Of a stretch of DNA of 64,000 bases, positions 1-64,000 are shown piece by piece. Source of the stretch: Tridacna crocea (lineage: Eukaryota > Mollusca > Bivalvia > Cardiida > Cardiidae). A program made the translations under genes and the position numbers. The notes under the pieces are model-generated. The model saw nothing but the letters and a program-made list of their open reading frames with translations. It made no database searches and was not told the origin of the DNA. The DNA is taken from the NCBI GenBank assembly GCA_943736015.1, contig OX031060.1, positions 14,769,501 through 14,833,500 of the forward strand, given 5' to 3'. The first letter of the stretch is position 1; every line of letters begins with the position of its first letter.

Positions 1-115
1 TTTTCAACCTGATTTAAAATAAATTCCATCATTTGAGCCACATTTTAATTGTTGTCTGAAATTGCTTTGAATTTGGACAAGTCAGACTTTCGTTGTTTGG
101 AAAGGTGTAAATTTA
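1..115 (+). repeat. family A MITE, right-end fragment
   Basis: Long-arm sequence (TTTGAGCCACATTT, GAATTTGGACAAGTC, GTTTGGAAAGG) of a plus-oriented family A copy cut by the window edge. Confidence 0.6.
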
Positions 116-720
116 GGTTGATGATCCATATTTCACAGATAAATTATACGAGTAAGGTGTCACATTTTAAGTCACTCTTTTTGGTAAGTTATCAGTAAGT
201 AATGACAGATAATAAGTTTTGATAATTCATGGTTACAACCAGTGAAATCAACAGTAACTGTTTCTGTAACTCTTCAATTGAAGACTGAAAAAGTAGTTCC
301 TGCAGACTAGTTAATCATGTAAACATGTACCATTCAATCAGACAAATAAATGATGTTGTTTATGCACATTTATCATACATTTTTTCTAGCTTTATATTGT
401 CATGCACTGTAGGTGGGGGAGTATGCCACTGGGAATTACTACAAACAAATGTACTGGAATTTGATGAAAGAGCCCCCGAAAAAGGTGTTAGAAGCACAAA
501 TTAAATAAACTATTTCTTTTTTTCCAATAAAAGATTGAAAATTTATTTCATCTGGTGCACATCATTGGTAATATCTTCACTCATGGCTGCAAAACTCTTG
601 CTAGCTGGAATAAATTTTGATCTTTGAATGAAAAAAAAAAAAGACCCAAATATCCTCTATATAACACCTTCGGGACAGGTAGAATTTAAGACAAACATCC
701 AGCCAAAACTTCAGAGGATG
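116..720. other. VPS13D intron, no recognisable feature
   Basis: AT-rich intron sequence downstream of the last VPS13D exon in view. I see no exon with matching phase and no clear repeat apart from A-tracts. Confidence 0.5.
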
Positions 721-842
721 AGTAGAAAACATTATGGGAAAAAGTGAAAATGCTAATAACCAGCACTTTCTCCTTTTCCCACAATGTTTTCTAAAGGCTT
801 CTTTGGGTCTTCAAAAGTAAGGATTGTATGGTAATTGGTTAA
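721..842 (-). repeat. family A MITE, truncated
   Basis: Palindromic core and the short right arm ending GGTAATTGG-TTAA at 839-842; the long left arm is lost. Confidence 0.75.
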
Positions 843-872
843 AGGGTTGAAATTATAGTAAACTGCACTTAC

Positions 873-1114
873 TTGTTTTTTACTGGACAGGTTGGACGCC
901 ATCGAATATATTTTCTTCTCTGTCTGTACTTTGAAAACTCTCTCAGTATCATAAACATATTTCTATACTGCTGTTCACTTAATGAAAAAGCCATCCCTTC
1001 CAGATTCAAGTCTATGGTATTCCTTGGTGTTTTAACATCTCGTAGTGGAAAAGCCGTGGTTTGACGTTTCATCTTGGCTGTACCAGATATTGGAGATAAG
1101 ATGTACTCATGTTC
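873..1114 (-). CDS. VPS13D: VPS13D coding exon 9
   Basis: Encodes residues 249-328, starting [18 protein letters not shown]. It includes [20 protein letters not shown] and [14 protein letters not shown], aligning with the family block that precedes a conserved REWW motif. Donor AACAA|GTAAGT at 872-867 gives phase 2. The next exon was not found in 1-866 and must lie beyond the window. Confidence 0.9.
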
Positions 1115-4100
1115 CTTCAGATAGAAATTTAATTATTAACGATTTCACTGATTATCATAAATATTGAATTATTTATTAATTTCCACGAAAAACCAAAGTG
1201 GAGAAAACACTATTAACTCTTTACCAAAGGACAAAATTTTTAACTCCCCCAAATTGAAAGCATTTGCAGACAACAAAATAAAACTGCCTGAAAATTTGAA
1301 ATATTTCTGTAAAGGGTAGAAAATAGTGTGGAAAAGGAGAAAAGGCTGGCCACCAGCATTTTCTCCTTTTCCCGCGATGTTTTAAAAAGGCTTCTATCTT
1401 GGGGTTGTAAAAGCCAGGGGTTGTTAGGTAAAGAGTTAACAAGCAACTAAAGTATACCTAGAAAGAATATTCACGCTTCAAAAAATTATAACTTGAAACG
1501 CTGACAAGATGAGAGAGGTTATCAAATTCAGCATCCAATATTTCCTCTTCAAAACATACTAATGGGATTCGTGTAACATCGACTTTCATCACCAAAATCA
1601 TACAGATTCGACTGAGAGTCAAGATTCATACTCAATGCATGGAAGCAGTGTCAATCAGCCGATCGACTAAAGTCTGTTCTCATGTATTTGAAATCTTTAT
1701 CCATGTTTAACATTCATATTTCTCAAGAATGTTTTAAAAACTGTCTATTATAAAGTTCTTACTGGAAGTCTTGAGTCATGATTGAAAGTACCATGTATTA
1801 TAATATTCTTACAGGTAGATTTACCCTTGGACAGAAAAAAACAAAGAAGATAATTATGTTGGCAAACAGGAGAAAAATAAAGATTTACCATTTGGGAACA
1901 ATGTAGATCAAAATCACACGGTGGAGAACATGCAGTCTGATTTTGGACAGAATGATATTGTTCACTATTTTGAGAAATATTGTCAGAAATGCCAATAAAA
2001 TTGCAGTGTTTGTATATTTTTCTTAGTTGAAAAGTTATGATGACATACATTCAAAATTTCTGATTGTACTGATTATGTTCAACATACCTTAAACAGGTTG
2101 GTAATACAAGATATGTACATTTCCCTCATTAAATGATCCTGAAAAGCAAAGATAAAAATAAGCATGTTCTAATTTGGTCTGTTTAACTTGTTTTCTTTGC
2201 TGCCAAGTTTTACCAATAATACACATTTTCAAATTATTTTCTCAAATGTGTATCACAAACTAGTGTACAAAACAAACAAAAAAATCACAGTCATGAAATC
2301 ATTCACCTCCCTTTGATTCCTAAATCTATTAGACTTTTCCCTTTAACCATTCGTTGAAAAAGAAAAAAATTCACTCCAATACAAGTCATGATTTATGAGA
2401 AAACTTTAGCTCATCATTAGCCATTACAAGTGAAATAAGTTGAACATTTCCATGATGTAAGCAGAGATTGACTTTAACCTACTACCACACAATCCCTACT
2501 TTTGACATCCCTGAGAAAGAAGCCTTTTGAAAACATTGTGGGAAAAGCAGAAATTGCTGGTAACCAAAATTTTCTCCCTTTCCCACAATGTTTTCTACCC
2601 TTCACAAAACAAATTTCAAATTTTCAGTCACTTTTATTTTGTCATCTGCAAGTGCTTTCAATTTGGACCAGTCTAAAATATTGTCATTTGATAATGGGTT
2701 AAATTGCTTTGCTGAACATGATTAAGTTTTCTTTATGCTCTGTTAAATATAATGATATTGATTCTAAATGTATTTAATCATTATCATCATAAAAACAGTT
2801 TATCGACATTCAGTTTACTTACAGCCATGTCGTCTCTGTCAAGACCGCCCACCAGGGTTGTGTTTGTGTCAAAGTAAAGAGAAAAATTCTGTAGATCTAC
2901 AAGCTTATGCATCATCTCAACTTTATCTCGGCTTACAAATTTTGGAATCTACAAAGGACATGAAGAAAACATATTATGTGAATAAATTCATTCCATCATA
3001 AAGTCAGCTTTATGATCAACATCGGTATGATTACTTTAACCCTTTACCAAACAATCCCTGGTTTTTACAAGAAGTCTTTGAAAAAGATTGTGGGAAAAGG
3101 AGAAAAGGCTCCTTTTCCCACAATAATTTTGTTATCTGCAAGTGCTTTCAATTTGGACCAGGCTGAAATTTTGTTGTTTGGTAAAGAGTTAATTTAAAAC
3201 AACTGAGCTTCTCCATCATTTCTCAATCTACCTATTACTTATGACAAAGGTTCAGACTGATTAAAATTTAAGAGAAATGTACTTAATAAAATGGAAAAGC
3301 AGAAAACATCAAGGAGAAAGGACAAAATAATGATTACTAGCATTTTCTCCTTCTTCAAATTTTTTCCTTAGTTTTTCCTTTTCCTTAACCCTTTCCCAAA
3401 CGGCAAAATTTGGACCAGACCAAACTGAAAGCATTTTGCAGACAACAAATTAACAGTTGCTAAAAAGATGAGTTTTCTATATGATAGGGTAGCAAACATT
3501 ATTGGAAAAGGAGAAAATGCTGGTTACTTGCATTTTCTACTTTTCCCACAATGTTTTCAAAAGGCTTCTATTCCTGACCCGTAAAAAACAGGGATTGTTT
3601 GGGAAAGGGTTAAGGTTGTTTAAACTCTACACAGTGTGATAAAAGATTAAACCTGTACCTCACAATCCAGACTTTTAACGACCCTGTCAAAGGAAGCCTT
3701 CGAAGAACATTGTTGGAAAATGAGAAAATGCTGGTAACCAGCATTTTCTCCTTTTCCAACACTATTTTCTTCCCTTCCTAACACAAATTTGAATTCTTAA
3801 GTCACATTTATTTTGTCGTCTGCAAATGCTCTGAGTATGGATAAAATTTTTAGGTTTGGTAAAGAGTTAAACTTAACTGATAGCATACAAAGCAAAAAAA
3901 TTATCTTACCCATGATCCATCGGTGCTCTGTGCACTAAGAGTCTTTATAACTATACCGAAGGCAAAAGGACAGGCAGGATTTGTTACATCATCTTCATAT
4001 CTTATGTGAACATCCTTGATTTTTAGCTAAAATAATGACATAACTTAGGTAAATAACACGATGTAATCTCATATGAAGCCTTTACCACACAATCCTGACT

Positions 4101-7100
4101 TTTAACACCCCTGTGAAAGAAGCCTCTTGAAAACATTGTGGGGAAAGGAGAAAATGCTGATAAACAGCATTTTTTCCTTTTCCCAAAATGTTTTCTACCC
4201 TGCTGGAAACAAATTTCAATTCTTTAGTCACATTTATTTTGTTCTCTGCAAATGCTTTCGATTCGGATCAGTCTAGAATTTTATCGTTTGGTAAAGAGTG
4301 AAACTTATTAACCTGCAGATGAAGTTTATCTATTCTGCAGGCATTCACACTTTAACCCTTTGTCACACAATCTCTACTTTTAACGACCCTGAGTAAGAAA
4401 GCTTTTGAAAATGCTGGGAAAAGGGAAAAAATGCTGGTAGCCAGAATTTTCTTTCTTTCCCATAATGTTTTCTTTTTCCTTAACAAACAAATCCTATTAC
4501 TTTTGCCAAATTTACAAAATCATTTAGAAATGCTTCTAATATGGATCACTCTAAAATTTTGTTGTGTAGTAATAAGTTAAACCATTGTGGCAAATAAGAA
4601 AGCAAGTGTAAAATATAACTGAGCCATGCTAATGCTAAAGAGAGCTTAATACAAGCAAATCATCATGTGATCATGGGTCCATTAACCCTTTACCACACAA
4701 TGATGGACATTAGAAGGAAGCCTTTTGAAAACTTGAAAACACTGTGAGAAAAGGAGAAAATGCTGGTAACCAGCATTTCCTCCTTTTCTCACAATGTTTT
4801 CTACGCTTTCAAAGGTAAAGGGATATAAGGCATAATTATGGTCTATTGACCGACTGAATCATGAGGTCACCCGGTCCTTTGACATACAGAAAATTGAGCA
4901 ATAACAAAAAGTCTTGCCTAGGTCAGCCTGTGCGGAGTGCACAGGCTGATCTGAACCAATAGCTTTTGCAAATGCATTCAACCCTCTTTCAACAGAGCAT
5001 GGCTCATATAATTGTAGAAATGGTTAACCCTTTCCCAAACATCAAATTTTGACCTCTTCAAAACAAAAAGAGTTTGTAGACGACAATTTTGGATTTGGAG
5101 AAAATGGCAAAACATTCTCAAAAAGGGTAGAAAACACTGTGGAAAAAGGAGAAATTGCTCGTTACGAGCAATTTCTCCTTTTTCCACAGTGTTTTCAAAA
5201 GACTTTTACTGCAGACACGTAAAAACCAGGGCTTGTTTGGTAAAGGGTCAAGAGAAATCCCATATTCATACTATCCTTACCCCATGTAAGCCTCTAAAGT
5301 TGTTTTTGCCAAAGTATAGTTTTGAAAATGTTGTTACAAATTGTGAAATTGCCTCTATAAAGCATTTCTTCATTTGGCACAATGCTCACTTGCATCTCTT
5401 AACATTTCAAAAAAACAAACAAACAAGCATGTATGACTGAAAAAACTCTGACAGCATACCTGTAAGTTTTCCAAAATGTTAGCTAGAACAGATGTCCCAT
5501 ATGAAAACCAGGACGATGAACTCTGTTTGGCAACATTTTGTATCTGAAAAAGAAAAATTTCAACGTTCCTCAACCATTCTTTCAGTCTTTGCTGCAACAC
5601 TTCAACTTGAGTATCAACATAAACTCTAGACTACGCTTTGTCTTAAATTTAACAATTTGCAATTTATAGAAGTCCTTAAAAAGTCTATTCAAAATACTTA
5701 CTCCACATCAAGCAATACTGCTTAAACCATTACCACACATCTCTATTTTCGATGACCCTGAGAAAGAAGCCTTTAGAAAACATTGTGGGAAAAGGAGAAA
5801 ATGCTGGTGACCAGCATTTTCTCCTTTTCCAACAATGTTTTCTACCCTTCACAAAACAAATTTCAATATTTCAGTGACTTTTATTTTCTTGTGTGCAAAT
5901 ACTTTCGATTTGGACAAACCTAAACTTTTGTCGATTGGTCATGAGTTAACCTTTTCCGTGCCTTAGGCAAAAATCAGAGACTTTTGTGGATGACAAAGTT
6001 CAAGATCAGACTGCACAGAACATGCAGTCTGATCTTGGATCCATTCCTTCTGACCGTTAAGTTTAATGCATTGTATTTTCAGCCATTGAAAGAAGTCAAG
6101 TTTCTTCACCTGGTGCTGAAAGATTTAAGTTCACAGACTAGCCATTTGACTGGCTGGAAGATTCTATTCGAGTCAGTAAGATAGAATTTGATACTGAACC
6201 TAGAAGGGTTGTTGAACTTTATTCCAAGATTACATCATTCCAGTGATCTGTTCACTCGTACCTTGAGAGAAAGCTTTCAACATATGAAATGTTTCTCTAC
6301 TTCAATCAAATCTGACTTGTTATCTGTGCAAATGTTTTCAATTTTCATCTGCAAATGCTTTCAATATGGACAAGTCATTTTTAACTCTTTACCATGCAAT
6401 CCCAAGTTTTATAAACTTTGAAGAAAAAGCCTATTGAAAACATTGTTGGAAAAAGAAGAAAATGCTGGTAACCAGTGTAACCAATGTTTTCTACCCTTCC
6501 AAAAAATAAGTTTCACTTTTTGAGTCACATTTATTTTGTTGTCTGCACATACCTTTTTGGACAAGTCTTAATTTTTTATCTTTTGGTAAAGACTTAAAGA
6601 GTTGATCTGTTACCCACTCTAGTGATAAAGCAATTTTGATTAACCAATTACCACACAATCCCTACTTTTGACGACCCTGAGAAAGAGGCCTTTAGAAAAC
6701 TGTGGGAAAAGGAGAAAATGCTGGTAACCAGCATTTTCTCCTTTTCCCTCAATGTCTTCTACCCTTCACGAAACAAATTTCAAATTCTGAGCAACTTTTA
6801 TTGTGTCCTCTGCAAATGCTTTCAATTTGAATAAACCTAGAATATTGTCGCTAGGTAATGAGTTAAAGCTTGTAATAAAGATGGAAGTGAAGAACTTTGG
6901 CATGATAATTGAGGAAAAATACTTCAAACACACAAAAAAGGTACTCTGGAGAAAACAGTGTATACCTGCATCTTTGCCTCAAGAGCATCCAACAACTGTG
7001 TCTTCCTAGCTGCCTCAGCCGCTCTCTCCTTTTCGTCATCATACTGTTAGGTTAAAACATGAAAAAAGCAAAGAAATCAGTCTTTTAACTCTTCACCATA

Positions 7101-10100
7101 CAATCCCTGAGAAAGAAGCCTCTTGAAAACATTGTGAGAAAAGAAGAAAATGCTGGTAACCAGCATTTTCTCCTTTTCCCACAAAAACCAAATTTCACAT
7201 TTTCAGTCATCTTTATTTTGTTGTCTGCAAATGCTTTCAATTTGGGGCCAGTCTATTACTAGTATTTTGTCATTTGGGAAAGAGTTAATCAAGAATTTAA
7301 TTTTCCAATGAGAAACCAGCATTTTCTCCTTTTCCCAGAATGTTTTGTATCCTTCCCAAATCAAATTTCAATTTTTGAGCTACAATAATTTTGTTGTCTG
7401 CAAATGCTCTTAATATGGACCAGTTTATTATTTTGTTGTTTGGTAAAGAGTTAATGCATTTCTGTGATTTGTCATAACAAGCAAATTATCATATATTCAA
7501 GGGTCCAGTAAATCCATTTCGGCAAAAAAAAGGACTGAATCGGCTGAATCCTGGTGTAGAATGGTCCTTGGGCAAACACAAAATTTGCCAAAAGCAAAAG
7601 TTTCAACCCAGGTCAGCCTGCATGGACTGTTGATAATTTTCGAAGATGCATTAAACCTCCCTTTTACAGAGCATGGCTCAAAAGCACATTGTGCAATGGT
7701 GAGATAAGAAAAATATACAATAATATGTTGGTTGCAGTAACAACACTGATATTAGGTTGACCGACTGTAGCTATGCCTTGACCCTTTAACAAACAATCCC
7801 TGCCTTTTATGACTTTTATGAAGACCTCTGCAAACATTGTAGGAAAAGGAGAAAAATGCTGGCAAACATTTTCTCCTTTTCCCACGATGTTTTCTACTCT
7901 TCTGAAGTCAACTTTCAAATCTTGAGCCATGTTTATTTTGTGGTCTGCTAATGCTTTCAATTTGGACAAGTCTAAAATTTTGTCGATTGGTAAAGAGTTA
8001 GGCCTGTTATAATTTATATTCTTTTCAGCAGTTTTATAAGGCAGATGTCGATGAAGCTGTCTATATGAGATCATGTGTAAAACTTAGATTATAAAACTAC
8101 CACTACCACTATCTTAGAAGAGAGAAAAAGACCTGGGCCCGTATTCACCAACCATTCTTAAGAACGTTCTTTGTCTTATTCTCCAAAATTTTCTACAATT
8201 GTAAGTAACACAACTTCTGATTGGCTAAACCAGTTGTGTTACTTACAAACTTGGAAAACCTTGGAGAATAAGACTGAGAATATTCTCAAGAATGGTTGGT
8301 GAATACTGGCCCTGTATTGCTTAACAGCACTTTTTGCCTTATCCTGGATTTTACAAGTAATGCAACTTCTTGTTGGCCAAACTCTTACAGTTTTAGAAAA
8401 CTGTTGAGAATTCAACTAGTAATGTCAATGAGGGTGGACTGATGAATATATGCCTGAAACATCGAAGATAAATATAAAACCCTTTTGAAAATTATGTAGT
8501 CCTAAAAAGTTGGATTAATTATTTCTACATTACCTCTGACTCTAGCTGAGGTCCGGCCACTAAATATAATCTCTCTATACTGATTACCCAGGGTTCACTA
8601 TGAAGACGTCGCAAAGGTATCTGTAGAGTGATCTTTCCAATAAATCCTTTAACAAGAAAAAACAATCAAGTTTTAACCCCTTATCAAACAATCCCTGGTT
8701 TTTGTGGCCCCGAAATAGACACCATCTATAACAAACATTGTGGGAAAAGGAGAAAATGGTAACCAGCATTTTCTCCTTACCCTACAATGTTTTCTTCTCT
8801 TCCACAGTCAAGTTCCAATTTTTGAGTTACGTTTATTTTGCCATCTGCAATGCTTTCAATTTGGACCAGTCTAAATTTCTGTTGTTTGGTAAAGAGTTAA
8901 ACCTTTACTCCAAAGATATCCATTTCTACGCACTGCTTGTATGAGCCTTTGGAAAACATTGTGGCAAAAGGTGAAATTGCTCGAGACTAAAGGTGTCATA
9001 AACACATGAGAAACAACTTCATCCTTGCTGTTATTTAGGGTCAATTAGAGATACCATAGAAATGCCTTATAGGGTAAAGGGTTAAAGTGAGCCTGGAAAT
9101 GAGAGTTCACAACCTGTATTCACCTACCATTCTGAGGAACATTCTTAGTATCATTTTACAAAAATGTCTAAACTTGAAAGTAACACAACTTCTGATTGGC
9201 TAACCCAAATGGTTTGGCCAATCAGAAAATGTGTTGATTTTCTAAATCTGATTTATAAAAATTAAATTGAAAACAGTTCGTCAATGCAGATCCAGGACCC
9301 CAACTTATGAAACAAGTTTCTAAAGCCCTAAAGTGCCTTGCACAACTATACATGTAGATTCTTTTGCAGACAATGTAGATCAGGATCAGACTGCACAAAA
9401 TGTGAAAAATAAGCAATCTGATCTTTCATCTACACCATCCAAACGACAATATTTTAGGCTTGTTCAAATCGAAACATTTGCAGACGACAAAATAAAAGTG
9501 ACTCAAACTTCAAAATTCCTTTTGTGAAGGCTAGAAAATGTTGTGGGAAAAGGAGAAAATGCTGGTTACCAGCATTTTCTCCTTTTCCCACAATGTTTTC
9601 TAAAGGCTTCATTCTCAGAGTTGTCAAAAATCGGGACTGTGTGGTAAAGGGTTAAATTATTACAGACAATAGCCATATATTTACAATTATCTTACTCTTA
9701 TTCTAGAATGAAAATGTCAATTGGGAAAATTCGAGACTTTTCAGGCTAATATTGCTTTAATTCTAAATTGCGCAACAAGCCATCTGATTGACTGACATAA
9801 TCTTAGATGATCAGATGGTTCATATTTAATTCAGAATTATAGTAGCATTCAACTCTTTACCAAACAAAACAAATTTTTGGACTGGACCCAATTCAAAGCA
9901 TCTACAAACAACAAACTAAATCTTGTTAATATGATGATTTCTGATAGTTTGATAGGATAGAAAATATTATGGGAAAAGGAGAAAATGCTGGTTGCCAGTA
10001 TTTTCTCCTTTTCCCACAATGTTTTCTGTAGGATTGTTTCTCAGGGTCGTTAGAAGTCAGGATTGTGTGGGAAAGAATTAGTATGATTGATGAGTAGTCT

Positions 10101-11761
10101 CAGACACACAGAGAAATAAATAGAGGATTTTTGTTTTTTCAGTGAAAATTTGAAATTTATTTTATCAAGTGAACATCATTGGTAATATTTTAATTAGAAG
10201 CACACTTGTGAAAATAACACAGATGATATTAACGGAATGAAATATGTTTTCAATAGCTTCATACATCATGGTTCTTAAAACTCTAGATTGTGTGGTCAAG
10301 GGATAACTCTTTACCAAACAACAAAATTTCAGACCTGTCCAAATTGAAAGCATTTGCAGACGACAAAATACAGGTGACTGAAAAATTAAAACTTGACTTT
10401 AAAGAGTAGAAAACATTGTGGAAAAGGAGAAAATGCTGGTTACCAGCATTTTCTCCTTTTCACATAGTGTTTTCAGAAGGCTTCTTCCTGAAGGTTGTTT
10501 AAACCAGGGCTTGTTTGGTAAAGGATTAATTACAGATCCAGGGTTTCTGTACCTGACTTCACTTCCAGAGGCAATCCAAGACTTTTCAGGGCAGACTTTT
10601 TCAATGGCAGATTATCTAACTCTACTGCACCTGCAAAATATAAATCATTAACATATGGATCAAACAATACTAGAACTTGTTTTTCTACTTTTCTACCCCC
10701 CCCCCCCCACAAAAAAAAAGATGTCTCCCTCCTTTTGGTGTCAGAAGGATTGATATGTGACAAAGGAAATTTTTTAATTGAAATAATGGGTCATTTTTCT
10801 TTAAGTTTTCAAGCTACAGAGCAGACAAGACATGGAAAAACCATCTGAGAAAAGGAGCACATGCTTGTTACAAATGACTTTAGGGCAGCTCTCTAATTGA
10901 CGATGTTTTCAAACATGATTTACTGCAACACAAAAATTGTCACTGCCTGTGGGTAATGAATTACTTAAAACATTTTTTTTTAAAAACATGCAAGCATTTT
11001 TTCAATTAAAATTTTATCACACAATCCCAGGTTATAATGACTCCGAGAGAGATGCCTTTTGATAACATTGTGGGAAAAGGAGAAAATGCCGGTAACCAGC
11101 ATTTTCTCCTTTTCCCGCATTGTTTTCTACCCTTCCAAAGATAATTTAAGTCTTTGAGTCATATTTATTTTATCGTAAATGCAAATGCTTTCAATTTGGA
11201 GAGATCTGTAATTTTGTCATTTGGTAAAGGACAAAATTTATATAACAATCCCAACTGACAAGTTTTAGACTCTTCCAATGTCAAAGCATCTGTAGACCAC
11301 AGTTTCCAACGAAAATTAAATAGTTTCAGGTCTTTGCTAAAGGGTAAAAAAAATTCTTTTATCCCTGATGTTTTCAAAAGGTTTCTCTGAAAGGGTCGTA
11401 AAAAGTCCAGTTTGTGTGGTATAGGGATAAAATCCCTAAAATCAAAATACATGTAGATAATTATATTTCCTACTTTTGAAAGAAATTTCTTGCCATTGTG
11501 GCTCCCTAATTAAAGTGATACAGGGAAAAATAAAAACAGATGAGCTAGCAGAAAGAGAGCCAGCCCACCTTGCCTACACAAGGGAGAAAAGTAGAAAAGA
11601 GAAAACCTGAAAAAAGAGAAAACCTGTCAAAAAAGACTAAATACCTTGAAGAAGTGCAATGGAAAGCTGATCTGTGTTTAGATTCTCCACATATTCCCCA
11701 ACATATGTGTTGAGGACCCAAGCAGCCAGTCCCTCCAACATCTTCAGATATCATCTATTTC
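873..11761 (-). CDS. VPS13D: VPS13D, N-terminal part (9 coding exons, continues off left edge)
   Basis: VPS13D is a bridge-like lipid transfer protein acting at ER-mitochondria, peroxisome and Golgi contacts; its N-terminal chorein domain forms the mouth of the lipid groove. Joining nine exons with canonical GT-AG junctions gives 328 codons plus 2 nt, with every junction in phase. The start [20 protein letters not shown] matches the VPS13D paralogue rather than VPS13A/B/C in my recollection of the family. Further matching blocks are [43 protein letters not shown] and RKYIRWRP. The family protein exceeds 4000 residues, so over 90% lies outside. Introns hold 15-20 family A MITEs. Identity is secure; the 5' UTR upstream of 11761 was not located. 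Confidence 0.92.
1213..1439 (-). mobile_element. family A MITE, full length
   Basis: TTAA-CTCTTTACC at the left and GGTAAAGAG-TTAA at the right enclose the long arm and a palindrome with the variant apex GCTGGCCACCAGC. Confidence 0.88.
2088..2138 (-). CDS. VPS13D: VPS13D coding exon 8 (51 nt)
   Basis: This micro-sized exon encodes [17 protein letters not shown] (residues 232-248). Acceptor GCTTTTCAG, donor AAG|GTATGT, phase 0 to 0. It is far below usual ORF length cut-offs, so it is easily missed. Confidence 0.87.
2474..2702 (+). mobile_element. family A MITE, full length
   Basis: Bounded by TTAACCTACTACC and GATAATGGG-TTAA, with a palindrome somewhat decayed in its right half (CAAAATTTTCTCC). 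Confidence 0.88.
2823..2948 (-). CDS. VPS13D: VPS13D coding exon 7
   Basis: Encodes residues 190-231, from [20 protein letters not shown] to GGLDRDDMA, the segment before the exon encoding DHLMREMY. Acceptor TTTGTAG, donor GCT|GTAAGT, phase 0 to 0. Confidence 0.9.
3036..3192 (+). mobile_element. family A MITE, internally deleted
   Basis: Intact termini (TTAACCCTTTACC, GGTAAAGAGTTAA) but only about 157 bp. The palindrome apex and part of the long arm are missing, so GGAGAAAAGGCTCCTTTTCC forms a new short hairpin. Confidence 0.85.
3385..3613 (-). mobile_element. family A MITE, full length
   Basis: TTAACCCTTTCCC to GGGAAAGGGTTAA, minus orientation, palindrome apex GCTGGTTACTTGC with one arm mutated. 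Confidence 0.87.
3647..3870 (+). mobile_element. family A MITE, full length
   Basis: TTAA-ACCTGTACC to GGTAAAGAG-TTAA with apex GCTGGTAACCAGC. It starts only 34 bp after the preceding copy. Confidence 0.87.
3910..4026 (-). CDS. VPS13D: VPS13D coding exon 6
   Basis: Encodes [20 protein letters not shown], then [19 protein letters not shown] (residues 151-189). The VHIRYED and PFAFGI motifs are hallmarks of VPS13. Acceptor ATTTTAG, donor TGG|GTAAGA, phase 0 to 0. Confidence 0.93.
4076..4312 (+). mobile_element. family A MITE, eroded ends
   Basis: Recognisable across its length, but the left TTAA is lost and the right end reads GGTAAAGAGTGAA. Confidence 0.8.
4352..4580 (+). mobile_element. family A MITE, diverged
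   Basis: TTAACCCTTTGTC to GTAATAAGTTAA; the palindrome has several unpaired changes, indicating an old copy. Confidence 0.8.
4682..4830 (+). mobile_element. family A MITE, right arm replaced
   Basis: Left arm and palindrome present, then the sequence jumps to AAAGGTAAAGGG, losing most of the long arm. Confidence 0.75.
4832..5003 (+). repeat. family C MITE-like element (GAGCATGGCTCA end)
   Basis: Shares the internal hairpin CAGCCTGTGCGGAGTGCACAGGCTGA and the right end CAACAGAGCATGGCTCA with copies near 7600, 27000, 40450, 45800 and 49700. Confidence 0.65.
5024..5251 (-). mobile_element. family A MITE, GCTCGTTACGAGC subfamily
   Basis: Same termini and long arm as family A, but the palindrome reads GAGAAATTGCTCGTTACGAG and continues symmetrically, so both arms differ from the main subfamily in a matched way. 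Confidence 0.85.
5460..5543 (-). CDS. VPS13D: VPS13D coding exon 5
   Basis: Encodes 28 residues (123-150) including [20 protein letters not shown]. It aligns to the family segment that runs into the LKI-VHIRYED strand. Acceptor CTTTTTCAG, donor CAG|GTATGC, phase 0 to 0. Confidence 0.9.
5722..5949 (+). mobile_element. family A MITE, full length
   Basis: TTAA-ACCATTACC to GGTCATGAG-TTAA with apex GCTGGTGACCAGC. Confidence 0.87.
5985..6032. repeat. family D palindrome
   Basis: AAGATCAGACTGCACAGAAC followed by its near inverse ATGCAGTCTGATCTT. Other copies lie at 9357, 43826 and 47718. Confidence 0.65.
6381..6597 (+). mobile_element. family A MITE, apex deleted
   Basis: TTAACTCTTTACC to GGTAAAGAC-TTAA; the right palindrome arm is replaced by AACCAGTGTAACCAATG. 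Confidence 0.83.
6640..6866 (+). mobile_element. family A MITE, full length
   Basis: TTAACCAATTACC to GGTAATGAGTTAA, ending 100 bp before the donor-side edge of VPS13D exon 4. Confidence 0.87.
6966..7043 (-). CDS. VPS13D: VPS13D coding exon 4
   Basis: Encodes 26 residues, [20 protein letters not shown] then LEAKMQ (97-122). This charged helix follows the first chorein strands in VPS13 proteins. Acceptor CTAACAG, donor CAG|GTATAC, phase 0 to 0. Confidence 0.9.
7085..7288 (+). mobile_element. family A MITE
   Basis: TTAACTCTTCACC to GGGAAAGAGTTAA with two small deletions, 42 bp from VPS13D exon 4. Confidence 0.86.
7312..7454 (+). repeat. family A MITE, right half
   Basis: Starts inside the palindrome (ACCAGCATTTTCTCC) and runs to GGTAAAGAGTTAA. 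Confidence 0.8.
7500..7681 (+). repeat. family C MITE-like element
   Basis: Carries CCCAGGTCAGCCTGCATGGA and ends GATGCATTAAACCTCC...ACAGAGCATGGCTCA. This preserves the unoccupied GATGCATTAA site that is filled by a family A copy at 45970. Confidence 0.65.
7780..8009 (+). mobile_element. family A MITE
   Basis: Ends TTGACCCTTTAAC and GGTAAAGAGTTAG, both TTAAs mutated; the palindrome apex is shortened. Confidence 0.8.
8135..8313. mobile_element. family E foldback element
   Basis: Arms GGGCCCGTATTCACCAACCA and its inverse TGGTTGGTGAATACTGGCCC enclose further pairing (AACTTCTGATTGGCTAAACC). Relatives lie at 9110 and 31191. Confidence 0.8.
8534..8646 (-). CDS. VPS13D: VPS13D coding exon 3
   Basis: Encodes [20 protein letters not shown], then [18 protein letters not shown] (residues 59-96). 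Acceptor TTAAAG, donor GAG|GTAATG, ends in phase 0. It completes the chorein_N core. Confidence 0.92.
8673..8900 (+). mobile_element. family A MITE, full length
   Basis: TTAACCCCTTATC to GGTAAAGAG-TTAA. Its right TTAA (8897-8900) is shared with the family B copy that follows. Confidence 0.87.
8897..9085 (+). mobile_element. family B MITE, hairpin half deleted
   Basis: TTAA-ACCTTTACTCCAAAG to GGTAAAGGGTTAA. The right arm of the palindrome is gone after GAAATTGCTCG. Confidence 0.83.
9110..9260. repeat. family E foldback, partial
   Basis: Left arm GTATTCACCTACCATTCT plus AACTTCTGATTGGCTAACCC and its inverse TTTGGCCAATCAGAA; the outer right arm is lost. Confidence 0.65.
9437..9655 (-). mobile_element. 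family A MITE, left terminus lost
   Basis: From the long arm to GGTAAAGGG-TTAA with an uninterrupted palindrome around GCTGGTTACCAGC. Confidence 0.85.
9849..10080 (-). mobile_element. family A MITE, diverged
   Basis: CAACTCTTTACC to GGGAAAGAATTAG, apex GCTGGTTGCCAGT. Confidence 0.82.
10240..10303 (-). repeat. family A right-end fragment abutting the next copy
   Basis: ATGTTTTCAATAGCTTC then ACTCTAGATTGTGTGGTCAA, the short arm of a copy apparently interrupted by the 10303 element. Confidence 0.6.
10303..10529 (-). mobile_element. family A MITE, full length
   Basis: ATAACTCTTTACC to GGTAAAGGA-TTAA, ending 24 bp from VPS13D coding exon 2. Confidence 0.86.
10553..10630 (-). CDS. VPS13D: VPS13D coding exon 2
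   Basis: Encodes residues 33-58, [20 protein letters not shown] and following, the classic second segment of the chorein domain. Acceptor TTTTGCAG, donor TCAG|GTACAG, phase 1 to 1. Confidence 0.92.
11010..11232 (+). mobile_element. family A MITE, left terminus lost
   Basis: Begins ATCACACAATCCC. The palindrome carries matching CG changes (GCCGGTAACC, TTTTCCCGC). Confidence 0.8.
11233..11436 (-). repeat. family A MITE, strongly diverged
   Basis: Only the arms remain alignable (GTCAAAGCATCTGTAGACCA, GATGTTTTCAAAAGG, GTGTGGTATAGGG); the left palindrome arm is lost. Confidence 0.6.
11645..11761 (-). CDS. VPS13D: VPS13D exon with start codon
   Basis: The ATG is at 11741-11739 with an in-frame TGA four codons upstream. 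The exon encodes residues 1-32 ([20 protein letters not shown]...). Acceptor TTTCAG is at 11762-11767, so a non-coding exon must lie upstream; the donor is AAG|GTATTT. It ends in phase 1. Confidence 0.92.
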
Positions 11762-11804
11762 CTGAAAGTATAAAAAGAATCATGAGTATTCTTGTATTAA
11801 AACT

Positions 11805-12027
11805 CTTTAATCTTTATGCATGGTAAAATTTTAGAATGGTCAAACCAAAACCATTTGAGAACTACAAATCACCAAACCTTCAAAAAAGTGATCCTAACAC
11901 TGTAACATACCCTTGAAAGGGGTAAATAAACATTGTGGGAAAAAGAGAAGATGCTGGTGTCTGCAATGTTTTCAAAAGGCTACTTTTTCAGGGTCATGAA
12001 AATCAGGCTTGTTTGGAAAAGGGTTAG
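11805..12027 (-). repeat. family A MITE, diverged
   Basis: Recognised by AAACATTGTGGGAAAAAGAG, TTTTCAAAAGGCTAC and the end TTGGAAAAGGGTTA; the right palindrome arm is missing. Confidence 0.65.
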
Positions 12028-12199
12028 CAATGAATTTGCTACCTGGAACTGTTATGATCTAGAAATATTTTTTAGTGTTGTGGTCTAGTATGAAAATTTC
12101 TTTTTTTTTTTTACCTTCAATCATTTGACAAGGGTGATCTCATTTATTTAACCCTAAAATAAACTCAACATACTTCTTCAGCATAGAAATAAAGCTCAT

Positions 12200-12425
12200 T
12201 TAACCCATTACCACACAATCCCTACCTTTGACGAACCTGACAAAGAAGCCTTTAGAAAACGTGAGAAAAGGAGAAAATGCTGGTAACCAGCATTTTCTCC
12301 TTTTCCCACAATGTTTTCTTCCCTTCACAAAACAAATTTCAAATTTTCAGTCACTTTTATTTTGTAGTGTGCAAATGCTTTCAATTTGGATCAGTCTATT
12401 AATTTGTCATTTGGTGACGAGTTAA
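12200..12425 (+). mobile_element. family A MITE, full length
   Basis: TTAACCCATTACC to GGTGACGAGTTAA, well-preserved palindrome. Confidence 0.87.
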
Positions 12426-12689
12426 TATCACCTTGAATGCAGTCCAGAAAGTCCCAGCAATGGAGACAAAGAAGATCACCGACCAGGTTGCATGTTTTGT
12501 GTAATCTGATCTTGATCAACATTAAGTGCAAAGGCAACTAGAACTGTAAAAGGTACTGCAAGGGTTGACAAGGAAGACATTTTAAATTCCCCCAGGGCTT
12601 AAATTTAGCAAGTTACTACACAAGTATAACATTTTAAACCCTTACAAAAAAAAAATATTGAAAAAATTGTGAAAAAATGAATCGCCTGT

Positions 12690-13358
12690 TGATCCTCCAT
12701 CACACAGTATTGAGTTTTAACGACCCTATAAAACAGGCTTTGAGCCACTTATACACAATTTTTATTAGTAAGAAATTAGCTTCACAAAGAATCCCTTTAC
12801 CATGCAGTCCCGAGTTTAATGACCCTGAGAAAAAAGACTTTTGAAAACATTGTGAGAAAAGGAGAAAATGCTGGTTACTTTCTCCTTTTCCCATGAACTT
12901 TTTTAACCTTTAACCCATTACTACACAATCCCTACTTTTGGTGATCCTGAGAAAGAAGCCTCTAGAAAACATTGTGGGAAAAACAATGCTGGTTACCAGC
13001 ATTTTATCCTTTTTCCACAAAGTTTTCAAAAGGCTTCTTTCCCAGGAGCATCAAAAGTCTGCATTGTGTGGTAAAGGGTTATGATAAAAGGAGAAAATGC
13101 TGGTTACTAGCACTTTCTGCTTTCCCCCATGAACTTTTCCCAAATAATCCTTGGTTTTTATGATCCCGAGAAAGAAGCCTTCTGAAAACATTGTGGGAAA
13201 AGGATAAGATGCTGGTAACCACCATTTTCTTCTTTTCCCAAAATGTTTTCAACTCCTTCCAACACAAATTTCAGTTTTCTAATAGCATTTATTTTGTCAT
13301 CTGCAAATGCTTTCAATTTGGACAGGTCTAAAATTTTGTTGTTTGGTAATGAGTTAAG
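12690..13358. repeat. nested cluster of family A MITEs
   Basis: At least three copies interleave. Minus/plus halves occupy 12785-12905 and 13082-13358. Between them at about 12911-13080 is a fully symmetric copy whose two ends are both the short arm (ACACAATCCCTAC at left, GCATTGTGTGGTAAAGGG at right). The segment CTTTCTCCTTTTCCCATGAA is repeated in similar form on both sides of that inner copy. Confidence 0.7.
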
Positions 13359-13700
13359 AAACAAATCCAATCAAGTGAACCACACTTAATTTGTTGTCTT
13401 AATTTGTTGTCTTAATTCGGACCAGTCTAAATATCATTGTGTGGCTAAATGGTCTATGTGTAACCTTAATAGACCTTGATAGATGAAATGGACACTCACC
13501 TAAGATATATACCATATACGGAAACTTTTTGGGTGTTTTTTTTTTCTACTCGGCATAGAACCAGGTAGTGTAGATCAGAACCAGACTGCACATTTGCAGC
13601 CAAACCTGGGTTCATTTTATGATACACATCACTCCAGTTAACATGAGTAAACATCAACCTCAGTTTTTAAATAGTGCAATTTTAAAAGATTATGCTATTG

Positions 13701-15163
13701 CAGGGCTTTTTTTTTTCTTTTTATAATTGAGACCGATCTTCGGTGACTTCCCAATTGCAAAAAGCATCTTTTTTCCCAACTGTGGCAGAAGAATTTCCCA
13801 ATTTTGCTGAAAGGATTTCCCAATTTTGCTGGAAAAATTTCTCTTGATACCATGCTGATATTCCTAATAAGTTAAAATAACAATTTCTCAAAAGCTATTT
13901 CAAATGACCAGAGACAAAACTCATTATTTAGCAGTAATTGAAACCGAAAGCAGGGTTTTTTTCTATTTGTGACTCAGATGACTGCATAGCAGTAAGGCCG
14001 AAATGTTGCATTTTCTTGGTGCCATTTGGTTTGTTTAATGGAGGCTTTCTTGACCAAATGAAGTTTTTTTTTTTGTGTGCATCATAACACTGCACATAGA
14101 CTGATAACCGTTGTCATTTCCCTATCTTTCCATATTAAATCCTTTGATATGTTCTATAATTGTTTGTCTTTTGTAAAAACTTACAAGATGACAAAATAGT
14201 TTTCTTAACACTATGGAACACATTCGTACTCGGTTGCAGTCAACATACTAAAAAAAACAAACAAACACGCTGTATCCATGCAAAACATGTCAAGAACCGA
14301 AAAACATGACAAAAAGTTTGTTAAATAAAAGGGCTGCAGATGGTAAAGGCCAGCATAGCCTTTTTACTTTCGGCGTGAAACGATTTAATTCTTTTCTGAT
14401 CTATCTACAGATAATCAAATCTCCGAATATTTAGTCTCAATCTGAGGTGCTGGCTCTGTCGGGCATTGCCGATCTCCCTTTGTCTGAAGACTAGACAAAT
14501 TATTACCACTGCACATGATGCAAACTCTACATTTCCAGACATAATATCCAAGCCTAGCCTTGTAACTTCCACAGATAATGATTCCTTTGTATCATATGAT
14601 GGCCGAAAAGCAGTTCTTCTAAACTTTAAAGTACTAACTCCAGCACCCATGGGTGTACCAAGATATTGTTAATAAGGGCTCTAAGCCTATATGTGCAAAT
14701 TCTGTGAGATATTTGGCCAAAGTTTAACTCATTACCACACGAGGAAATTTTGGACTGGTCCAAATTGAAAGCATTTGCAGACGACAAAATAAAGGTGACT
14801 GGAAAATAGAAATTTGTTCTGGAAAGGGTAGAAAACACTGTGGGAAAAGGAGAAAATGCTGGTTACCAGCATTTTCTCCTTTTCCCACAGTGTTTTCAAA
14901 AGGCTTCTTTCTCAGGGACGTCAAAAGTAGGGATTGAGTGGTAATGGGTTAAGCAGTTAAAGTTTGAATGTTGAATTTGTTTCATTTGAGAATTAAATCG
15001 CTGCACCTTCTTTTTACTGTATATATGTACACTGCCATTAATTTGTTTTACTGATGTACATTGACAGTCTGTCTGATTATTCCCAATTTGGCCAAAATCG
15101 CGCTTGAATTCCCCAAAATGAAAGGCTAAGGTTCCTTTCCAATTTTTTGAAAAAAAAGCCCTG
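13701..15163. mobile_element. hAT-like non-autonomous element, 1.46 kb
   Basis: Terminal inverted repeats CAGGGCTTTTTTTT and AAAAAAAAGCCCTG. Both flanks carry TATTG (13696-13700 and 15164-15168). Subterminal TTCCCAATTTTGCTGAAAGG-type repeats sit inside the left end and a related TTCCCAATTTGG inside the right. CAGGG termini and clustered subterminal repeats suit hAT, although an 8-bp duplication would be expected and only 5 bp match. No transposase was recognised; the 81-codon frame at 14405-14650 has no identifiable motif. A family A MITE (14724-14952) is nested within. Confidence 0.6.
14724..14952 (-). mobile_element. family A MITE nested in hAT-like element
   Basis: TTAACTCATTACC to GGTAATGGG-TTAA. 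The palindrome runs unbroken from GAAAACACTGTGGG to its mirror CCCACAGTGTTTTC, with a matched AC/GT change in both arms. Confidence 0.88.
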
Positions 15164-15201
15164 TATTGGTATATAATGTTAGTGATTAAAAAAAAAACTG
15201 T

Positions 15202-15430
15202 TTAACCCATTACCAGACAATCCCTACTTTTGACGACCCTGAGAAAGAAGCCTTTAGAAAACATTGTGGCAAAAGGAAAAAATGCTGGTAACCAGCATTT
15301 TATTTTTTTCCCACAATGTTTTATACCCTTCACAAAACAAATTTCAAATTTTAATCACTTTTATTTTGTGGTCTGCAAATGCTTTCGATTTGGACAAACC
15401 TTAAATTTTGTTGTTTGGTAATGAGTTCAA
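15202..15430 (+). mobile_element. family A MITE, full length
   Basis: TTAACCCATTACC to GGTAATGAGTTCAA, 48 bp outside the left target duplication of the Mutator-like element. Confidence 0.86.
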
Positions 15431-15486
15431 CAAAATTGAAATATCAGCCTGGTTGAAATTTTCTTGTCAAATGACTTGATGAAAGG

Positions 15487-15978
15487 CGGTCATACTAAAA
15501 CACGCCGTACCAGAAAAACACGCCGTACCATACGCCGTACGGATTAAAACACGCCGTACCAAAATGTGAATTATAGTGAATGCTTTTTTTGGTACTTTTA
15601 TATTGAAAAACATATAATCTAACCTAAGTAGCGATATTACCAGCCAATTTTTCATATTTGTCAAGTTATTTGCCAATTTTAGACATTCTTGTACGGGACG
15701 ACCAACAGGTGCCCGTTACGCCGTACCAATTACATGAGCGCCGTACGGATTTTGAGGCACAAAACAACTAAATTAACTAGAATGTATGGCACAATATGCA
15801 ATTATCTACTTATTTACCAGTTCATGTTGTTCTATTTCATGTCTTACAGAGGTTGCAGGTACATTGCAAGCATTTATCCAGCAGATGTTTACAGAAGGGA
15901 AATAACTCTGAAATTTATACAGAGAACTTTACGTAAAACATCAGTTCAATGAAACCTTGTGGAAAAACGAGAAATTGC
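15487..15978 (+). repeat. left TIR of Mutator-like element
   Basis: Near-inverse of 18150-18643 along its length, including ATATAATCTAACCTAAG, TACGGGACGACCAACAGGTG and GGAAATAACTCTG segments. The repeated ACGCCGTACC cluster at 15499-15560 may be a transposase-binding region. Confidence 0.85.
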
Positions 15979-15984
15979 TTATGA

Positions 15985-16171
15985 CCGTTTCTCTTATTTT
16001 CAGATCCGGAAAAATAAGGCTTTTGAAAATATCCTGGGAAAAAGACAAAATACTAGTAACCAGTATTTTCTCCTTCTCATATAATGTTTTCTACCCTCCA
16101 AGAACAAATTTCAGTTGTGTCATCTGCAAATTTAGAACAGTCTACAATTTTGTCGTTTGGTAAAAAGTTAA
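15985..16171 (+). repeat. family A MITE, left end lost, inside MULE
   Basis: Diverged core (CTAGTAACCAGTATTTTCTCC), long arm, and right end GGTAAAAAGTTAA. Confidence 0.75.
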
Positions 16172-16279
16172 TGATTGTAGAACGTGGACTGTATTTTTTA
16201 ATTCTTTAATCAATTTTTTCCATTTAGTGCTGGTTTTTCCATGCTGTATCGTTGCGCACTGTGAAAAAATTGACTTTTA

Positions 16280-16408
16280 TCCATACGTCAAATTTTAGAC
16301 CCATCCAAACTGAAACAGATTGCAGACGACAATTGTAAACTTGATGAAAATGGCGGAGAGTTCTCCAAAAGGGTAGAAAACACGGTATGGAAAAATAAGG
16401 ATAGGTGA
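16280..16408 (-). repeat. family A MITE fragment
   Basis: Long arm of the GCTCG subfamily (CAGATTGCAGACGACAATTG, AAAGGGTAGAAAACAC); nothing beyond the start of the palindrome. Confidence 0.6.
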
Positions 16409-16557
16409 TCTTAGATACACCCAATTTGTGTGCCCTAAGTAACACTTTCTCAACCTTTACATGTGCCGATTTGAATGATATCTTCCGAAAATTGTCATCA
16501 CAACTCTTGCAATCAATAAACTGTAAATAAATATTGAGATAGATCTATTCTATTTTT

Positions 16558-17060
16558 TATGTCCCCGCATCGGAAGATTTGGGCCATATAGCTTTACCCT
16601 TGTCCGCCTGTCCGTCTGCATAAACGTGGGCATTAGTGTTTCACAAACACGTGTTCTTTTCTTTTGTCCCGGTGATTTTTGTTTACCAATAAAAAATGTA
16701 AAGAAATTTGACTAACAAATGTTGATTGATTGATTTTATGGTGATTTACGCCACTTTAAGTACATTATTTCACTGCGGAAGCTCACATATTCATTTACTT
16801 CCTGTTTTTGCCAGTACTAGGCAAGGGCCCTGAATTTTCTGGCCTCAGGAAATCCCTGAGAAAGTCCCCATTTTCGCGTCATTTTTATTTGTTGAGAAAG
16901 GGGATGATGAGGGTAACGTCTTTTCCTGTTTACTTCAACGTATTGGCACTGAAAAGGGCCGGTTTTAAGACATTTTTTCGCAAAGATAGATTTCTGTGAA
17001 ATTGGTGGCCTTAGCAAGGGCCATTGGTGTTTGGAAGGGTCATTATCGGTTGGCACTTAG
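16558..17060. other. MULE interior, low-information sequence
   Basis: Contains a short GTCCGCCTGTCCGTCTG run typical of mollusc repeats and repeated GGGCCATT words. Two overlapping open frames here have no recognisable motif. Confidence 0.4.
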
Positions 17061-17112
17061 AAGGGCCATTTTCTTACAGTCACACATTTAAGGAAACATG
17101 GCTTTATTATAC

Positions 17113-17353
17113 CTGATCTGTTTCCACAAGCAGCGATGTTTCCATCTGCTAAGCGGAACAGCTTCATCCCTTCTTGGAGGTATTTCTTCACATTAAGTGT
17201 GATGATGACTTGCGAGCCCTTCTTCAGTAGGGTCTTGGAAGCGGCGAAGTGAATGTACTGGCGATTCATTGTCCTCAAGCCTTCTTCTTTTATGTGTTCG
17301 TAGGCTTGTAATGTAGTGCCTTCAGAGCAGTATTCAATTCCTTTTGGTCTTAT
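17113..17353 (-). pseudogene. TPT1/KptA-like tRNA 2'-phosphotransferase exon captured in MULE
   Basis: Read on the minus strand from the stop at 17356-17354, the frame encodes GIEYCSEGTTLQAYEHIKEE, GLRTMNRQYIHFAASKTLLK and VKKYLQEGMKLFRLADGNIA, ending at a plausible donor CAG|GTATAA. This follows the C-terminal lobe of KptA/TPT1: GT...I..GL..M.R..IHFA, then a hydrophobic strand, then G..(F)R.A(D/N)G. TPT1 removes the 2'-phosphate from spliced tRNA using NAD. The usual HGT reads EGT here and the N-terminal lobe with its Arg-His residues was not found, so it is probably a captured fragment. Alternatively it is one exon of a diverged gene. No acceptor with a pyrimidine tract is evident. Confidence 0.6.
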
Positions 17354-17366
17354 CTATTTTGGTCAT

Positions 17367-17561
17367 CTAAACCTTTCCCAGACAACCCTTTTTTAAGTGT
17401 CTGCAGTATAAATCTTTTGAAAATACTGTGAAAACAAGAAATTGCTCTTGTGTTCTAACCTTTTGGAGAACTTCCCACCATTTTCACCAAGTTTTAAATT
17501 GTCGTCTGCAAACTAGTTCAGTTTGGGAGAGTCTAATTTTTTTTGTTTGGGAAAGGGTTAA
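17367..17561 (+). repeat. family A MITE, GCTCG subfamily, diverged
   Basis: CTAAACCTTTCCCAGACAAC to GGGAAAGGG-TTAA. It abuts the upstream side of the TPT1-like exon. Confidence 0.7.
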
Positions 17562-17623
17562 TTTATTCACAGTGTGCAACGATACTAACTGTAAAACACC
17601 AGAACTAGTAATGTAAAAATGGA

Positions 17624-17844
17624 TTAACCCATTACCACACAATCCCTACTTTTGACGCCCCTGAGAAAGAAGCCTAGAGAAAACATTGTGGGAAAAGGAG
17701 AAAATTCTGGTAACCAGCATTTTCTCCTTTTCCCACAATCTTTCCTATCCTTCACAAAACAAATTTCAAATTTTCAGTCACTTTTGTCGTCTGCTAATGC
17801 TTTCAATTTGGATGTCTAAATATTGTCGTGTGGTAATGAGTTAA
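17624..17844 (+). mobile_element. family A MITE, full length
   Basis: TTAACCCATTACC to GGTAATGAGTTAA with a small deletion in the long arm. Confidence 0.86.
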
Positions 17845-18011
17845 TTAATGAATGAAAAAATATAACTGAGTTTTAATATTACAAATTCATAAAATAGTAC
17901 CTAGTTTAAAATAATAACAGTGAAATAAACTAAAAACAAAAGGACTCATCGTAGAACAACATCCACGTCGTTGAGTCTGAAAACATTTTAAGGGCAAAAA
18001 GTTGTATGTAC

Positions 18012-18165
18012 AACCATTTAATCTTAACCAAACGACAATTTTCAAATGTTCCAAATTTGCTGACGACACAAATGAAATTTGTTAGGGGAGGGTTACCAAC
18101 ATTTTCTTCTTTTCCCAAAATATTTTCAATAACCTTGTTTTTCAAGACCAGCAATTTCTTATTTT
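18012..18165 (-). repeat. family A MITE, degenerate
   Basis: TTAACCAAACGACAATTTTC, TTTGCTGACGACACAAATGA and AACATTTTCTTCTTTTCCC remain recognisable. Confidence 0.55.
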
Positions 18166-18643
18166 TTCACAAGGTTTCATTAAAGTAATGAAACGTAAAG
18201 TTCTCTATATAAACTTCATCAGTACCACAGAGTTATTTCCCTTCTGTAAATATCTGCTGGATGCTTGACATGTACTTACAACCTCTGTAAGACATGAAAT
18301 AGAACAACATGAACTCGTAAATAAGTAGATAATTGCATATTGTGCCATACATTCTTATTAATTTAGTTGTTTTGTGCCTCAAAATTCATACGGCGCTCAT
18401 GTAATTGGTACGGCGTAATGGGCACCTGTTGGTCCCGTACAAGAATGTCTATAAATACCAATAACTTGACAAATGTGAAAAATTTGGCAGTAATATTGCT
18501 GCTTAGGTTAGATTATATGTTTTTCAATATAAAAATACCAAAAAAAGCATACAATATAATTCACATTTTGGTACGGCGTGTTTTAATCCGTACGGCGTAT
18601 GGTACGGCGTATTTTTCTGGTACGGCGTGTTTTAGTAGGACCC
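18150..18643 (-). repeat. right TIR of Mutator-like element
   Basis: Inverse partner of 15487-15978, ending GTTTTAGTAGGACCC next to the 9-bp duplication at 18644-18652. Confidence 0.85.
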
Positions 18644-18652
18644 GATGAAAGG

Positions 18653-19670
18653 TAAAATCGACTCAACCTCAAAATTAAGGGAAACTTCCACAGCCAAAAC
18701 TACATTTGGGGTAAAACAACTCTTGTTATAAATTATCACAGATCCCAAAAACTCTAATTATCATCATCTTCAATCAACATCTGGGGCTCTATTTACTATT
18801 GTACATATAAAATTTCATTTGTCTCGGTAGTTGCAACTTACCCCTCCCACCAAACTGACAGTGTATGTGTCATCAATGTTCAATAAATCTCAGGTGATTT
18901 GGAATAGTTTCCATATCATTAAATCATTACTTTCTAACCAATATCAAACGTTCAAAACAATTTTCATTTGGCCAGATAAAAGAGAAAGATTTTATTACTT
19001 TTATGCGTTTCGGTTTACCGTTACAAATCGCAAACTCTCTGAAGTCACCTTCAAACGGTGTCTTACAGATTACCTCCTCGATTAATTTGGTCGACAATGT
19101 CACGATATATAACGATTCCTCTAAGGGTGCCGGAAACTAGTTAAAGGTGGCCCTTCAGATTTTGGATCGAAAATTTTACAAAAATACAAAAAAAAAAATC
19201 TTTGTATTCCCAAAGCCTTACAATTTTCGTTCATAAAACCCTAGGAGTTGAAAACTATCCGACAACAAGAGAAATTAGAGATTTACTACTGCTCAGGTCG
19301 ACGCCGACGGGAAACACGGTCTATTTTTACATGAGCAACTTGCTCATTTACTTACTGGAAATACACAGACGAAGCTTCAAACATAGCATCCGAAGAAGAC
19401 ATTATGGAAAATAATTACATGTTTTTTATATAATGGAATTAGTCACTTAGCATTCCAGCATTTCTTTTTTAGCGCGATATCTAAAAATAGCTTAAGGACC
19501 TACGTAGCCTTTTAAGGGAATACTACCCCAAAAACGTTCTTTTTGTAATATTATGATTTTTAATTATTCATGATTTGTATTGTTTTTTCATATAAATTTC
19601 AGTGGTATGAATATATATATTTTTTAATTTGGTGTGATGTGAAAAATCTAAATACCACCTTTAAAGAGTC
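18653..19670. other. intergenic, no gene recognised
   Basis: Frames at 18831-19085 show no known motif. AAAGGTGG at 19144 and the inverse CCACCTTT at 19655 and 20803 each adjoin TTAA, hinting at another TTAA-flanked element, but I could not delimit it. Confidence 0.4.
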
Positions 19671-20038
19671 GTCAAATTTGTCATATTATGAGCATTGTCT
19701 CCCTCTAGATGGCATTCTATAAATACTCATATCTAATATCGGCATCCTGGGTACAGAAGCGAACCACTTTCCTACGCGGCAACCGTTACTTTGAATTTAA
19801 AACTAAAATAAAGGTTTACTCATTAAAACGCTAGCTCAATTCACTCAGCTATGATCAGCAGTGTACAGAAATCTGGATCTAAAGCAGGTCTCATTTCGCC
19901 TCAAACGTATTGATAAAAGCTATTTTCAACATTGCTACTTTATAGAGCGTAATATTACAGTCTGTCCGCTTTCGGGGCTATAGTGATGTGTCATATAAGA
20001 CAGTCGAATCTTCGAAGAATATGACATGCGCAGACATT
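19671..20038 (+). repeat. 350-bp direct repeat, copy 1
   Basis: Matches 20987-21338 for most of its length. Shared blocks include ACAACCGTTACTTTGAATTT-type sequence, AATTCACTCAGCTATGATCA, AGCAGGTCTCATTTC, AGAGCGTAATATTACAGTCT and ATATGACATGCGCAGACA. Confidence 0.8.
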
Positions 20039-20099
20039 GATATTTTGAGATACCTAACGCATTATGCATAATACTAAAAACCTTTTAATCTTTCTCTTG

Positions 20100-20200
20100 G
20101 GACCATTGCCCCGCGATGAAACCCCACATCCCCACCCCCGGACTATTGCCCCCCCCCCATCTCGAGAACAATTCCCCCCGGATCATTGCCCCGGACTATT
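20100..20200 (-). repeat. C-run tract, inverse of the G-run array
   Basis: GGACTATTGCCCCCC-type words complementary to the GGGGCAATAGTCC words of 20525-20795. Confidence 0.7.
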
Positions 20201-20246
20201 AACCTTGAATAGGCAACGTGAGAGGCAACTTGGTTCACGTAATTTC

Positions 20247-20316
20247 CATCCTCGGATACCCCGGGTTCCCTATTTGCTACGTAGCAAATAGGGAGACCCT
20301 GGGGTATCCGAGGATG
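20247..20316. repeat. 70-bp palindrome
   Basis: CATCCTCGGATACCCCGGG pairs with CCTGGGGTATCCGAGGATG around the centre GCTACGTAGC. Confidence 0.8.
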
Positions 20317-20524
20317 CGTAATTTCGAGCATTATCTATGTCAAGTGAAACTACAGTAATATAGAATATTGCTCGATGCAGACATTGATTGTTGTGTTGTC
20401 AATGTCAAGTCAACGCCGGTCGCAGTTTTCCATTTTGTGATTTCAAATTATGTATGTTGGACGGAAGGTACAGTCCAGCGAATAGCAACAACAAAAAACA
20501 TTTGCCTTCATGTCTTTTCCAGGG

Positions 20525-20795
20525 GCAAAAGTCCCCCTTCAGGGGAAATTAAATGTATCCTCGGGGGGTGGGGCAATAGTCCTGGGGATTGTCCTCAGGG
20601 GCAGTTGTCCGGGGGGGGGGGGGTCAGGGTGTGTGTACGTGTGTGTGTGTGGGTTGTCATTGAGGAAATTGTCCAGGGGGATTTTCCTGGGGGGGGGGGG
20701 GAACAAAAGTCCGGGGGATTGTCCGGGGTGGATAGTCCGGGGTCGGGGGGATTGTCCTCAGAGGGCAATAGTCCGGGAGGCAATTGTCCTGATAC
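20525..20795 (+). repeat. G-run array (GGGGNNATTGTCC units)
   Basis: About ten runs of four or more G separated by short words such as GATTGTCC and CAATAGTCC, plus a GT-dinucleotide stretch at 20625-20655. Strong G-quadruplex potential. The 62-147 codon frames across it are low-complexity artefacts. Confidence 0.75.
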
Positions 20796-20986
20796 TCAGG
20801 GCCACCTTTAAGGAATATGTAGGCAACAAATAAAAAAAATTGCCTAGCCGTTGAATCAAGAAAGAATAAAAAAAAAAAGTTTTAATATATTACGGGGAAA
20901 GGAGAAAATACTGGTTTAAGCATTTCCCTTCCGTGATACACGAGTTTCTTCGCTAAAGTTAAAAAAAAAATTTTAAGAACATGCAA

Positions 20987-21338
20987 TTTGCAGTCCATTA
21001 TCTCCCGCTACATGGCATTTTATAAATACTCATCTGTCTAATTCGGGCAACCTGGGTACAGAACCAAACCACTTTCCTACACGACAACCGTTACTTTGAA
21101 TTTCAAACTAAAATAAACGTTATAGAACGCTGTCTCGTGCAATTCACTCAGCTATGATCAACTGTTTAGAGAAATCTGGAGCTGAAGCAGGTCTCATTTC
21201 TCCTGAAACGTATTGATAAAAGCTATTTTCTATATTGCTACTTTATAGAGCGTAATATTACAGTCTGTCCGCTTTCGGGGCTAGTGATGCGTCATATAAG
21301 ACAGGTCGAATCTTCGAAGAATATGACATGCGCAGACA
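20987..21338 (+). repeat. 350-bp direct repeat, copy 2
   Basis: Second copy of 19671-20038, offset about 1.3 kb, with about 85-90% identity by eye. Confidence 0.8.
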
Positions 21339-21770
21339 ACGATTTGCAGTCGCGTTTCACTTCCTTGACGAAGAAGACTGTTGGAAACATTGACGGCTGT
21401 TAGCCGGTTCTTTTCAATCACTTTTCATCGTGGTCACCTTTCACGGTTCATACAAATCTGTGACGAAATTGTTTGTCGCTTCTGTAATTTTTACCTCATT
21501 TTTGACAAAGTAACGCCTTGATACATATACATTTATCAAAGGGGAAAAAAGAACTCAGCTGAAAGTTATACTCGTGCACCGGTTCATGTGACGTCATATT
21601 TCTATTAAGTTCAATACCGTAAGGCACTTTTGGCTCTCCCGAAATCCAATAATTGACTTGCATTTTCTTAAGTATGCAAGAAATGTAGTCACGCTGCAGC
21701 TGGTCTTTCGATCATAAGTAAAACTATTTTGTTACAAGATGAGGTTACTGGAACCCTAATATGTTGTATA
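21339..21770. other. intergenic, nothing recognised
   Basis: No exon or repeat could be assigned. TGACGTCATATT at 21590 is a CRE-like word. Confidence 0.35.
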
Positions 21771-21773
21771 GAG

Positions 21774-21938
21774 GATAATCAACTGGTTATTTTTGATATG
21801 AAAAATATCTCACGAGGATAAGTCGTTAGGCGTTGAAAAAACGAGTGCGCAGCACGAGTTTTTTTTTTTTTCAACGCCTTACGACGCATCCGAGTGAGAT
21901 ATTTTCGTTTAAGAAAATAACCAATTGATTATTCTATT
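21774..21938. mobile_element. foldback element
   Basis: GATAATCAACTGGTTATTTT pairs with AAAATAACCAATTGATTATT. Inner pairing of ATATCTCACGAGGATAAGTCG and GCGTTGAAAAAA continues to a small loop at ACGAGTGCGCAGCACGAG. Confidence 0.8.
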
Positions 21939-21944
21939 TATTAT

Positions 21945-22860
21945 ATACCTTATTAACATTATTATTTTTTATTTTTCGTTTGAAAGTCGAAGTCAATACT
22001 TTGGATAGGGACATAGTGCTAGTGAATACATAATTTAAAAGAACGAAACGAGACGACTGGTTGAAAATATAGAACTTACAATTAACACTATCTACAACAG
22101 TGCTTAATGAAAAAAAAGGAGTTCCTAAATTACGGCAGGAGGTGAAAGTGGAAGTATATATCGTCACTATAGTGATGATATCAAAATTTATTACACTGGG
22201 AAATTCCAGGATTTCACTGCTAGATACGTAATAAACATTTTTATCGTTGCGTTACATTATTATGTACAGCTCTCTAAAACATATTTTTCATGTTACTTTT
22301 AGACAAATAGAATATAGACACAGACATCGTCGCCATTGACGTCATTGTAAAGTTTCATTTCTTATAGTAGTTAAAGTTTTTGTTTAAACATATTTATTTC
22401 ACATCGATTGAGAAACAAGTTCTTACAACTTATACTAATCTCTCTCGGTTGTGATGTAGTACACAGCTGCATTCGTATATCAGTCCTGATCGAGTCTGAA
22501 GACAGATCTATTTCATTGTAAAAATGATTTTCCTTTATTTCCATAAAAGTTTCATAACTGCACCTTAACTTTCAACCCACAATAAACTGAGAAGTAAAGA
22601 ATTAAATCCAAGTTTATCATTTGGGCTTTGGACCTAGATGGAATATTTGTTGCTAAAATCACTGGATGGAGTTCAATAGATCTAGTAAATCCGTCCCTCC
22701 TAACCATAAAAAAAATAATAATAATCATACATGCTCATCGAAGTGTCCTATATATGTAAAACAGTATGATTTTTGTCAAAAAAGAGTCTTTGGTAGAAAT
22801 ATGGTAAAATGAGTCAACCGTGAACTACATTTCTACGAGAGATGTATTAAAGATACTAAA
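21945..22860. other. intergenic region upstream of IGF2R
   Basis: No gene or clear repeat seen. It is the longest stretch of the window without a family A copy. Confidence 0.4.
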
Positions 22861-22874
22861 TAGCCATATAAGGG

Positions 22875-22979
22875 TGAAGTACCAATGGTGCGAATGAGTA
22901 CTAGTAGCACGTGATTATCATGTGACAATTACGTGGGTCAGCAAATGGCTGCCATTACGAGGAAGTTTTCATAACAATA
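22875..22979 (+). promoter_or_regulatory. candidate IGF2R proximal promoter/5' UTR with E-boxes
   Basis: Within 105 bp of the start codon are CCAAT (22882-22886), CACGTG (22908-22913), CATGTGAC (22919-22926) and ACGTGGGTC (22930-22938). CACGTG is the core of the CLEAR element bound by TFEB/MITF proteins on lysosomal genes. The transcription start is not determined; no TATA box is obvious. Confidence 0.45.
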
Positions 22980-23092
22980 ATGGATAAAATCACCAGAATA
23001 CAGTTTTTTCTCTTGCTCCTATCACTCTGTCAGATTGATGTGTTCTGTATCGATTGTAACAACACAGATTTCAACCTGACTGTCTTAAATGG
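22980..23092 (+). CDS. IGF2R: IGF2R exon 1 (signal peptide)
   Basis: MDKITRIQFFLLLLSLCQID, then VFCIDCNN: a short basic head, a hydrophobic core and likely cleavage near residue 23. Donor TGG|GTGAGC, phase 2. Confidence 0.88.
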
Positions 23093-26000
23093 GTGAGCAA
23101 TTGTACCATACAAACTAGAAACAAACGAGAGTTTTATGCCAAATAAGATTATATTTTTTCCTTATTTTCCGTCAGAGGATTTTATAATACAATTCTGCAT
23201 TCCGATTACAACGAGAGCAGCAGTTCCATCTGTGAAATGACTCTAGAGTGCCTGCCTTGCACTGATAAGTTAGTTTGAAACAAACTGGCAGAGGAACAGT
23301 AGAATAATAGGAATCTCTCTAGTCTCTATCGGCCTATAATCAGGGTAACAGTATCGGGCAACAAAAATTTTAGAATCATCCAAGTTGAAAGAGTTTGCAG
23401 ACGACAGTTATACACATCTCTAAAATAATTTGTCTCTAAAGTTTGAAAATATTTTGAGAAAGGAATTTAACTCTTTACCAAACGACAAATTTGTAGACTA
23501 GTCCAAATTGAAAGCATTTGCAGACGATAAAATAAATGTGACTGAAAAACCAAAATTTGATTTGGGAAGGGTAGAAAACGTTGTGGGAAAAGGAGAAAAT
23601 GCTGGTTACCAGCATTTTCTCCTTTTCCAACAATGTTTTCAAAATGCTTCTTTCTCAGGGTCGTCAAAAGTCGTCATTATGTGGGAAAGGGTTAATGCAC
23701 TAATAAATAATTTATGAAATAATTTTAGACCAACATAATGATTTTATTCCTCAAAAACATGGTCATTCCAAGCTAGATTGGCCCTATATCTTACCACAGG
23801 AATTTGACATTCTATATCCAAAATTAATGATAAAATTTGAAAAAAATATCCCCTATATAATATAAATACAAGGAATGCAACGTCTCGATTGCAAGCGCCA
23901 GCACAAGACAGCCTTTCCCACCCAAAATTACCCACAAAACAAACATTGATCATAATTTCCTTTAGCCTAGCGAAAGACAACACAAAAATGTACCTGCGAC
24001 GTTCGGGCGATTCCCCAGTGGACACCTTTTAACTGAAGATATCTGTCATGTTTTGCAGTCTTTTTGACAATTTCTATCCATCGAGGAGGCCATTCGTGGA
24101 CGTCGCGGGAAGAGCCGGGAAGTGTATTTTCAGATTACGTATTGCTATTATCTTTTTCGTTTTTAAGATATATATATGGACATCACATGATACTTAAGAT
24201 TTTTCTAGAAGTAACTAACAAAAGTATTTGACCATATTCTCTTTTAAAGAAAAGATATTTGACTCTAATACGTAATCCGAAAATGCACTTCCTGGTAAAC
24301 CTGTGACGTCAGCGAATGGCCTCATCGGTGGATAGAAATTGTCAAAAAAATTATAAAACATGATGGATATCTCCAGGTAAAAGGTGTCTACTGAGGAATC
24401 GTTGAATGTCGCAGGTATATTTTTGTGTTGTCTATCGCTAGGCTAAAGGAAACTATGATCAATGTTTGTTTCATGGGTAATTTTAGGTGCTGGCAATCAA
24501 GACATTGCATTCATTGTGTCTATATTATATAGGGGAGATTTTTTTTTTCATATTTTATCATTTATTTTGGTTATAGAATGTCGAATTCCTGTGATCTTAC
24601 AATATTGAAATTTTAACAAAAAAATATTTTGAGAACAGTGAGATAAAAGGAGTAAATGATTGTAACCACTTTGATGTTTTCTCTCAGTATTCTGTACCCT
24701 TCACAAACAAATCTTAATGAAGTTGTCAAAATTGAATTTGCTATGAACACCAAAAGGCACCAACATGGATGAGACTGAAAATTGGTTGTATGGTGTAAAG
24801 AATGAATAAATGTATATGAATATGGTTCTTCATGTAATCTACTTTTTTTTAGTCATTGCTTAGATTGTTCCATGGACGCAATTCTATTGAACACCAACAG
24901 TAAAGTATGAGAATTGTTTTCAGGAATAAACTTTTTTTATCTAGACCCCTGTCATAAGCAACTGATTCGCACTTGAAATTATATTTTTCTCAGACAACCT
25001 GTTTAACCCGTTCCCTGGTTTTCATGACCCTGAAAAAGAAGTCTTTTGAAAACATTGTGGGAAAAAGGAAAAAATGCTGGTAACCAGCATTTTCTCCTTT
25101 TTCCCACAATGTTTTCTACCCTTTCCAAATCAAATTTCAATTTTTGAATCATGCTTCTTTTGTCATTTGCAAACACTTTCAAATTGAACCAGTCTAAAAT
25201 TTTTTCGTTTGGTAAAGAGTTAAACTTTGTATTTAAGAGCACAATTTCAGATTGGTTGTATTTGAAAGTATTTGCAAATAGCATATCAAGTGTTGGTCAA
25301 ATGATGGAATGTAATTTGTCTTTTGCTTAGGAAAGAAAAAAACGCTGTTGGAATAGAAGAAGGAAAGATGTGTGTTACATGTGTTTTCTAATTTTAAGAA
25401 TGTGTCAGATTAATCCTTTACCAAACAACAAAATTGTAGACCAGTTCAAATTGAAAGCATTTGCAGACGACAACCTAAGGTGGTTAACAGCATTTTCTTT
25501 TTCAGGGTCGTTAAAAGTCGGGATTGTGTGGTAAAGAGTTAAACAGTACATCTTTATACATGTAGTTTCAGATGCAACTGACTATTTTGCTAAGGGTCAG
25601 AGATTCTCTGACATAGTATCATACATTTAGAAAAATATCCCATTATTATGTTCATAATTTGTGCTTTTCAAAGCTGTATGAAAATTAGTTCTGAGTGCTT
25701 TTGTCTAATTTTGTTTTAAAATGTCCTTTATTTCCACAACAGAGTGAGATAATGGTCCCCTATCAGAATGGTCCTTAGGCTAGTAAACATTTTCTCGTCT
25801 ATTTCAACTACAGATTATGGGTTGCAGAATCCGACGGAGAAGATTACAATTTCTCATACAAAATAAGTATTTGTTCAGCTTTACAACCAAATGGGGCAGA
25901 TGAACATAAATGTCATTCTGGCACAGCAATATGCATGGACTTCAAAAATGGGACACTGCTTTCGGCAGGGAATGCTTCTGTTCAAAGTATTGTAGAAAAT

Positions 26001-29000
26001 AAAGAACAAGGGGATGTTTGGTACTTTACAGCAGGGGACGCCTGCCCAGAAGATCCTAAAAATAATTTGACAACATCTATCAATTTCAAGTGTGGGCCAT
26101 TAATTGTAAGTTTTCATACTCAATTTAACCCTGTACTCCATACATGTAGATACTCATCTCTACGCTTTGCTTGTAGGAGCCTTTGGAAAACATTGTGGCA
26201 AAAGGTGAAATTGCTCGTCACAAGCAATTTCATCTTTGCCACAAGTTTTTCAATGCTATCAAAAGGTGTCATATACACATAAGAAATAGCTTTATCCTTG
26301 CTGTTATTTTAGGGTCAATTAGAGATACCACAGAAATGCCTTATGGGGTAAAGGGTTTACTCTTTACTAAACAACAGCATTATACATGTGTTCAAATTGA
26401 AAGCATTTGCAAAGGACAAATGAAACATTGAAAGTGCAGAAATCCTTGTGGGACAAGGAGAAAATGCTAAATACTAGCATTTTCTCTTTTTCTCACAAGG
26501 TTTTCAAAATGTTCGTTAAAATTCTGAATTGTTAAAAGTCTAAAATTCCATCAAGTAGTAAAGAGTGAACAGCTGTTGAAAGTTTTGTGAAAAAAGGAGC
26601 AAATGCTTCTGGAAAGCAGATAATCCGTTTTCAGTAATTTTGATACCAGTATTTAATCATTTACCAAACAATCCCTGGTTTTCACGTCACTAAGGAAGAA
26701 GCCGTTTGAAACCACAGTGGAAAAAGGAGAAAATGCAGGTAACCAGCACTTTCTCCTTTTCCTGCACTGTTTTCTTGCCTTCCCAAAACAAACTTTAATG
26801 TCTGAGTCACATTAATTTTGTTTTCAAATGCTTTCAATTTAGACATGTCTAAAATGTTGCCCTTTCATAAAGACTTAACAGACAATATTTTCCGTACTTT
26901 GTCGTTTGGTAAAGACTAACAGACAATATTTCAATGTACTTTGTCTTTTTGTCAGTTATAATTGAGCCATACTCTGTGAAAAGGGGGCTTAATGCATCTG
27001 TGAAAAATATTGACCCAGGTCAGTCTGCACAGTCCGTGCAGGCTGACCTGGGTCGAAACTTTTCGCTCTTGGTCAGGTTTTTGTATGTGGAAGGACAACT
27101 CTACATTATGACTCCACTAGTTGTTGGAGGGAATAAATTTCAAGGATCAGCAATTATGTGATGGCTCTCTTGGTATAATGAATCTCTTTACCACACAATC
27201 CCGACTTTTAAGGACCCTGAGAAAGAAGCCTTTTGAAAACATTGTTGGGAAGTGAGAAAATGCTGGTAACCAGCATTTTCTCCTTTTTCCACAATGTATT
27301 TTACCCTTCCCAAACCAAATTTGAAATTTTCAGTCATATTTATTTTGTCATCTGCAAATGCTTTCAATTTGGACCAGTCTATGATTCCGTGGTTTGATAA
27401 AGAGTTAAGCCCCCCATTGCCAGAACATGGCTCAATTGTTTCGGGTTTTTCTAGAATTTGTGGCTACAATAGTTGGTTTATCTTTACATATTTAGACCAC
27501 TTAAGGTCTTCAAACCAGATTTTGACCAAAAATTTTTTTTAGTGGGAGAGAGCTGATATTTGGTAAGAAAAAATATGTATTATATGACTGTTTACCCTTA
27601 GTGAGGGAAATGCAAAAGAAACACTGAAAAAAAAATGCGTCCTTGTAGACTCCAACCCACAACCTTCAAAACCATAGTTGGTGACTCAACCAATTGAGTG
27701 AAGGGAGGCCATCAATATTTTATTGTGCTAAAAATGTATTAATTATTTGTTGTATTGTTACAGTTATCCTGATGATATGCATGTGAGAAAGATGGTCAGT
27801 GACTCAAACAGAAAGTTGTATCAGTACTGTTGTGAAAAAAGACAGGAAACTTATGTGCAGGTGCATTGATCCCCATGATATGACCTAAGCTGCTAAGCCA
27901 GTGTTACACTCCAATACAAATAAGCAAGTGTTAACCCATTACCAAACGACAATATTTTAGAGTGGTCTAAATCGAAAGCATTTGCAGACGACAAAAAAAA
28001 TGTGACTGAAAATCTGAAATTTGTTTTTCGAAGGGTAGAAAACATTGTGGGAAAAGGAGAAAATGCTGGTTACCAGCATTTTCTCCTTTTCCCACAATGT
28101 TTTCTAAAGGCTTCTTTCTCAGGGGCGTCAAAAGTAGGGATCGTGTGGTAATGGGTTAAAATCATGGGAAAAATGGAAAAACTGCTTCTTGTAAACACTT
28201 TGTTTTCTTCTCACTGCAATTCATTTGGATTAAAAAAAGAAAGATCAACTGCAAAAAGTAATGAATTAACAATAAGTTTCAGACTTGTCTAAATGTTACC
28301 CTTGACCATACAATGATGAGTTTTAACTTCCTCTTTTGTGTGCAGTGGTTTGACGCCCTTTTTTATTCATTTCAGGGTTCACCAAAATTTCTAGATTATG
28401 CAGCATGTGTTAGCTACTTTGAATGGGAATCTCATGTATTCTGTAAAGGGCAAAAGCCAGAGAAGGATGTGCCATGCTACTTGTACGACAATCATGGCAA
28501 CAGATATGATTTATCTCCCTTGGCAAAGAGCAAAGATGCATATCTAGTCTCGTCAGAAATGGACACTAATGTGTACATCAATGTATGCCGTGATATAAAT
28601 CCAGGTAAGGATGAAAAAAAATGATATCCAGGTAAAGTAAAAAAATTGGGTCCTGTTGCTCAGTTTACTAGATGTATTGTCATGTACAGACCATTTTGCT
28701 TGCAACAAGCAAAAAGGGGCATTCGGACATTTGCGTAAAGTGTTGTGTTGGATCAGCCTGCGCCATCCGTGCAGGGTAATCTGAAACATCACTTTTCGAC
28801 TTCTTTTGATATTATGTTAAAGTAGACTTGAGCAAAACAGAAAACTACCTAAAACATCACAGTATGGTTGATAAAAATGTTTAGTCATAGAATACAAGCT
28901 AAATACAAACAATCACATTTTGTCCCAAAATAGTGTATCTATTGGCTGCTTGTCCCTTTACCAAAACACCAGTCATGTGGGAGGCAGTAGCATTTGGGAA

Positions 29001-32000
29001 GAGCCTCTCTCATCAAAGGTTCCTTACTAGAATCTTGTGATGAATTTATTTGGTCAACATTTAGAACCACAACAAAATTCTTGTTCAAGAATCCGAGTAG
29101 CAATTGTTCAGACTGATTATTATACTGTATTATCTTGCTTTACAGTTGATGTAAAAAAAGTACTAATCAGATTTTTTTTTTAATTCTTTACCAAACGAAA
29201 AATTTAGACTAGCTAAATTGAAAGCATTTGCAGGTGACAGCATGAAAATTACTGATAATTTGAAATTTGTTTTGTGAAGGGTAGATAAACATTGTGGGAA
29301 AAGGAGAAAATGCTGGTAACCAGCATTTTCTCCTTTTCCCACAATGTTTTCAAAAGGCTGCTTCCTCAGGGTCGTCAAAAGTCGTCATTGTGTGTTAAAG
29401 GTAAATCTCATCATTCGAGCCACTATTGATACGTAGCCTGCATATGCTTCCAATATGGAGAATTCAGGAATTTTGTCCTTTGGTAGGGAGTCAACTCTTT
29501 TCCTAACAACAAAATCTTAGACTGGTCCAAATTGAAAGCACTTGCAGACTACAAAATAAATGTAACACAACATTTTTTTTTTTCAGTTAGCGGAAAAAAA
29601 CATTTTAGGAAAAGGAGAAAATGCTGGTTCCTAAAATGTTTTCAAAAGGCTTCTATCACGGGGTTGTAAAAACCAGGGATTGTTTAACCCTTTCTCAAAC
29701 AATCCCTGGTTTTAATGACCCTGCGGAAGAAGCATTGTGTGAAAGGAGAAAATGCTGGTAACCAACGTTTTCTACTTTTCCAAAGTCAAGAATCAGTTTT
29801 TGAGTAACGTTTACATGTATGTTGTTGTCTGCAAATGCTTTCAATTTGAAGAAGTCTAAAACTTTGACATTTGGCAAAGAGTTAATAAAGGTTTAAGTGC
29901 TCAATACAGTGCTAAGAATATCTATTTATAGTAACAATGGCTAATGGATGTCCCAAAGGTGTTGGAGCCTGTAAGATAACACATGGTGTAGCTACTCCGC
30001 TGGGTAGTCCGACAGGAAGATTACAGAGAGATAGTGACGGAAACCTGATCCTCAAATACACATCGTCTCCAGATTCCAAACCCGCTGGCTGCACATCCCC
30101 ACCTTCCACCACCATTAAGTTTATTTGCCCAAAAAGAGGCGGGGTTAGCTTATTTTATTTATCTTTCAGTAAACAGTCCTGTCTTTTAATGAGTTAACCC
30201 TTTACCACATGATGACGACTTTTGATGACACTTAGTAAGAAGCCTTTTGAAAACATTGTGGGAAAAGGAGAAAATGCTGGTAACCAGCATTTTCTCTTTT
30301 TCCCACAATGTTTTCTATCTTATCAAAGAAAAATCATTCCATATGAGCCACTTTGAAACTGACATCAGCAAGTGCTTTAACTTCAGACAGGTCTAAATTC
30401 ATTTCGTGTGGTAAAGGGTTAAGGAAAATATTTTCATGGGAAAAGGAGAAAAATGATGGTAACCGGCAATTTTTTCAAAGCTTTCAATGCCATTTTGAAC
30501 AGATTTTTAGTTATATTGTGATTGCAAGTGCTCCTATTCATGCTTCCCTAGAGTCTCTCTTACCAGTAATCAGCACACTTTTCTTTGCATGCGGCTGGCT
30601 GCTTTCCCACATACCTGTCGTCAAGACAATGATTAGCACGGAGAGAGAAATGAATCATGTCAAAATGACTAGATATCATTAGTCCTCGGAAAAATAATGG
30701 CCGAGCTAAAGATAAAACCCATATCTCTCTGAACTCAAGTCCTGAATGCAACTGACTGAGCTACAGTGGCCAGACAGTAACTGTTGTGTTTTAGATGATG
30801 TGGTTTTTCATTGAAATGGTGCAAAAACATTGCAGGAAGAGAAGAAATTGGTGTAACTGTGCATTTTTCCTTTTCCAACAACTTTTCAGAAGCTTTCTTT
30901 TACAGAGTTTTTGTGTAAGGTTAACCCTTTACCAAACAATTCCTGGTTTTTAGGACCCTGAGATAAAAGCCTTTTGAAAACATTGTGAGAAACATTGCTG
31001 GTAACCAGCATTTTCTCTTTTTTCCCACACTGTTTCCTACCGTGCTGCAAAAAGAATCAATTTTTGAGTTACTTTTATTGTGTCATCTACAAGTGTTTCA
31101 ATTTGGACCAGTCTCAGATTTTTTTGTTTGGTAAAGGGTTAAACAAGATTGTTATTGTTATGCTTTTTTAAACCAGAGGGTTTGTATTCACCAAGCATTT
31201 TTAGGAATGTTTTACCAAATTTTCTAAACTTATAAGTAACACAATTTCTGATTGGCTAAACCATTTGGTTTAGCCAATCAGAAGTAGCATTACTTTCACA
31301 CTTTGAAATTTCTGGAGGATAAGATAGAACATTTTAAAGAATGGTAGGTGCATATGGAGGTATTTTAAGAAAGTAACTTGTATGGTACAAAACATTGAGG
31401 AACAGGAGAAAATGTTGATCAGCATTTTCTCCTTTTTCCAAAATGTTTTCAAAAGACTTCTTTCACAGAATCGTGAAAACCAGGTGGTAAAGAGTAAAAC
31501 ATGCTTGATGTACAGCATTGTCAGATTCTCTCTTACTCCTTTACCATATGACAAAATTTGAGAATGGTCCAAATTGGAAGCATTTGCAGACAACAAAAGT
31601 AATGTGACTCAAAAATTGAAATTTGTTTTAGGATAGGTAGAAAACGCTGTGGGAAAAGGAGAAAATGCTGGAAACCAGCATTTTCTCCTTTTCCCACAAT
31701 GTTTTCAAAGGCTTTCACCTTCAGGGTTGTTAAAAGTCGGGATTGTGTGGTAAAGACCTAATAAAAGCCTTGTCTTAAAGACAGATAGTAATTTGGCAAG
31801 GTTTGGGAATCAAACCCTCTCCCTCCCTCAAGTATCCCAAGATAACAAGATCTGTGCTTTCTCCCCTTTTAGCAAATTCAGCTGACTCAGCATGTGAGGC
31901 TTTACATTATTAGTTGTATGGTCAGGTGGCAGGGGACTTGGAAACTTGTTCACGGCTGTGGTTAATCATGTCGCCCCGAGCCAAAGGCGAGGTGGCGACA

Positions 32001-35000
32001 TGATTCACCACAGCCGTGAACAAGTTTCCGAGTCCCCTGCCACCTGACCATACAACGAATTTATTATACTGCAAAGTTATACCCTTTCAAAGCGTATAAA
32101 GCTAAATTTTGCTGTTTTATAATCTCACGAATCGAGTATGCTGGCGAAATAGAAATTCCCTTCTGAGTGCCCCAATTCAATGAAAACTGACGTCACTGGG
32201 AACTGACGTCACAAAAACGTGCAGTTTGGTGCATAAATGTGCAGTCTGGTGATCGATCGACGCCACCATTTTGGATGTTGTGCTACACGTGTAGTGATGT
32301 TTACGGGGCACTCAAAAGGGAAACTGGCTTTTCGTGGTTTTTGCCAGGGAACATGATATATGTCCCCAGCATGTTAACCAATCAGATCACGAGAAATTTC
32401 TTTGCAGTATAATAATATTAGTTGTACAGTGAAGTGGCAGGGGACTTGGAAACTTGTTCACGGCTGTGGTGAATCATGTCGCACCGAGCCGAAGGCGAGG
32501 TGGCAACATGATTGACACAACCCTGAACAAGTTTCCAAGTCCCCTGCCACCTGACCGTACAATGAATTTGTTATACTGCAAAAGTTTTACCCTTTCAAAG
32601 CATGTTAAGCAAAAATTTCCTGTTATATAATCTCACGAATCAAGTATGCTGATGAAATCGAAATTCCCTTCTGAGTGCCCCATTTCAATGAAAACTGTCG
32701 TCACTGGAAACTTATGTCACTAAAATGTGCAGTTTGGTGCATAAATGTGCAGTCTGTTGATCAATCAATGCTGCCATTTTGGATGTTGTGTTACACGTGT
32801 AGTGATGTTTACAGGGCACTCAAAAGGAAAACTGGCTTTACGTGGTTTTTGCCAGGGAGCATGATATATGTGTTCCCGGCATGTTAACCAGTCAGATCAC
32901 AAGATATTTCTTTGCAATATAATAATATATGATCTTCTCCTTGTAGAGCAAAGACCCGAGAATAGAGATGGATTTCGACTGCCAGTATGTGATAGAGTGG
33001 GAAACTGAGTATGCATGTCCTGAATCAACTTTGTCCAACAGTTCATGTGTCCTTACAAAGGTTGATGCAGATATTGATATAGATCTTAGACCCCTAGCTA
33101 AACCTTTAGGTATGTTCACAGGGGTCCAGCTGAAGGGATTATTTTGGGATTTTAAGAGCAGTTTAACTCTTTACCAAACAACAAAATGTTGGACTAGTCC
33201 AAATTGAAAACATTTGCAAACGACAAAATAAATGTGTATCACAAATTGAATTTTGGTTTTTGAAGGATAGAAAACATTGTGGAAAAGGAGAAAATGCTGG
33301 TTATCAGCATTTTCTCTCTTTCCCACAGTGTTTTCAAAAGGTTTCTTTCCCAGGGTCATCAAAAGTTGGGATTGTATGTAAATGGGTTTAGAGTAGTTAT
33401 ACATTATTTCCACACTTAACCCTTTGGTGGTTCAAATAGTGTAATCTTGGTTTGATAGACTGGAAAAGATTGTGGAAAAATGAGAACATGCTGGTTACCA
33501 GCATTTTCTCCTTTTTCCACAATGTTTTTAAAAAGGCCTCTACTATAGTGTTGTGACAACAATGTTGAGGTGGTTCTAATGGCGCAATCTTCCATTGTTA
33601 GGCCAGAAAACATTGTGGAAAAAGGAGAAAATGCTGGTTTCCAGCATTTCCTCCTTTTTCCACAGTGTAAAAATAGGCCTCTTCTTCAGTTTTGTGACAA
33701 CAATGTTGAGGTGGTTCAAATGGTGCAATTTTGCTTTGTAATTAAGGCTAAAAAATATTGTGGAAAAAAGAGAAAATGCTAGTCACCAGCATTTTTCCTT
33801 TTCCCACAATGTTTTTAAAAGGCCTCTTCTACAGTATTGTGAAAACTCTTGAGTTGTTTGGTATAGGGTTAATCCTATTTGAATGAAACAGTTCTATGTT
33901 GGTGAAAGAATAATGATTTTATTATTCAGTTTCTGATGTTTGATCTTAAAAGTTAATGTCTGCTTCCTCCATGCAACATATTTTGACAAAAAATTGCAGT
34001 ATCTGCTTGGCCCTTTGTCAAACCATAAATTTTTACATGTTATAAGTTAAAACATCTGCAGATGTCAAATTGAATATTACACATTTGACAGAATATTTCT
34101 TTGAACAGATAGAAAACGTTTTTGGAAAAGGAGAAAATGCTGGTGACCAGCATTTTCTTCTTTTCCAACAATGTTTTCAAAAGCTGTCTTTCTCAGGGTT
34201 TTTACAACCTGGTATCGTCTGATAGAGGGTAAGCACTACACGGGGTGAACTCTTTACAAATCAACAAAAATTCAGACTTGCCCAAATTGAAAGCATTTCC
34301 AGACAAGTTAATTGTTATCCAGAACATGAAAGGATGCAAAGCATTGTAGGATAAAGAGAAAATGCTTGTTATCAGTACTTTCTCACTTTCCAACATTGTT
34401 TCAAAAGCCTTCTCCCCCAGGGTGGTTAAAAATCAGGACTGTTTAATTACAACTCATTGTAACTCGTCACCAAACAACAAAATAGTCCACCGGTTCAAAT
34501 TGAAAGCATGTGTTGATGACAAAATGAATGTGACTAAAATATTTAAATTTGTTTTAGAAAGATGGGAAACAGTTGTAAGAAAAGGAAAAAATGTTTTTTG
34601 CAAGCATTTTCTCCTTTTTCCCACAGTGTTTTTAAAAGCATTGTTTTTGGGATCAATAGGTAAATTGGTTTGGTGTAATCGATTTTGTAGGAAATTGTTA
34701 TCAAATGATGGAAATCCTAGAAGCGGAACCTTACAAAATGATTTTTGAATTAGGGATTGAAAATAGCCTTTATTGAGCAAACTCATTGTTTGCCACGATA
34801 TTCTTATGAACAAGATCTATAACAAAGAAATAAATGATCAAAGGTATGGCAAAAATACCTAACGACAAGATTTTAGACAGGTCCAAATTGAAAGCGTTTG
34901 CAGACTGTAAAATAAACATAACTCAAAAGTTCAAATTTGTTTCCAGCATTTTCTCCTTTTCCCACAATGTTTTCAAAAGGCTTCTTCCTCAGGATTACCA

Positions 35001-38000
35001 GCATTTTCTCCTTTTCCCACAATGTTTTCAAAAGGCTTCTTCAGCAGGGTTTTCATCAAAGTCATCATTCTGTGGTAAAAGATTAAGTTGCTCTAAAACT
35101 CTAAAACCGATGGGTTTGCAATTTCTATTATTACAGGGGAGAACTATTTGGTCAACTACACAGACAGTAGCGGAATACAGTATAGATTTTACATCAATAT
35201 TTGTGAAGAGCTGAATATTCCATGTCCAGACATAGACCATCAAAGCTTTGTTGGAGCATGCCAAACCAAAGTTTCAGACCCTGATTTTGGTCAGATCATG
35301 GGAAGGAGTGATAAGAAGCAGTTGAGGTAAGCATTACTCAATTACTTTGTACTTTGATAATTCTGGTTTCTTGTTTTACAGCTTATAACATTTTCTACTG
35401 TTTTATTACTCTTTCAGAGAAAAATATCATCAGTGATCCACAATTATTGTTTTTTGTCATCAAATGCTTTGGATGTTGTTGAGTCTTAAACTTCCTTGTT
35501 TTGTAGATAGCAATTTTGTAGAAAGCTACTTGCTTCGGTGTACAAATAGTATAATTACCATTATGTGTGAAAAACACATGTACACTTTTGATTCAATATA
35601 CATGACATGAATACATGGGCAGTAAGATGTGTGCTAACATTTGATATGGCGTACAACATGCGAAAAGGGACATTCGGACATCTGCATAAAGTGTCATCTC
35701 GGATCAGCCTGCGCAGTCCGCGCAGGCTAATCCAAGATGGCACTTTACGACAACAGTTGATTTTGTGATACAGTAGACATTCGCAAAACAGAAAATTGCA
35801 TGAAAACGGAAAGTGTCATCTTGGATTAGCCTGCGCGGACTGCGCAGGCTGATCCGAGACGACACTTTACGCAAATATCCGAATGTCCCTTTTCGCGTAT
35901 TGCAAGCCATATATACTAGTATGCCATTAAAGTTATTTTAATGTGGCTTTTTTTGTCTGATAGATGTTTTAATTCTTTACTAGACTAAAAAATTCTATAG
36001 ACCAAATCAAAAGCATCATTTACTACTCAGGGATGATAAAACTCAGAATTGCATGGTAAAGATTTAATGAGGTAACCTTTTCCTGAATTATAACCTCACC
36101 AAAAAAGACTGGTTGTGAAAACATTTTCTCGTCTTCCTGCAATGTTTTCAAAAGCTTTCTTTCTCAGGGTCATTGAAAGTTGGGGTTGTGTGGTAAAGAG
36201 AAAACATAATGACATTGACCTATGAAGGAGACAACAAATGTAACCATGGTGATTGTTGTTTTAAATAGATATGCTGATAACAGGCTGACCTTGACCTATA
36301 AAGGAGGCAATAAGTGTAACCATAACAACTTCAAGAGAATGACAGAGATAGAGTTTATTTGTCCACAAGATAGAGGTATTTTGTACCCTTTACCAAACAA
36401 TCGCTGGTTTTTATGTCTCTGAGATATAGATTTTTAAAACATCATGGGAAAATTTGATTTCCAATGAATACTCTGTGAGTTTGAAGAAAAACTTTATGAT
36501 TACTCTTGGCTCATATAAAATGTCAACCATCATCATGGACCGCTAATGCAATACATGATCTTATCAAAATGATGTCACAATTTATGTACTTAAATAGGAT
36601 GACATTGGAAGCTTAAGATGGTCACAAGATTAATGCATATCTATGCATTTTTAGCTCAACTGGCTGAAGGCCAGTGGGCTTATGTCATGGCCAGGCGTCC
36701 GTCAAGTGTGCGTCCATCTGTCCGTGCATGCGTTTTTTATTTCAAACATCTTCTTCTCTGACTCTCCCCACCCAATTTTGATGAAACTTCACAGAAATGA
36801 TCCTGCCATGTACCTCTCCAGAATTCCTTGAAAAAATTTGATTTTTTTAAAAACTCTGGTTTGCCATGGCAGTAAATCAGAAAAATATTGAAAATCTTCT
36901 TGTCTGAAACCATACGGCCTACTGCTACCAAATTTGGCTTGTAGCTTTTTCTAGTAGACCTCTATCAAGTTCCTTCAAGTAATAGCCCTGGGGTCAAAAT
37001 TGGTCCTGCCACGGGGGTCACAAGCATTATAGATCTCCTCCTTCTAGCAACATTTGATCTGTGTTCTCAATTTGAAGGAGTCCAAAATTTTGTTCTTTAA
37101 GTAAATAGTCTAAAGGTAAATTTCTTTACCTGTCCTTTGACAGATAAAAATACCGTTGGACAACCCGAGTTTAAACATGAAGATGATTGTCGATATTATT
37201 TCGAGTGGAAAACAAAGTATGCATGTTTGGATCATCCAGTGAATGAAGAGTGTCGGGTCAATGACGGTGGAAGGCGATATGACTTGTCATCATTAGTACG
37301 CACTCATGGTATGTAGCAAATTTATCTTTTAAATTTAACTCTTTACCAGACAGTCCCTGGTTTATATGACCAAAAGATAGAAGCCTTTTGAAAACATTGT
37401 GGGAAAAGGAGAAAATGCTGGTAACCAGCATTTTCTCCTTTTCCCACAATGTTTTGTACCTTGTTTGAAACAAATTTCAATATTTGAGTTACATTTATTT
37501 TGTTGTTTGCAAGTCTTTTCAATTTGCACCAGTCTAAAATGTGTTTTTTTTGGTAAAGGGTTGATAAGCAAAGCACATACTCTTTGTATGCCTATAGTGC
37601 TCAAGTCAAAGAGTCACAGAACAAACTATCACAGATTAACTCTTTATCAAGCAAGCCCTGGTTTTCACGACTCTTTGAAGAAAAGCTTTTGAAAACCTTG
37701 TGGGAATAGGAGAACATGGTAACCAGCATTTTCTCTTTTTTCCATAAGGTTTTCAAAAGGCTTCCATCTTAGGGTCATTAAAACAATGGATTGTTAAAGA
37801 GTTGATAAACTATCACAGGTTAACTCTTTACCAAACAAGCCCTGGTTTTCACGACTCTTGGAAGAAAAGGTTTTGAAAACCTCCTTGGAAAAGGAGAAAA
37901 TGCTGGTAACCTGCATTTTCTCCTTTTTCCAGAAGGTGTTCAAAAGGCTTCCATCTTAGGATCATTAAAACAAGGCACTGTTAAAGAGTTTATAAACTAT

Positions 38001-41000
38001 CACAGGTTAACTGTTTACCAAACAAGCCCTGGATTTCACGACTCTGGGAAGAAAAGGTTTTGAAAACTTTGTGGGAAAAGGAGAAAAGCTGGTAACTAGC
38101 ATTATCTCCTTTTCCCACAAGGCTTTCAAAAGGCCTCCATCTTAGGGTCATTAAAACAAGGGATTGTTTGGTAAAGGGTTAATGAATCTGAAATATAGTT
38201 TCAATGATAGGAAAGTATGGTTTTGTATTAAAATGGGAAACTGTTCTTGAATGGATGTAATGGTTTGTAACAAGCAATTGTTCCCATTCCATTAAGTTTT
38301 GAAGAAAAGGAAGTAGTCTTGGGCAGGGATTGGAAAAGTCTTACTATTAAAGTAATGGTTAAAATTTTCTCTTTGAAAAACACTATAAATAGCTGAAAAC
38401 TGCTTTCAACCCTATGTAACTCAACTGTTTTCTGCCTTGCAGATGGTAATTGGGTCGGTCTTCATGATGTCAACAATGAGTTCGGAAATGGAGAATACTA
38501 TATCAATATCTGCCACAACATATTACAAGAACAGGGCGCCAGCGGTTGTGATCCTGGAGCAGCCATTTGCTACAGAGGTATAGAAGTTTTGGAAAGTTAT
38601 AAGGGTTTTATCAAGTCATTTAATCTTTGCAAAATTTAGGATTTATCCAAACTGAAAGCATGTGCAGACGACAAGTTTGATGCAACTTAGGCAATAATAT
38701 TATTCTTTCAAATGGCAGAGAAAAATGATTTTAGGAGGAAAAACATTTTTCCCCTTTGCCTTGATCTTTTTAACTCTTTACCAAATAACAAAATTTAGAC
38801 TTGTCCTAATTGGAAGGATTTGCAGACAAAAAAATTATTGTGACTCAAAAATTGAAATTTGTCTTGTTAGGGTTGAAAATCATTGTGGGAAAAGGAGAAA
38901 ATGCTGCATTTTCTCCTTTACCCACAATGTTTTTAGAAGGTTTCTATCTCAGGATTGTAAAAACCCTGGGATAGTTTGGTAAAGGACTAAGGAGCTTCTG
39001 CCTCAGGGTTGTTGAATCACAGGATTTTTTTGTAAAGGACTAAATGGATGTTGTAAGTTGGACTGGGCCTAACTAACTTTGTAGTTACACCTGGGATCAG
39101 TAGTCCAGGGGTTGTAAAGATCAAACAGATAGCATAGCTAGTTGAATGCTTTCAAAGTATTGTTAAAAGTCAATGCATTAGGACTCATTTCTCAGGGCTT
39201 GGTTAATTTTTTACCAAACAAATTCCTGTTTTGATGACCCTGAAGAAGGAAGGCTGTTGAAAACATTGTCACAATGACTATCATCAATCTTTGGAAAGAA
39301 ATTGGCATCCTAGGGATCAAACCAGCTTTTTCCTCCTCTCAAGTCCTGTAAGCTATGGGCACACTTACCTGGGCTCGGCACACACAATCCAGAGTTTTCC
39401 TCTATGCTACAAATTAAGTCTAACTCATTAAAAACATCTGGTTCTTTAGAATTTCAGGACACATGTACGAGGGCTGTTTGGATATAATTTAGACAATGCT
39501 TATAATGTTGAAATAAGAAGACCTAGAAAGATTTTCGTCACAGATGACATAATGCTTTATAACTTAACTCTTTACCAAACAACATAATTTTTGACCAGTA
39601 CAAATTGGAAGTATTTGCAGATGATAAAATTAATGTGACTGAAAAATCCCTACTTTTGATGACTCCATGAAAAAAGCCTCTAGAAAACATTGTGGGAAAA
39701 GGAGAAAATGCTGGTAACTGTTTTTTACCCTTCACAAAACAAATTTCAAATTTTCAGTCATTTTTATTTTGTCGTCTACAAATGCTTTCAATTTAGACAG
39801 ACCTAAAAATTTGTTGTTTGGTAATGAGTTAAGTTTGCATACTGTGACACCCATTACAATTACCCCAATGGGACAGGTCTTGTCACAATTTCATTGAATA
39901 CCTACGTAATTATAGGCTTCAGCTAAAAAGTAGTATATGTAGTTTAACTCATTACCAAACGACATTATTTTAGGCTTGTCCAAATTGAAAGCATTTGCAG
40001 ACGACAAAATAAAATTGAATGAAAATTTGAAGTTTTAAGGCGGGTAGAAAACAGTGTGGGAAAAGGAGAAAATGCTGGTTACCAGCATTTTCTTCTATTC
40101 CCACAATATTTCTAAAAGGCTTCTATAACAGGGTCGTTAAAAAGTCGGGATTGTGTGGTAAAGGGTTAAGACCTTTACCATCAGTCTCAATTCTTCTATT
40201 CTTGCAGACGGCTATTCCACCAGAAATCTTGGGAGATATGAACAAAACCCAGTTTATGATAATGTGTCTAAAACCATACAGATACATTACACAAATGGAG
40301 ATACATGCGGGGATAACAAGAGAATTAGTTCCACAATATACTTTATGTGTAGACCAGGTTAGTGCTTTTGGGTTGTGAAATCTTTAGACCACATGATATA
40401 TGAGCCTTACTCTGTGAAAAAGGGACTTCATGCATCTGTGAAAAGTACCAAACCAGGTCACCCATGGCAGTCCATGCAAGCTGACCAAGGAAAAACTTTC
40501 TGCTATTAGTCAACTTATTGTATGTCCAGGGACCAATCTACCTCATTATTAAGTTATTTGTTAAAAATAAAAGTAGTTCTTATGGATCCATAAGTGTAAT
40601 TTTATATGATGGCTTGCTTGGAATGATGGATTATGGAGATATAACCCCTTTTTGACCTTGTTGCAACAAGTTTGAAAAGGTGTCATTGAAACTTCTAATA
40701 CATTATTTACTAGTATTAGATGGCACAATGTTCACTATTTACTTAACCCTTTACTCCATAGATACTCATTTCTACACATTGCTTGTAGGAGCCTTTGGAA
40801 AACATTGTGGCAAAAGGTGAAATTGATCGTGACGAGCAATTTCACCTTTTGCCACAATGTTTTCTATGCTATCAAAAGGTGTCATTTACACATAAGAAAT
40901 TACTTCATCCTTGCTGTCATTTAGGGTAAATTAGAGATACCATAGAAATGCCTTATGGGTTAAAGGGTTAAAAGTGAAAAAAAAGAGGACAATTTAACCC

Positions 41001-44000
41001 TCATCCTGCTGAAATAACTTAAATGGAATTTTGATAGAAACAACATGAATCTGGTCTCTTTGAAAAGTATTTTTTTGGAGAAAATATCTTCAAAATGGAC
41101 AGTGAAGATCGAAGATCAGGCTGCACATTCTGTGCAGCCAAAGGACAGTCAGTCGCTCTTAGTAGCAAAAGGGTCAAGTCACCGTCTTGACTTGAAAGCG
41201 GATTGCATCACTGTTACTTTCTATTGTTGTCAATTTTTGTAGGAGCATTGCAGAGTGCCCCTGTTCTGTCATATGTGTCCTATGATAAATGTTTTTACGA
41301 CTTTGAATGGCATACAGCGGCAGCTTGTGTTCTTGGTCAGTACAGTGGAACTGATTGTAAAGTGGAAGATGCAGTTGCAGGTTAGTTAGTAATGTACCTT
41401 GTGTTACATATACTTTTTTAGCACATCATATCGCGCAAATTAACCCATTACCACACAATTCCTACTGTTTGGTGACCCTGAGAAAGATGCCTTTAGAAAA
41501 CATTGTGGGAAAAGGAGAAAATGCTGGTAACCAGCATTTTCTCCTTTTCCCACAATGTATTCTAACCTTCCTAAAACAAATTTTGATTTTTCGTTTTTAT
41601 TTCTTTTGTCATCCACAAATGCTTTCAATTTGGTCCAGTCAATAAATTTGTTGTTTGGTAAAGAGTTCAGAAAACCATCACTCTTATCTGGAGCTCTGTG
41701 GATGCATTAATCTTGTATCGATAGGTGAGTGCAACACTATCCTAAGTGCCTGTACACTGGACAGGCACTTAAAATAGTGTTGCACTCACCTATCGGTACG
41801 ATACACAACTGTGGAACAGGGAAAATTGCTGTTGAGTAGGAGTATCTCTCTTTGCCACAATATATGCAGCAAGGGTCTTGATTAAAGGCAAAGGAGATCA
41901 AATGAACAATTACAGCTCAACCTGTATCCCACACACCCTCCCCCCCTCCTACTCAAAATATGCTTACTTATGCCAGATGGTTGTATAGTACAGGTATGAT
42001 TCATTATTGTAATTACCTTCTCTTGGAACTCAGTTTATGCTTTCCTAATACAGATCGTTTGCTTAGTTAAGGTGGCCATTAATGATACACATTTGAAATA
42101 CAAATAGTCATTACTCTCAAGGTTATAACATATCATTAGTTGTAGAAAAAAACTTTTTATTTCAACTGATTTAACTAATTTTCTTTCAGGTTTTAAATTT
42201 GACTTGAGTCCATTGAAGAAGTTGGCTGGTTCCTATTATAATGTGTCAGATAGTGAATCTCATGACTATTTGATCAATGTTTGTGGACCAGTCTCTGGTA
42301 CAAAGTGTGACAGTCTACAAGGGGTGACTGGTACTGGGATTTGCCAGGTCCCAAGTGGAGGGGCTGATGGGTAAGACAGGCCTGTGCTTGTGAATTTTTT
42401 ATCAGATGAATAAGTTCTAGAGAAGGAAGTCTTCAGAAAACATTTAGGGAAAAGGAGAAAATGCTGGTAACCAGCATTTTCTCCTTTTCCCACAAAGTTT
42501 TCTACCCTTCACAAAACAGATTTCAAATTTTCAGTAACTTTTATTTTGTTGTCTGCAAATGCTTTCAATTTGGACAAACCTAGAATTTTGTCGTTTGGTA
42601 ATGACTTAAGAACCAGAAACTTTATACCACTTTTGTTCATGACTCATGGAGATTCTGTATCGTCACATGGATTAAAGTTCAAGGTCACAGGTGAACATAT
42701 TTTGGAAATAAATACCGAAACAATTTGAACAGTGTGATAAAAGAAGAAATTGCTTCTATTCCTATAATGTTTTTTGGCTTTCAAACACCAGCACAAACAG
42801 TTACCATTTATAAGACAAAACTTTTAATGGCATACGGAAGGGGGAGTGTCTTGTAAGGGCACCATCAAAGGACTTTGTGAAATTCCATCTTGAAAACCTA
42901 TTTTTATGACCATTAACACAAAGACACACTGTCACCTCCCAATCAAGTCATGCTAATTAAAAACTTTTACTGACTCAAATAATAATAACTATCCTTAGGA
43001 TCAAGAAATGAAAGTTTTAACACTTTACCAAATGACAGAATTTTAGACTTGACCAAAATGGAAAGCATTTGCAGATGACAAAATAAACATGACTCAAAAA
43101 TTGAAACTTGACTTTAGAAGAGTAGAAAACATTGTGGGAAAAGGAGGAAATGCTGGTTACCAGCATTTTCTTTTTTTCCCACAATGTTTTCAAAAGGCTT
43201 CTTTTTCAGGACCATGAAAACCAGGGATTGTTTGGGAAAGGGTTAAACTCTCTCTTTTATTGTGTTTTATGTGTTATTTTTGCATTAAATGCTATCAAAA
43301 TTGTCTGATTTGCTTTGTTGTTGTTGCAAATTGTTGCCAAGGTTTAATATTTTGTCCTGTGGTTGCAAGTTGAATTTGTTATAACCTCCTTATATTTTTT
43401 ATAGAACTGCATACAGTGCTGGGAAATGGTCCACACAAGTGACATATTTTGATGGAATGATAAATCTTACATACACTGATGGCACCAAATATAATGATGA
43501 TGCTAAAACGCCACGTAAATCTGAAATTGCTTTCCTGTGTGACCCTGATGCTGGTATTGGAACACCGAAGTACCTGGACGAAATAGCCTCTGATCATTAC
43601 TACGGATTTGAATGGAAGACGGCATATGCTTGTCCAACACAGCCAATGGAATGTACTGTTACAGATGTTAAAACAGGACAGGAATACGATTTATCCAAGT
43701 AAGTTGCACACCCTAATCCTATCAAAGAGTATAAACGAGTACTTCAGGTTAATACACACCTATAAACCCCATCTCTCTGTTTGACCTGTAGGCTGCTAAG
43801 CCTGACTCAAGCACCCTATTGTGGACAGTGTAGGTCATGATCAGACTGCACAGAGCATGCAGTCTGATCTTGGATTAACACTGTCCGATGATTAAATGGT
43901 CCCCCCCCCCCCCCAAGAAAAAAAAAAAAAACCTTTAGAATAGCAAATTTGGGTTTTTACTTTTGCCATCTAAGTTTCATTTCACTTGTTTAGAGTTTAG

Positions 44001-47000
44001 AGGAATAAAGTTTAACCCTTTCCCACACAATTCCGACTTTTAACAACCTTGAGAAACAGGACTTTCTAAAACATTCTGGGAAAAAGAGATTTCTCCTTTT
44101 CCCACAATATTTTCTACCCTTTTTCTACATCTTCCACAATTTTAGCTAAGTCTAATTTTGTGTCTACACAATTATGCTTTGGATTTGGATGGGTCTAAAA
44201 GTTTGTTGTGAGGTGAAGGGTTAAGGTTAAAATATGGGACTTCATAAATGACTGAACTAAAAGTTACCCCTTTTTTAAGGGGTCGGGAGCAGTTCAGTGT
44301 CTCTGTTTTTCTGGAGGGAGGGGTACCTTTAATGATGATTTGGGTGGATTTTAAGAGTAGTTTGCTTTGATTTTATAACACTGTTTTCAGTCAAGTGTGT
44401 TGTTTGCTGTACCTGCTAAAGATTGTTTTCCCACTATGTTCTCAAAAGCTGTCTAGTCAAGTTGTCATGTTTGTTATGATATCAGACAGTGCTGTATTTG
44501 AAATGAAAGAAAGTCTTATATTATATTTCATGTGTCTATTTTTAGAAATGTTATGGGTAAAGAAATGTTGTAATTTAAGCTTGGGGGAATTATTTCCCTG
44601 TCAGAGTGAATATTTTCCTCCTGCCAAAAATATGGAACTGCTTTTTTTTAAAATATTGGTTATCTGGTTAATTGACTTGAGATCACTAGTTTTACAAGTG
44701 GCATTCATTGACAAAATAATCAGAGGAAATATATAAATTATTTCATCAGCTTGTAATTAATGTGGGGAAATATTTGCCTAGAAAGGGAAAAGGTCTGTTC
44801 GCGAAAATAACTCGTGCCTTATGGCACTTGTTATTTTCGCATACCTTTCCCTTTTTCGGTGAATATTTCCCAATATTAACCACAAGCTGATGAAATGAAC
44901 TCTATATTTTTATATAAGGCTGTCTATTGGGTCAGACACTGGGAACTGGATGACTGCTGATGCTGGAGATAAGAGAAGGTTCTACTTCAATGTATGTCGA
45001 CCTCTAAACAGAGTCAATGTCAAAGGAGGATGCCTGACGACTGCATCAGCATGTACCACCAAGACATTTGACAATGGAACAGTATGTATAATTGTTGTAT
45101 CTTTTATCTCTATATAGCAGTCAAAGTTTTAGAAATTTCTATATTGAAAACCTTTGCAGATATAGAGGATCATACATGAGTGTTGATGTACTATCATTTT
45201 TATCAAACCATTTGACTAAAACTGTCTTTGAAAGGGTAGTTTTACCACATTTTGAATACAGTTTCCTTATCAAATTCTTTACCAAACTTTCATGTATTTT
45301 GTTGTTCTAAAAGAGGAAGGAATTTAAAACATTGAAGAAAAAGAAGGAAAAGCTAGTATCCATTGTTTTATTCATATTTTTCCTTTCCATTTAGTGATAA
45401 TCACCATCATTTAACCCATTACCAAACAATCCCTACTTTTGACGACCCTAAGAAAGAAGCCTTTAGAAAATATTGTGGGAAAAGGAGAAAATGCTGGTAA
45501 ACCAGCATTTTCTCCTCTTCCCACAATGATTTCTACCCCTCACAAAACAAATTTCAAATTTCCAGTCACAGTTGTCATCTGCAAATGCTTTCGATTTGGA
45601 CAGACCTCAAATTTTGTTGTTTGGTTATGAGTTAAGAAACATGGGATCTATCACTTGCAAATGCTTTCAGTCGAAGCAAATGTATGATTGTGTTGTCTGA
45701 TGAAGTCTGAATTCTGCCAAACCTTAATACTTTAGACTGGTCTGATATAAATGAGCCATGCTCTGTGAAAAGGGGGCTTCAAGCATCTCCTTAGTGCTTC
45801 ACACCACGCAAGTCATTAGGTAATCAGGGATCCACAAATACATTTTATTTAACAACCAATGGAATCACGAGATAGGCTTGATAAGGTACAAAAAATGATC
45901 AACAGTGAAATGTTTTGGCCCAGGTCTGCTTGCACAGGCTGACATGGGGAAATACTTTTGGCAGATGCATTAACTCTTTACCACACGATCCCGACTTTTA
46001 ACGACCCCAAGGAAGTAACCTTTTGAAAACATTGGGGGAAAAGGAGAAAATGCTGGTAAGTAGCATTTTCTCCTTTTCCTACAATGTTTTCTACCCTACC
46101 AAAGACAGAAATCATCATTTGGGTTATATTCAATTTGTGGTCTGCAAATGCTAATTTGGACCAGTCTAAAATTTTGTCGTTTGGTAGAGAGTTAAGCATC
46201 CTTTTCACAGAGCATGGCTCAAGTACATTTTCGGACAGCTACATTGAATATTGTTCCAATGGTAGAATTAATCTTTGAAAGGGAAAGGTGGTGAAGGGGA
46301 AAAATGCTGGTAATTACCATATGCTCCTATTCCAGCACTGTTGTTAAAGGCTTGCCTTGAAAGGGCTCTGAAATATGAATTTGTGTAGTGAAGATTAAAC
46401 CCTTTACTCCATAGATACTCATTTCTAGGCATTGCTTGTAGGAGCCTTTGGAAAGCATTGTACCAAAAGGTGAAATTGCTTGTAACGAGCAATTTCACCT
46501 TTTGTCACAATGTTTTCTACGCTATCAAAAGGTGTCATATACATATAAGAAACGGCTTCATCCTTGCTGTTATTTAGGGTCATTTAGAGATACCATAGAA
46601 ATGCCTTATGGGGTAAAGGGTTAAGGCTCAAATATTTTTCATTGTCTCATTTTCCTTTATCGTAGGAGGTTGTTGAGGTGGCTGACTACGGACATATAAA
46701 ATCTGGTTTAGTTGTTGAAAGTGTGGGAAGGCTGAAACTGATCTATGAAGGACAAACCTGTAACAGCACCTCAAACTATACAACTACGATACATTTTATT
46801 TGCCAAAGTGGATTGGTAGGTACATTGTAATTGTATGAATATATGAGGATGCTTTGGCAAAAAGGTGTTAAATGTATCTTTGTGATGCATTTAACCAAAT
46901 GAGTTATCACATAGTTCCTTATCCATAATACCCATTTCCTTTGACAGCCATAAAAAAATGATGTTAAACACCAAAACTCATTATCCATATTGTGTGAGCT

Positions 47001-50000
47001 TTTGGTAACCATTAAAGCATTTTAGACACTTTTTATACCCCTGCAAAATTAATGTTTTGGGGGGTATACTGGAATCAGCCTGTTGCTTCATGTGTCTGTC
47101 CATGTGTCCGTCAGTCCATGTGTGCGTCTGTCTGTGTGTCCATCTGTGTACAAAATACTAGTAAATTTGTGTTTGGTGTCGCGAACTCCTACAGTTTTCC
47201 TTCAATTGTATTGAAACTTTGCACATCTATTTATCATATAGTGAAGATTTGCAAGATGTATTTTTTCAAATGTCAGCTCTTCCTTGATGAAGAATCATTG
47301 CCCCTCGAACATAACACTTTTTTCTGCCACAGTGCTGGTGGGGGTATTAAGTCACATTCAGTGACAGCTTTAGTTCCACTTGAAATTGTCACCAGAAATC
47401 AAGCGCCCACAGTAGTGCTCTGACACCCAGGGCACTCCTGTAGGGCATGTAGTAAGGAATGCCTGCTTTGTGCAGTGTGAACGAATTTAACCAGTCTGAT
47501 AAAACCCTTTGCCATACAATATTATGTTTCAAGGATGCTGAAGGTGAAGGATCTTGTAAGCATTGTTGGGAAAAATCACCATTACCCACAATGTTTTATG
47601 TTTTATTCAAAAAGTCCCTGTATTTAAGCTTCATTTAATATGTCGTCTGCAAATGCTTTCAATCTAAACAGGTGTAAAGTTTTAACCCTTAGGCTGCTAA
47701 GTACAACTCACTAACCTTTTGCGGACAGTGTAGATCAAGATCAGACTACACAGAACATGCAGTCTGATCTTGGATCTTTACTATCTGATTAGGAGAGTAT
47801 ATTTCCTCAAAATACAACTTTGAATTAGCAAGTTTTTATTTTTTACTATCGAGTCGAAAATTTCATTGTAGTTACTAATATTTAGCATACAGGTTAACCC
47901 TTTCCCAAACGATCCCAGGTTTTTACGGGTTTGGAATAGTAGCCTTTTGAAAACATTGTGGGAAAAGGAGAAAATGCTGGTAACCAGCATTCTCTCCTTT
48001 TCCCACAATGTTTACTACCCTATCATAGATTGAAATCATCTTCTCAGCAAGAGTTGAATTGTCGTCTGCAAATGCTTTCAATTCAGTCCAAAAGTTCGTC
48101 GTTTGGGAAAGGGTTAATAGATGATGAAGTGGAAAGCAACATTGTGTCACCAATGAAATGAAAATGTTCTATACAATTTTATTGTAGATCTCTAGTACAT
48201 ATAGTGGAATGCAGGATGGGCCATGCGCATACTCAATCATCTGGCATACATCAGCAGCATGTCCTCTTACAGAGCTTGCACCCACAGAGAGCTGCACAAT
48301 AAAGGACAATGTGACTGACTATGTGTATAACCTTCAACCCCTGAGGAAGCCAGATGTAGAGGCATATTCTGTGAAAGTAGGAAACTTGGAATACAAGGTA
48401 TGATTTGTTCTGCACTTTTACTTTTTGACTGGTCCAAATTGAGAGCATTAGCAGACGACAAAAATAAATGTGACAAAAGAATTGAAATTTGTTCTAGGAA
48501 GGCAAGGAAACATTGTGGGAAAAGAGAAAATGCATGGTTTAGTGACAGTAGTTTCCAGTGACGTCAGTTTTCATTGAATTTGGGCACTCCACAGGGAATA
48601 TCTATTTCGTCAGTATACTTGATTCGTGAGATCATATAACAGGAAAATTTCACTTAACCCTTTACCAGATGACAAAATTTCAGTCCCGTCCAAATTGAAA
48701 GTATTTGCTGACTATAATTTTAATGTGGCTCAAATGATGTAATGTTTCTTTGATGGGGTAGAAAACTTTGTGGGAAAAGGAGAAAATAATGGTTACCAGC
48801 ATTTTCTGCTTTTCCCACAATATTTTCAAAAGCCATCTTTTTCAGGAGTGTTAAAAGTCGGCATTGTGTGGTAAAGGGTTGATGAACTTTCTAAAGGGTA
48901 AAACTTTTCAGTATAATAAATTTGTTGTACGGTCAGGTGGCAGGGGACTTGGAAACTTTTTCACTGCTGTCTCGAATCATGTCGCCACCTTGCCTTCGGC
49001 TCGGGGCAACATGTTTCACCAAAGCCGTGAACAAGTTTCCAAGTCTCCTGCCACTTGACTGTACAACTCATAAAATGTGCTTATTTTTTTCACATACCAT
49101 GTATTTTTAGCTGAACATCTGTGGGAAGCTAGCAACATCTATCTGTGGTGATGCAAATCAGAATGCCTCTGTTTGTGAGGTGAGAAATGCGACAAAGAGG
49201 AAACTAGCTGAGGACAAGTACCTGTTACAATTCAATGGAGACGGAAGAATGGCTATGACATATGAAGGAATTCGGCTGATCGGTGGTAAGAAAGTTTAAT
49301 TTTTCGTAAAAGTATACTTAAAATATATGAGGCATGCTTAGGCAAAAAGGGGCTTAACTCTTTACCGAACGACAATATTTTAGGGTTGTCCAAATTTGCA
49401 GACGACAAAATAAAAGTGACTGAAAATTTTAAATTTTTTTTGTGAAAGGTAGAAAAAATTGTGGGAAAAGGAGAAAATGCTGGTAACCAGCATTTTCTCC
49501 TTTCCCACAATGTTTTCCAATGGCTTCTTTCTCAGGGTAGTCAAAAGTAGGGATTGCGTGGTAATGGGTTAATGCATATCCTCAATCTATTATACAAAGC
49601 ATGCCATCACATATTTATAGATCCATAATAGCCACTTTTTATTAACAACCGACTAATCTTGAGATAGACTGGTGTTTAGACATGCAGAAAATTAATCCAT
49701 AGCGAAAAGTTTCGGCTTAGGTCACCCTGCATGCTCTGCGCAGCCTGACCTAGGTCTGTACTTCTCACAGATGTGTGAAACCTACTTTTGGTCACTCAAA
49801 TGATAATTTGTTTCATTGAGTAACATAATTGTAAGGTTCCGAAATACTTGAAAATTATGAAGAAGGTTGACTACATGTCCTGTTTTATATCCATTTTTTT
49901 AGGTGATCGTGTCCAAGTTCAAATAGATTTTGAGTGTCAACGAGACATAGAGATTGGGGAGCCTGAGTTTGTGCGCCATGAGGGAGATACATATATTTTC

Positions 50001-53000
50001 CGATTTTTGACTGCTCTTGCCTGTAGACCCATGGAAATGGACTGTTTGGCACAGGATGAAGATGGGAACCAGTACAACTTGGGGCTTCTGACTAGAGCGA
50101 CTGCATGGACTGCGTTGGATATTAGAGACAGAAATACAAAATATTACATTAATGTTTGTAAACCAGTCAACAATGTTACAGGCTGCCCAGGTAGGGTAAC
50201 AGTTATCAGACCAGAATTCACCTTTGTCTCTTTTAGGGAAGTCATTAAAAGTCGGGATTGTGTGGTATAGAGTTAAATCCCATGATGAGACGGGTGAACC
50301 TTTCAAATCGCCACCAGCTAACTACATTTTAGAATTCACCAAATTGAAAGCATTTGCAGAAGACATATCAAATGTGACTTAAATGGCATTGATTTATTTA
50401 TAATAGGATTTAGAAAACATTCTGGGAAAAGGAAAAAATGCTGTTCACCAGCATTTTCTCCTTTTCCTATGGTGTTTTCTAAAGGATTCTTACTTGAGGG
50501 CCTCTAAAGGTCAGGATTGTTCAGTAAAGGGTTAATCCCTTACTCCATAGATACTCATTTATACGCATTGCTTGTAGGAGCCTTTGGAAAACATTGTGAC
50601 AAAAGGTGAAATTGCTTGTGACGAGCAATTTCACCTTTTGGCACAATGTTTTGTATGCTATCAAAAGGTGTCATATACGCATAAGAAACGGCATCATCCT
50701 TGCTGTTATATAGGGTCAATTAGAGATACAATAGAAATGCCTTATGGGGTAAAGGGTTAAATAGCTATTGCATGGTACATGATTCAAAATCAAAACAGGG
50801 TTTTGAGAAGCAATTCTTGAATAACTGATTATCCTTTTTAAACATAATCCAAAGTTTTACAACCCCCATAGTAGAAAGCTGTTGAAAACAGTGTTGGAAA
50901 AGCAGAATACACTGGTAAAAAGCATTTTCTCCTTTTCCCACAATGTTTTCAATCTCATCACTTACAAATTCAATCATTTTGAGTCATAGTTAATTTTGTT
51001 GTCTGCATATGCTTTTAATTATACCCCAGTAAAACGAATGTTTTCGGGGGTATACTGGAATCAGCCTGTCTGTATGTTTGTCCGTCCAAGTGTCTGTCCC
51101 TGTGTCGGTCTGTGTACAAAATGCTAGCAAAAGCCTCTTTCTGTCAAAGCGCTAGCGGGGGTATTAAGTCATATTCAGTGACAGCTCAAGCTTTGTCAGG
51201 CCAAAAAATTTTGTCATTTGACAAAGAGTTATGCTATAAGTTTCTTTGTAGATGAACCAATAGGGGGCTGTCAGTATGCTAGCAATGGAAAATGGTTCAG
51301 CATGGGGTACCTCCAATCTAAACCGATTGCCCGCAGTGATGGATCAGTGACCTTGACATATAGGAATGGGGATATTTGCCATAAAGGTACCGACAAAGAG
51401 TCACACAGAAGTACAAGAATCAACTTTTATTGTTCTCAAGTAGAGGTAAGTACATTTATATAGTATTTAACCATTTATCACACAGTGACGATTTTTGACG
51501 AGCCTGTGGTAGAATCCTTCCTGAAAACATTGTGGGAAAAGGAGAAAATGCTGGTAACCAGCATTTTCTCCTTTTCCCACAATGTTTTCTATCTTATCAA
51601 TAAACAGTTGCACCATATTGAAATTGTCGTCTGCAAATGCTTTGAATTTGAAAAGTGCTAAAATTTTGTCGTTTGGTAAAGAATTAAGTATCATATGATT
51701 TTTTTGCCTTTTTACAAACCAAAGGATGAGGTTAACAGTTAACCTTTTACCACATAGTGACAAATTTTGATGCCCCAAGGAAAGAAGCCTTATGAGAAAG
51801 TTGTGGGAAAAGGAGATAATGCTGGTAATTAGTATTTTATCCTTTTTCCCACTATATTTTCTACTCTATCAAAGAACGATTGCAGGATTTGATCCAGATT
51901 GAGATTGTTGCAACTGCTTTCAATTTGGACAGGACTAGAATCTTGTCGTCTGGTAAAGGATTAAGAATTCAGAGGGTAGCCATGTATGTTTCAGTGCCTT
52001 GGACAGAACATGTAATAGAGACTGTTCTAAAAATAGCTAGGGTGTTTCAGACATAATTTTAGTCATATAGCATCAACCAGTGCACCTGCTCATGTATTTC
52101 TGCAGTTTCCTTAACACCATACTCTTTCCAAGCCACTTGGTGCTATCTCATGTAAATTAATATTGTCAAAAAATGTTCAACGGTGCAGGAAAAATGAATC
52201 ACAAAGTAGTAAGTATTACAGATCTTTGAAAAGACTTTGGCCATGCTTGGTATCTGGATTAATAAATTAATTGATAAAAAGAAATGTGATTTAGACGTTG
52301 AATGCTCCTTTAAGTTGTTGATAAATTTACCCCTTTGACTTCCAGGATTCTGTCTGTCTTTCTGGTTAAGGTGAAAGGAACTTTTATTTTATGAAACAGT
52401 CCTGTCTGAACTATGTTCATCTACAAAACTTACCCATGGTAGCTCAGAAGGAAACACTTAGGATGTAAAGCACAAAATCTAAACCTTCAACCCATTGCCA
52501 GATAGATTGCTTGTTTTAATAACTTATTAGAAGTAAGCTTTAGAAAATATTGTAGAAAAGGGAGAAGGTGCTGGTAACCAGCATTTTCTTCTTTCCCCAC
52601 AATGTTATCTGTCATTTATAAAAAAGTTAAACACACACTCTTAATTTGAACCACATGAGCCAACTTGTTTCAGTGTTACCAACTCGGAAATTTTTATTGA
52701 ATGTGTAAGATTTAAGTCTTACTTAAGACAAATTTTTAAGACAAAGTTTTAGAGATCATTATTTTATTGGTACACTTTGAACCAACTCTGGAAAAGCAGC
52801 CTATGGTTTAGAAAAAATGTTAATTTGTAATGTCAGGAAGGTATGGGTTAGTGTGATGGCCACCATGGTTAATTAAAAACTGACCAAATGCTTGTTACAC
52901 ACCAATTGACCCAATTCATTATCAGCCTTTGTGCATTACTTCATTAGAAAACTTATGTGAAATTTTCATTCCATTTCAGTTTGGACCTGTGTTTGATGCA

Positions 53001-56000
53001 GAAACAGATCTGTGTGAGTACATTTTTAGCTGGAGAACCCCAGCTGCATGTAAACTACAGGTGAGTGCATATTAGTTTGCTTAACCCTTCACCATGCAAT
53101 CCTGGGTTTTAATGACCTCAAAGAAGAAAGCCTTTTTAAACGCATTGTGGGAAAGGGAGAAAATGCTGGTAACCAGCATTTTCTCCTTTTCCCACAATGT
53201 TTTTTTTTTAAATTTGTTAGACAGTTTTCTTCATTTCAGCCACTTTGAAATTGTCATCTAATGCTTCGGATTTGTACAAGTGTATAATATTGTCTTTTGT
53301 TAAAGGGTTATCTTTTTGCCACACAATCCCAAATATTAATGATCCTGAGGAGGAAGGATTTTAAAAACACCATGGAAATAGCAGAAATTGCTGGCAAGCA
53401 GCATCTCTCTTTATCCTATAAATTTTGTCTGTATTAGTGTTCCTACTTAATTTGACTGAGCAATTCTTGAATCTCAGGGTTTGACAGTGTGTTCAATATT
53501 CTCCCCCCCCCCCACCCCCCCATCAGTATAGCTTGATACGACAGTACTTGACAAAAGAATTTTCCACCTTTTGTAGAATATACTGATACAGAAATGATAT
53601 TTATCAATTTTTTTTATTGAAAAAATTATGAAAAAGAAAAAGAAAAAATGCAAGAATGCAAGGGAGTGGAAAAAGGATCATAGAATTTAAGTCCTTACCA
53701 AAGGACAAAATTGTTTGTCAAAATTGACAGGAGTAACAGAAGACAAATTACGTATGCTTTAGTTCATGGAATTTGCCTGTGAAAGGTTGAAAAGATATGG
53801 GAAAAGAAGAATATGCTGACAACCAGCATTTTTCTCCTTCTCACAATATTTTCAAAAGCCTTTCTTTCTTAGGGTTTTTTAAACTCAAGATTGGATTGTT
53901 AACTCTTTGCCAAGTGACAAAATTTTAAACAGGTCTAAAGTGAAAGCACTTGCAGATGACACAATAAACATGACTAAAAAATTGAAATTTGTTTCCAGCA
54001 GGGTAGAAAACATTCTGGGAAAATGAGAAAATGCTGGTTACCAGCATTTTCTCATTTTCCAAAAATATTTTCAAAAGGTGTCTATATCAGGTCGTAAAAA
54101 CCAGGGATTGTTTGGTAAAGGGTTGAATTAATAGGAACTATGCCAAGTAAATGTGAAAAAAATAAATGATATTCTTTTTGCACATAATGAAGGGTTTGAT
54201 GAAGCAACTGTAAACTGTTTATATTTCAGACATTAGAAGGTAAAAATTGCTTGGTGGATGAGCCCCTTTACCATTACGTGTTTGATCTCTCATTTCTGAA
54301 AAAGAGCAACGGAGATTACCATGTCCATGCAGGAGATTTTGATTACATCATCAATGTTTGTGGTCCCCTGCAGGAGCAGAATGGATCATGCGATCTGAGC
54401 ACGGGTGTTGGAGCTTGTCAGATCAAGCCTGGTGATGGAAGTTTTACACCTGTAATTACTGGTAAGTTATATCTGACGCTTGAACTTTAGTGCTTAACTC
54501 ATTACCACACAACAAAATTTAGACAAATCCAAAACGAAAGCATTTGCATACTATAAAATAAAAGTACCTGAAAATTTGAAATTTGTTTCATGAAGGGTAG
54601 AAAACATTGTGGGAAAAGGAGAAAATGCTGGTTACCAGCATTTTCTCATTTTCCCACAATGTTTTCTAAAGCCTTCTTTCTCAGGGGCGTAAAAGTAGGG
54701 ATTGTGTGGTAATGGGTTAACTCTTTACCGCACAATTCCGACTTTTCACGACCCTGAGAAATCTGTTGAAAACATTTGGGAAAAAGAGAAAATGCTTGTA
54801 ACCAGCATTTTCTCCTTTTTCCACAAAGTTTTCTTCCCTTTCAAAGAAAAAAGTGCACCATTTGAGCCACTTCGAAATTGTCGTCTGCAAATGCTTTCAA
54901 TTTGGATTGGTCTAAAATTTTGCTGTGTAGTAAAGAATTGAATTCAGTTGATAGAAACTTGCAGCAGAGAGCTTTGGAAAAATTCAGTGAGGTCTAATAC
55001 ACAAATAGACAGGAAAAATTGTAAAAAAGGTAATTTTTTCCCCTGAAAAAATGCTGTATCAAGGTGTTTTAACACATTACCAAACAACTAAATTTTAGAT
55101 TTGTCCAAATTGAAAGCAGTTGCAGACAACAATTTCAAGCAGACTGAAAATTTTTTTCTATAAGGTAGAAAACATTGCTAGAAAAGAAGAAAACACTGTC
55201 TACTTCAGGAAGTAGTGCGTGAATTGAAGATAAATTTTGGTTATATTGAAAATAATTCTTTATAAAAGTATGGAATATAGAGAAAACTACAACATATTGA
55301 TGGTTTGATTGTTGTTACAGGGAAAGGTAACTCATTGCTAGAGTACTCAGCAGGGGAGTTAACACTGACTTACAAGGACGGTGTGAATGGATGTCAGACA
55401 TTGATCAAGTTTTACTGTGATTATAGTAAAGATGGAAAACAAGGTAACTTTCTTGTAGATAGTCCTATGGTCCAGGCTATCATCAGTCTCATACATGTAC
55501 ATATCTCATTACCAAACGACAATATTTTAGGTTTGTCCAAATCGAAAGCATTTTCAGACAACAAAATAAAAGTAAGTGAAAATTTGAAATTTGTTTTGTG
55601 AAGGGTAGAAAACGTTGTGGGAAAAAGAGAAAATGCTGGTTACCAGCATTTTCTCCTTTTCCCACAATGTTTTCCAAAGGCTTCTTTCTCAGGGTCGTCA
55701 AAAGTAGGGATTGTGTGGTAATGGATTAGGGACAATGGTAAATATACCCTTCCACAATGAAGTGGAGGGAAGGGGGAGTGTGCTAGAATCGGCTTATTTT
55801 TTCATTTGATCTATAAACACAAGTTTTTGTTCTCTGTCTACTCCAGTTTTCAATCGATTTAGGTAAAACAGTTCGAACAAATCTTTTTTGTTATCATAGG
55901 AACTTGTGAATCTGCAATTTTCATTACGATTGTTTGGTTATTGCAGGAGTTACGGCCTTTTGTATAGTGTCTCCTGATTTACTGACAAGGCAATTGATAC

Positions 56001-59000
56001 AGTCAATTAGTTGACTTGTCACAGTGCTGGTTTCAGTTACTTTTTTACTCCTTAAGCTGCTAAGCACAACTCAAGAACCTTTTTCATATGACATACTTTG
56101 AGTTTATTATTCCAGCATGGACCTGGAAAACTTGCATTGTATGGGATGTGCATTTTTATTACTTTTAATTGCTTATCAGTAGCACTTTCTCCTTAAACCC
56201 TTTACCAAACAATCCCTGGTTTTTATTACCCTGAGATAGAAGCCTTTTTGAAACCATTGTGGGAAAAGGAGAAAATGCTGGTACCCAGCATTTTCTCCTT
56301 TTTCCACAATGTTTTCTACCCTGCTGGAAACGAATTTCAATTTTTGTGTTACATTTATTTTGTCATCTGCATTTGCGTTCAATTTGAACCAGTCTAAAAT
56401 TTTGTCATTTGTTTAAGAGTCAACAATATTTCAGTGAAAAGCTGCAAGGTGGAAAAGTATATACACAAATATACTTGAGAAAAATTGTGGCAAAAGGAGA
56501 AATCCTTTACATCTAAGAGTTTTCCTTTCTCCACAATTCTCTTGGGAGCAATATTGAGCAAGATGAAAAAATGCAGTTGGTAAAAGTGTATGTTTAATCT
56601 GTTTCAGGACCAGTATTTATAGAAAAGACTGCCAGTTGTCAGTACATTTTTGAGTGGGCCACTACCTATGCTTGTACACCATTCAAGATTGGCAGCTGTT
56701 ACGTGTCTGACCCTCAGGGAAACAGCTATGATCTAAGTTCACTCACATTGAATGATGACAACTATGAAGTAACTGAGAATAACAATGGCAATGCTCAGAA
56801 ATATATCATCAATGTTTGCCGATCTCTTGTTCATAAAGCTAGTATGTACTGACTTTCCTTTTCCGAGTTGATGTTTCATTGTTGAAATACATGTTATACT
56901 TGTCCATTAATCCCTTTGCAAAAAATTTAAGTTTTTGATGATTTTGAGAAAAAGAGCTTCAGTAAACATTGTGAGAAGAAGAGAAAAATGCTGGTAACTA
57001 ACATCTTTTTCCTCAATGTTTTCTGCGGTTTCAGGAGAAAGAAAAATATATGAGCTATGATTGATATGTCGTCTGTAAATGCTCTGCATTTGGACAAGTC
57101 CAATATTTGTTGTTGCGTAAAGAGTGTTATAGCTTTTTAACTCTTTACCATTTAAGAAAATGTTAGACTGGCCCAAATTCAAAGCATTTGCAGATAACAA
57201 AATATATGTGACTGAAAAATTGAAATTTGGTTTGGGAAGGGTGGAAAACATTTTGGGATAAGGAAGAAAAGCTGGTTACCAGCATTTTCTCCTTTTCCTT
57301 CAATGTTTTTATTTGCTTTCTTTCTTAGGGTCCTCAAAAGTCAGGATTGTGTGGTAAAGAGTTAATGCTTTACCACACAAGAAATTTTGAAACAGGGCAT
57401 AGTCAAAGCATTTGCCCATGGCATATTAAACATTACTAAAATGATAATATTTCTATCTTTGATAGGGTAGAAAATACTTGAGGAAAAGTAAAAAATGCTT
57501 ATTTAAACAGAGTTGTCCAAATTGAATGCATTTGCAAATGAGAGATTAAATGATTTTTTAAGTAAAGGATTTTTTTTTTTTTTGAAAGGGTTGAAAAAAT
57601 TGTTGGAAAAGAAGAAAAATGCTGATTATCCCTTTACCCCATAAGGCATTTCTATGGTATCTCTAATTGGCCCTAAATAACAAGAATGAAGCCGTTTCTT
57701 ATGTGTATACAACACCTTTTGATAGCATCGAAAACATTGTGACAAAAGGTGAAATTGCTCGTCACGAGCAATTTCACCTTATGCCACAATGTTTTCCTAA
57801 GGCTCCTACAAGCAATGCATAGAAATGAGTATCCATGAAGTAAAGGGTTATCAGCATTTTTCTTCTTTTCCCACAATGTTTTCAAAAGGCTTTGCTTCAG
57901 GGTTATTTACCAACAGGATTGTTTTGTAGTGGATTATAACTCTGAGGGATTGCTTGGTAAAGGCTTATCTTGTAATCAACAACTTTGGAAAGGAGCACAT
58001 GGAAAAGGAACCACTGCTTGTGCTAGGCACCTTCTCCTTCTGCCAAAATGTTTTCACACTGCTCAGAAAAAAAATATTTTCCTTTCCTTCAAATTTACTC
58101 TTTGGAAATCTGTTTAGTCAGTATTAGGAAGTAAGATCAGTATCAAGAAGTGTTTTAGTTTATCTTTTTGGTAGATCTAAGTGAATTGTAACCTTTTGTG
58201 TGGTTATAAAATTCAAGCCTCGCCCAAATTGAAGGCATACGTAGACAACAAATGCATTGTTCATACAGCGATGTAGTTTGCCATAGAAAGGGTTGAATAC
58301 CTTGTTGGAAAAGGAAATTCAAAAGAGTATTTTTTGTTAGGTTTGTTAAAACTGATGGTTTTCTTGTAAGTATTTACTTCTTAGCAAGGTTTTAGAATTT
58401 TACAAATTGAAAGCATTTACAGAGGACAAATGAATCAGTCCCTGGTTTTGTCTTCCCTGGATAAGATAGCCATTTGCAAAGATTGTGGCAAAAGGAGAAA
58501 ATTTTGTGACTAGCATTTTTTTTCAATTTTCCCATAATGTATTAAAAAGCTGTGGATTGTGTGGTAAAGGGTTAAAAAAGGCCCATATATGATAGGTTTA
58601 ACTTATAAGATGTGACCATTATTGTAGATGCTACGTGCCCTTACAGCGCAGGAGCCTGCATGAACAACATCTCAAAACCACAGACTGATCCAAGCAAGTA
58701 AGAATCCTTTATTATCTCATGAACTTCTGCCCGCCCAGGTGGCTCAGTGGTGAGCATGTCGGTCTCATGACCTCTCACCTCAGCTGAAGCATGTGAGAAA
58801 AGTAGTCGGGGGCTTTGGAAAGAAAGTAATGTAGGTACCGGTGTGAGATAGCCAGGAAACACAAAAAAAAGTCATGTGCGTCACCGACCGCCATGATATG
58901 ACCTTAGCTGTTAAAGTGAGTGGCGTTAAACCCCAATACAACTACACGATCTTGTGGACTTCAAATAAAACGGGAAAATTGGCTTTGTTTGGCTGAAGAG

Positions 59001-62000
59001 TAAGTCACTAAGATAAATTCTAGAAAAAGCTTGGACACACGCTAGAGGCTAAATTTTCAGTCCAATTGTTATGAAAGCTTAGTAGAAATTTGTCATAATA
59101 TCTCAAGAGATTGAAAATGCATCATGTTTGGTTAACTCTTTACCACATGAAAGTAGCCTTATGAAAACATTGTGGGAAAAGGAAAAAATGCTGGTAACCA
59201 GCATTTTCTCCTTTTCCCACAATGTTTTCTTCCCTTCCAAAAACAAATTTCAATTCTTAAGTCACAGTCATCTTGTTGTCGGCAAATGCTTTCAATTTGG
59301 ACCAGTCTAAAATTTTGTCATCTGGTAAAGAGTTTACCCTTTACCCCATAAGGCATATCTATGGTATCTCTAATTGACCCTAAATAACAGCAAGGATGAA
59401 GCTGTTTCTTATGTGTATATGACACCTTTTGATAGCATAGAAAACATTGTGAAAAAAGGTGAAATTGCTCGTCACGAGCAATTTCACCTTTTGCCACAAT
59501 GTTTTCAAAAGGCTCCTACAAGCAATGCGTAGAAATGAGTATCTATGGAGTAAAGGGTTAAAAGACTGAGGTGAGCGACTTCATTAACCAGCATTTTCTC
59601 TTTTTCCAACAATGTTTTCTACTCTTCACAAAACAAATTTCAAATTTACCGTCACTTTTATTTTGTTGTCTGCAAATGCTTTCAATTTTGACTAGTCCAA
59701 AATTTTGTTGTTTGGTAAAGATTTAAAGCACATTCCATCATTTGAAGCACATTTCTGTTGTCAGTAAATGCTTTCAGTTTAGCCAAGTCTAAACTTGTAA
59801 AGGGTGGAAAGAGATTTGTATTTCACCTGTTTCAGGTACACAAATCTAGGAGAAGTTAACTCTAAACAAGTACGCTTTGAAAATGGTTCTGTTCAGTTGG
59901 TTTATACAAATGGTGAACCATGTCAGGGCGGACATATGGAAACACACATAAAGTTTATCTGTGATAAAAATGCAAAGGTATGTAATTTAGACCTAACATG
60001 TCTCATTAGTCATTAGTGAAAGCATTTTAGAATTACAATAGTTACTGTTAACTATTTACCATACAATCCTGGGTCTTCATGACCTTGAAAAAGAAGCCTT
60101 CTGAAAATGTTGTGAGAAAAGGAGAAAATGCTGGTAACCAGCATTTTCCCCATTTCCCACAATGTTTAGTACCCTCCCTAAAACAAATTTCAGTTTTTGA
60201 TTCACATGAAATTTGTTGTATGCAAATGCTTCCAATTTGGACAAGTCTAAAATTATGTAATTTGGTAAAGAGTTACAAGGTGAACAACTTCAGGGCCATT
60301 ATGGCCCTCTTTTCTTCTATATGTTAGAAATCATTGTGGTAAAAGGAGAAAATGCTGTATACCACCAAATGTCTTTTTTATACGCCCAAAAGGTCGTATT
60401 ATGTTATACGTCCGTCAGTCTGTCTGTCCGTCAACAATTTCTTGTGTGTGCAACTCCTCCTACAGTTTTCATCGGAATTATTTGAAACTTGCCACAATGA
60501 ATCTCCATGATGTCTAGTTGTGCACCTGGGTCTTAGAATATTGATCGCTGTTTGCGTTCCAAAATTATCTGCCCTTGATTTCTGAAATAACCAACTTTTC
60601 ACTTTGAATTTTTGTTCAGGCCATAACTTCCATACCATAAATGGTATCAAATTGAAACTACATACACTGATAGAACACATTATGGAGAAGTGCAGTGCAC
60701 ATGAAACATAACTCTGCCACTTTTAATTTTTGAGTTATTGCCCTTTGTTAATTTTCAGTTTGAATTTTTGTCCAGGCCATAACTTCCAAACTATAAAAGC
60801 TAATAACTTGCAACTTCATACACTGATAGAACCCATTATGGACAAGTGCAGTGCACATGAACCATAACTCTGCAACCTTTATTTTTTTAGTTATTGCCCT
60901 TTATTAATTTTCAGTTTGAATTTTTGTCCAGGCCATAACTCCCAAACTTTAAAACTTATCATCTTGAAACTTCAAAGACTAATAGAACACATTATGAAGA
61001 AGAGCACTGCACAAGAACCATAACTCTGCCATCCTTCTTTTTTAGTTATTGCCCTTTGTTAGTTTTCTCTTTGAATTTTCATCTGGGCCATAATTTCAAA
61101 AATATAAAAGCTATGATCTTGAACCTTTCAAGACTGATAGAACACCTTGTGGAGAACAGCAATTCACAAAATTTGTAACTGTGCCACCCTTCTTTTTTTA
61201 CCTATTGCCCTTTAATATTTTTCACATATCATGGAGATTAGCTACTCTTCATTCATGGCCCTTCCGTCATTTCAATTCATTTCACTGACAAGCCCCTTTG
61301 GGCGTATATGCGCCGCTTTGCAAAACTCTTGTTTTCCTCAATGTTTTCAAAATTCCGTTTGCTAAGTGCCATGAAAACTCAGGATTGTTTGTTAAATGGT
61401 GGATTAATGAAGTATTTATTGAATCTGGTTTTTTTTTTTTTTTTTTTGGTATGTAAATTTAATGACATACAAGGCTTGTCCCAAAATTCTGTGACAATTT
61501 CAATAGAAAAATAAAATGAAACACTGAAATTTTTGCCTTCTTGTATGGAAGGGTCTGAGGTGTCTTCCATATGCATATCTTTCACTTTTCTCTGGGTTTG
61601 AAGTAGTTCAACCACCTCTCATCCGCTATAAAAAGAGCATCATTTGCTTCAACTCGAGCAAGAAATTCTAGGGGCATGTGAACCTTCATCTGTTTGTTAA
61701 CATCTTATATCAGATGTGGAGCAAAGCCAAATCAACCCACAATTTTGTGTTTTATTCTCTATCTAGCGTTCATCTGCCCTTATGTCTTACCGCCATGGCC
61801 CTTGTAGGCCAGTGCTTGTAACAGTAATGTTTATGAACTTTTCAGGACACCAAATTTGTCTAATAGTCTAGTCAGGTGTAATTCCAAGATAGGCACTAAA
61901 TTTTATAAGTCTTGAGGAAAAGTAAAGAGTGCTTCTGACATCATCATTTCAAATTTCCTACTAATCTTTTTTGTTTGTTTGTATACATTCTATTAATTAC

Positions 62001-62729
62001 TCAATTACATTCAAATTTTCTGTGATGACATAACAACTTCAGAAGGTGACGTTAATGTAATATGAAGCAGGAATGATCTAAAATATCGAAAATACCTGAA
62101 CATGATTGGGGTTCATACAAAAAATTACTTGGAGAAAATGGTGTGCGCCTCAAATGATACCTCCTACTAAAATAAAAATAAAGCTAACTTTTCACTAATA
62201 GAAATTGAAATGACATCTTCATGGATGAAATGTGTGAAAATTGATGTCCTGATGCTAAAAATTGCTTGTTTATGAAATTTGTCACAGTTTTGACACAACC
62301 CTTGTATAAGATAGGGGCACATCTTTTTAACTGTTTAACAGATACTTACCAACTTGCTAAAAGAACCCTGTATGCAGAAATATGACATAAGGTATGTGTC
62401 TTTCTTTTAGGGTAGAAACATCGCGAGAAAAGGAGAAAATGCTGGTTACCAGCAGTTTCTTCCTTGACCACAATTTTTTCAAAAGGCTTTATTTACAGGG
62501 TCATTAAAAGTCGGCATTGTGCAGTATAGGGTTAAAGTTTTTTAGACATGATATATTTTGTCATTCTCTCAGGAAACCAGTCCAATAAATCACTTCCTGA
62601 TGGGTCAGTGTATTCACGTTTTTGAATGGACTTCTGCTGCAGCCTGTCCGTTACACGTAGGGAAACCAGACACTGGGTCAGGTGATCACGGTGGAGAATT
62701 GACCTGTAAAACCACAAACCCTATCACCG
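22980..62729 (+). CDS. IGF2R: IGF2R / cation-independent mannose-6-phosphate receptor, N-terminal two-thirds (26 exons)
   Basis: A type I membrane receptor that carries mannose-6-phosphate-tagged hydrolases from Golgi and cell surface to endosomes. Twenty-six exons joined at GT-AG sites give 1529 codons plus 1 nt with all phases consistent. A signal peptide (1-23) is followed by MRH repeats: D1 24-135, D2 136-282, D3 283-435, D4 436-585, D5 586-742, D6 743-894, D7 895-1035, D8 1036-1183, D9 1184-1328, D10 1329-1477, and the start of D11. Each repeat opens with a C.Y.FEW.T..AC-like motif and closes with a (F/I).C strand. D6 and D8 lack the first Cys, as in the vertebrate protein as I recall it. 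The remaining repeats, transmembrane segment and cytoplasmic tail lie off the right edge. I did not map the four M6P-contacting residues. Confidence 0.93.
23176..23268 (+). CDS. possible IGF2R cassette exon (93 nt)
   Basis: Acceptor TTCCGTCAG and donor GATAA|GTTAGT bound 93 nt, phase 2 to 2, open throughout. It would insert 31 residues (GFYNTILHSDYNESSSSICE then MTLECLPCTD). Skipping it also keeps frame, and the skipped form fits MRH domain 1 better. The donor is weak. Confidence 0.3.
23355..23466 (-). repeat. family A MITE, left-end fragment
   Basis: Long arm (AGAGTTTGCAGACGACAGTT) up to GAAAATATTTTGAG, directly abutting the next copy. Confidence 0.6.
23467..23695 (-). mobile_element. family A MITE, full length
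   Basis: TTAACTCTTTACC to GGGAAAGGG-TTAA, nearly perfect palindrome. Confidence 0.88.
23795..24593. mobile_element. 799-bp foldback element with 7-bp TSD
   Basis: ATCTTAC flanks both ends (23788-23794, 24594-24600). Arms of about 350 bp begin CACAGGAATTTGACATTCTA and end, inverted, TAGAATGTCGAATTCCTGTG. Inner arm blocks such as GGCCATTCG/CGAATGGCC and AATACGTAATC also pair; the spacer is about 100 bp and no coding content is seen. Confidence 0.8.
25003..25223 (+). mobile_element. family A MITE
   Basis: TTAACCCGTTCC to GGTAAAGAG-TTAA with a short deletion in the left arm. Confidence 0.86.
25410..25542 (-). mobile_element. family A MITE, palindrome deleted
   Basis: Intact termini (TTAATCCTTTACC, GGTAAAGAGTTAA), but the core is reduced to GGTGGTTAACAGCATTTTC. 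Confidence 0.82.
25814..26105 (+). CDS. IGF2R: IGF2R exon 2 (MRH domain 1)
   Basis: LWVAESDGEDYNFSYKISIC, then the CHSGTAICMDF strand and INFKCGPLI close domain 1 (residues 38-135). Acceptor CTACAG, donor ATT|GTAAGT, phase 2 to 0. Several N-glycosylation sequons are present (NFS, NGT, NAS, NLT). Confidence 0.93.
26125..26359 (+). mobile_element. family B MITE, 20 bp after exon 2 donor
   Basis: TTAACCCTGTACTCC to GGTAAAGGG-TTTA, palindrome around TTGCTCGTCACAAGCAA. The right flank is shared with the next family A copy. Confidence 0.87.
26356..26569 (-). mobile_element. family A MITE, abutting family B
   Basis: TTTA-CTCTTTACTAAACAAC then long arm and core GCTAAATACTAGC; the right end is eroded (AAAGAGTGAAC). 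Confidence 0.75.
26653..26878 (+). mobile_element. family A MITE
   Basis: TTAATCATTTACC to ATAAAGAC-TTAA; apex GCAGGTAACCAGC. Confidence 0.85.
26957..27171 (+). repeat. family C MITE-like element, unoccupied
   Basis: TTGAGCCATACTCTGTGAAA, then GGGGGCTTAATGCATCTG (the empty insertion site) and hairpin CAGTCTGCACAGTCCGTGCA. It serves as the empty-site reference for the copy at 49326. Confidence 0.7.
27179..27408 (+). mobile_element. family A MITE
   Basis: TGAATCTCTTTACC to GATAAAGAG-TTAA. Confidence 0.85.
27640..27925 (+). repeat. SINE-like element, diverged
   Basis: The 3' part reads CATGATATGACCTAAGCTGC...ACACTCCAATACAAA, matching the tail of the SINE at 58733. The 5' part is too diverged to define. 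Confidence 0.5.
27931..28159 (-). mobile_element. family A MITE, full length, near consensus
   Basis: TTAACCCATTACC to GGTAATGGG-TTAA; palindrome uninterrupted from AAAACATTGTGGG to CCCACAATGTTTT. Confidence 0.9.
28376..28604 (+). CDS. IGF2R: IGF2R exon 3 (MRH domain 2, first half)
   Basis: GSPKFLDYAACVSYFEWESH opens domain 2; YINVCRDINP is the conserved central strand. Acceptor ATTTCAG, donor CAG|GTAAGG, phase 0 to 1 (residues 136-211). Confidence 0.93.
28690..28860 (+). repeat. family G element, left half
   Basis: AAAAAGGGGCATTCGGACAT, AAAGTGTTGTGTTGGATCAG and CCTGCGCCATCCGTGCAGG match the left half of 35645-35912. Confidence 0.65.
29180..29885. repeat. tandem cluster of family A MITEs
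   Basis: Four pieces lie head to tail: a minus copy 29180-29398 (apex GCTGGTAACCAGC), a plus right-end remnant 29400-29490, a minus shortened copy 29491-29687, and a plus copy 29684-29885 beginning TTAACCCTTTCTC. The cluster ends 47 bp before exon 4. Confidence 0.8.
29932..30143 (+). CDS. IGF2R: IGF2R exon 4 (MRH domain 2, second half)
   Basis: NGCPKGVGACKITHGVATPL to TTIKFICPKRGG. Acceptor TTTATAG; donor GGG|GTTAGC is weak but is the only site that keeps phase 0 with exon 5 (residues 212-282). Confidence 0.88.
30194..30422 (+). mobile_element. family A MITE, 50 bp after exon 4
   Basis: TTAACCCTTTACC to GGTAAAGGG-TTAA. A further core fragment (GGAAAAGGAGAAAAATGATG) follows at 30440-30510. 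Confidence 0.87.
30921..31142 (+). mobile_element. family A MITE
   Basis: TTAACCCTTTACC to GGTAAAGGG-TTAA; left palindrome arm partly deleted (GAGAAACATTGCTGG). Confidence 0.86.
31191..31357. mobile_element. family E foldback element
   Basis: The centre is a perfect palindrome, TTCTGATTGGCTAAACCA then TTTGGTTTAGCCAATCAGAA. Outer arms GTATTCACCAAGCATT and AATGGTAGGTGCATAT pair loosely. Confidence 0.78.
31380..31500 (-). repeat. family A MITE, right half
   Basis: AAACATTGAGGAACAGGAGA through the palindrome to GGTGGTAAAGAGTAAAAC. Confidence 0.72.
31533..31762 (-). mobile_element. family A MITE
   Basis: TTACTCCTTTACC to GGTAAAGACCTAA; apex GCTGGAAACCAGC. Confidence 0.84.
31913..32416. mobile_element. 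family F composite, copy 1
   Basis: A 144-bp palindrome (TTGTATGGTCAGGTGGCAGG ... CCTGCCACCTGACCATACAA, 31913-32056) is followed by a TIR element (32061-32416) bounded by TTATTATACTGCAAAG and CTTTGCAGTATAATAAT. It holds GACGTCA words and no coding frame. Confidence 0.78.
32422..32927. mobile_element. family F composite, copy 2 (tandem duplicate)
   Basis: Same order as copy 1: palindrome 32422-32563, then TIR element 32568-32927. It ends 19 bp before exon 5. Identity with copy 1 is around 85-90% by eye. Confidence 0.78.
32947..33109 (+). CDS. IGF2R: IGF2R exon 5 (MRH domain 3, first part)
   Basis: SKDPRIEMDFDCQYVIEWET opens domain 3, the counterpart of a high-affinity M6P-binding repeat in vertebrates. 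It ends DLRPLAKPL. Acceptor CTTGTAG, donor TAG|GTATGT, phase 0 to 1. Confidence 0.93.
33163..33390 (-). mobile_element. family A MITE
   Basis: TTAACTCTTTACC to ATGTAAATGGGTTTA, 54 bp after exon 5; apex GCTGGTTATCAGC. Confidence 0.85.
33416..33872 (-). mobile_element. family A-related MITE with internal triplication
   Basis: TTAACCCTTTGG and GGTATAGGG-TTAA enclose three tandem units of about 142 bp, starting near 33426, 33569 and 33710. Each has GGTGGTTC(A/T)AAT, a GCAAT(C/T)TT linker and a full palindrome. Confidence 0.82.
34012..34233 (-). mobile_element. family A MITE, diverged
   Basis: CCCTTTGTCAAACCAT to CTGATAGAGGGTAAG; apex GCTGGTGACCAGC. Confidence 0.78.
34246..34448 (-). mobile_element. 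family A MITE, diverged
   Basis: GAACTCTTTACAAATC to CAGGACTGTTTAATT; palindrome apex GCTTGTTATCAGT. Confidence 0.75.
34458..34650 (-). repeat. family A MITE, right end lost
   Basis: AACTCGTCACCAAACAAC, long arm, and a core ending CCCACAGTGTTTTTAAAAGC. Confidence 0.72.
34858..35085 (-). repeat. family A MITE with duplicated right palindrome arm
   Basis: The stretch CCAGCATTTTCTCC...AAAAGGCTTCTTC occurs twice in a row (from about 34943 and 34998) and the left arm is absent. Ends TGGTAAAAGATTAA, 52 bp before exon 6. Confidence 0.75.
35137..35326 (+). CDS. IGF2R: IGF2R exon 6 (MRH domain 3, middle)
   Basis: GENYLVNYTDSSGIQYRFYI then NICEELN and VGACQTKV. Acceptor TTACAG, donor GAG|GTAAGC, phase 1 to 2 (residues 337-399). 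Confidence 0.93.
35645..35912. mobile_element. family G foldback MITE, full length
   Basis: Outer arms TATGGCGTACAACATGCGAA and TTCGCGTATTGCAAGCCATA. Two internal hairpins CAGCCTGCGCAGTCCGCGCA and TAGCCTGCGCGGACTGCGCA are inverses of each other. Confidence 0.8.
35967..36068 (-). repeat. family A MITE, core deleted
   Basis: TTTAATTCTTTACTAGAC to GGTAAAGATTTAA in about 100 bp. Confidence 0.65.
36110..36203 (-). repeat. family A MITE, right end
   Basis: TGCAATGTTTTCAAAAGC, TTTCTCAGGGTCATTGAAAG and TGTGTGGTAAAGAGAA. Confidence 0.68.
36211..36252 (+). pseudogene. partial duplicate of IGF2R exon 7
   Basis: ACATTGACCTATGAAGGAGA onward translates TLTYEGDNKCNHGD, matching TLTYKGGNKCNHNN of the true exon 76 bp downstream. 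It is truncated at both ends. Confidence 0.7.
36269..36375 (+). CDS. IGF2R: IGF2R exon 7 (MRH domain 3, end)
   Basis: YADNRLTLTYKGGNKCNHNN to EIEFICPQDR. Acceptor TTAAATAG lacks a strong pyrimidine tract; donor GAG|GTATTT; phase 2 to 1. Confidence 0.9.
36655..37080 (+). repeat. mollusc-type repeat (TTTAGCTCAACTGGC... with GTCC words)
   Basis: TTTTTAGCTCAACTGGCTGA, GGCGTCCGTCAAGTGTGCG and ATTTTGATGAAACTTCACAG resemble the GTCY-bearing elements at 47036 and 60379. Boundaries uncertain. Confidence 0.5.
37144..37308 (+). CDS. IGF2R: IGF2R exon 8 (MRH domain 4, first part)
   Basis: VGQPEFKHEDDCRYYFEWKT then KYAC open domain 4; ends YDLSSLVRTH. Acceptor TTTGACAG, donor ATG|GTATGT, phase 1 to 1. 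Confidence 0.93.
37335..37564 (+). mobile_element. family A MITE, 27 bp after exon 8
   Basis: TTAACTCTTTACC to GGTAAAGGG-TTGA; palindrome intact. Confidence 0.87.
37636..38182 (+). repeat. tandem array of three short family A-related elements
   Basis: Units start at TTAA 37636, 37820 and 38007 (period about 185 bp). Each has AAGCCCTGG(T/A)TTTCACGACT, its own palindrome and ATCTTAGG(G/A)TCATTAAAAC. The units are joined by ATAAACTATCACAGG. Confidence 0.82.
38443..38577 (+). CDS. IGF2R: IGF2R exon 9 (MRH domain 4, middle)
   Basis: DGNWVGLHDVNNEFGNGEYY then INICHNILQ and CDPGAAICYR. Acceptor CCTTGCAG, donor GAG|GTATAG, phase 1 to 1. Confidence 0.93.
38770..39050 (-). repeat. family A MITE plus extra right end
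   Basis: TTAACTCTTTACC to GGTAAAGGACTAA at 38990 with a shortened palindrome. A second right-end tail (TTCTGCCTCAGGGTTGTTGA ... GTAAAGGACTAA) follows immediately to 39050. Confidence 0.78.
39564..39832. mobile_element. chimeric family A MITE (long arm at both ends)
   Basis: Left end is the long arm in minus sense (TTAACTCTTTACC...GATAAAATTAATGTGACTGA). It then switches to the plus short arm (AATCCCTACTTTTGATGAC), half a palindrome, and the plus long arm to GGTAATGAGTTAA. Confidence 0.78.
39944..40169 (-). mobile_element. family A MITE, 38 bp before exon 10
   Basis: TTAACTCATTACC to GGTAAAGGG-TTAA, between the likely branch-point zone and upstream intron. Confidence 0.87.
40208..40357 (+). 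CDS. IGF2R: IGF2R exon 10 (MRH domain 4, end)
   Basis: DGYSTRNLGRYEQNPVYDNV, TIQIHYTNGDTCGDNKR and TIYFMCRP. Acceptor TTCTTGCAG, donor CAG|GTTAGT, phase 1 to 1. Confidence 0.92.
40396..40620 (+). repeat. family C MITE-like element
   Basis: TATGAGCCTTACTCTGTGAA, GGGACTTCATGCATCTG and CACCCATGGCAGTCCATGCA; diverged. Confidence 0.6.
40743..40971 (+). mobile_element. family B MITE, full length
   Basis: TTAACCCTTTACTCCATAG to GGTTAAAGGGTTAA; palindrome AAAGGTGAAATTGATCGTGA and its mirror. Confidence 0.88.
41243..41380 (+). CDS. IGF2R: IGF2R exon 11 (MRH domain 5, first part)
   Basis: SYDKCFYDFEWHTAAACVLG is almost the vertebrate domain 5 signature. Acceptor TTTGTAG, donor CAG|GTTAGT, phase 1 to 1. 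Confidence 0.94.
41440..41669 (+). mobile_element. family A MITE, full length
   Basis: TTAACCCATTACC to GGTAAAGAGTTCA; unbroken palindrome. Confidence 0.88.
41712..41812. repeat. 100-bp foldback
   Basis: ATCGATAGGTGAGTGCAACA pairs with TGTTGCACTCACCTATCGGT; inner AAGTGCCTGT pairs with ACAGGCACTT. Confidence 0.78.
42190..42370 (+). CDS. IGF2R: IGF2R exon 12 (MRH domain 5, middle)
   Basis: FKFDLSPLKKLAGSYYNVSD, YLINVCGPVSGTKC and TGICQVPSGGADG. Acceptor TCTTTCAG, donor TGG|GTAAGA, phase 1 to 2. Confidence 0.93.
42418..42609 (+). repeat. family A MITE, left end lost
   Basis: Begins AGAGAAGGAAGTCTTCAG, palindrome intact, ends GGTAATGACTTAA. Confidence 0.8.
42620..43010. other. intron sequence without clear feature
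   Basis: AAGTTCAAGGTCACAGGTGA resembles a common mollusc repeat word; nothing else recognised. Confidence 0.35.
43017..43246 (-). mobile_element. family A MITE, full length
   Basis: TTAACACTTTACC to GGGAAAGGG-TTAA. Confidence 0.87.
43405..43698 (+). CDS. IGF2R: IGF2R exon 13 (end of domain 5, start of domain 6)
   Basis: TYFDGMINLTYTDGTKYNDD and IAFLCDPDAG close domain 5. DHYYGFEWKTAYACPTQPME opens domain 6 without its first Cys. Acceptor TTTATAG, donor CAA|GTAAGT, phase 2 to 2. Confidence 0.94.
43826..43892. repeat. family D palindrome
   Basis: GACAGTGTAGGTCATGATCA ... CTTGGATTAACACTGTC around AGACTGCACAGAGCATGCAG. Confidence 0.7.
44012..44224 (+). mobile_element. family A MITE, shortened palindrome
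   Basis: TTAACCCTTTCCC to GGTGAAGGGTTAA; left palindrome arm truncated at AAAAAGAGATTTCTCC. Confidence 0.84.
44740..44905. mobile_element. foldback element, 14 bp before exon 14
   Basis: ATTTCATCAGCTTGTAATTA pairs with CACAAGCTGATGAAAT. Inner GGGAAAAGGTCTGTTCGCGA pairs with TTTCGCATACCTTTCCC around TGCCTTATGGCA. Confidence 0.8.
44919..45081 (+). CDS. IGF2R: IGF2R exon 14 (MRH domain 6, middle)
   Basis: LSIGSDTGNWMTADAGDKRR, FYFNVCRPLNRV and GGCLTTASACTTK. Acceptor ATATAAG, donor ACA|GTATGT, phase 2 to 0. Confidence 0.92.
45411..45635 (+). mobile_element. family A MITE, full length
   Basis: TTAACCCATTACC to GGTTATGAGTTAA; apex has one extra A (GGTAAACC). Confidence 0.87.
45752..46221 (+). 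mobile_element. family C element split by a family A insertion
   Basis: TIRs TGAGCCATGCTCTGTGAAAA and TTTTCACAGAGCATGGCTCA. It is interrupted at GATGCA-TTAA by the copy at 45970-46195 and resumes TTAA-GCATCC. Confidence 0.85.
45970..46195 (+). mobile_element. family A MITE nested in family C, TTAA duplicated
   Basis: TTAACTCTTTACC to GGTAGAGAG-TTAA, with flanks that rejoin to the family C consensus over one TTAA. Confidence 0.9.
46270..46394 (-). repeat. family A MITE, right half, diverged
   Basis: AAAATGCTGGTAATTACCAT then TTGTTAAAGGCTTGCC, ending at the TTAA of the next element. Confidence 0.6.
46395..46624 (+). mobile_element. family B MITE, 41 bp before exon 15
   Basis: TTAA-ACCCTTTACTCCATAG to GGTAAAGGGTTAA; palindrome GAAATTGCTTGTAACGAGCA. 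Confidence 0.87.
46666..46815 (+). CDS. IGF2R: IGF2R exon 15 (MRH domain 6, end)
   Basis: EVVEVADYGHIKSGLVVESV, LKLIYEGQTCNST and TTIHFICQSGL. Acceptor TATCGTAG, donor TTG|GTAGGT, phase 0 to 0. Confidence 0.92.
47036..47365 (+). repeat. mollusc-type GTCY-microsatellite element
   Basis: ATACCCCTGCAAAATTAATG, GGGGGGTATACTGGAATCAG, a GTCTGTCCATGTGTCCGTCA run and GGGGGTATTAAGTCACATTC. It pairs with the shorter copy at 51019. Confidence 0.6.
47503..47695 (+). repeat. family A MITE, diverged
   Basis: ACCCTTTGCCATACAATATT, AAGCATTGTTGGGAAAAATC, GTCGTCTGCAAATGCTTTCA; both palindrome arms shortened. Confidence 0.68.
47718..47790. repeat. family D palindrome
   Basis: AAGATCAGACTACACAGAAC then ATGCAGTCTGATCTTGGATC. 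Confidence 0.68.
47894..48117 (+). mobile_element. family A MITE, full length
   Basis: TTAACCCTTTCCC to GGGAAAGGGTTAA, 70 bp before exon 16. Confidence 0.87.
48188..48397 (+). CDS. IGF2R: IGF2R exon 16 (MRH domain 7, first part)
   Basis: QDGPCAYSIIWHTSAACPLT and DYVYNLQPLRKPDVEAYSVK. Acceptor TATTGTAG, donor AAG|GTATGA, phase 0 to 0. Confidence 0.92.
48420..48540 (-). repeat. family A MITE, left half
   Basis: GACTGGTCCAAATTGAGAGC through GGGAAAAGAGAAAATGCATG, then cut by a family F fragment. Confidence 0.7.
48541..48652 (-). repeat. family F fragment
   Basis: CCAGTGACGTCAGTTTTCAT, ATTTCGTCAGTATACTTGAT and GTGAGATCATATAACAGGAA are the inverse of 32600-32720. Confidence 0.7.
48654..48882 (-). 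mobile_element. family A MITE
   Basis: TTAACCCTTTACC to GGTAAAGGG-TTGA; core AATAATGGTTACCAGC. Confidence 0.85.
48920..49069. mobile_element. family F palindrome alone
   Basis: GTTGTACGGTCAGGTGGCAG to CTGCCACTTGACTGTACAAC, without the TIR element that follows it at 31.9 and 32.4 kb. Confidence 0.78.
49111..49285 (+). CDS. IGF2R: IGF2R exon 17 (MRH domain 7, middle)
   Basis: LNICGKLATSICGDANQNAS then VCEV and MAMTYEGIRLIG. Acceptor TTTTTAG, donor GTG|GTAAGA, phase 0 to 1. Confidence 0.92.
49326..49785 (+). mobile_element. family C element split by a family A insertion
   Basis: Left part ATGAGGCATGCTTAGGCAAA...GGGGC-TTAA, interrupted 49354-49572, resuming TTAA-TGCATATCCTC. The internal hairpin CATGCTCTGCGCAGCCTGAC is in the right part. 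Confidence 0.8.
49354..49572 (-). mobile_element. family A MITE nested in family C, TTAA duplicated
   Basis: TTAACTCTTTACC to GGTAATGGG-TTAA. The empty site GGGGGCTTAATGCATCTG is present at 26985-27002. Confidence 0.9.
49903..50190 (+). CDS. IGF2R: IGF2R exon 18 (end of domain 7, start of domain 8)
   Basis: VQIDFECQRDIE closes domain 7. DTYIFRFLTALACRPMEMDC opens domain 8 without its first Cys; YYINVCKPVNNVTGCP follows. Acceptor TTTTTAG, donor CAG|GTAGGG, phase 1 to 1. Confidence 0.93.
50222..50276 (-). repeat. family A right-end fragment
   Basis: GGGAAGTCATTAAAAGTCGG...GGTATAGAGTTAA, 32 bp after exon 18. Confidence 0.65.
50325..50535 (-). mobile_element. family A MITE, left terminus lost
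   Basis: Long arm to CAGTAAAGGG-TTAA; the final TTAA (50532-50535) is shared with family B. Confidence 0.78.
50532..50760 (+). mobile_element. family B MITE, full length
   Basis: TTAATCCCTTACTCCATAG to GGTAAAGGGTTAA; palindrome GAAATTGCTTGTGACGAGCA. Confidence 0.88.
50820..51232 (+). repeat. family A MITE interrupted by a GTCY element
   Basis: The A copy runs 50820-51018, is interrupted by ATACCCCAGTAAAACGAATG...GGGGGTATTAAGTCATATTC (51019-51195), and resumes to TTTGACAAAGAGTTA. Confidence 0.7.
51252..51445 (+). CDS. IGF2R: IGF2R exon 19 (MRH domain 8, end)
   Basis: GGCQYASNGKWFSMGYLQSK, SVTLTYRNGDICHKG and INFYCSQVE. Acceptor TTTGTAG, donor GAG|GTAAGT, phase 1 to 0. Confidence 0.92.
51467..51687 (+). 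mobile_element. family A MITE, 21 bp after exon 19
   Basis: TTAACCATTTATC to GGTAAAGAATTAA; palindrome intact. Confidence 0.87.
51739..51964 (+). mobile_element. family A MITE
   Basis: TTAACCTTTTACC to GGTAAAGGA-TTAA; apex GCTGGTAATTAGT. Confidence 0.84.
51965..52480. other. intron sequence, nothing recognised
   Basis: No exon-like or repetitive structure seen. Confidence 0.4.
52488..52636 (+). repeat. family A MITE, long arm lost
   Basis: CAACCCATTGCCAGATAG, core GCTGGTAACCAGC, then short tail to AAAGTTAAAC. Confidence 0.65.
52980..53060 (+). CDS. IGF2R: IGF2R exon 20 (MRH domain 9, start)
   Basis: GPVFDAETDLCEYIFSWRTP then AACKLQ. Acceptor CATTTCAG, donor CAG|GTGAGT, phase 0 to 0. Confidence 0.92.
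53081..53311 (+). mobile_element. family A MITE, 20 bp after exon 20 donor
   Basis: TTAACCCTTCACC to TGTTAAAGGGTTAT. Confidence 0.84.
53688..54126 (-). repeat. two tandem family A MITEs
   Basis: A diverged copy 53688-53902 (CCTTACCAAAGGAC ... GATTGGATTG-TTAA) shares its last TTAA with a better one at 53899-54126 (TTAACTCTTTGCC to GGTAAAGGGTTGA). Confidence 0.78.
54230..54461 (+). CDS. IGF2R: IGF2R exon 21 (MRH domain 9, middle)
   Basis: EGKNCLVDEPLYHYVFDLSF, YIINVCGPLQEQNGSC and GVGACQIKP. Acceptor ATTTCAG, donor CTG|GTAAGT, phase 0 to 1. Confidence 0.93.
54494..54720 (-). mobile_element. family A MITE sharing TTAA with next copy
   Basis: TTAACTCATTACC to GGTAATGGG-TTAA (54717-54720). Confidence 0.88.
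54717..54941 (+). mobile_element. family A MITE, opposite orientation to 54494
   Basis: TTAACTCTTTACC to GTAAAGAA-TTGA. The pair forms a tail-to-tail doublet over one TTAA. Confidence 0.86.
55069..55200 (-). repeat. family A MITE, right half lost
   Basis: ACATTACCAAACAACTAAAT, long arm, GTAGAAAACATTGCTAG. Confidence 0.68.
55321..55443 (+). CDS. IGF2R: IGF2R exon 22 (MRH domain 9, end)
   Basis: NSLLEYSAGELTLTYKDGVN and LIKFYCDYSKDGKQ. Acceptor GTTACAG, donor AAG|GTAACT, phase 1 to 1. Confidence 0.91.
55500..55727 (-). mobile_element. family A MITE, ends mutated
   Basis: ATCTCATTACC to GGTAATGGATTAG; palindrome nearly intact. Confidence 0.84.
55728..56180. other. intron sequence, nothing recognised
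   Basis: Possibly old GTCY-type repeat (AGTGTGCTAGAATCGGC), too diverged to define. Confidence 0.35.
56193..56421 (+). mobile_element. family A MITE
   Basis: TTAA-ACCCTTTACC to GTTTAAGAGTCAA; apex GCTGGTACCCAGC. Confidence 0.85.
56608..56841 (+). CDS. IGF2R: IGF2R exon 23 (MRH domain 10, first part)
   Basis: FIEKTASCQYIFEWATTYAC, SYDLSSLTLNDDNYEV and YIINVCRSLVHK. Acceptor TTTCAG, donor CTA|GTATGT, phase 1 to 1. Confidence 0.93.
56907..57130 (+). repeat. family A MITE, diverged
   Basis: TTAATCCCTTTGC to TGCGTAAAGAGTG; core GCTGGTAACTAAC. Confidence 0.75.
57137..57365 (-). mobile_element. family A MITE
   Basis: TTAACTCTTTACC to GGTAAAGAG-TTAA. Its last TTAA starts a further diverged minus copy running to about 57505. 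Confidence 0.85.
57510..57950 (-). mobile_element. family A MITE split at its apex by family B
   Basis: Left half TTGTCCAAATTGAATGC...AAAAATGCTGA and right half CAGCATTTTTCTTC...GTTTTGTAGTGGATTA flank the B copy at 57626-57851. Confidence 0.85.
57626..57851 (-). mobile_element. family B MITE in the hairpin apex of family A, TTAT duplicated
   Basis: TTAT-CCCTTTACCCCATAAGG to AAGTAAAGGG-TTAT. Removing it with one TTAT restores GCTGATTATCAGC. Confidence 0.9.
58187..58580 (-). repeat. degenerate family A copies
   Basis: CTCGCCCAAATTGAAGGCAT, AAATTGAAAGCATTTACAGA and TTGTGTGGTAAAGGGTTAA are recognisable in at least two overlapping remnants. Confidence 0.6.
58628..58697 (+). CDS. IGF2R: IGF2R exon 24 (70 nt)
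   Basis: Encodes NATCPYSAGACMNNISKPQT then DPS. Acceptor TATTGTAG, donor CAA|GTAAGA, phase 1 to 2. Confidence 0.88.
58733..58945 (+). repeat. tRNA-derived SINE
   Basis: The head CCCAGGTGGCTCAGTGGTGA has a tRNA A-box form. The tail is CCGCCATGATATGACCTTAG then GTGGCGTTAAACCCCAATAC. I associate this tail with molluscan SINEs. Confidence 0.65.
59132..59336 (+). mobile_element. family A MITE
   Basis: TTAACTCTTTACC to GGTAAAGAG-TTTA; left arm partly deleted; junction shared with family B. Confidence 0.86.
59333..59561 (-). mobile_element. family B MITE, full length
   Basis: TTTACCCTTTACCCCATAAGG to GAGTAAAGGG-TTAA; palindrome GAAATTGCTCGTCACGAGCA intact. Confidence 0.88.
59586..59800 (+). repeat. 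family A right half plus second right-end remnant
   Basis: ACCAGCATTTTCTC to GGTAAAGATTTAA (59728), then CATCATTTGAAGCACATTTC...AACTTGTAAAGGG. Confidence 0.72.
59836..59977 (+). CDS. IGF2R: IGF2R exon 25 (MRH domain 10, end)
   Basis: NLGEVNSKQVRFENGSVQLV, TNGEPCQGGHME and IKFICDKNAK. Acceptor GTTTCAG, donor AAG|GTATGT, phase 2 to 0. Confidence 0.92.
60048..60275 (+). mobile_element. family A MITE
   Basis: TTAACTATTTACC to GGTAAAGAGTTAC, 70 bp after exon 25. Confidence 0.85.
60379..61306. mobile_element. 930-bp TIR element with GTCY run and four 156-bp units
   Basis: TATACGCCCAAAAGG and inverse CCTTTGGGCGTATA bound it. After GTCCGTCAGTCTGTCTGTCC come four tandem units (anchors GGCCATAA at about 60620, 60776, 60932, 61087) with GTTATTGCCCTTT and TGATAGAACACATTATGGA words. 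Confidence 0.75.
61468..62306 (-). pseudogene. mariner-family transposon relic
   Basis: TIRs TACAAGGCTTGTCCCAAAAT and, inverted, TACAAGGGTTGTGTCAAAAC, with TA at both edges. Minus-strand translation of 61500-61745 gives FIADERWLNYFKPREK, a stop, then WKTPQTLPYKKAK. This matches the mariner catalytic block (GDE-W...P.K..S..W..P..P.KK.K). At 839 bp with an in-frame stop and the rest unreadable, it is dead. Confidence 0.72.
62573..62729 (+). CDS. IGF2R: IGF2R exon 26 (MRH domain 11, start; gene continues)
   Basis: MGQCIHVFEWTSAAACPLHV and LTCKTTNPITG. Acceptor TCTCTCAG, donor CCG|GTCAGT, phase 0 to 1. The next exon was not found in 62730-64000. Confidence 0.9.
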
Positions 62730-63360
62730 GTCAGTATAGAGAAATAAGCTGCACTGCTTAGAAGTTAGAGAGGGACATACATGTCTAGCTTTTACTGTGA
62801 TTGTAGAATTGTCAACGAGTTAACCTTTTACCGGACGACAAAATTTTAGCCTTGTCTTAAATGAAAGCATTTGCAGATGAAAATTTCGGTATGGCTCAAA
62901 TAGTGTAATTTTTCTTTGATAGATGTATGATTTTGTAGAAATTGAACTCATAGCTGTACAAATACATTTATAATTTTGTACAAAACTGAAATAGTTTGCT
63001 GCACTTATACCTGTATGATTTTGTACAAAACTGAACTCATTGCTGTACCAACACAACTAGTTACCCATTAATGTTGATTTTTTTGGAAACACTGTGGGAA
63101 AAGAAGCCATTTTCTGTTGTAAGCAATAACTTGCTCCAGTCCTGCAATGCCTATCATAATGTTGAAGAATGAAATTTTCCTGTTATGTTAAGAAAAATAA
63201 CTTTCTGACTTTACCAGACAGTTATATGTTTTGAAACCCCAGAGGAAAAGGGCCTTACATATATTTTAGGAAATGTGACCAGGTTTTTTTTTTTTCTTTT
63301 TCCACAACGTATTGTATGCTATATGAAAGACAGATGATTGTCAGAAATCTTATTGTCTAA
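62730..63360. other. IGF2R intron with diverged repeats
   Basis: A minus family A left arm starts TTAACCTTTTACCGGACGAC at 62820. GATTTTGTACAAAACTGAA-type words recur at 62930, 62975 and 63015 as a short local tandem repeat. Confidence 0.5.
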
Positions 63361-63541
63361 CTCTTTACCAGACGGCAAAATTTTAGACTTGTCAGACTAC
63401 AAAATAAACTAACTCAAAACTTGAAATTTGTTTTCAGGAGGATAGAAAACATTACCAGCATTTTCTCCTTTTCCCAGATTTTTTTCAAAAGGCTTTTCTC
63501 TCAGGGTTGTTAAAACCAGGGATTGTTTGGTATAGGGTTAA
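63361..63541 (-). mobile_element. family A MITE, left palindrome arm deleted
   Basis: AACTCTTTACCAGACGGC to GGTATAGGG-TTAA. Confidence 0.78.
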
Positions 63542-63770
63542 CTGAAATTGCTGTCAATTTTGACAAGTGTAAAACTTTTCTAGTAAAAAGTCAATGCTTT
63601 CCAAGCAATCCCATCTTATTAATGACCCTGAAAGAAAGAAGGCCTTTGTAAGCAGTGATTAAAAAAGAGAAAATGCTGCTTTCTAAGCTTTCTTTTTTTT
63701 CCCCAATGTGTTTTGCTACTGTGTCAAAGGTATATGTCATCCTTTGGCCCCCATTTATCTTACATAACAG

Positions 63771-63989
63771 TTTACTAAACAGTTCCTGGATTTACGACCC
63801 TGAGATGGGAGCCTTTCGAAAACATTGTTGGAAAAGGAGAAAATGCTGGTAACCAGCATTTTCTCCTTTTCCCACAATTTTTTTACCCTGCTGGAAACAA
63901 ATTTCGATCTTTGAGTCATGTTTTTTTTGTCGTCTGTGAATGCTCTCAATTTCGACCAGTCTAAAATATTGTCATTTAGTAAAGGGTTA
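63771..63989 (+). mobile_element. family A MITE
   Basis: GTTTACTAAACAGTTCCTGG through an intact palindrome to TAGTAAAGGGTTA. Confidence 0.84.
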
Positions 63990-64000
63990 TGTGCTTTAAG

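What the first reader, a model, noticed from the sequence alone, without database searches (positions are those of the whole stretch)
15478..18652. Pack-MULE-like element in a probable mollusc carrying a TPT1/KptA exon
Seen: an exact 9-bp duplication GATGAAAGG, terminal inverted repeats of about 490 bp, clustered CGCCGTAC subterminal motifs, no transposase, and an internal minus-strand exon that reads as the C-terminal lobe of tRNA 2'-phosphotransferase with a usable splice donor. Known: 9-bp duplications and very long TIRs define Mutator-like elements, and Pack-MULEs capture host gene pieces, mostly described in plants. Inference: this is a host-gene-capturing MULE. A tRNA-processing, NAD-using fold as cargo would be unusual.
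Basis: partly seen in the sequence, partly recalled or inferred. Interest (0 to 1): 0.85.

Follow-up and report, generated by a model that had tools for sequence, protein, structure and literature searches.

The report
Mutator-type transposon with tRNA-enzyme gene relic
This is a shortened member of a jumping-gene family, and its longer relatives carry a gene for an RNA-end-modifying enzyme that looks like their own rather than a piece recently stolen from the host's copy.

Summary
The element at window 15478-18652 is real: exact 9-bp duplication, 493-bp terminal inverted repeats at 88.5%, CGCCGTAC 11 times against 0.06 expected, and a TPT1/KptA fragment (PF01885, E 1.9e-11). It is multicopy (256 terminus matches, control 0), with 8- or 9-bp duplications and empty sites. 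A complete 8.8-kb relative has nearly the same ends, a 9-bp duplication and an open 1041-codon MULE-type transposase frame. So it is Mutator-like.

The 'captured host exon with splice donor' reading fails. The frame runs through the supposed donor to the natural C-terminus. A 5.4-kb relative (L061) holds a full single-exon TPT1 gene beside half a transposase gene. Full TPT1 frames also sit in two further element families, pointing to the same (CGGTC) end. These proteins are 49-62% identical to one another but 18-27% to a host-type TPT1 exon. Family A versus C gives dN/dS about 0.18 (one pair).

Best reading: an internal-deletion derivative of a MULE lineage that has long carried TPT1 as its own accessory gene. 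No copy with both genes whole was found, and what the enzyme does for the element is inferred.

The parts
15478..15486 (.). target-site duplication, left copy (GATGAAAGG)
   Evidence: exact match to 18644-18652
15487..15979 (+). left terminal inverted repeat, the CGGTC end, with six CGCCGTAC motifs
   Evidence: shared by the family
16235..16382 (.). inner inverted repeat arm (78% to 17449-17596), in the part of the interior shared by sister copies
16389..16469 (-). scrap resembling residues 92-118 of the 1041-codon MULE-type transposase frame (window E 0.001; best sister copy 1.6e-5); points opposite to the transposase half in L061
17060..17353 (-). TPT1/KptA remnant: 98-codon open stretch; homology to the full TPT1 of L061 from about 17337 to the natural stop
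17449..17596 (.). inner inverted repeat arm, partner of 16235-16382
17628..17834 (.). nested small insert with inverted ends (17623-17640 / 17828-17845), not spanned by any other scored copy
   Evidence: interior matches of many listed copies stop at 17627 and resume at 17835; ends
18150..18643 (-). right terminal inverted repeat, the GGGTC end, with five CGCCGTAC motifs
18644..18652 (.). target-site duplication, right copy

Best explanation
The window element is a non-autonomous, internally deleted Mutator-like element. It moves by cut-and-paste, driven in trans by a MULE-type transposase made by longer relatives. Its TPT1 piece is the 3' end of an accessory gene that the lineage itself carries: a single-exon RNA 2'-phosphotransferase / NAD-dependent nucleic-acid end modifier, encoded on the CGGTC-end side and, in the one long member seen (L061), divergent from the transposase. 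Shown: family, ends, duplications, empty sites, linkage of TPT1 with a transposase remnant inside TIR elements, full TPT1 frames in three element families, shared polarity, and a constraint signature between families A and C (one pair). Inferred: mobilisation in trans, a single acquisition before the families split, and enzyme activity. Most likely role (inference only): acting on 5'-phosphate or 2'-phosphate ends of RNA or DNA during the element's life cycle. The window's own fragment lacks the N-terminal RNA lobe and is most likely inert.
For: Copies and ends: 256 terminus matches, 0 for the reversed control. Among 14 complete copies (window plus 13 of 20 fetched loci; 7 incomplete by the script's test) 7 have an exact 9-bp duplication and 7 an 8-bp one, one of these with a mismatch; the 8-bp ones were read from the printed flanks. 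In 4 of 13 copies the joined flanks align through the junction to other repeats. L061: 5.4 kb, ends GGGTCC / CGGTC, 8-bp duplication ATAACTAA, 181-codon TPT1, 243-codon transposase C-terminal half on the other strand. Six further TIR-bearing copies hold 3' parts of both genes head to head. The transposase half is 64% identical to the C-terminus of a 1041-codon frame in a complete element with ends GGGTCATACTAAAA / CGGTCATACTAAAA, 1.39-kb TIRs and duplication GATTCCGTG. Family B: ends GGGTCCCCCTAAA / CGGTCCCCCTAAA, 9-bp duplication GGAATAAAC in L018. Family C (L073): CGGTCC left end, 8-bp TTTTTAAT. TPT1 points to the CGGTC end in 29 of 32 A pairs and 11 of 11 B pairs that hold a TPT1 hit, and in L061 and L073. 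A versus C: dN 0.18, dS 0.97. The Arg-His-Arg-Arg tetrad is whole in L061 and in family B L013.
Against: No element was found with both a full transposase and a full TPT1. The complete transposase element on C2 has no PF01885 hit. No transposase similarity was found in the B and C sequences examined, of which the B copy was not complete. Two of four tetrad positions are changed in the only family C copy, L073. Within family B dN/dS is 0.71 and 0.84 in the two informative comparisons, 0.28 in a nearly identical pair. 3 of 32 A pairs have TPT1 pointing the other way; 5 of 37 A pairs and 8 of 19 B pairs hold no TPT1 hit. The scrap at 16389-16469 points the wrong way for the transposase of L061 and is unexplained. 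L073's right end lacks about 6 outer bases.
Confidence: 0.8

Rival explanations
1. Pack-MULE in the strict sense: the element captured an exon of the host TPT1 gene and carries it as passive cargo.
For: The window copy has no transposase gene and contains only part of TPT1.
Against: The host-type exon is 18-27% identical to the element genes over 55 residues, the element genes 49-62% to one another; full single-exon TPT1 occurs in a longer member and in two other families, mostly with the same polarity; the claimed donor lies inside the frame. One further PF01885 match over the same part of the profile, C2:55595406, was not examined.
Confidence: 0.06
2. Ancient capture with passive retention: a TPT1-like gene was captured whole by an early member and has since hitch-hiked with no function for the element.
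For: Most fragments are decayed: 12 of 24 aligned window-type fragments carry indels; B copies differ with dN/dS 0.71-0.84; 8 of 19 B pairs lack a TPT1 hit; L073 has lost two tetrad residues.
Against: Full frames persist in three diverged families, and A versus C gives dN/dS 0.18 at dS near 1, unlike free drift. That is one pair by a simple counting method.
Confidence: 0.14
3. The elements belong to another superfamily with 8-9-bp duplications (for example Merlin or a P-like group) and the MULE transposase is incidental.
For: The 8/9-bp mix also fits Merlin-type elements (recalled, from no call); the PF10551 score of the 1041-codon protein is 25.5 bits, under the 27.6 cut-off.
Against: The complete transposase element has nearly the same end and a 9-bp duplication, its DNA match to PF10551 is over the cut-off (29.2 bits), and L061 joins the window-type TIR with a homologous transposase half.
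Confidence: 0.05

Closest known systems
Mutator-like elements with additional ORFs (MuDR mudrB, Mutyl mutB, Hiun vanB/vanC; PMC6446971, introduction read whole, other passages)
   Same: long TIRs, 8-11-bp duplications, a MULE transposase, and an extra element-borne gene
   Different: the extra gene is a TPT1/KptA RNA 2'-phosphotransferase, not among the extra genes named in the introduction and table passages seen
Rehavkus and MuDR-6_HM groups (table passage of PMC6446971)
   Same: PHD finger, 9-bp duplication and TIRs of 26-400 bp (Rehavkus); ovarian-tumour gene (MuDR-6_HM). The 1041-codon relative has a PHD match under the cut-off and a weak OTU match
   Different: membership not tested by a transposase tree; TPT1 not listed for either in that passage
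Pack-MULEs / animal Pack-TIRs (PMC8277862, passages seen)
   Same: non-autonomous, TIR-bounded, contains a gene piece
   Different: the piece descends from a gene of the element lineage, not from the host-type TPT1; that survey reports no Pack-MULE in its 100 animal genomes
Tpt1/KptA/TRPT1 family (PF01885; PMC6333775, passages seen)
   Same: RNA lobe plus NAD lobe; the Arg-His-Arg-Arg tetrad is whole in L061 and in family B L013
   Different: carried by a DNA transposon; two tetrad residues lost in L073

Membership tests
Mutator-like element (MULE) | 8-11-bp target-site duplication | tested here: met
   window 9 bp; 7 of 14 complete copies 9 bp, 7 of 14 8 bp, one of these with one mismatch
Mutator-like element (MULE) | long terminal inverted repeats | tested here: met
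   493 bp, 88.5%
Mutator-like element (MULE) | MULE-type DDE transposase in the element or in an autonomous relative with the same ends | tested here: met
   only an 81-bp scrap in the window copy; 243-codon half in L061; 1041-codon frame in a relative with nearly the same ends, PF10551 E 1.9e-5 but 25.5 bits against a cut-off of 27.6, 29.2 bits and over the cut-off in the genome scan. Catalytic residues were not mapped
Pack-MULE | no transposase of its own | tested here: met
Pack-MULE | internal piece derived from a host gene | tested here: not met
   host-type exon 18-27% identical, element genes 49-62% among themselves; that exon has one match in the genome; the unexamined match C2:55595406 remains
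Tpt1/KptA | PF01885 domain | tested here: met
   window fragment 44.8 bits; full genes 82.8, 69.5 and 93 bits; cut-off 26
Tpt1/KptA | Arg-His-Arg-Arg active-site tetrad | tested here: met
   R13 H14 R54 R114 whole in L061 and in family B L013, by alignment to 6e3a (R18 H19 R68 R121) and 7kw8 and by A1; L073 has L54 and H114; the window fragment keeps only the fourth, its other positions being deleted
Tpt1/KptA | 2'-phosphotransferase or end-capping activity | not testable with these tools
   needs purified protein
Rehavkus | transposase groups with Rehavkus in a tree | not tested
   no reference transposases were at hand

The most novel reading that the evidence does not exclude
An animal MULE lineage encodes its own Tpt1-type enzyme as a working accessory protein that treats nucleic-acid ends for the element: ADP-ribose capping of 5'-phosphate ends of excised DNA or of its transcripts, or finishing of RNA ligation after TIR-containing stretches are cut out of host mRNAs ('SOS splicing', described in passages of PMC13247085), so that insertions do less harm.
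Probability: 0.25. Interest if true: 0.88.

Novelty: new variant of a known kind. Interest (0 to 1): 0.62.

Why it matters
MULEs with extra genes are known, but none of the papers listed by the searches here appears, by title and abstract start, to link TPT1/KptA to a transposon. If the gene is a conserved part of the element, it gives a natural setting for an enzyme whose role outside fungal tRNA splicing is open, and ties DNA transposition to NAD-dependent nucleic-acid end chemistry. It also warns about TPT1 copy counts in such genomes: of 77 PF01885 matches at least 32 lie within 5 kb of one of the 144 A or B termini listed, out of 474.

Tried and rejected
Splice-donor reading: rejected because the frame continues to the conserved C-terminus. 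Host-capture reading: rejected by identities and by the single genome match of the host-type exon. Prokaryotic source of the element TPT1: the genome-contig scan with alignment A1 gave 66 pattern matches and no confirmed relative; it finds only relatives holding those short motifs, so it excludes little. Transposase inside B or C elements: none found, with one B copy incomplete at its right side. A constraint test of the window-type fragments (24 loci, pooled pN/pS 0.57) is weak: L025 is the window copy itself, L027 lies in the same place as L029, codons with several changes were counted as nonsynonymous, and copies are not independent. My first mapping of the catalytic tetrad took the wrong arginine for the third position and made L061 look damaged; the check alignments corrected it: L061 keeps all four. 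Host species and 'mollusc' were not tested. The PF01885 match C2:55595406, over the same profile part as the host-type exon, was not followed up.
Full report
Observation. GATGAAAGG flanks it exactly. The TIRs run 15487-15979 and 18150-18643, 88.5% identical over 503 columns with 21 gap columns. CGCCGTAC occurs 11 times in the 64-kb window, always in these TIRs, against 0.06 expected. On the minus strand 17353-17060 is a 98-codon open stretch; of its first 81 residues, 12-73 match PF01885 with 44.8 bits, E 1.9e-11, profile positions 106-173 of 177.

A family, not a singleton. The genome holding the window (1.05 Gb, 31 contigs) gives 127 forward and 129 reverse matches to the terminal 25-mer at up to 2 mismatches, and none to the reversed control. 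The interior is shared too, at up to 96% among the 40 candidates scored (of 12,424 first-look candidates); in many of them matches stop at window 17627 and resume at 17835, so 17628-17834 is a later small insert. Of 20 loci fetched, 13 are complete by the test and 7 are not. Together with the window copy, 7 of 14 have an exact 9-bp duplication; reading the printed flanks, the other 7 have an 8-bp duplication, one with a mismatch. Joined flanks with one duplication removed align through the junction to other repeats in 4 of 13 copies (L036, L041, L045, L046): these are empty sites.

Polarised ends. In complete copies one end begins CGGTC and the other GGGTC. Among adjacent inward-facing pairs in the places listed (100 of 256 for family A, pairs up to 6 kb; the 44 zero-mismatch places of 218 for family B, pairs up to 9 kb), 37 of 37 A pairs and 19 of 19 B pairs have one of each. 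Two longer A pairs, 11 and 14.5 kb, were left out by the length limit.

Longer member. A full-length TPT1 hit on C16 lies beside this family's TIR. The 9-kb fetch L061 shows a 5.4-kb element, 1861-7275, with TIRs 83-85% identical to the window's and 8-bp duplication ATAACTAA. It holds a 181-codon TPT1 frame on one strand (5535-6077; PF01885 82.8 bits) and, divergently, a 243-codon frame (5165-4437). The 5' part of that second gene is missing or decayed. Six further TIR-bearing copies (L064-L068, L070) hold a 3' part of the second gene and a 3' part of TPT1 head to head. TPT1 and the second gene are thus linked inside the element family.

The second gene is a MULE-type transposase. It is 64% identical to the C-terminus of a 1041-codon frame on C2. 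That protein matches PF10551 (MULE) with E 1.9e-5 but 25.5 bits, under the curated 27.6; PHD with 21.8 bits, under 24; OTU only at E 0.095. In the genome scan the same place scores 29.2 bits, over the PF10551 cut-off. The element around it is complete: ends GGGTCATACTAAAATACGCCC and CGGTCATACTAAAATACGCCC against the window's CGGTCATACTAAAACACGCCG, TIRs of 1.39 kb at 97.7%, duplication GATTCCGTG (duplication read from the printed flanks). It has no PF01885 hit.

TPT1 in two more element families. Family B: TPT1 54% identical to L061's, in elements ending GGGTCCCCCTAAACACAG / CGGTCCCCCTAAACACAG; L018 has a perfect 9-bp duplication GGAATAAAC. The B terminus matches 218 places, control 0. Family C is one copy (L073, C2:16172500-16181500): an unbroken 181-codon TPT1, 70% identical to L061's, between inverted repeats of about 125 bp at 84%, left end CGGTCC, 8-bp duplication TTTTTAAT; its right end lacks about 6 outer bases. 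TPT1 points to the CGGTC end in 29 of 32 A pairs and 11 of 11 B pairs that hold a TPT1 hit; 5 of 37 A pairs, of which 4 are under 600 bp, and 8 of 19 B pairs hold none. One search repeated the count with all 150 hits and all 77 and gave the same numbers. L061 and L073 agree with the rule. The three exceptions (C1:40645645, C2:46433909, C4:21758510) share a shorter TPT1 match of query residues 19-81 and look like one inverted subgroup.

Not the host gene. An exon-like frame on C3 (L024) matches PF01885 positions 28-84 and, among solved structures, tRNA 2'-phosphotransferase 1 best (7yw2, E 5.7e-9; that this is a mammalian protein is recalled). It has one match in the genome, itself. A second PF01885 match over the same profile part, C2:55595406, was not examined. 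Over 55 aligned residues the C3 exon is 18-27% identical to the element genes, which are 49-62% identical to one another. The supposed splice donor at 17113 lies inside the frame; what follows, GIIKPCFLKCVTVRKWPF, matches the end of the full-length proteins. The window's TPT1 homology to L061 begins near 17337, opposite L061 5799, so the fragment is a 5'-truncated gene, not an exon.

Constraint and active site. L061 against L073 gives dN 0.18, dS 0.97 (Nei-Gojobori in a script, one pair). A against B is saturated at silent sites with dN about 0.45. Within B, L013 against L016 and L017 gives 0.71 and 0.84; L016 against L017, nearly identical, 0.28. [quoted passage not shown] R18, H19, R68, R121 in 6e3a) maps to columns 13, 14, 54 and 114 of alignment A1. 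L061 and family B L013 keep all four. L073 has leucine at 54 and histidine at 114, so that copy is probably not active. L061 and L075 share a tryptophan at column 65, where the other two have arginine; this is not a tetrad position.

Mechanism. Most likely the window copy arose from a longer TPT1-bearing MULE by internal deletion and was spread by a transposase supplied in trans; the TPT1 remnant is inherited, not captured by this copy. [quoted passage not shown] PMC8385414, passages), and animals cut transposons out of mRNAs and religate the RNA by RTCB (PMC13247085, passages; the primary paper was not held). End-capping or RNA repair is possible; neither is shown.

Comparison with the literature. 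PMC6446971 (introduction whole; other passages) names MULE extra genes without TPT1, a PHD finger in Rehavkus and an ovarian-tumour gene in MuDR-6_HM. PMC8277862 (passages) found no Pack-MULE in its animal genomes. PMC10294476 (passages) reports MULEs across the mollusc genomes analysed. Searches pairing TPT1, KptA or TRPT1 with transposon terms listed 2, 7, 0, 8 and 10 papers, the last the top of 41,746; none, by title and abstract start, describes TPT1 in a transposon. Most were not opened, and only open-licence papers are held.

What remains open. No copy with both genes whole was found. The scrap at 16389-16469 resembles transposase residues 92-118 but points towards the CGGTC end, against the transposase of L061. 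Whether TPT1 was acquired once or more than once is inferred from identities, not from a tree with outside species.

Noticed in passing
window 2473-2703, 4087-4298, 15201-15430, 27931-28161, 55502-55728: A roughly 210-240-bp repeat related to the insert at 17628-17834 recurs in the window, and copies of it are the empty sites of some MULE copies; the insert's ends read ATTAACCCATTACC / GGTAATGAGTTAAT, which suggests TTAA targets.
   Followed up: partly
window 49848-50270 (+): Exon-like frame matching the cation-independent mannose-6-phosphate receptor repeat (PF00878, 72.8 bits).
   Followed up: no
G000 C13:4626280-4628087 with C13:4635211, and C13:5454924-5456650 with C13:5444697: Two decayed places where a TPT1 match lies about 7 and 10 kb from a related transposase on the same strand, unlike the arrangement in L061.
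   Followed up: no
G000 C1:40645645, C2:46433909, C4:21758510: Family A subgroup with TPT1 inverted relative to the element ends and internal TAG codons.
   Followed up: partly
G000 C2:55595406-55595576: PF01885 match over profile positions 27-84 (38.5 bits), the same part as the host-type exon but not found by it.
   Followed up: no
L061 and L075 TPT1: Both share tryptophan in HYIWAAAGHS where L013 and L073 have arginine, so the change predates their divergence.
   Followed up: partly
L037 (C1:20476800-20484200): Two interior copies of the window family lie within 7 kb in opposite orientation, both with shortened right parts.
   Followed up: no
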